From a bacterium (GTDB lineage: Bacteria; UBA9089; CG2-30-40-21; SBAY01), in NCBI GenBank assembly GCA_040757115.1, contig JBFLYA010000039.1, positions 1-24,086 of the forward strand: a stretch of 24,086 bases of DNA, in the 5' to 3' direction. The notes under the pieces are model-generated. The model did no database searches and was not told the origin of the DNA. It saw nothing but the letters and a program-made list of their open reading frames with translations. The number at the start of each line of letters is the position of its first letter. Within the stretch, counting starts at the first letter, position 1. This document shows positions 1-24,086 of the stretch, piece after piece. The position numbers and the translations under genes are program-made.

Positions 1-107
1 TGTGGAAAACAACAAATTTCCATAAATTTCTATTAGTTTCTATTAATTTCAATTTTTTTAATAATATCTCCCTATCTCCTTAATCTCCACATCTCCTTTT
101 GTTACAC
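1..107. repeat. Right half of a GTGTAA...TTACAC palindromic element
   Basis: The run of ATCTCC-type motifs ending in GTTACAC at 101-107 matches the right arm of complete palindromes at 587-683 and 1562-1681. The left arm would lie outside the window. No gene is visible here. Confidence 0.45.
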
Positions 108-367
108 CACCTGAACGCTTACAATATTCCTAAACAAAAATATTGATTTTAAGGAAAGATTAAAGGGGAGGGCAAAGAGATATGGGTAGGATTTAAGGAT
201 GGGAGGTGTAATTATTACATAATCTCTCTAATCCTACTTCTGATGCGGGGTTAGAACAGGTCCGACCCTCGAAAGGTTAAAAAGGAGAGGTTTAAATTCA
301 AAGAGGGAGGCAGTTTTGCAGTTTTTAGAAAATTCACCCCTCCAAAAACTACCCTTTCCTAAAAAAC

Positions 368-473
368 GACTTTTTCAACACCCTCAAAAAAAATACTTGA
401 CATATTGTCGGATATAATGTATAAATAATAGTAGATGTTCAGGGTGGGGTGTGAAGACTTTTTCAACACTCTC
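368..473. repeat. 18-bp direct repeat flanking a promoter
   Basis: GACTTTTTCAACACCCTC at 368-385 recurs with one change (T for C) at 456-473, 88 bp later. The two copies bracket the promoter at 397-425. A related GGACTTTTTTCAACA occurs near 1756. They could be operator half-sites or leftovers of an element. Nothing else was recognised in 108-586. Confidence 0.5.
397..425 (+). promoter_or_regulatory. Sigma70-type promoter upstream of the surface protein gene
   Basis: TTGACA at 397-402, a 17-bp spacer and TATAAA at 420-425 give a near-consensus promoter reading right. It lies about 290 bp upstream of the gene at 715, which would give a long leader containing the palindrome at 587-683. Confidence 0.55.
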
Positions 474-586
474 TTTTTACGGTTAAAATATAAAGTATAC
501 CTTGTACCTGCCCAATCTTGCAAAGAAAGGTGGTGAAAAAACATCCTCCAAAATTTATTGCCGGGCAATCGTATAAGGGAAAAAAA

Positions 587-683
587 GTGTAAGCAAAGGG
601 GATAAGGAGATAGAGGAGAGGAGGAGATATTTTTTAAAATCAATCTCCATATCTCCAATATCACCACATCTCCATTTTTACAC
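587..683. repeat. Palindromic mini-element (GTGTAA...TTACAC)
   Basis: GTGTAAGCAAAGGGGATAAG at the left end is answered by an ATCTCC-rich right arm ending in TTTTTACAC, so the DNA or transcript can form a long imperfect hairpin. The same family occurs at 1562-1681, and as a half at the window start. It sits just upstream of the ribosome binding site of the gene at 715, so a transcript from 397-425 would carry this hairpin in its leader. Confidence 0.6.
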
Positions 684-714
684 AGACAAAAACTAAAAAG
701 GAGGAAGTAAAAAA

Positions 715-1455
715 ATGAAAAAGACAATAATTTCAGTGATGTTGTTAGTTGGGCTAATTATCAACCCTACATCTGCCTTTACAGCACAAATTTACAGTGC
801 AGATGCTATTCTTACTCCAGCTGCTGGTAACCTTATGGGTGGTTTAGGGTGTTTTGTAGGTGGTGAGGTTCCGGGTCAATATGATTGGACAATAGGTAAT
901 TGTGTACCGGGTGGGACTCCAACAGATGATATGGTGTTTTCAACCAATGATGCAACTGGTTGGAAGGAACGGATGCGGATTACCAAGGAAGGCAACGTCG
1001 GCATCGGGATAACCGGGCCAGGAGCGTCGCTTGATGTGAGAAGCGGTAGTATTCACACAGCGGGGCATTTAAATTTCACCGATTCGGCTGGCACACTTTA
1101 TACTGATAACTGGATTGGGATGGCGAATAATATAGATGGAGACTCAAAATGGCTACATATAGGTGGGATAACAGGCACAAAAACAGGCGAGGCTACTGCT
1201 TATCGAAGAATTGCTTTATACGCTGATAGAACATATTTCCCAGGCAACGTCGGCATCGGGACGACGGAGCCGAATTACAAATTAGATGTCGAAGGTTATG
1301 TTCAAGCACATGGATACTATACTGGTGATATTACCTTCCAAAAGGATGGAAAAGCGCTGTGGAGAATGTTTGAAGATGAAGAGGGGTTGTACTTAGAAAG
1401 CCTTAAAACTGGTAAGGTTTACAGATTTGTGTTGCAAGAGGTAGTTGACAAGTAG
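715..1455 (+). CDS. Secreted surface protein with NVGIG..LDV repeats
   Basis: A 246-residue protein. Residues 1-24 are a signal peptide: a lysine pair, a hydrophobic stretch, then a cleavage region around AFTAQ. Two copies of a GNVGIG-T-xP-xx-LDV motif lie at about 93-108 and 178-192. This repeat is typical of secreted or cell-surface fibre-like proteins, often large ones upstream of intramolecular chaperone domains. This protein is short and has no such chaperone. The two repeats are encoded by an identical 19-bp stretch (991-1009 and 1243-1261) that is richer in GC than its surroundings, which suggests recent internal duplication. The start is supported by an AAGGAGG ribosome binding site 8 bp upstream. 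The C-terminal 45 residues are acidic and could pack as a small globular tail. Its role is unknown; an extracellular structural or adhesive one is inferred. Confidence 0.75.
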   Translation: MKKTIISVMLLVGLIINPTSAFTAQIYSADAILTPAAGNLMGGLGCFVGGEVPGQYDWTIGNCVPGGTPTDDMVFSTNDATGWKERMRITKEGNVGIGITGPGASLDVRSGSIHTAGHLNFTDSAGTLYTDNWIGMANNIDGDSKWLHIGGITGTKTGEATAYRRIALYADRTYFPGNVGIGTTEPNYKLDVEGYVQAHGYYTGDITFQKDGKALWRMFEDEEGLYLESLKTGKVYRFVLQEVVDK

Positions 1456-1515
1456 TAGGAATTAGTAATTATCAGCAAAACTGGTGGTAATCTCAGAATT
1501 CAGGTCTCGAATTTT

Positions 1516-1715
1516 GGTGGTGTCTGAAAATAACTCTAATAGTGAAATCTATGCAGATTTGGTGTAAAAAAGGGGATAAGGAGATAAAGGGAGAGATGGA
1601 GATTATTCATTGTAATTTGCAAAATTTTAGAATGAATTTATCTCCTTATCTCCATAATCCCCATATCTCCTTTTCTTACACTATTTCAACCTTTATGCTA
1701 GATTAAGACACCACC
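1516..1715. mobile_element. MITE-like element, copy A, with target-site duplication
   Basis: The terminal inverted repeats are GGTGGTGTCT (1516-1525) and AGACACCACC (1706-1715). The element is flanked by the direct repeat GAATTTT (1509-1515 and 1716-1722), consistent with a 7-8 bp target duplication. About 50 bp at the left end and 35 bp at the right end match copy B (5118-5467). The interior differs: here it is the GTGTAA...TTACAC palindrome (1562-1681). There is no transposase, so it must be mobilised in trans if it moves at all. The gap 1456-1800 holds no gene. Confidence 0.75.
1562..1681. repeat. Palindromic cargo (GTGTAA...TTACAC) inside copy A
   Basis: The second complete member of the palindrome family seen at 587-683: GTGTAAAAAAGGGGATAAGG on the left, with ATCTCC-rich sequence ending CTTACAC on the right. 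It fills the centre of the MITE at 1516-1715. Confidence 0.6.
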
Positions 1716-1800
1716 GAATTTTGGCAGCATCCCTAAATTCGCAAACTTTCTACAGGACTTTTTTCAACAGAAATTCGAGACATGAAAAGGAGGGCAAGAA

Positions 1801-2067
1801 ATGAACGAATGGGTTATTGCACTTGTCACTATTTTTGGAACCGTAGCATCGGTATCAGGAGTGGTGGCATATGTATTCAATGGAACCAGAACATTAGTCC
1901 GAGAAATGCATGCAACAACTAAAGAAATACATGCAACACTTGTAGAAATTCACAAGGAAGGTGAACAGCGACATCAGGAAGTTATGGAAACCTTAAAACA
2001 TCAGCATCAGGATCACCAGGACATAGTGGAATTGTTAAAGAGAGGTTTTGGCATAGCGGCAACATAA
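1801..2067 (+). CDS. Small single-pass membrane protein with His-rich coiled coil
   Basis: An 88-residue protein of unknown function. Residues 4-27 form one hydrophobic segment (VIALVTIFGTVASVSGVVAY). Residues 30-80 form a helical, charged stretch with regularly spaced histidines (MHATTKEIHATLVEIHKEG, then HQHQDHQD) that looks like a coiled coil and might bind metal. The AAGGAGG ribosome binding site 8 bp upstream strongly supports the start. The size and layout resemble many small membrane-anchored proteins of phage or stress context, but no family is recognised. It stands alone between the MITE copy and a 0.9-kb gene-free region. Confidence 0.6.
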   Translation: MNEWVIALVTIFGTVASVSGVVAYVFNGTRTLVREMHATTKEIHATLVEIHKEGEQRHQEVMETLKHQHQDHQDIVELLKRGFGIAAT

Positions 2068-2949
2068 GGGATAATATTTTAGGGACGCTGTCCCCAAACC
2101 CCTGTTGGCGGATTGCAATCCCCCAGTCCCCCTTTATACTGTCTGCCAGAGAAGCTTATTTGGTTGTTCTACAAGGTACAAGGTATAGCAGTTATTATTC
2201 AAAACTTTACTTAGAATTAAATACTCGTAACTACTCGTAGTGAATTAACAAGTTATGCGTGAACCATTACTACACTATGTCAAATTAGGGCTATAACTCT
2301 CTATATTTTTAGACAATTATGTCCATTTGGCTTGCCTTCCTCTATTTCTTATGATAAAATGGAAAAAAATAGAATATGAAAATTCTACCTCATCCTTCAT
2401 TTAATGTCCCATAGGGACAACATATAGCACTTATTAATCGAAATTTGACCAGATATGGCTATGAAATTCCAAATCACAAATTCCAAATTCCAAACAAATT
2501 CAAATGACCAAAATTCAAAACATTACCCCCCCATAGTTTGGTATTTAGTACTTGAAATTTGGTGCTTATTTGGGATTTGGTGCTTGGGATTTGGGATTTT
2601 TTACTTATCCACCCTGAGTAAAATTTTGACTAATAACTGCTATATCGGTAAATGGCTTTCCATAAACTTTCTACCAATATATCGTTCCTACGGAACTGAT
2701 TGATTTGTCTATCTATTCCTACCGATATTATGTTCCTAACGGAACGATTATTCTCATGCCTTATTTATGGGTATTATCCTATGTAAACTTTCAGTTAATA
2801 ACCGCTATAGGCAGGTCTCTCAAGCCTTCATTCTTCTGCAATTTCTGCCTGCTTTAGTCTGAGGTCTGATGTCTATAGTCTACTGTCTGAATCACAGTTA
2901 ACATATTTTCCCCTTGACTTTCGTCTGATTTTGTAGTATTCTATCTAAT
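2068..2949. other. Gene-free region with several palindromes
   Basis: No convincing gene is present. Short hairpins are visible: GGGAC-GCT-GTCCC at 2082-2094, GTCCC-ATA-GGGAC near 2406-2418, and two GTTCC-TA(A)C-GGAAC palindromes near 2685-2697 and 2733-2746, each within a TCGTTCC...GGAACGAT context. A longer inverted-repeat element occupies 2463-2601. The block looks like a graveyard of intergenic repeats. Confidence 0.6.
2463..2601. mobile_element. Deletion derivative of the four-helix-bundle element
   Basis: The left arm (AAATTCCAAATCACAAATTC and further copies of the motif) is followed by ATGACCAAAATTCAAAA, the same start as the four-helix-bundle gene at 9076. The sequence then jumps to a right arm of GGATTTGGTGCTTGGGATTT type, which matches the region downstream of that gene (8551-8615). 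The coding part is thus missing and only the element ends remain. An 82-codon reading frame across it is an artefact of the repeats. Confidence 0.55.
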
Positions 2950-3981
2950 ATGAAGATTATATTTATATCCTGGGCGCCGTATTGTAGTCGGAGTGATAAT
3001 ATTGCTAAAAAATTAGGTGGTAAATCATATCTTGTATATTATGGAATGTTGGGGAGTAATTACTGGACAATATTTTTTAAATATTTATTTCAATTTATAA
3101 AAACCTATAAAATATTTTTAAAAGAGCGGCCAGATATTATTCTAACAATGAGTCCACCTATATTTGCCGCATTACCAGCGTATTTCTGGACAAGATTTAA
3201 CCCAGCAGGTTTTATTATTGATGCCCATACCGGGGCGATAATTGATAAAAGGTTGGGAAGAAGGGCATTATTTTTACACAAGTTCCTTTCTAAATATGCC
3301 ATAACGACGATTGTGACCAATGAGCATTTAAAATCTATAATAAACTCATGGAATTGTCACGCCACAATTATAAGTGATGTTCCAGTAGAATTTAAAAACA
3401 GTGCCCCACTTAAATTAAAACCAGGATTTACTATTACATTAATCAACAGTTTTGCCATTGATGAGCCAATTGAGACATTTTTAGCCGCGGCAGAAAGGTT
3501 ATCTAAGATAAATTTTTATGTCACAGGCGATTTAAACGATGCCAGAAGAAATAAAAAAACGATTACTCCTGCCCCTCCAAATGTCCTATTTACTGATTTT
3601 TTACCCAATGATGAATATACGGGTTTGCTTAAAGCATCAGATGCGGTTATGGTTATTACGCTTGATGACCATACAATGCAGAGAGGCGGCTATGAAGCAG
3701 TCTCTCTACAAAAACCATTAATTATCTCAAATTGGGAGATACTCAGAAAAACCTTTTATAAAGGGGCAGTATTTATTGATAATACGAGTGAGGGTATTGA
3801 AAAAGGGATATTAAAAATGAAAGAAAATATTGAAAAATACAAGGTAGAGGTAATTGAATTAAAAAAAGATAGAGCACAAATCTGGAATAACGCTCAGCAA
3901 AGGCTTGAATTACTTATGTCAGAATATTTGGAGAAACGGACATGCCCACAAGGAGTGGGCACAAAGGGGGATGAAAATTGA
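2950..3981 (+). CDS. GT-B fold glycosyltransferase
   Basis: A 343-residue protein with the layout of a GT4-like glycosyltransferase. The N-terminal Rossmann-like half contains MKIIFISWAPYCSRSDNIAK at the start, a PDIILTMSPP segment (61-70) and DAHTG (91-95). The C-terminal half has a SDAVMVITLDDHTMQRGGYE segment (230-249), where the glycine-glycine-tyrosine-glutamate matches the sugar-nucleotide-binding region of the family. It most likely transfers a sugar during synthesis of a surface polysaccharide; donor and acceptor are unknown. A GNAT-family acyltransferase follows 92 bp downstream, as is common in such clusters. No clear Shine-Dalgarno motif precedes the ATG. The last 12 residues (CPQGVGTKGDEN) look like read-through into non-conserved sequence, so the native C-terminus may have been altered. 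Confidence 0.8.
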   Translation: MKIIFISWAPYCSRSDNIAKKLGGKSYLVYYGMLGSNYWTIFFKYLFQFIKTYKIFLKERPDIILTMSPPIFAALPAYFWTRFNPAGFIIDAHTGAIIDKRLGRRALFLHKFLSKYAITTIVTNEHLKSIINSWNCHATIISDVPVEFKNSAPLKLKPGFTITLINSFAIDEPIETFLAAAERLSKINFYVTGDLNDARRNKKTITPAPPNVLFTDFLPNDEYTGLLKASDAVMVITLDDHTMQRGGYEAVSLQKPLIISNWEILRKTFYKGAVFIDNTSEGIEKGILKMKENIEKYKVEVIELKKDRAQIWNNAQQRLELLMSEYLEKRTCPQGVGTKGDEN

Positions 3982-4072
3982 GCATAGAGATTAGAGATTA
4001 GCAAAAGAGTGCAAGTTCTAATTTACTAATTCTCTAATTCTCTAATTAACTATTTTCAGAAGAAAAGGGAAA

Positions 4073-5107
4073 ATGGGAATATTAATTAAAGAGGCGGATT
4101 TAGACAAGGATAAAGATATTTTAATCCAGACATTGAACGAAAATAGAAGAATCCCTTTAGACGAAGAGAGATATGTCTGGCTATATAAAAAAAATCCTTA
4201 CGGAAATGCAAAGGTATGGTTGGTTATTGATGAAGACTCAGGAGAGGTCGCTGGTTTCACCTGTGCCTTACCAAGAGCTGTCAAGGTAGAAAATCAAGAG
4301 GTGATTTGCTGGAACTGTGGAGACTTCTCGATAAATAAAAAATATAGAACTCTTGGTGTGGCGATTAAATTAAGAAAAGCGGCAAAAGAATGTGTGGATA
4401 AAGGAATCGTCCCGTTTTTATATGCCCATCCTAATGATAAAATGCTGGTAGTTCACCTTAAAGTAGGTCATACTGTTATTGGCAAAATGTTTCGTTATGC
4501 AAAATTATTAAAGCTTAATGCTAAGATTGAGGAGAGATGGGGTAAAAATTTTCGTTGGGTAAGTAAAATTATTAATCCAATGATGAAATGGACAGGCACG
4601 GAAATATTTAGAAAAAGGATATACGAATTTACTATCACCACGGATAGATTTGGAGATGAATTTAATTCCTTTTTTGATGAAGTAAAAGGAAATTATCCCG
4701 TAATTGGCGTCCGAAGTGCAAAGTATCTAAATTGGCGATTCCGTGAACATCCATTGTATAATGTCGAAACTATTATATTGAAAAAAAATACCTCCATCGT
4801 CGGCTATCTTATCTTTATAACCGAAGCCGGTATTGTGCATATCAAAGACTTCCTTTACCTTAACGAGGAAGCAGGAATGGAACTTTTAAGTAATTTAATC
4901 ATAGAATTAAGAAAAAGAGAGGTCTATTCTATTTCTGCCGGGCTACTTAACACAAATCCATTCATTAATATACTGAAGAAGTTTGGTTTTTCATTACGGC
5001 CAGATTCATCTTCAGTCATTGTGCATCCGAATTCTTCCTTTGAATTTGCTGATTTAGTTCTGGATGGAAGTAAATGGTTTATGACAGTTGGGGATAGGGA
5101 TGTATGA
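4073..5107 (+). CDS. GNAT-family acyltransferase
   Basis: A 344-residue protein. The N-terminal half shows GNAT features: a strand pair VWLVIDEDSGEVAGFTCALP (48-67), then an acetyl-CoA pyrophosphate-binding type segment YRTLGVAIKLRKAAKE (91-106). The second half repeats the strand/helix pattern (IVGYLIFITEAGIVHIKDF), so it may be a tandem GNAT, as in enzymes acting on surface polysaccharides or peptidoglycan precursors. It probably acetylates an amino sugar made with the neighbouring glycosyltransferase; this is inferred from context. A weak AAAAGGG ribosome binding site precedes the ATG. The stop codon lies 2 bp before the target-site duplication of the MITE at 5118, so that insertion just missed the gene. 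Confidence 0.8.
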   Translation: MGILIKEADLDKDKDILIQTLNENRRIPLDEERYVWLYKKNPYGNAKVWLVIDEDSGEVAGFTCALPRAVKVENQEVICWNCGDFSINKKYRTLGVAIKLRKAAKECVDKGIVPFLYAHPNDKMLVVHLKVGHTVIGKMFRYAKLLKLNAKIEERWGKNFRWVSKIINPMMKWTGTEIFRKRIYEFTITTDRFGDEFNSFFDEVKGNYPVIGVRSAKYLNWRFREHPLYNVETIILKKNTSIVGYLIFITEAGIVHIKDFLYLNEEAGMELLSNLIIELRKREVYSISAGLLNTNPFINILKKFGFSLRPDSSSVIVHPNSSFEFADLVLDGSKWFMTVGDRDV

Positions 5108-5117
5108 AACATTTCTC

Positions 5118-5467
5118 GGTGGTGTCTGAAAATAACTCTAATAGTGAAATCTATGCAGATTTGGTGTCCAAAAGGGATTTCCTCCAAAGAGCAAAATGCA
5201 AAAAGCAAATATAAAAATTACATATCAAAATGTAAAATTATCTCTTTCCTTTCAGCGTTAAAATACTTGAAGCAAAGATATTACCAAATTCCTCCAACTC
5301 TTTGAGAAACCCTGCTACTTCCTCTTTGAAATTTGATTTGTAATTTTGCATTTTGATATTTAATATTTAATATTTGATATTTAATATTTATTTGTTGTCT
5401 CTCCCAAATCCTATTTTGCAGAATCCTATACACTATTTTAACCTTTATGCTAGATTAAGACATCACT
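5118..5467. mobile_element. MITE-like element, copy B, different cargo
   Basis: GGTGGTGTCT at 5118-5127 and AGACATCACT at 5458-5467 are the ends. They are flanked by CATTTCTC (5110-5117) and CATTTTTC (5468-5475), an 8-bp duplication with one mismatch. The outer left and right segments match copy A (1516-1715) almost base for base, but the centre carries a four-helix-bundle remnant instead of a palindrome. The right end overlaps the 3' end of the helicase gene and supplies its stop codon. Confidence 0.7.
5238..5351 (-). pseudogene. C-terminal remnant of a four-helix-bundle protein
   Basis: A 37-residue frame reads MQNYKSNFKEEVAGFLKELE and then EFGNIFASSILTLKGKR to a stop. The last part resembles the final helix of four-helix-bundle (23S rRNA intervening sequence) proteins. 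It lacks the first three helices. Both sides carry AT-rich inverted repeats (5185-5235 and 5340-5395), like the flanks of intact elements of this type. It is cargo of the MITE copy B and is probably not functional. Confidence 0.45.
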
Positions 5468-8453
5468 CATTTTTCCTGCTTACCAGTTCATCCACATACA
5501 ACAACCATCCTTCAAGCGTTTTATCTGGATAAATCTTTGAGAGTAATCTCAAATAGGTATTTACTTGTTTCTGGTGTTGTGCTGATTGGGGTTCACCGGA
5601 TTTAAACTCAATTACCACCACTTTATCTTGCCAGACCAGAAGCCGATCTACTCGATACTGTTGACCACTTTCATCGACTATCTCCTTTTCGCAATAGATA
5701 CTAATATCCGGTGCAAGCATAAACCATTTTCGCATCTCTTCTCTTTTAAAAAAATCTCTCAAGATAGGAATTATCTCCTGTTTATCTTGACTTAAAGTGC
5801 CAAACCTGTTCTCAATTTCTTCCTCCCATTGTTCCGATAGCCTTTCTATCCCCGCGAGAAACTCGTGAATAAATATTCCTCTCTCTTTAGCCTTTTTACG
5901 GCCAGTATCCCGCAATTCATCGATATTTATCTTTGGACGATAAAGTTTATCTTGCCATTCATTGACCTGGGGAGGATAGATATGACTTTTTCTCTGCTCT
6001 AAAGTTTTTGGAGTTTGAATAAGAGGTGAGCCAATCTCAAGGCGGGGTTCAAGAATTGGCACAGGTAACTTTTTATGACCTTTGAATTTCGGAAGAAAGA
6101 TATAAAGTTCATCAATAGCACGGGTCAATGCCACATAAAATATATTTAGCCCTTCTATCAATTGGGCGGTGAATTCTCTCTCGTAAAGTTCCCTTAGTTT
6201 TGCAGATGCCTCTCGATATTTTTCAACAATACGATAAGGTATAATTCCCTCACCATCCTTTTCATAAATCTCATTAATTGTTGATTTTTCCAGATATGCA
6301 AATGGATAAATGACTACTGGAAATCCAAGCCCTTTTGCCTTATGGATGGTCATTACCCGAATGGCGTTGGCATAGCCGGGTAAAACCACCTGAAAGTCCT
6401 TTTTCTCCTCTTCATCTTTGTTCCAGCGGGCAAGAAACGACTTAAGGCTATTTTCCCCTTCTACCTCAGTGTTTTTCAACACCTCAAGCAATTGAAAAAA
6501 GAATCCTTCTTCATTTGGAAATTCCTGAAACACATTATACCCTTTCAAGATTTTGCTGACTAAATCATAAGGCGGCAGAAAGCCAACCATCTGAAAATAG
6601 TTTTCTAAATGCGACTCCCATACCTCCGGGAATTCATCGCGGAAAAGGGTGTAAAGAGCCTTTCTTTTTATTCGATTTTTAAGAAGAAAGGAATAAATCG
6701 TGAAATGAGTAAGCCCACTTGCCTTGAGGAAAATATCCCCTTGCAAAAAGCCTGCAAATGAAAGATTGTCAATGGGTGAGTTCAGGAATTTTAAGAAACA
6801 GACTATTTCCTGAATCAAGTGGTGTGAAGAAATGTCAAGGGTCATTTCTGAAGCCACGGCAATCCCTGCACCAGTTAAAACCCTGGTAACCCATGATGCC
6901 TCATCATTCGTTCTAACAAGAATGGTAACTTCCCCTGGAGAAAATCTATGGATTATTTTGTTCTGAATGACATCAACAAGATACTGTTCAATTTTCGGAT
7001 ATAATTCATCTTTATCCAATGGTTCATCTATCGACTCTATTCGGACATATCCACCTCTAAATTTCTCTTTTGATTTCTGTTGGCTATGGAGATAAGTTTC
7101 AAAGGGAATGGAGAGTTTTACCTCTTCTGCCCAATGGCTTAGATTTTCCTGGCAAAAGGTATTATTGACAAATTCAACGATATTCTCCCGACTTCGGTAG
7201 TTTATCTCCGGGAATTCTTCTTTAATTTTCTCTTTCTCTACGCTTGGGAAATTTGCTTTTGCCTCATCAAAAAGGGCACTTTCTCCCCCTCTGAAGCCAA
7301 AGATAGCCTGTTTTTTATCACCAACATAGAAAAGCGAACCTGTCTTTGAAAGTGCCTCTTCGATAAGCGGAAATAAGGTTTGCCACTGGCTTCGACTCGT
7401 ATCCTGAAATTCATCTATAAAGAAATGTGCAATACGGTCACCGAGATGAAAATAAACTTCTGGAACAGCCCCTTCGTTTTCAAGGAATGTGTTCAACAGG
7501 ATGTTCAGGTCTTCGATGAAGATGATTTGCATGTGTTTTTTAAAGGAATCAACACCTTCATCAAAATGGCTAATAATATCAATGAATGGGGCAAAACGGC
7601 AGTGCGCGGTCATTTCGGCAAGGGAAGATATACCCTGCCGAATCTCCTGCCATATCTTCTGATGGGAAGGGGTAATAATTGAACCTTTGTTACAAATCTC
7701 ATTCACAGCATCCTTTAGAAACATTTTACTTTCCCAGGGTTGATAGTGAGCATCATTTCTGAAATTGTCAACGGCTCTCTTAAAGTGTGTATTAAACATT
7801 ACCTTTTCCTTGCCCATTTCACAAAATCCTTCCACATCTTTGATAAGATTCGTTCGTAGTTTTTTTATATCTTCGCTTGTGCAAACTCTTTTTACCTTGA
7901 GTCCTTTTAGAACCTCCAGTTTTCTTAGACTACTGATATTTGTAAGGATTTCGTTCTTTATATTCCAGGTAATCCTTGAATTGATATGCAGAAGTTCATC
8001 GACAAAATTAAGGAAGATAGCCTCGAGGGGGGAATTATGATATACCTGAGAGAGAAGTTCATCAAGGGCAAAATTGAATGCCTGGGATGAGCTCATTTCT
8101 ATTTCAAAATGTGGTGGAATCCCCAATTCAAGGGCAGAGGCAGTAGTTACTGATGTCAGAAAAGAGTCAATGGTTTGCACCTTAAAATCTGAATAATTAT
8201 CAAGTAGTTCATTCAGTTTTTTTTCAGCTAATTCTTTGTTTTTAGAATCACCGAGAGCCATTTTCTTAAGGTCAAAAATGATTCTTTCCTTCATCTCACC
8301 AGCGGCTTTGTTGGTAAAGGTAATAGCCAGGATGTTGCGGGCAGAGGTTTTTATCTCTGGCGAAATGAGAAACTTTATATAGCGTTCAGACAGGGTCATA
8401 GTTTTCCCCGCACCTGCTGAAGCAGATATAACCAGAATATGTGGAAATTCCAT
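5463..8453 (-). CDS. UvrD/RecB-family helicase-nuclease (AddA-like)
   Basis: About 996 residues. Superfamily 1 helicase motifs appear in order: Walker A SASAGAGKT (10-18), motif Ia ITFTNKAAGEMKERI (44-58), motif II DEFQD (347-351), motif III GDKKQAIFGFRGG (378-390), motif IV YRSR (419-422), motif V MTIHKAKG, and motif VI FYVALTRA. The C-terminal 130 residues form a PD-(D/E)XK nuclease with RVDRLL, VVVIEFKSG and a following Q. It should process double-strand breaks for recombination as in AddA or RecB, although it is shorter than the usual 1,150-1,250 residues. No AddB or RecC partner lies in the window. I prefer the ATG at 8453: an upstream TTG at 8492 would place 13 codons inside the inverted repeat of the element at 8471-9270. 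The stop codon lies in the TIR of the MITE ending at 5467, so the native C-terminus may have been trimmed. Confidence 0.88.
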   Translation of the reverse strand: MEFPHILVISASAGAGKTMTLSERYIKFLISPEIKTSARNILAITFTNKAAGEMKERIIFDLKKMALGDSKNKELAEKKLNELLDNYSDFKVQTIDSFLTSVTTASALELGIPPHFEIEMSSSQAFNFALDELLSQVYHNSPLEAIFLNFVDELLHINSRITWNIKNEILTNISSLRKLEVLKGLKVKRVCTSEDIKKLRTNLIKDVEGFCEMGKEKVMFNTHFKRAVDNFRNDAHYQPWESKMFLKDAVNEICNKGSIITPSHQKIWQEIRQGISSLAEMTAHCRFAPFIDIISHFDEGVDSFKKHMQIIFIEDLNILLNTFLENEGAVPEVYFHLGDRIAHFFIDEFQDTSRSQWQTLFPLIEEALSKTGSLFYVGDKKQAIFGFRGGESALFDEAKANFPSVEKEKIKEEFPEINYRSRENIVEFVNNTFCQENLSHWAEEVKLSIPFETYLHSQQKSKEKFRGGYVRIESIDEPLDKDELYPKIEQYLVDVIQNKIIHRFSPGEVTILVRTNDEASWVTRVLTGAGIAVASEMTLDISSHHLIQEIVCFLKFLNSPIDNLSFAGFLQGDIFLKASGLTHFTIYSFLLKNRIKRKALYTLFRDEFPEVWESHLENYFQMVGFLPPYDLVSKILKGYNVFQEFPNEEGFFFQLLEVLKNTEVEGENSLKSFLARWNKDEEEKKDFQVVLPGYANAIRVMTIHKAKGLGFPVVIYPFAYLEKSTINEIYEKDGEGIIPYRIVEKYREASAKLRELYEREFTAQLIEGLNIFYVALTRAIDELYIFLPKFKGHKKLPVPILEPRLEIGSPLIQTPKTLEQRKSHIYPPQVNEWQDKLYRPKINIDELRDTGRKKAKERGIFIHEFLAGIERLSEQWEEEIENRFGTLSQDKQEIIPILRDFFKREEMRKWFMLAPDISIYCEKEIVDESGQQYRVDRLLVWQDKVVVIEFKSGEPQSAQHQKQVNTYLRLLSKIYPDKTLEGWLLYVDELVSRKNE

Positions 8454-8651
8454 ATATTTAAAGTATAGCCCTAGTGCTCTGTCGCTACTCAATTGATGTG
8501 CTCCCTTGGCCTAATCATTACCCACATCTTTTAGTGGACAGATTAGATAGAAATTCCAAATTCCAAGCACCAAATTCCAAATAAATTCCAAATTCCAAAC
8601 ACTAAATTCCAAAGTTTATATTACAACGATGGAAATTCATTTAGACTTTTC

Positions 8652-8863
8652 GTAACTATTCACCACGAAGAGCACGAAGGGCAGGGAGATGTTACAGAAC
8701 AAATCTCTTTATGCCTTCTTTCAATCTTTCCACATTGAAATTTATCAATAGACCAACCTTGATATTTGCCAATTTCATATATGTCAATATTTGAACTTCA
8801 TGAATTCGATAATTCATCAAATTTCACTTCGTGCTCTCCGTGCCCTTCGTGGCGAATAGTTAC
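8652..8863 (-). mobile_element. Miniature GxxExxY-type element interrupting the four-helix-bundle gene
   Basis: The ends are GTAACTATTCACCACGAAG (8652-8670) and the inverse of GTAACTATTCGCCACGAAG (8845-8863). Reading the minus strand, the inside encodes HEVKFDELSN, the start of a GxxExxY family protein, followed after a deletion by VQILTYMKLANIKVG and LLINFNVERLKEGIKRFVL to a stop, the family's C-terminus. About 70-80 central residues are missing, including the catalytic part. It is a non-autonomous remnant, similar in build to that at 10449-10613. Confidence 0.65.
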
Positions 8864-9076
8864 CTTTATTCTCATCTTAAAATCTTTCGAGCCCAAAGAC
8901 TCATTTGCCTCAATATAGTTTGCTCCAACTGAACCCGAAGCCCTAATTATTTGCTTTAGATATTCGATATTAGTAATAGTTTTAGGTAGTTTCTTACAGA
9001 ATAAAGCAACCTCTTGAGCAAATTGATAAGTTCTTTCTTCTAAATCATATTGTTTGGAATTTTGAATTTTGGTCAT
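8798..9076 (-). pseudogene. Four-helix-bundle protein, truncated by insertion
   Basis: Residues 1-71 (MTKIQNSKQYDLEERTYQFA through QIIRASGSVGANYIEANES to MRIK) match the first half of the four-helix-bundle family, known from intervening sequences of 23S rRNA genes and from many stand-alone loci. The last 21 residues (VTIRHEGHGEHEVKFDELSNS) are encoded by the inverted repeat and first codons of the inserted miniature GxxExxY element. The third and fourth helices are gone. The frame is open but the product is a chimera and probably non-functional. Confidence 0.7.
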
Positions 9077-9292
9077 TGGAATTTATTTGTATTTTGGAAT
9101 TTGTGATTTGGAATTTTGCCACTCACTCCGCTCTCCTGCAATCTCTAATCTCCCGTTTATAGTTTATCCTTGCTTACCTCATCTTGTTACCCAACTTGTG
9201 GGTAAGGATTAGACCCCCGCCAGCGGGGGACAACGGCCAATCAATCACTTGAATAGCGACAGAGCACTAGAATAGATAAACTTCTTTATTTC

Positions 9293-9955
9293 TTAGTGTT
9301 TTCGTGGCTGAGTAGTTACAATTCCTGAGCATAAATTCAAAATAATTTGATGTATTTCTTCAACACTTTTTTGTCGGTTGATTATTTTCACCCTTGCCGA
9401 TTCTTGTTTGCTGATTTCAAGGTAACCCTGTCGGACTCGTTGATGGAAGTCAAGTGCCTCTTGTTCAATTCTATCTCCCAGACCTGCCGTAGATAAAGTT
9501 TTAGCCATTTCCAATCCTTCTTGCGGGTCAACATCCAGAACAAAGGTTAAATCTGGCTTAATCTCCTGGGTAACCACAGCGTTAAGTTTTTGAATCAAAT
9601 CTTTATTTAGCCCTCGACCATAACCCTGATAGGCCATCGTAGCGTCAATAAAGCGGTCACAGATAACTATTTTACCTGCCGCTAATGCTGGTTTTATTAC
9701 CTCCTCGATATGTTGAGCTCTGGCAGATAAATATAGAAATAACTCAGTTAAAGCCGACATATTGGAATTCTCCGGGTCTAACAATATCTGCCTTATCTTA
9801 TCACTAATCTTAGTTCCACCGGGCTCATAGGTATGAATTACTTCAAACCCTTTTTCTCGCAATGCCTTTGTAAGTAATTCTGACTGGGTAGTCTTTCCAC
9901 TACCCTCAGTGCCTTCAAAGGTAATGAACATACTGAGACGATTCATTTTTATCAT
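9293..9955 (-). CDS. tmk: Thymidylate kinase
   Basis: A 220-residue dTMP kinase, which phosphorylates dTMP to dTDP for DNA synthesis. Visible family features are the P-loop FEGTEGSGKTTQ (about 13-24), the substrate-binding DRF motif in CDRFIDATMAYQGYGRG, the D-x-D style VLDVDPQEGL segment, and a LID region GDRIEQE followed by the FHQRVRQGY helix. The length is normal (about 205-215) plus a short tail. The start is uncertain: ATG at 9955 and internal ATGs at codons 4 and 9 are possible, and the last gives the shortest lead-in to the P-loop. The C-terminal residues VTTQPRKH are encoded by sequence resembling the GTAACTATTC..CCACGAA end of GxxExxY elements, so an element end seems to have replaced the native terminus. 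A leftward promoter at 10340-10368 could drive it. Confidence 0.93.
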   Translation of the reverse strand: MIKMNRLSMFITFEGTEGSGKTTQSELLTKALREKGFEVIHTYEPGGTKISDKIRQILLDPENSNMSALTELFLYLSARAQHIEEVIKPALAAGKIVICDRFIDATMAYQGYGRGLNKDLIQKLNAVVTQEIKPDLTFVLDVDPQEGLEMAKTLSTAGLGDRIEQEALDFHQRVRQGYLEISKQESARVKIINRQKSVEEIHQIILNLCSGIVTTQPRKH

Positions 9956-10120
9956 TTTACTCTAATTTTTTTTGGATTTTATCGACCTGCATGACCTTTT
10001 GCCGCACCATCTATAATGGTGTTGCTCAGATATAGCAATTAGCAATCGACTTTTTAACCAGGCTCGAGCTATATTTAAACAACACATTCATTCGTAGTGG
10101 TATATTATACCCAAATAAAT

Positions 10121-10262
10121 TGAGTTTGCAAATATTTTGCTCTAAAAAGGGAGCAAGGATTTGAGGGGTCAAGGATTCAAGGGAGGTGAAAAATAAGGTG
10201 TTCACTCGCCCCCTGGATCCCTTGACTCCTTGAATCCTTTCAAGAAAGTTTTTGCAAACCTG
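10121..10262. repeat. Palindromic mini-element ending in TTTGCAAA
   Basis: TTTGCAAATATTTTG on the left is answered by GTTTTTGCAAAC on the right. Inside, AAGGATTTGAGGGGTCAAGG (10156-10175 region) is inverted in CCCTTGACTCCTTGAATCC (10220-10240 region). The transcript would form a long hairpin. A 102-codon minus-strand frame across it is explained by the repeat. Nothing else was recognised in 9956-10339 apart from a small CACCAT-CTATA-ATGGTG hairpin near 10010. Confidence 0.55.
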
Positions 10263-10339
10263 TTTTCTTTGAGTATAATTATTCGGCATTAACCTCTTCT
10301 TCTGTAGAATACCCCAAAAAGTAATATTAACCACCTAAA

Positions 10340-10368
10340 ATTATACAAAATTTACTATTTTTTGTCAA
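10340..10368 (-). promoter_or_regulatory. Leftward promoter of the first attI module
   Basis: On the minus strand TTGACA (10363-10368), a 17-bp spacer and TATAAT (10340-10345) form a perfect consensus promoter. The same promoter, at the same relative place, serves intI at 15049-15077. Here no integrase follows; the next gene reading left is tmk. Confidence 0.7.
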
Positions 10369-10376
10369 TGTTTTTA

Positions 10377-10405
10377 TTGACAAGTTGAGATAATAGTGAT
10401 AAAAT
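10377..10405 (+). promoter_or_regulatory. Cassette promoter Pc of the first array
   Basis: TTGACA (10377-10382), 17 bp and TAAAAT (10400-10405) read right into the first array. The corresponding promoter in the second module is TTGACT-18-TAAAAT at 15086-15115. Confidence 0.7.
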
Positions 10406-10448
10406 ACAGAAAAACTGTATAATCACTTGTTAGACTAAAAGAGATTAA

Positions 10449-10613
10449 ACCACGAAAGGCAGAGAGAACACGAAGTGAAATTTGATGAAATATCTAATAA
10501 AGTTAGCAAATATTAAAGTTGGCTTGTTGATAAATTTTAATGTAGAAAGGTTGAAAGAAGGCATAAAAAGATTTGTCTTGTCCAATCTTCGTGACCTTCG
10601 TGCTCTTCGTGGT
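10449..10613 (+). pseudogene. GxxExxY remnant forming a gene-less cassette
   Basis: ACCACGAAAGGCAGAGAGAA at the left and CTTCGTGCTCTTCGTGGT at the right are inverted ends. Between them the reading EVKFDEISNKV (family N-terminus) is followed, in another frame, by KVGLLINFNVERLKEGIKRF (family C-terminus). The central catalytic region is deleted. It is the only content of the first cassette (10430-10665), between the first attI and the first attC. It resembles the insertion at 8652-8863 but has a different deletion end point. Confidence 0.65.
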
Positions 10614-10622
10614 AAAAGAACA

Positions 10623-10671
10623 GTCTAACAAAACAATGAACCTGACAGAGCAGATTATTTTATCGTTGGGC
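10623..10671 (+). other. attC site 1 (49 bp)
   Basis: R'' GTCTAAC (10623-10629) and R' GTTGGGC (10665-10671). The arms AATGAACCTG and CAGATTATT pair with one mismatch, leaving the extra G unpaired as in canonical attC sites. It is nearly identical to the site at 19115-19163 in the other array. Confidence 0.75.
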
Positions 10672-10678
10672 GGGCTAC

Positions 10679-11395
10679 ATGAAAGGGTCTAACATGCAAG
10701 ACTATGAGCGCCAAGTCAAACTCAAGTTCAAGTTGCTTGCCACTTTCTACGATTTGTCCGATATACCCTTCCTATTGAACGGAAAGGGGAATCCTAGACG
10801 CGCCCTGGCACGGAAGATACCTAACGAGACTTTGCGTATCTTGGATGTATGCGTCGGAAGTGCAAACAGTGCGATAGCCGTCGCGGAAGCCAATGACCAA
10901 AACGAGATTATCGGGGTAGACTTATCCCCTGATATGATTGCTGTGGCTGAAAGCAAAATTCGGAGACGTGGCATACAGAATATCTTCATTCACCAAATGG
11001 ACGCAACTAAGATGACGTTCCAAGATGGCGAATTTGATATTGCTATGATTTCGTTTGGGTTACATGAATTGGATTATGACCTGATGATAGACATACTGAA
11101 AGAGATGTGCCGTGTACTCAAAGAATCAGGTAAACTGTATCTCGTTGACTACGAGCGAGAAGATGGTCTCCTGAAGAATCTTGTGCTCTCCATTCATTTG
11201 AAGATTTTTGAGCCAAGCCATATGCCGCAGTTTCTCAAGTATGATTGGGTTGAGATACTGCAAAGCATAGGATTTCAAGTCACCGAGACAGAGAAGTACC
11301 TGTTCTCTAAACTGATTTGCGCTGTCAAGCAATCCAATGCGGAACTCACCGCCGCCCAACAAGCGGTTGCAGCCGACCGCCTTCGGCGCGGGTAA
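10679..11395 (+). CDS. Class I SAM-dependent methyltransferase (cassette gene)
   Basis: A 238-residue UbiE-like methyltransferase. Motif I is ILDVCVGSANSA (54-65), in which the usual GxGxG is replaced by VGSANS. An acidic residue follows at the end of strand 2 (GVDLSPDM, D81). QMDATKMTFQDGEFDIAMIS (106-125) covers the adenine-binding and post-strand-4 motifs, and RVLKESGKLYLVDY follows. The substrate is unknown. The ATG at 10679 is close behind attC 1; an ATG at codon 6 (10694), preceded by AAAGGG, is an equally good start. The last 13 or so residues (after ELTAA) and the stop lie inside the attC at 11354-11481, so the tail is attC-encoded. Base composition is visibly richer in GC than the surrounding genes, which fits acquisition as a cassette. 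Confidence 0.85.
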   Translation: MKGSNMQDYERQVKLKFKLLATFYDLSDIPFLLNGKGNPRRALARKIPNETLRILDVCVGSANSAIAVAEANDQNEIIGVDLSPDMIAVAESKIRRRGIQNIFIHQMDATKMTFQDGEFDIAMISFGLHELDYDLMIDILKEMCRVLKESGKLYLVDYEREDGLLKNLVLSIHLKIFEPSHMPQFLKYDWVEILQSIGFQVTETEKYLFSKLICAVKQSNAELTAAQQAVAADRLRRG

Positions 11396-11481
11396 GCGTG
11401 GCGCACTTTGCCAGCAATCGTTCTGGTTAGCGTGGCGAATCTCGCCATAGTCGGCGGCGGCTGAACCGCAGGCCGTTAGAC
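11354..11481 (+). other. attC site 2 (128 bp, GC-rich)
   Basis: R'' GCCCAAC (11354-11360) and R' GTTAGAC (11475-11481). The arms GGTTGCAG and CTGAACC pair with one extra G, the classic attC signature. The loop is GC-rich (GTGGCGCACTTTGCC and GTGGCGAATCTCGCC) and unlike the AT-rich loops of array 2, so this cassette probably came from another integron pool. Confidence 0.85.
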
Positions 11482-11504
11482 AAAAACAACTTTGGAGATT
11501 ATCT

Positions 11505-11822
11505 ATGATTTCTGAAAAAACAATTAAAAAAGCAATAGAACGATTGATAGAGGTAGCAAAGCCACAAAAGATATACCTATTTGGCTCTTATGCGCGTGGT
11601 GATGCTCGAGAACAATCTGATTTAGACTTTTTGATTGTTGAACAAACGATAAAAAGTCAACGAAAGGAAATGGTTTATCTCCATGATGCAATTCGTTCAA
11701 TGTGTATTCCTGTAGACATTATACCTGTAAGCGAAGCTACTTTTAATGAATGGTCCAATGTGCCAGGTACTGTCATCCATAAAGCCAGAACTGAAGGACG
11801 ATTATGCTATGAAAAATCGTAA
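11505..11822 (+). CDS. MNT-type nucleotidyltransferase (antitoxin-like)
   Basis: A 105-residue minimal nucleotidyltransferase of the DNA polymerase beta superfamily. The signature GSYARG (27-32) with SDLD (38-41) and a third acidic position in PVDII (about 70) supplies the metal-binding triad, so catalysis looks intact. Proteins of this size usually pair with a HEPN-domain toxin in MntA/HepT systems, where the MNT protein modifies (AMPylates) the HEPN RNase. Here the partner frame overlaps by 14 bp (ATG at 11809) but is broken by intron sequence. It is the first gene after attC 2. The ATG follows a weak GGAG motif. Confidence 0.85.
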   Translation: MISEKTIKKAIERLIEVAKPQKIYLFGSYARGDAREQSDLDFLIVEQTIKSQRKEMVYLHDAIRSMCIPVDIIPVSEATFNEWSNVPGTVIHKARTEGRLCYEKS

Positions 11823-12153
11823 ACTTGCAGAACGGTTTCTGAGGCTTGAACCAAAAGGTAAGTGGGAAGCCATTAACTGGCAGAAAGTAAACACTGAAGT
11901 AAGAAGGCTGCAAATGCGTATTGCAAAGGCAGAGCGGGAAGGGAAATATTTACTTTTCCATGGTTTGAGCAATCAACTAAGATATTTGGTTATACTGCCG
12001 GGTTTTAGTAATAGAACCATACAGATGCTTGAGCCGTGTGCGGGGAAACTCGCTCGCACGATTCTTAGGGGGAAAGTGAGGCGAGAGCCTCGCGCTCTAC
12101 CCGATTCCCCAGCTTCACATTGGGTTCTTGCCATGCAATGTCCTCCACTATGA
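11809..12153 (+). pseudogene. HEPN start fused to a group II intron maturase fragment
   Basis: The first 14 residues (MKNRKLAERFLRLE) resemble the beginning of a HEPN partner of MNT proteins. The frame then switches to KGKWEAINWQKVNTEVRRLQ and MRIAKAEREGKY, the N-terminal domain of group II intron reverse transcriptases (family pattern W..I-W..V...V..LQ.RI.KA). After about residue 50 the similarity stops and the frame runs into intron RNA domains V and VI. No polymerase domain is present. The HEPN identification rests on 14 residues and gene position only; the maturase identification is stronger. The product is very unlikely to be functional. Confidence 0.6.
11855..12105 (+). mobile_element. 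Group II intron remnant with domains V and VI
   Basis: The 34-nt sequence at 12031-12064 starts GAGCCGTGTGCGG and ends CGCACGATTC, which is the domain V hairpin of bacterial group II introns. One C-A mismatch sits where a C-G pair is usual. It is followed by a domain VI hairpin (GAGGC-GAGA-GCCTC, about 12078-12091) ending CTACCCGAT, with a candidate branch A near 12099 and the 3' end at about 12105. Domains I-III and most of the reverse transcriptase are missing, so it cannot splice or move unaided. Confidence 0.7.
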
Positions 12154-12161
12154 GGTGAAAT

Positions 12162-12566
12162 ATGTGGAATTATCGAGTTGTACGGAAAAAACATATTTGC
12201 GTTGATTCAACAGATAATAAAGAAAGAGTGGACTACACATATGCCATACATGAGGCATACTACGACAAAGAAAGATATGTTGGAGCTATCACCAACGATC
12301 CAGTTGAGCCTTTCGGAGAGAATATCGAAGAGTTACGGCATTCATGGGTAATGATGGCAGAGGCATTCGGTCAGCCAATCCTTGACTATGACAATATTCC
12401 TGAGCCGGGATACGAGAGAAAAGAAGACTCCATGGGTTCTGCACTTGATGAAAGACTCAAAGAACTGGAAACTGGTAGCACTAAGCTAATTCCATGGGAG
12501 CAGGTAAAGAGGGACTTAGAAGAAAAATATGGGCAGTTTGACGAAGAGGGTATAGAAAATGGGTAG
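12162..12566 (+). CDS. Hypothetical protein with MWNYRV...YAIHEAYY motif
   Basis: A 134-residue soluble protein. The N-terminal 80 residues (MWNYRVVRKK, YAIHEAYYDKE, EPFGENIEELRHSWVMMAEA, PILDYDNIP) have the pattern of small alpha/beta proteins often seen as unnamed cassette or toxin-antitoxin-adjacent genes. The C-terminal part (LKELETGSTKLIPWEQVKRD) resembles tails of RelB/Phd-like antitoxins. I do not recognise a functional family. An AGGTG motif 7 bp upstream supports the ATG. It directly follows the intron remnant and has no attC of its own that I can see. Confidence 0.65.
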   Translation: MWNYRVVRKKHICVDSTDNKERVDYTYAIHEAYYDKERYVGAITNDPVEPFGENIEELRHSWVMMAEAFGQPILDYDNIPEPGYERKEDSMGSALDERLKELETGSTKLIPWEQVKRDLEEKYGQFDEEGIENG

Positions 12567-12666
12567 AAGAAGATAGGATAGAGAAAGAGAGGATACACAC
12601 CGAAGCCTTTGTTGGCACACCGACAATAGAGGAAACTTATCAACAAAATTTATTCCGATTATCGTG
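12554..12666 (+). pseudogene. Possible coding remnant downstream in another frame
   Basis: A frame without a start codon reads WVEEDRIEKERIHTEAFVG then TPTIEETYQQNLFRLS to a stop. The composition looks protein-like. It overlaps the end of the preceding gene in a different frame, so it may be the tail of a frameshifted or replaced gene. No family is recognised. Confidence 0.25.
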
Positions 12667-12747
12667 AATATATACAACGAGATAAGACTGAAAACCCCTG
12701 GAAATATACAAAGGATGATTAACGAAAGGTTAAATAGGTAGCAAAAA

Positions 12748-13110
12748 ATGGGCATGTTTAATTCAATATATGCTGATCTCTTGTGTCCTGATAAACAGGA
12801 GATAAGCAAAGATACGGAAATTCAAATTAAGTGGCAGAAACCAGAATCTCGTAGCCTCAATATTTATCATTTGGGTGACATATTGGAAGAGATTGAAAAT
12901 GAATATAATAATAATTGGATTCGGAGGGACTACATTTGTAATACTTGCTCAAAACATACAAAAGGCTATAAAGGTAGACCATATATTAAAGTTGATGACC
13001 AAAAAAGGCATTATGTTTTTATTAGAATTGAAAAAGCCAGAATTTGTGATATTCTTACTGAAGAAGAATTCAGACAAAAGGGGATAAAGGAATTTGTTGA
13101 CTATTGGTAA
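12748..13110 (+). CDS. Hypothetical protein with putative zinc-binding cysteines
   Basis: A 120-residue protein of unknown function. It begins MGMFNSIYADLLCPDKQ and has a CNTCSKHTK segment at about 64-72. The leading MGMF..IYADLLCP pattern is shared by small proteins with zinc-ribbon-like cysteines, but only three cysteines are arranged suitably here (C13, C64, C67), so metal binding is uncertain. The C-terminal half has alternating strand-like stretches (HYVFIRIEKARICDI). No strong Shine-Dalgarno motif is seen. It lies in the attC-poor part of array 1 with its neighbours in the same orientation. Confidence 0.6.
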   Translation: MGMFNSIYADLLCPDKQEISKDTEIQIKWQKPESRSLNIYHLGDILEEIENEYNNNWIRRDYICNTCSKHTKGYKGRPYIKVDDQKRHYVFIRIEKARICDILTEEEFRQKGIKEFVDYW

Positions 13111-13146
13111 GATATAAAGCAGAAAGTCAGAGTCGGACATTGAAAG

Positions 13147-13515
13147 ATGAGAGGAAAAATGAAACCAGAAAAGACGATAACTATCATGGCAGATTTTGGA
13201 TTCGGTCCGTATGCGTGGCTTAAGGACGCTTCGGATGAAACAGATTATGTTGGTTTAAACATTGCAAATCGTGAAACTGGTATGACTGAATTTGATATCT
13301 CAAAACAGCTTGAAACAGATTTTGCCGAATGGATTACCCGCTTCGAACGACACGCACTGAACAACAGTGACTTCCCATGGGAATTGTTTCATCAAGATGG
13401 TCTGCTTCTTGCCAAAAGGCTCAAACAAGAAGTTGGAAATGTGGCTAATGTTGTGTATGTAAAACCAACGGAAGACCCTAATCACCAGGTCGAGGAGAAA
13501 ACATGGATTGAATGA
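13147..13515 (+). CDS. Hypothetical protein (MADFG.GPYAWLKDA type)
   Basis: A 122-residue protein; the core starts MADFGFGPYAWLKDASDETD. It continues with VGLNIANRETGM, FAEWITRFERHALNN, FPWELFHQDGLLLAKRLKQE and VVYVKPTEDPN. I associate this pattern with small unnamed proteins of scattered distribution; no activity is known to me. The ATG at 13147 or the one at codon 5 (13159) may be the start, and AGAGGAAAA precedes the second. It ends 97 bp before the intI stop codon, reading toward it, so the two genes converge. Confidence 0.65.
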   Translation: MRGKMKPEKTITIMADFGFGPYAWLKDASDETDYVGLNIANRETGMTEFDISKQLETDFAEWITRFERHALNNSDFPWELFHQDGLLLAKRLKQEVGNVANVVYVKPTEDPNHQVEEKTWIE

Positions 13516-13612
13516 AGGAAGAAAAAGGAAAAAAGAGGAAAAGGGGAGAAAGGGAAGACTAATGTCACATTTTGAGTGAGTATTGACAAGAGGTATGGCT
13601 TAAGGCAATTTA

Positions 13613-14995
13613 TCAGGAAAGTTTCGCTGAAGGGTTAGCAAAATCGAGGGGGCTTTTAGCCTCTTTGACAGTTGAACTTTTGATTGTATGGGTATAAATC
13701 ATGGTTGTTCGGACATCACTATGTCCCAGCAACTCCTGAATAGTTCTGATATCGTAATTGGCTTGTAAGAGATGTGTGGCAAAGCTATGGCGGAAGGTAT
13801 GGGCTGAAACCCGCTTCATAATCTTCACCTTTCTGACCGCCTGTTTAATTGCTCTGTGCACATGAGTCTCATATAGATGATATCTCTTTAATTCCTTTGA
13901 ATCAAGAACAAAGGTCAACATTTTAGATGGAAAAAAACACTGCCAGATTAATTCCTTCCCACAATCCTTATATTTCTTTTCGAGCAAGCCAGTTATAAAT
14001 GCGCCTGCGTAGCCTGCCTTGAGGTCATTCTGGTGCAACTCCTTCACTTTTTCGAGATGAACCTTTAATTGAGGTATAATTGTCTGTGGTAAAGGCACGG
14101 TTCTATCTTTTTGTCCTTTACCGTCGTGGACTGTGAGGATACCGGCATCAAAATTGAAATTGTGAAGCCGAAGATTCAGGCACTCAAACAAGCGTAAGCC
14201 ACAGCCATACAACAACTTTACCACAAGGTCATAAGGATATGAAAGATGGGTAAAAATTGCTTCTATTTCCTCTCTGGACAAAACAACTGGTATATAGCGT
14301 CTTCTCTTTGCTCTAACATTATCCCGATGGTCGCCAAAATCCTTTTTTAGGACATGCCTGAATAAAAAAAGGAGTGCATTAAATGCCTGATTCTGGGTAG
14401 AAGCCGAGACATTCTGCTTGACAGCTAAATATTTAAGAAATTCTTGGACATCCTGGGAAGAAAGTGACAGAGGGGATTTGTTTTTGGTAAAAGTGTAGAA
14501 CCTTCTCAACCACATTACATATACCCTTAATGTTTTCGGAGAATAGTGTCTTATTTTTATTTCAGCCAGCAAATTTGTGTAAATTTTCTTCCATTCTGAG
14601 GTTGAATCATTCTTCTGGATGGATTCTTCCTGAACCTGTGGTAAGGAAGATGATATTGAAATCCTTTCTACCATCTTCAAACTCGGCTGTCCATTTACAT
14701 CTAAATTCATTTTGTTCTTATCCACTGGATTAACATTGGTCTCCAATACTTCGTAATAAAGATATACGGAATGAGCCGCTTGTTTTTGCTGTATTTGTGT
14801 CTGGTGTTTTTCCTGTAATTTCTTTATAAACTGAGCAAGATTTTCCCTATTTGAATATTCAAGGTTATATTTATGGCAAAAGTCAAAATAATACCTCAGC
14901 CATTTTTTATAATTGGTCTGCTCAGAAATAGGGATTGACTTTTTAGTCAGTATTGAGCTATAGTGGGCAAATACTTCTATTGGGATATTAATCAT
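13613..14995 (-). CDS. intI: Integron integrase with N-terminal extension
   Basis: A 460-residue tyrosine recombinase that recombines attI and attC sites, folding attC as single-stranded bottom-strand DNA. Catalytic residues: R268 in YGCGLRLFECLNLR, K293 or K296 in DGKGQKDRTVPLP, H399 and R402 in HTFRH, H425 in LLGHSD, and Y434 in TTMIYTH. The IntI-specific extra segment before box II is present at about 348-380 (ELIWQCFFPSKM, then KRYHLYETHVHRAIK) and separates it from XerC/D. The C-terminus KSPLDF is also IntI-like. Most IntI proteins have 320-340 residues; here residues 1-130 are an added domain (KKWLRYYFDFCHKYNLEYS) that looks like a second SAM-like core-binding domain, followed by a linker. 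AAGGAG 10 bp upstream supports the ATG. Transcribed from the promoter at 15049-15077 and divergent from array 2. Confidence 0.93.
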   Translation of the reverse strand: MINIPIEVFAHYSSILTKKSIPISEQTNYKKWLRYYFDFCHKYNLEYSNRENLAQFIKKLQEKHQTQIQQKQAAHSVYLYYEVLETNVNPVDKNKMNLDVNGQPSLKMVERISISSSLPQVQEESIQKNDSTSEWKKIYTNLLAEIKIRHYSPKTLRVYVMWLRRFYTFTKNKSPLSLSSQDVQEFLKYLAVKQNVSASTQNQAFNALLFLFRHVLKKDFGDHRDNVRAKRRRYIPVVLSREEIEAIFTHLSYPYDLVVKLLYGCGLRLFECLNLRLHNFNFDAGILTVHDGKGQKDRTVPLPQTIIPQLKVHLEKVKELHQNDLKAGYAGAFITGLLEKKYKDCGKELIWQCFFPSKMLTFVLDSKELKRYHLYETHVHRAIKQAVRKVKIMKRVSAHTFRHSFATHLLQANYDIRTIQELLGHSDVRTTMIYTHTIKSSTVKEAKSPLDFANPSAKLS

Positions 14996-15013
14996 GCAGA
15001 ATTCACTCCTTTC

Positions 15014-15028
15014 TTGATATCATATCAA
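15014..15028. promoter_or_regulatory. Palindromic operator candidate in the intI leader
   Basis: TTGATAT-C-ATATCAA is a perfect 7-bp inverted repeat between the intI promoter and its start codon. It lies downstream of the expected transcription start (about 15042), a position suited to a repressor. The binding protein is unknown, and it does not match the E. coli LexA box. Confidence 0.5.
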
Positions 15029-15048
15029 AAGTAATGTTATCTTGTTAG

Positions 15049-15077
15049 ATTATACAAAATTAAGTAAGATTTGTCAA
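15049..15077 (-). promoter_or_regulatory. intI promoter
   Basis: On the minus strand TTGACA (15072-15077), a 17-bp spacer and TATAAT (15049-15054) give a perfect consensus promoter for intI. A CTTGTTAGAT motif (15041-15050), like the attI core, overlaps the -10 box, so integrase binding there could reduce its own transcription. Confidence 0.75.
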
Positions 15078-15085
15078 ATTTTTTC

Positions 15086-15115
15086 TTGACTTTTCTGATG
15101 GGTTTGTGATAAAAT
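15086..15115 (+). promoter_or_regulatory. Cassette promoter Pc of array 2
   Basis: TTGACT (15086-15091), 18 bp and TAAAAT (15110-15115) read right through the attI core into the first cassette. Placement between intI and attI matches the usual Pc position. Confidence 0.7.
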
Positions 15116-15236
15116 ATAACAAAAGTGTATAATAACTTGTTAGACAGAGAGATATATTTCCAAGTTTGGTCAGTATATAAACGAGGTGCACGAAGTTACG
15201 TCATAAAAATACCACTTTGATTTGAGGAGGTAGTTT

Positions 15237-15818
15237 ATGAATTCGATAATAATAACCGCCCTAAGTGCTCAGATAACTGCCATTTTGGTAGTCATATTTA
15301 GTACATTCTTTGCCAAAAGAAAAGAGACGCAGACAGGACGATCTAAATTCTTCGAATCACTGGATAAAAAGTTCGATATAGGATTTGTTAAAGATCGATC
15401 GGATATTGAAATACTCAAAAGTGCAATTGAGAGAGAAGCGGGTGCTGTTTACTCATTAGCTCCCCTACTTGAGGACTATCTTGTTCATCTCACTCACAAA
15501 GGTACTCAAGAATCAACTGATACTACTTTATCTGAGCGGTATCAAATAATTAAAGAAATAATTGTTCAGGAAAATGCAGACAAACCCTTTGCAGATGTTC
15601 CAGAAGAAGAAAGGCAGTTATTAATAAGAATACGAGACGGGACCCAACATAATGACAAAGAATCTATCTTATTCAATCTAAACGAATTAAGTTCCGTTAT
15701 CTCGGTACGAACCAAAGATTATGAAAGAACCATGAAAACAAATAGATGGGCAGTGCCTCTTGCTGTAATTGGTTTACTTGCCTCAATTGTCTTTGGTGCA
15801 TTTAGCTTGTTGAAATAA
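15237..15818 (+). CDS. Membrane-anchored protein with two terminal TM helices
   Basis: A 193-residue first-cassette product. Residues 4-25 (IIITALSAQITAILVVIFST) and 171-191 (WAVPLAVIGLLASIVFGAFS) are transmembrane. The roughly 140 residues between them are charged and helical, and should face the cytoplasm given the basic residues after the first helix (FAKRKETQTGR). No catalytic motif is seen and no family is recognised. The topology resembles small membrane effectors in phage-defence or toxin systems, but that is only a resemblance. GAGGAGG 7 bp upstream is a strong ribosome binding site. As the first cassette after Pc it is probably well expressed. Confidence 0.7.
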   Translation: MNSIIITALSAQITAILVVIFSTFFAKRKETQTGRSKFFESLDKKFDIGFVKDRSDIEILKSAIEREAGAVYSLAPLLEDYLVHLTHKGTQESTDTTLSERYQIIKEIIVQENADKPFADVPEEERQLLIRIRDGTQHNDKESILFNLNELSSVISVRTKDYERTMKTNRWAVPLAVIGLLASIVFGAFSLLK

Positions 15819-15824
15819 TGCCCT

Positions 15825-15886
15825 ATCTAACCAATCGCTGCACCTGACCCTCGCTTCACTCGGGCAGGTGAGCTTTATCGTTATGT
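15825..15886 (+). other. attC site A (62 bp)
   Basis: R'' ATCTAAC (15825-15831) and R' GTTATGT (15880-15886). The arms GCTGCACCTG and CAGGTGAGC pair with one extra G. The loop is short (ACCCTCGCTTCACTCGGG) and lacks the triplicate AAAGTTT motif of the long sites. Confidence 0.85.
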
Positions 15887-15920
15887 GGGAAGAATATGAT
15901 AAATTGATTGGGGGAAACAA

Positions 15921-16271
15921 ATGAAAGAAAAGAATGTATGGTGCAAAATAATAGAAGCGGTTACTGCTCCACTTGGTTTTTTTGTTCTCGCTCTTTTGAT
16001 TGTTGAATCTTTCTTGGCTATTGTCCTTACAGGTGGCAAACTAGAAAAAAACGATCAAATGATAGGCATTTACATTGGTATCGCTTTGTTCGTCTTTGTT
16101 ACAATTCTTGTTTTTATATTAGTTTGGCACAAACCGAAAAATTTAACCTTTGATAAGGAGTCACACTTAATCGACCAAGGGAAGGCTCCCTTCGGAACAG
16201 ACTCTACAACAGTTCTAAATAGGGACAAACTGTTGCCTACAGAAGCAAATGGAAAAGGAGGCAACTCATGA
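15921..16271 (+). CDS. Two-TM small protein, first gene of a two-gene cassette
   Basis: A 116-residue protein with two transmembrane helices at about 16-37 (APLGFFVLALLIVESFLAIV) and 48-69 (IGIYIGIALFVFVTILVFIL). A cytoplasmic tail of about 45 residues begins WHKPKNLTFDKESHLID. The APLGFFVLALLIVE...KPKNLTFD pattern looks like a conserved family of small 2TM proteins, which I cannot name with certainty. Its stop overlaps the start of the next gene by 4 bp (ATGA), so the two are translationally coupled and probably work together. A GGGGG motif 7 bp upstream supports the ATG. A 2TM protein coupled to a small nucleotide/RNA-type protein suggests a membrane effector, which is inference. Confidence 0.7.
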   Translation: MKEKNVWCKIIEAVTAPLGFFVLALLIVESFLAIVLTGGKLEKNDQMIGIYIGIALFVFVTILVFILVWHKPKNLTFDKESHLIDQGKAPFGTDSTTVLNRDKLLPTEANGKGGNS

Positions 16272-16540
16272 AAGCATACACAATAAATTATGATTTAAAA
16301 GCTCCTGATAGAAATTATGATGGTCTTTACGAAGCAATTAAAAAATCACCAAAATGGTGGCATTATTTAGAATCTACCTGGATTATTATTACAAATGAAA
16401 CACCTAATCAAATATGGCAACGTATAGAGCCTTTTGTTGATAAAAATGATTATTTATTGATTATAGAAGTCCGAGATAATGTGCAAGGATGGCTACCTAA
16501 GGATGCATGGGATTGGATTCATACAAATGTACCTAGATAA
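16268..16540 (+). CDS. Small Cas2/SinR-like ferredoxin-fold protein
   Basis: A 90-residue protein. It starts MKAYTINYDLKAPDRNYDGL, with a strand ending in an aspartate (D9). A helix (YEAIKKSPKWWHYLESTW) and strand (WIIITNETP) follow, then a helix (IWQRIEPFVDKN), a strand (YLLIIEV) and a short tail (GWLPKDAWDWIHTN). The order and the Y-D-L after strand 1 match the fold of Cas2/VapD-like proteins and database entries called SinR family, which have no proven function. There are no other cas genes nearby, so a CRISPR role is unlikely. An RNase or RNA-binding role is possible but unproven. It overlaps the 2TM gene by 4 bp and has AAGGAGG upstream. Confidence 0.7.
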   Translation: MKAYTINYDLKAPDRNYDGLYEAIKKSPKWWHYLESTWIIITNETPNQIWQRIEPFVDKNDYLLIIEVRDNVQGWLPKDAWDWIHTNVPR

Positions 16541-16544
16541 AAGC

Positions 16545-16676
16545 ACATAACCAATCGCTGCACCTGACCGCCAACAGTGTAGCGGTTTTGCAAAGTTCTG
16601 TGCCCTATTAAAGTTTAGTGGTTTTACAAAGTTTTGTGTCCATCCTGTTGGCGGCAGGTGAGCTCAATCGTTAGCT
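16545..16676 (+). other. attC site B (132 bp) with triplicate loop motif
   Basis: R'' ACATAAC (16545-16551) and R' GTTAGCT (16670-16676). The arms GCTGCACCTG/CAGGTGAGC and, further in, CGCCAACAG/CTGTTGGCG form a long stem. The loop holds CAAAGTTCTGTG (16591-16602), TAAAGTTTAGTGG (16610-16622) and CAAAGTTTTGTG (16627-16638). Confidence 0.85.
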
Positions 16677-16795
16677 GCCATCACCCTATCAAGTGGAGAA
16701 GGAGAAGGGAGAAAGAATAGTGGCAGAAGGAACACCAGAGCCAGTATCTGCCACCGATACAGGCCAGTTTTGAAAAAAATGCTATCCGCTAAAGG

Positions 16796-16825
16796 TTGAG
16801 AAGATTTGAGAGGGAATGGTATAAT
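16796..16825 (+). promoter_or_regulatory. Promoter of the MNT-HEPN gene, probably leaderless
   Basis: TTGAGA (16796-16801), 18 bp and TATAAT (16820-16825). The ATG is at 16834, only 8 bp after the -10 box, so transcription would start at or next to the start codon. No ribosome binding site is present, consistent with a leaderless mRNA. Confidence 0.6.
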
Positions 16826-16833
16826 ATAAATTT

Positions 16834-17709
16834 ATGAAGAAGAGCATAGACCATCTTTCTTTCAGAAAACAGAGGGAATTAGAGACTGTCGTCAGGGTCA
16901 TTCGTAATGTAGTAAGGGTAGAGATGATTGTCTTATTTGGAAGCTATGCCAGGGGAGACTTTGTTGACTATGACTTTCGATACGATGCTGAAGAAGGACA
17001 TTTCACCAGTTATGAAAGTGATTTTGACATTATGGTCATTGTCCAGGAAGAAAAGATAGCGGAAGATTTTAGGATTTGGGGAAGAATTGAAAATCAACTT
17101 AGACACAAAATCCCTACACCCGTAAAGCTCGTTACCGAAGATATTGAGCATGTCAATGAACAACTTTCAGTGGGCAGATACTTTTATGCTGAGGTCAAGA
17201 AAGAAGGCATACTCCTTTATGATTCAAAACGCTTTCAACTTGCAAGGGCAAGGAAGCTCACTCCAGGAATAAAAAAGGCACTGGCAGAGGAGGATTATAA
17301 GCTTTGGTTTCCAAAGGCAAAGGAGTTTTTTGTGAATTTCGAATTTAACTTTGAGAAAGGCTGGAATAATTTAGCTGCCTTTAACCTTCACCAAACCACA
17401 GAGTCTCTATACAGTGGTGCTTCCCTTGTCCTTACCAGCTACAAACCGAAGACGCACGATCTGGAAAAACTAACAAAGCGTATGGAAAAAATTGACTTGG
17501 ATTTTAAAAAGATTTTCCCCCGAGAACAAGCTGAAGAAAAGCGCCTCTTTGAGCTTCTTAGGAAGGCCTATGTTGATGCAAGATACAAGAAATCATATAA
17601 GATTACCAAATCTGAACTGGAATACTTAGCGGAAAGGGTAAAGAAACTGCGTAGATTAGCCTTAAGAAAGAGCAGAGAGAAGATTAAAGAGTTTGAATTA
17701 AGCCCCTGA
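16834..17709 (+). CDS. Fused MNT nucleotidyltransferase-HEPN protein
   Basis: A 291-residue protein. The N-terminal nucleotidyltransferase domain has GSYARG (36-41) and SDFD (62-65), with about 20 extra residues between them; a third acidic site may be in the LVTED region. Residues about 145-285 form a HEPN domain: LWFPKAKEFFVNFEFNF, NNLAAFNLHQTTESLYSGAS, the characteristic KTHDLEKL (about 207-214), and LLRKAYVDARYKKSY near the end. In two-gene MNT/HEPN systems the antitoxin and toxin are separate; here they are fused, as in a known family of unclear role. The canonical HEPN R-x4-6-H RNase motif is not obvious, so nuclease activity is doubtful. It is the first gene of the third cassette and has its own promoter right at the start codon. 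Confidence 0.85.
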   Translation: MKKSIDHLSFRKQRELETVVRVIRNVVRVEMIVLFGSYARGDFVDYDFRYDAEEGHFTSYESDFDIMVIVQEEKIAEDFRIWGRIENQLRHKIPTPVKLVTEDIEHVNEQLSVGRYFYAEVKKEGILLYDSKRFQLARARKLTPGIKKALAEEDYKLWFPKAKEFFVNFEFNFEKGWNNLAAFNLHQTTESLYSGASLVLTSYKPKTHDLEKLTKRMEKIDLDFKKIFPREQAEEKRLFELLRKAYVDARYKKSYKITKSELEYLAERVKKLRRLALRKSREKIKEFELSP

Positions 17710-17723
17710 TCTGCAATATCAAG

Positions 17724-17752
17724 TTGACTAAACCCTTTATTTGTAGGATAAT
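17724..17752 (+). promoter_or_regulatory. Promoter of the toxin-antitoxin pair
   Basis: TTGACT (17724-17729), 17 bp and GATAAT (17747-17752) lie about 100 bp upstream of the antitoxin gene. A small hairpin CTGCC-AATA-GGCAG (about 17789-17802), followed by TATAAT, could be an operator or a second promoter. Confidence 0.5.
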
Positions 17753-17851
17753 TTAGCCAATACAACTTTCCTTACAGCAATATAAAGCTGCCAATAGGCA
17801 GTATAATCCTAGGTTAGCTAATATAAAAGAAACACAACGGGAGGTGGTAAT

Positions 17852-18070
17852 ATGGCAGTTACTATTCCATTAGATCAAATGACTACAGCAGAGAAACTTC
17901 TATCAATGGAGAATATATGGGATGATTTATGCCGAAGGGCAGATGAAATCTCTTCTCCGCCCTGGCATGGGGAGGTTCTCCAGCAGAGGGAAGAAAAAGT
18001 AAAGAAAGGGGTAGAGGAATTTACTGATTGGGAGAATGCCAAAGGGAAAATAAAAGAGTCTGTTTCATGA
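17852..18070 (+). CDS. Addiction-module antitoxin (ParD-like component)
   Basis: A 72-residue protein matching the short putative addiction module component family: LLSMENIWDDLCRRADEISS, then PPWHGEVLQQREEKVKKG, ending with a helical, charged tail. Such proteins neutralise a ParE/RelE-type toxin encoded immediately downstream and usually repress their own promoter. GGGAGGTGG 6 bp upstream is a strong ribosome binding site. The stop overlaps the toxin start (ATGA), so translation is coupled. It follows the MNT-HEPN gene after 142 bp with no recognisable attC between them, so both may share one cassette or an attC has decayed. Confidence 0.85.
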   Translation: MAVTIPLDQMTTAEKLLSMENIWDDLCRRADEISSPPWHGEVLQQREEKVKKGVEEFTDWENAKGKIKESVS

Positions 18071-18360
18071 AAATCAAAATTCTTGAATCGGCATCCCAGG
18101 ATTTAATCGAAGGCTACTGGTTCTACGAAAAACAGCAAGAAGGTCTCGGTAGTTACTTTCTTGATACATTGTTTTCGGATATTGATTCACTACAGATTTA
18201 TGCTGGCATTCATCCCATATATTTTGAACGATATTATCGTTCACTATCTAAACGTTTCCCATTTGCTATTTATTATCGTATTGAGCAAAGAACAGTAGTG
18301 GTATATGCAGTACTTGATTGTCGTCGAAATCCAGCATGGATAAAAGACAGATTAAAATAA
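18067..18360 (+). CDS. ParE/RelE-family toxin
   Basis: A 97-residue type II toxin. Family features are KIKILESASQDLIEGYWFYE at the start, the central FERYYRSLSKRFPFAIYYRI and VVVYAVLDCRRNPAWIKDRL at the end, where the conserved basic C-terminus lies. ParE members poison DNA gyrase and RelE members cut mRNA on the ribosome; the sequence alone does not decide which. I chose the ATG at 18067 because it overlaps the antitoxin stop by 4 bp and the family homology begins there. A frame starting at 18028 is only an upstream extension. The cassette ends in a broken attC (18363 onward). Confidence 0.88.
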   Translation: MKIKILESASQDLIEGYWFYEKQQEGLGSYFLDTLFSDIDSLQIYAGIHPIYFERYYRSLSKRFPFAIYYRIEQRTVVVYAVLDCRRNPAWIKDRLK

Positions 18361-18362
18361 GA

Positions 18363-18436
18363 AGCTAACCAATCGCTGCACCTGACCGCCAACAATCTGT
18401 AGTTTTTCAAAGTTCTGTGCCCTATCAAAGTTTAGC
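18363..18436 (+). other. Left half of an attC site, right half lost
   Basis: AGCTAAC, GCTGCACCTGACCGCCAAC and two AAAGTT repeats match the left half of attC B. The right arm is absent: from about 18450 the sequence becomes the 3' part of the gene-less cassette (as at 18770-18987). The toxin-antitoxin cassette is thus fused to a truncated gene-less cassette and now uses its attC. Confidence 0.7.
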
Positions 18437-18537
18437 GGAGATATGAGCGGGAGATATGAGGGTCAAACCGTGAATGTGGAATGCACAATAATTCGGTGAG
18501 GCAGAGGAAAAGGAAAAGACAGCGAATCAGAGCTTTT

Positions 18538-18669
18538 GTCTAACCCTGCGTTGCAGTTGACGGCGGGGGACTGTGCCGTGGTCAGAGTTTTGTGGTCTCT
18601 CAAAGTTTTATCTTGCTATCGAACTTTTGTGGTAATCCTCCCCGCCGCACCTGAACTTTATCGTTAGAC
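18538..18669 (+). other. attC site D (132 bp)
   Basis: R'' GTCTAAC (18538-18544) and R' GTTAGAC (18663-18669). The arms GTTGCAG/CTGAAC (extra G) and CGGCGGGG/CCCCGCCG form the stem. The loop has three AAAGTTTTGTGG-like repeats. It is nearly identical to the sites ending at 18987 and 19482. Confidence 0.85.
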
Positions 18670-18981
18670 TAATAAAAATAATCACACAGAGACACAAAGT
18701 CACAAAGGAATTGAATAAAACAATAAACCTTTGTGTTCTTTGTGGCTTTGTGTGAGAAAATAAAAAGGAGATATTTTAGGGGCAACCGTGAATGTGGAAT
18801 GCACAATAATTCGGTGAGGCAGAGGAAAAGGAAAAGACAGCGAATCAAAGCTTTTGTCTAACCCTGCGTTGCAGTTGACGGCGGGGGACTGTGCCGTGGT
18901 CAGAGTTTTGTAGTCTCTCAAAGTTTTATCTTGCTATCAAACTTTTGTGGTAATTCTCCCCGCCGCACCTGAACTTTATCG
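18664..18981 (+). mobile_element. Gene-less hairpin cassette, copy 1
   Basis: A complete 318-bp cassette without a plausible gene. Near its start, CACACAGAGACACAAAG (from 18684) and the further ACAAAGG arm pair over about 25 bp with CCTTTGTG...CTTTGTGTG, around a 19-nt loop. A conserved stretch follows (GTGAATGTGGAATGCAC and onward), then attC. Copy 2 is at 19158-19476, a third starts at 23938, and a 3' fragment lies at 18450-18663. The palindrome resembles the ends of four-helix-bundle/GxxExxY elements. Confidence 0.75.
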
Positions 18982-18987
18982 TTAGCC
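18856..18987 (+). other. attC site E (132 bp)
   Basis: R'' GTCTAAC (18856-18862) and R' GTTAGCC (18981-18987), with the same stem and triplicate loop motif as attC D. It closes gene-less cassette copy 1. Confidence 0.85.
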
Positions 18988-19157
18988 CGCTGCAAAGAAA
19001 CAGACTCGGAACGTAAGTGGTGAAGAAGTATCCTGGAGCAGAAATAGCGAAGAAGTGGCTTGGAAGAGGAGCAGCGAAGAAGTAGTGTGGAGAGGAAATG
19101 ACAAAGAAATGAATTCCTAACAAAACAATGAACCTGACAGAGCAGGTTATTTTATCG
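18982..19157 (+). mobile_element. Mini-cassette with 27-bp tandem repeats
   Basis: A 176-bp cassette. Three consecutive 27-bp units each begin GAAGAAGT and contain a TGG at a fixed place (about 19020-19100); a partial fourth unit follows. On the plus strand they encode a nine-residue repeat of the EEV-x-W type (EEVSWSRNS, EEVAWKRSS, EEVVWRGND) ending KEMNS-stop, but there is no start codon. On the minus strand a 65-codon TTG-started frame gives an aromatic-rich repeat running into attC. Neither is convincing as a gene. Confidence 0.6.
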
Positions 19158-19163
19158 TTAGAC
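19115..19163 (+). other. attC site F (49 bp)
   Basis: R'' TCCTAAC (19115-19121) and R' GTTAGAC (19157-19163). The arms AATGAACCTG and CAGGTTATT pair perfectly apart from the extra G. It is almost identical to attC 1 in array 1. Confidence 0.8.
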
Positions 19164-19476
19164 TAATAAAAATAATCACACAGAGACACAAAGTCACAAA
19201 GGAATTGAATAAAACAATAAACCTTTGTGTTCTTTGTGGCTTTGTGTGAGAAAATAAAAAGGAGATATTTTACGGTCAAACCGTGAATGTGGAATGCACA
19301 ATAATTCGGTGAGGCAGAGGAAAAGGAAAAGACAGCGAATCAAAGCTTTTGTCTAACCCTGCGTTGCAGTTGACGGCGGGGGACTGTGCCGTGGTCAGAG
19401 TTTTGTGGTCTCTCAAAGTTTTATCTTGCTATCAAACTTTTGTGGTAATTCTCCCCGCCGCAGCTGAACTCTATCG
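19158..19476 (+). mobile_element. Gene-less hairpin cassette, copy 2
   Basis: 319 bp and nearly identical to copy 1, including the 25-bp hairpin near its start. Differences are few (for example GGTCAAACC in place of GGGCAACC). The 1-300 bp stretch before the next gene contains no coding sequence. Confidence 0.75.
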
Positions 19477-19482
19477 TTAGAC
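19351..19482 (+). other. attC site G (132 bp)
   Basis: R'' GTCTAAC (19351-19357) and R' GTTAGAC (19476-19482), with the same stem and triplicate loop motif as attC D and E. It ends copy 2 of the gene-less cassette and precedes the TPR-SPFH cassette. Confidence 0.85.
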
Positions 19483-19623
19483 GCCATTTGTGGCAAAAAA
19501 GAAAATTTAAAAAAAGAATTGTCTCATTTTTATTAAATTAGGATTTGCAGTATTTGTGTTGATGGTGTTATTACCCAACATGTTTGAGAACTGTTAAAGT
19601 TAATTAAAAGGAGAAATAAAAAA

Positions 19624-21222
19624 ATGGTACATTTGAGAAAGTGGAATTATTTAATCTATGTCTTTTTGATTTGTTTAACTTTCTTTATTACTAACTACTT
19701 ATTAATAAACGATGCATCTGCACAAGATTCGAAAAATAAAAGCTATGGAGAAAATAATAGTTTAAGCGAGCAGATTATCTTGCTGAAAGAACGTCAAGAT
19801 TTATTAATTGAAGCGACCCAAAAAGATCTTCAACGCGTATATTATGTCTTCGCAGGTGTTGCTGCAATTTTTACAATTTTAACAATAATTTTCGGATCCC
19901 GACAAATAATTACCGAAAGTCGAAGGCAAAAAGTTGAAGGGAAATATTTTGTCGAAATGCAATCAGTTATGAACTCATTTCGTGATAATATTTCTACTAT
20001 AAACTCGCTAATTTCAACTCTTAAGCAAACCTTTGATTTTCAGGGAGAAATTCAAAAAAGACTTTTAGATGTGGATAAAAGCTTAAAGGATTTGCGGGTG
20101 TTCAAAGAGAAAGAAGAATTAGGATACCGTTCACAGGTTGACGCTATGAATGCTCGCTCTGCGCAGTTATTTATTGAAAGTAAAATACACACTGGGGATA
20201 GAGAAAGTTTCAAACGTGAAGAAAATAAAGCTAAAATTCATTCATTATCAGCACACTTTGATACCCTTAAAACTACTGGTGAGATTACTGACTTAGCTAG
20301 CCCAGTATCTCTTTTTATGCGAGCTTTAGGGCATTTTAATGAAATTGAATATGAGGAAGCCTTGGCAGTTTTAAAACAGGCACGTGATTCAGCAAAAGCT
20401 CAATTAAGTTCACCACTATCACAGTATGGTACTTGGGATGTTGATGAAATAAGAGAAAAACTTACTATACTTATAAATGAATCGCATTATCACCTTGGAA
20501 TAATATATTATAATCTTGGAAGATATGAGGAATCTCGAAACGAATTTAAATCTGCTTTTGAAAGAAATCAACTAGATTTTAGATCACGAATATATATTCC
20601 AGAGTTAATGTTTTTTGATATGGGGATAGATCCATCTGTAACTGAAGCAGAGTTTCGTTTAGTTGAGGTTGAATTAAATAATATAACTTTAGAAAATAGA
20701 AAGCGTATGTCTTCCCCCTGGGATAAACAATTTGCTTCATTGAAAATGCGACAAGGTGGTTTTTATCTACCTAAATTGATCAAATTAGAATCAAGAATTA
20801 TGTGGCGAAGATATGAAGATATAGAAAAAGCCATAGAATGTTTTTGGCAAGCCAAAGAACATGATTCTGAGTCTATGTTCATTAGCTTTTGTTTAGCACA
20901 AAGTATGCATATTATAGGACGTTCTGCACTTTGGCGCGATCAAACTCCTGAAACTTTATTTCGGGAAGTATTCCATCGTTTTAGAGATGATGCTATCTTA
21001 AAAACTGAACCAATTCTTTTATGCTTACTTTATTATTGTGCAGCAATCAGTTGTTGGCTTGGAAATATACAAAAGGAAAATCCAAGATTGTATTTGAACC
21101 AAGCACGTCAATATTTGCAACGTATTCCAAAAGGAATAAGAGTATTCTCTCCTATAAATAAGATCAACTTAAGCCGTGAAGATATATTAAAAGAAATGCA
21201 ACAAATGGAAGAATTATTATAA
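19624..21222 (+). CDS. Membrane-anchored TPR protein
   Basis: A 532-residue protein, the first gene of a large two-gene cassette. Residues 10-29 are hydrophobic and followed by NDASAQD, which could be a signal-peptidase site. Residues 72-91 (VYYVFAGVAAIFTILTIIFG) are a clear transmembrane helix. If the N-terminus is in, the rest (92-532) is cytoplasmic. It contains a coiled-coil stretch (about 100-170), then TPR-like helix pairs: LFMRALGHFNEIEYEEALAV (about 228-247) and HYHLGIIYYNLGRYEESRNE (about 286-305). More helices and a repeat-like segment (YEDIEKAIECFWQAKEH) follow. No enzymatic motif is seen. It is probably a scaffold or sensor working with the SPFH protein 12 bp downstream. AAGGAG precedes the ATG. 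The AT-rich composition matches the surrounding region. Confidence 0.75.
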   Translation: MVHLRKWNYLIYVFLICLTFFITNYLLINDASAQDSKNKSYGENNSLSEQIILLKERQDLLIEATQKDLQRVYYVFAGVAAIFTILTIIFGSRQIITESRRQKVEGKYFVEMQSVMNSFRDNISTINSLISTLKQTFDFQGEIQKRLLDVDKSLKDLRVFKEKEELGYRSQVDAMNARSAQLFIESKIHTGDRESFKREENKAKIHSLSAHFDTLKTTGEITDLASPVSLFMRALGHFNEIEYEEALAVLKQARDSAKAQLSSPLSQYGTWDVDEIREKLTILINESHYHLGIIYYNLGRYEESRNEFKSAFERNQLDFRSRIYIPELMFFDMGIDPSVTEAEFRLVEVELNNITLENRKRMSSPWDKQFASLKMRQGGFYLPKLIKLESRIMWRRYEDIEKAIECFWQAKEHDSESMFISFCLAQSMHIIGRSALWRDQTPETLFREVFHRFRDDAILKTEPILLCLLYYCAAISCWLGNIQKENPRLYLNQARQYLQRIPKGIRVFSPINKINLSREDILKEMQQMEELL

Positions 21223-21234
21223 AGGGAGGTCTAT

Positions 21235-22611
21235 ATGAAAAAATTTCCTTTACAAAAAATTAAAGCATCAGATGGGTGTGTAATTTATTTTCCATCTCGA
21301 AAGTCTAATAAAATTATTTTTGGAGCAGATTGGACGAGAAGGAGGTTTAGAGAAGAATGGATTCAAATAAGACTCAGCCATATTGAGGATGAAGTGCATT
21401 TTGAGGGGAATAATGCTCTCACTATGGGAGATGTACTTCAAGCAGAATTGGTTGCTAAAATTATCACTCGAATATCAGATGAAGATTTGGAGGGATCCAT
21501 TCCTAAAATAATAGAGAAATTTCGTTGTTCTACAACAACAGATTTAAATGTTATACTTGGCAATGCATTTTTCCAACCGAAGATTTCTGAACTTTTTAAA
21601 GAATCTTTATTTACCGTTATAAGAAAAGCATCGTACAAAAGGCTTCTTACTGACACTACCCATAGAGATATCCTTCAACAGGAGCTAATCGAAAGTATTA
21701 CTCCGGTTCTTAATGCATCAGGATTTCGTTTAATAGACTGCTCTATAAAACGTTTTATCCCTCTCAATCCGGGTGTAGCAGGAGTTGAGAAAGAAATTGT
21801 TGAAAAATGGATAGAATGGGAGAAACAAGAAGCTCTTCTTGAAGCTGAGAAGGAATTCCTCAAAAGTGAAATTGAAGAAGAAAAGCGTAGAAAAGCAGCC
21901 ATCGCTAGAGAAAAAACTGACAGAGACTTTCGAGAAATTGAACTAAGAGAGTTGGAGAGTAAAAAATTATTTGAGGAAGAAAAGAGTAAAATTGAAATTA
22001 AGGAGGCTTGTAATAGAAAAGAAAAAGAGAGACAAATAGCAAAAATTAACGAAGAAATCAAAGAGATACATCGTAAATATCAAGAGACTGAAATTGCTTT
22101 TAAAAACAAGATTGAAGAAGATGAAATTGATAGAAAAAATAAGATTGAGGAAGAAGAGGTTACATTCAAAAATAAAATGGAACAATCAAAACTTAACCAC
22201 GAAGCTGACATACGTAAGAAACAGATAAATGCCTTATCAGAAGAATTGAGACAATACAAATTGAAAGAGCAAATTACAGAAATAGCAACAAAAGTAAAAA
22301 GACTTGAGGGACTTTTGGAGGCAGAACTTTTAGAAGCAAAAATTAAAGCTCAAGGAACGAGTCAAAGAGAATTACTGGAGGCAGAATCTAAGATATGGAA
22401 GGATATCTTAGGACAACTTTCTCCTATATTAGAGAAATCCCCTGTTGAAAAAATTGGACCAACTACATTGATTCAGTTTGCAACTAATGAGGAGGTATCT
22501 AAAGGTTTAAATTGGACTTCATTAGCATATTGGCCTTTAATTAAAGATTTTATTTCCATTATCTCCCAACATCTTTCTAAGGTAAAACCAACAGAAAGTG
22601 GACAGGAATAA
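21235..22611 (+). CDS. SPFH/band-7 domain protein with long coiled coil
   Basis: A 458-residue protein. Residues about 10-180 look like an SPFH (stomatin/prohibitin/flotillin/HflK) domain: ASDGCVIYFPSRKSNKIIFG, VHFEGNNALTMGDVLQAELV, then DVLQAELVAKIITRI and DILQQELIESITPVLNASGF followed by RLIDCSIKRF, the typical R..L....L...G-x-x-L-x-x-x-x-I end. Residues about 185-390 are a charged coiled coil (KEFLKSEIEEEKRRKAAIA and onward). The last 70 residues form a small folded tail. It lacks the usual N-terminal membrane helix, so it may be recruited by the TPR protein. GGGAGGT 6 bp upstream is a strong ribosome binding site. SPFH proteins build membrane-associated oligomeric rings; a phage-defence or membrane-stress role is inferred, not shown. 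Confidence 0.75.
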   Translation: MKKFPLQKIKASDGCVIYFPSRKSNKIIFGADWTRRRFREEWIQIRLSHIEDEVHFEGNNALTMGDVLQAELVAKIITRISDEDLEGSIPKIIEKFRCSTTTDLNVILGNAFFQPKISELFKESLFTVIRKASYKRLLTDTTHRDILQQELIESITPVLNASGFRLIDCSIKRFIPLNPGVAGVEKEIVEKWIEWEKQEALLEAEKEFLKSEIEEEKRRKAAIAREKTDRDFREIELRELESKKLFEEEKSKIEIKEACNRKEKERQIAKINEEIKEIHRKYQETEIAFKNKIEEDEIDRKNKIEEEEVTFKNKMEQSKLNHEADIRKKQINALSEELRQYKLKEQITEIATKVKRLEGLLEAELLEAKIKAQGTSQRELLEAESKIWKDILGQLSPILEKSPVEKIGPTTLIQFATNEEVSKGLNWTSLAYWPLIKDFISIISQHLSKVKPTESGQE

Positions 22612-22663
22612 AATAACTTTTTGGGAAAGAGAGATGGGACGGTTCTTTTTTGCCACAAACAGC

Positions 22664-22722
22664 ATATAACCCAGCACAGATGAAATTGCTTCACAACTTC
22701 GTCTGTGCTGGGAACGTTGGAA
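22664..22722 (+). other. attC-like hairpin site H (59 bp)
   Basis: ATATAAC (22664-22670) and GTTGGAA (22716-22722) enclose an 11-bp perfect stem, CCCAGCACAGA/TCTGTGCTGGG, extended by GAA/TTC. It closes the TPR-SPFH cassette. The cores match each other poorly and there is no spacer between core and arm, so it is a diverged attC or simply a terminator-like hairpin (no T-run follows). Confidence 0.45.
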
Positions 22723-22791
22723 TAATAATTACACAAAAACAATGAGGTCATAAGGAACAATGAATGAAAACGAATAAATCCGGTGAACGGT

Positions 22792-22854
22792 TTGCGGTTA
22801 GCGGTAAGTGATAATCGAACGATGACAACTGACCATCCAATACCGATAACCGCT
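22792..22854. repeat. Inverted repeat GCGGTTA-G-CGGTA
   Basis: GCGGTTA-G-CGGTA near 22794 is answered by TACCG-A-TAACCGC near 22841-22853. It lies in the gene-less stretch 22723-22911, between attC-like site H and attC I, which may be another small non-coding cassette. A TGTGTGAGAAAA segment near 22890 matches the end of the hairpin cassettes and looks like a decayed copy. Confidence 0.5.
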
Positions 22855-22911
22855 TTCGTAGGTGAACATATTTTGTCTCTTTATGATGTTGTGTGAGAAA
22901 AGAAAGAAGGA

Positions 22912-23043
22912 TTCTAACAAGTCGTTGCAGCGGACGGCGGGGACTCTGCCGAGATTGAAAATTTTGTGGTATCTCAAGGAGTAATCATGTTTACAAAGTT
23001 TGGTGGTAATTCTCCCCGCCGCACCTGAACTTTATCGTTAGGC
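22912..23043 (+). other. attC site I (132 bp)
   Basis: R'' TTCTAAC (22912-22918) and R' GTTAGGC (23037-23043). The arms GTTGCAG/CTGAAC (extra G) and CGGCGGGG/CCCCGCCG match those of D, E and G. The loop has AAATTTTGTGG and CAAAGTTTGGTGG, so the triplicate motif is more diverged here. Confidence 0.85.
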
Positions 23044-23074
23044 TATAGGAATGAAATTTTTGGAGGAGGATACA

Positions 23075-23311
23075 ATGAAAGGTAGTATCGAAGCAATCTA
23101 TGAACACGGAGTTTTTAACCCATTGAAAGAAATTACCTTACCGGAGAAACAGCACGTTCAACTCGTTGTTAAGGTAATTACACAAGAGACAAGAAATGAA
23201 ATATTGGAGTTGGCATCACAAGTCTATAATGGACTATCAAATCAAGATATAGATGATGTTGAAAAAATAGCCTTGAATCGTCGTGAGTTTTTCAAGGAGA
23301 AGGAGACTTAA
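23075..23311 (+). CDS. DUF104-type antitoxin
   Basis: A 78-residue protein. MKGSIEAIYEHGVFNPLKEI followed by LPEKQHVQLVVKV is the signature start of the DUF104 (AF2212-like) antitoxin family, a small beta-strand domain. The remaining residues form a charged helix that would wrap the toxin. I chose the ATG at 23075 because GGAGGA lies 5 bp upstream and the family begins with this methionine; an ATG at 23051 adds 8 unconserved residues. Its stop codon TAA shares the A with the ATG of the PIN toxin, so the two are translationally coupled. It follows directly behind attC I. Confidence 0.88.
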   Translation: MKGSIEAIYEHGVFNPLKEITLPEKQHVQLVVKVITQETRNEILELASQVYNGLSNQDIDDVEKIALNRREFFKEKET

Positions 23312-23745
23312 TGACTCTTTTACAGGTAGTATTGGATACTGATATTCTTTCAGCAATTATGCGAAAAAATCCCATTGTGATTCCAAAGGCACAGAGATAC
23401 CTGGCGGCACATAGACGGTTTACGATTTCTATTATCACTCGATATGAAATATTACGGGGGCTGAAGGCGAAAGGTGCAACTATGCAAGAAATAACATTTG
23501 ATCATTTCTGTGCAAGGAATCTCATATTACCACTCAGCGATAAAGTCATAGTCAAAGCAGCAGAAATTTATGCCACATTGCATCAAAAAGGAGTTTTAAT
23601 TAGTGATGCTGATATCCTGATTGCAGCTTCTGCATTAGTACATAGATTGGGAATAGCAACAAATAATGAAGAACATTTTAGACGGATTGCGGGTCTTCAA
23701 GTAGAAAACTGGTTTAAGGGAACAATTTCAGATGTTGAAAGCTAA
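23311..23745 (+). CDS. PIN-domain toxin (VapC-like)
   Basis: A 144-residue PIN-domain ribonuclease. The acidic catalytic residues are visible: D in VVLDTDILSA (about D9-D11), E in TRYEILRG (about 46), D in SDADILIAA (about 99-101) and the acidic/asparagine pair in TNNEEHFRRI. Such toxins cut tRNA or rRNA when freed from their antitoxin. The gene starts at the last base of the antitoxin stop. The pair forms a self-sufficient cassette, a type often found in large integron arrays, where it can stabilise the array against loss. It ends 65 bp before attC J. Confidence 0.9.
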   Translation: MTLLQVVLDTDILSAIMRKNPIVIPKAQRYLAAHRRFTISIITRYEILRGLKAKGATMQEITFDHFCARNLILPLSDKVIVKAAEIYATLHQKGVLISDADILIAASALVHRLGIATNNEEHFRRIAGLQVENWFKGTISDVES

Positions 23746-23809
23746 ATAGTTTTCTGAAGAGGTAGTTTAAAATTTAGACAACTATAACAAAAATATGACA
23801 ACATAAAGA

Positions 23810-23943
23810 GCCTAACCATTCACTGCACCTGACTGCGGGGGGCTGGGTCTCTTTTCAAAGTTTTGTGGTTGACCAAAGTTTATCCTCTTCATAAAGTTTA
23901 GTGGTAATCATCTCCCCGCAGCAGGTGAGCTCAGTCGTTAGAC
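23810..23943 (+). other. attC site J (134 bp)
   Basis: R'' GCCTAAC (23810-23816) and R' GTTAGAC (23937-23943). The arms are CACTGCACCTGACTGCGGGG and CCCCGCAGCAGGTGAGC. The loop holds CAAAGTTTTGTGG, CCAAAGTTTAT and TAAAGTTTAGTGG. Confidence 0.85.
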
Positions 23944-24086
23944 TAATAAAAATAATCACACAGAGACACAAAGTCACAAAGGAATTGAATAAAACAATAA
24001 ACCTTTGTGTTCTTTGTGGCTTTGTGTGAGAAAATAAAAAGGAGATATTTTAGGGTCAAACCGTGAATGTGGAATGCACAATAATT
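23938..24086 (+). mobile_element. Gene-less hairpin cassette, copy 3 (cut by window end)
   Basis: The sequence from 23938 to the window end is nearly identical to the first 149 bp of copies 1 and 2, including the 25-bp hairpin. Its attC lies outside the window. The array therefore continues to the right. Confidence 0.75.

Follow-up and report, generated by a model that had tools for sequence, protein, structure and literature searches.

The window, that is, the whole stretch of DNA analysed, is contig C39 in its entirety (24,086 bp), from a 4.32-Mb draft genome that is 99.87% complete and is split into 462 contigs. It carries an intact integron integrase gene, intI-2, lying between two cassette arrays, A and B, each of which starts at an attI site with a Pc promoter. 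A regular-expression finder missed many attC sites and a covariance model (R1) was used instead; two further models describe the first-family, or type I, attI/Pc module (R2) and the attI of a second family, type II (R3). The features relevant here, in order, are:

9985-10103, minus strand: what is left of the lost integrase gene intI-1, about codons 3-33 in degenerate form (NIPLRMNVLFKYSSSLVKKSI...ISEQHHYR)
10104-10279, no strand assigned: MITE-like insertion in the intI-1 relic, from an inverted-repeat search, with intI homology resuming on both sides
10280-10339, minus strand: intI-1 leader with a degenerate start-codon region, aligned to other modules
10340-10435, plus strand: attI/Pc module 1, an orphan, crossover G|TTAGAC at 10429/10430 (R2 match, E 3.7e-27)
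10340-10368, minus strand: former intI-1 promoter Pint, TTGACA-17-TATAAT, by promoter match
10377-10405, plus strand: Pc-1, TTGACA-17-TAAAAT, by promoter match
10430-10671, plus strand: cassette 1 of array A, no obvious ORF, short attC at 10623-10671
10666-11481, plus strand: cassette 2 of array A, methyltransferase gene at 10679-11395, attC at 11354-11481
11476-13612, plus strand: distal array A, with a nucleotidyltransferase gene (11505-11822), a group II intron relic and three small ORFs
13613-14995, minus strand: intI-2, intact integron integrase of 460 aa (TIGR02249 372.5 bits, cut-off 265; PDB 2a3v)
15049-15145, plus strand: attI/Pc module 2, adjoining intI-2, crossover G|TTAGAC at 15139/15140 (R2 model)
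15077-15049, minus strand, and 15086-15115, plus strand: module 2 promoters Pint (TTGACA-17-TATAAT) and Pc (TTGACT-18-TAAAAT), by promoter match
15140-24086, plus strand: cassette array B, attC at 15825, 16545, 18363, 18538, 18856, 19351, 22912 and 23810 (R1)
17707-17817, plus strand: second-family (type II) attI with a Pc-like promoter (R3, 67.9 bits, E 3.2e-18)

Two homologous modules and their arrays

An earlier, sequence-only reading held that the blocks at 10340-10435 and 15049-15145 are homologous from end to end, and a pairwise alignment does span both, with a local score of 49 against 11.6 +/- 2.1 for 500 context-preserving shuffles (z 17.7). When the whole 4.3-Mb genome was searched, each block retrieved the other (76% identity, E about 9e-13). 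The homology in fact reaches beyond the blocks as first drawn, leftward into the intI leader and first codons. The promoters described in that reading are present in both modules: the leftward one matches the consensus at 12 of 12 positions in each, and the rightward ones have the sequences listed above, Pc-1 matching at 11 of 12 positions, a figure based on the consensus only. The CTTGTTAGAC cores lie at 10426-10435 and 15136-15145, and a search by eye found no convincing LexA/SOS box at the modules.

As had also been noted, only the second block adjoins an integrase gene. IntI-2 aligns with IntI4 (PDB 2a3v) through the tyrosine-recombinase motifs (E 2e-70), and module 2 stands beside an intact integrase with an IntI-specific signature, as expected of an integron platform. 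At its N-terminus the protein is extended by about 135 aa, as are homologues from anammox, deltaproteobacterial and Nitrospirae genomes. On the other side of module 2 extends an array of single orientation, with attC on the plus strand from 15825 onward. Within array B, the type II module at 17707-17817 stands upstream of an antitoxin/toxin-like pair, its promoter reading TTGACT...TAGGATAAT; R1 detects no attC behind the gene of the preceding ORF (16834-17709), and the type II attI occupies that place. A segment of another contig (C98:1792-1812) resembles this attC-replacing site. A gene-less cassette is repeated at 18663, 19157 and 23937 with >90% identity; it is also the first cassette at an orphan attI on C14 and, judged by its start, occurs on C244 and C60.

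At module 1, the attI core is joined to canonical cassettes: the core GTTAGAC is complemented by the R'' of cassette 1 (GTCTAAC), and GTTGGGC at 10665 by the R'' of cassette 2 (GCCCAAC), whose attC scores 17.8 bits with R1 (E 0.006); the same junction is found at other loci. Farther along array A, R1 recognises no attC between 11476 and 13612. The group II intron relic in this part comprises a reverse-transcriptase N-terminal fragment (11746-12153) and a domain V (12029-12105), and is located where the third cassette of the array is missing its attC.

Origin of module 1

Immediately left of module 1, the segment at 9985-10103 aligns with the 5' end of intI-2 (local alignment, z 10.7 against shuffles), a match detected as well by blastn (62 bp, 69%, E 5e-5) and by tblastn segments. 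Between these codons and the intI-1 leader sits the MITE-like insert, bounded by 35-nt imperfect inverted repeats (10104-10138/10245-10279; TATACCCAAA.../...TTTGAGTATA) and containing an inner hairpin as well. Two near-identical blocks elsewhere in the window (1516-1722 and 5116-5474) have inverted-repeat ends of their own (GGTGGTGTCTGAAAATAACTC / AGACACCACCGA) and resemble transposon ends or MITEs. Module 1 has no functional intI of its own, about 33 degenerate codons being left and these split by the insert, and the leader homology together with the codon relic indicates that it once had one, reading toward tmk. On its sequence, module 1 can therefore be identified as the orphan platform of a distinct integron that lost its integrase, which was among the origins first proposed for it. 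The leftward promoter does point geometrically at tmk, as had been suggested, but the MITE-like insert lies between the two and nothing shows that tmk is driven from it.

Another genome of this genus, assembled separately, retains both the sequence on the tmk side and the left half of module 1, each at 98%, with a different sequence between them. Since this linkage recurs at about 98% in an independent genome, the junction of tmk and module 1 is real and not a misassembly. The sister copy of module 1 breaks off at the -35 of Pc and its core is gone, so the orphan site is dispensable there. An orthologous array A was sought in that genome and rejected, the left half of module 1 alone surviving.

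Modules of this kind are dispersed through the genome. R2 yields 12 matches (and several per genome elsewhere in the same order) and R3 yields 22, both counts including partial or weak matches and distal repeats of one module; the second family, which has a Pc of its own and the pattern GGCAGTATAATCTAAGG|TTAG, gives 14 pattern matches against 0 in a reversed control. Overall there are about 20 attI/Pc modules in two families (about 8 of type I; 8 full and 5 partial of type II), whole attI + Pc modules measuring 95-190 bp, and most have no adjacent integrase gene. The original view of two homologous modules was right as far as it went; the genome has many more modules, including a third, of the other family, in the window at 17707-17817. 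R1 places at least 142 attC in the genome; it detects few in distant integrons, where attC counts are not valid. Broken or partial intI genes number at least seven (C30, C63, C118, C116, C154, C324 and C114), and intI-2 is the one intact copy in the assembly, a count taken from contigs that break in repeats, where an intI could be missing or split. Where other type I modules are full-length but have no complete intI beside them, the intI leader is nearly always kept, and most relics there end within the first 5-35 codons. Among the type I orphans L004, L019, L067, L068, L076 and L189-L202, the remnants mostly end by codon 5-35 of 460, and ends near the gene start are commoner than random truncation would give. 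Our guess would be that selection kept Pc/attI while intI eroded stepwise, and that the relic ends cluster for this reason.

Taken together, module 1 is probably what survives of an older, related integron after destruction of its intI, namely attI, Pc and a dead integrase promoter, directly upstream of a complete integron (intI-2, module 2 and array B). It is one of about 20 modules dispersed through the cassette arrays of the genome; an integrase in trans can insert and excise cassettes at the orphans among them, and their Pc would express the nearest cassettes.

It is unlikely that module 1 arrived as a mobile promoter cassette, a Pc-attI piece moved by IntI, and not through decay in place. 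Such movement is suggested by type II modules. C60 is a housekeeping contig that has no intI, and its type II Pc-attI segment begins precisely at G|TT behind an attC. Type II modules have a second attI-like repeat about 135 bp upstream, and outside C60 the same G|TT falls in this repeat, ahead of Pc. In a genome of a related family (G014), four type II attI are interleaved with attC in one 13.4-kb contig (L223, G014:C49, 1-13431), with no integrase above the IntI cut-off. The C60 edge could also have come from a cassette that inserted in the distal attI repeat before the intI-side part was lost, and module 1, of type I, continues past any boundary of that kind into an intI leader and intI codons, as expected from decay in place. 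The left edges of the type I orphans were considered as IntI sites and rejected: they fall at about codon 3 to 63 and share no common G|TT. For type II, the C60 edge leaves a Pc-attI piece that may move as a cassette.

A recent tandem duplication of one integron (intI-attI-array) followed by loss of one intI, also among the original proposals, would account for two adjacent modules of the same orientation and layout, and is improbable on their relationships. Module 1 is just 72% identical to module 2, against 95% for the module of the sister genome, 83% for that of C63 and 78% for that of C98; module 2 is 88% identical to C14, and the two are separate in the module tree, whose deep support is weak. 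The third proposal, a merger of two integrons, holds to the extent that the tandem consists of two integrons that are related yet distinct. A chimeric assembly joining two integron contigs might be suspected in a draft genome rich in repeats, whose contigs break at arrays, and is very improbable given that tmk lies beside module 1 in the independent genome as well. The arrangement also has counterparts, an orphan attI, two attC sites, an intI pseudogene and an attI on C63, and array, intI pseudogene and array on C118. Chance resemblance of two AT-rich promoter regions can be dismissed on the shuffle and genome-wide statistics above and on the recurrence of this element ahead of intI genes in other genomes (L079, E 3e-21).

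Cassette exchange at orphan attI sites

Two further orphans, on C329 and C231, share a 219-bp block that is 94.6% identical and comprises a truncated intI start, leader, promoters and attI. On C231, a cassette (Y) directly follows the core (CTTG|TTAGGCTACTG), while C329 has an extra cassette (X) between core and Y: CTTG|TTATCAG ... GATAAC-attC ... ATCG|TTAGGCTACTG. Cassette X is bounded by G|TTATCA and CG|TTAGGC, and its R'' is complementary to its own R'; cassette Y is 91% identical between the two loci and is also found behind an attC on C116. By their sequences, the two loci differ by exactly one canonical cassette, a textbook insertion or excision. As both share the same intI loss, this exchange postdates that loss. 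C329 and C231 could be strain variants and not paralogues, and the recombination argument holds either way. The pair preserves natural evidence of an integrase acting at an attI that already lacked its own integrase.

Other junctions show the same cassettes at several sites. The first cassette of module 1 occurs, with an identical G|TTAGAC junction, at the orphan attI of C63 and an attC of C30, and also on C339 and C40, and the first cassette of the C14 orphan recurs behind many attC, three of them in this window. The proposal that two attI sites may be served by a single integrase finds support, in general, in cassette exchange at orphan attI elsewhere in this genome, but is unproven for module 1 itself: C63, the sister of module 1, has the same first cassette, and use of module 1 after its intI loss can only be surmised. 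We infer that IntI-2 is the enzyme acting at the orphan sites. With an intact core, a Pc-like promoter and two canonical cassettes, module 1 would still be a live site, and Pc-1 is predicted to be active and to drive array A.

In the sequence of events that we propose, integrons of two families would have been stacked in tandem and their intI genes would have decayed, while the attI/Pc parts outlasted them and an integrase in trans continued to load and unload them; Pc promoters at orphan attI would express the nearest cassettes. More tentatively, the attI/Pc platform may be both dispersed and mobile across this candidate phylum, with IntI moving Pc-attI as promoter-plus-entry-site cassettes. 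A large array could then take up and express cassettes at many places along its length, with a single integrase acting in trans or, as in G014, without any integrase that can still be recognised.

Comparison with known integrons

The textbook integron has one entry site and one promoter, with new cassettes entering at one end, and most cassettes of an array with a hundred or more members are thought to be silent. With about twenty attI/Pc modules, a genome could express and insert cassettes at many positions in its arrays, from platforms that outlive their integrases, and tools that define an integron as one intI beside one attI may miss such sites. Like sedentary chromosomal integrons (e.g. 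Vibrio superintegrons), the present system has intI divergent from attI/Pc, >100 near-identical attC, canonical G|TTRRRY junctions and repeated gene-less cassettes. It differs in that the usual platform, in general descriptions, consists of one intI and one attI, whereas here about 20 modules of two families, several of them inside arrays, accompany one intact intI.

Promoter-bearing gene-less cassettes are known in Vibrionaceae superintegrons and likewise place extra promoters inside large arrays; the difference is that here an attI-type recombination site accompanies the promoter (PMC11014356). CALINs, an IntegronFinder term for attC clusters without integrase, resemble these arrays in lying distant from any intI, but the arrays here keep attI and Pc (PMC7923331). 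Array A, whose two attC lie between attI-1 and an intact intI, falls outside that class. Class 2 integrons with a truncated IntI2 also have an attI served by an integrase encoded elsewhere, whereas here there are many such sites, within one chromosome (PMC12901181).

In class 1 and 2 integrons, delta-attI cassettes and attI1-cassette-attI1 arrays use an attI as the 3' site of a cassette within an array, as the type II attI at 17707-17817 may do here. Excision of attI1-aadB-attI1 and of truncated-attI cassettes by IntI1 has been demonstrated, and class 1/2 integrons contain such cassettes (PMC12901181). Those cassettes mostly retain 14-18 nt of attI, however, while the modules described here are whole attI + Pc units with intI relics of their own. 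We found no report in the open-licence literature of many whole attI/Pc modules in one chromosome, or of multiple, duplicated or orphan attI. Overall, integrons and truncated-attI cassettes are already known, and it is the dispersed multi-attI organisation that appears to be new.
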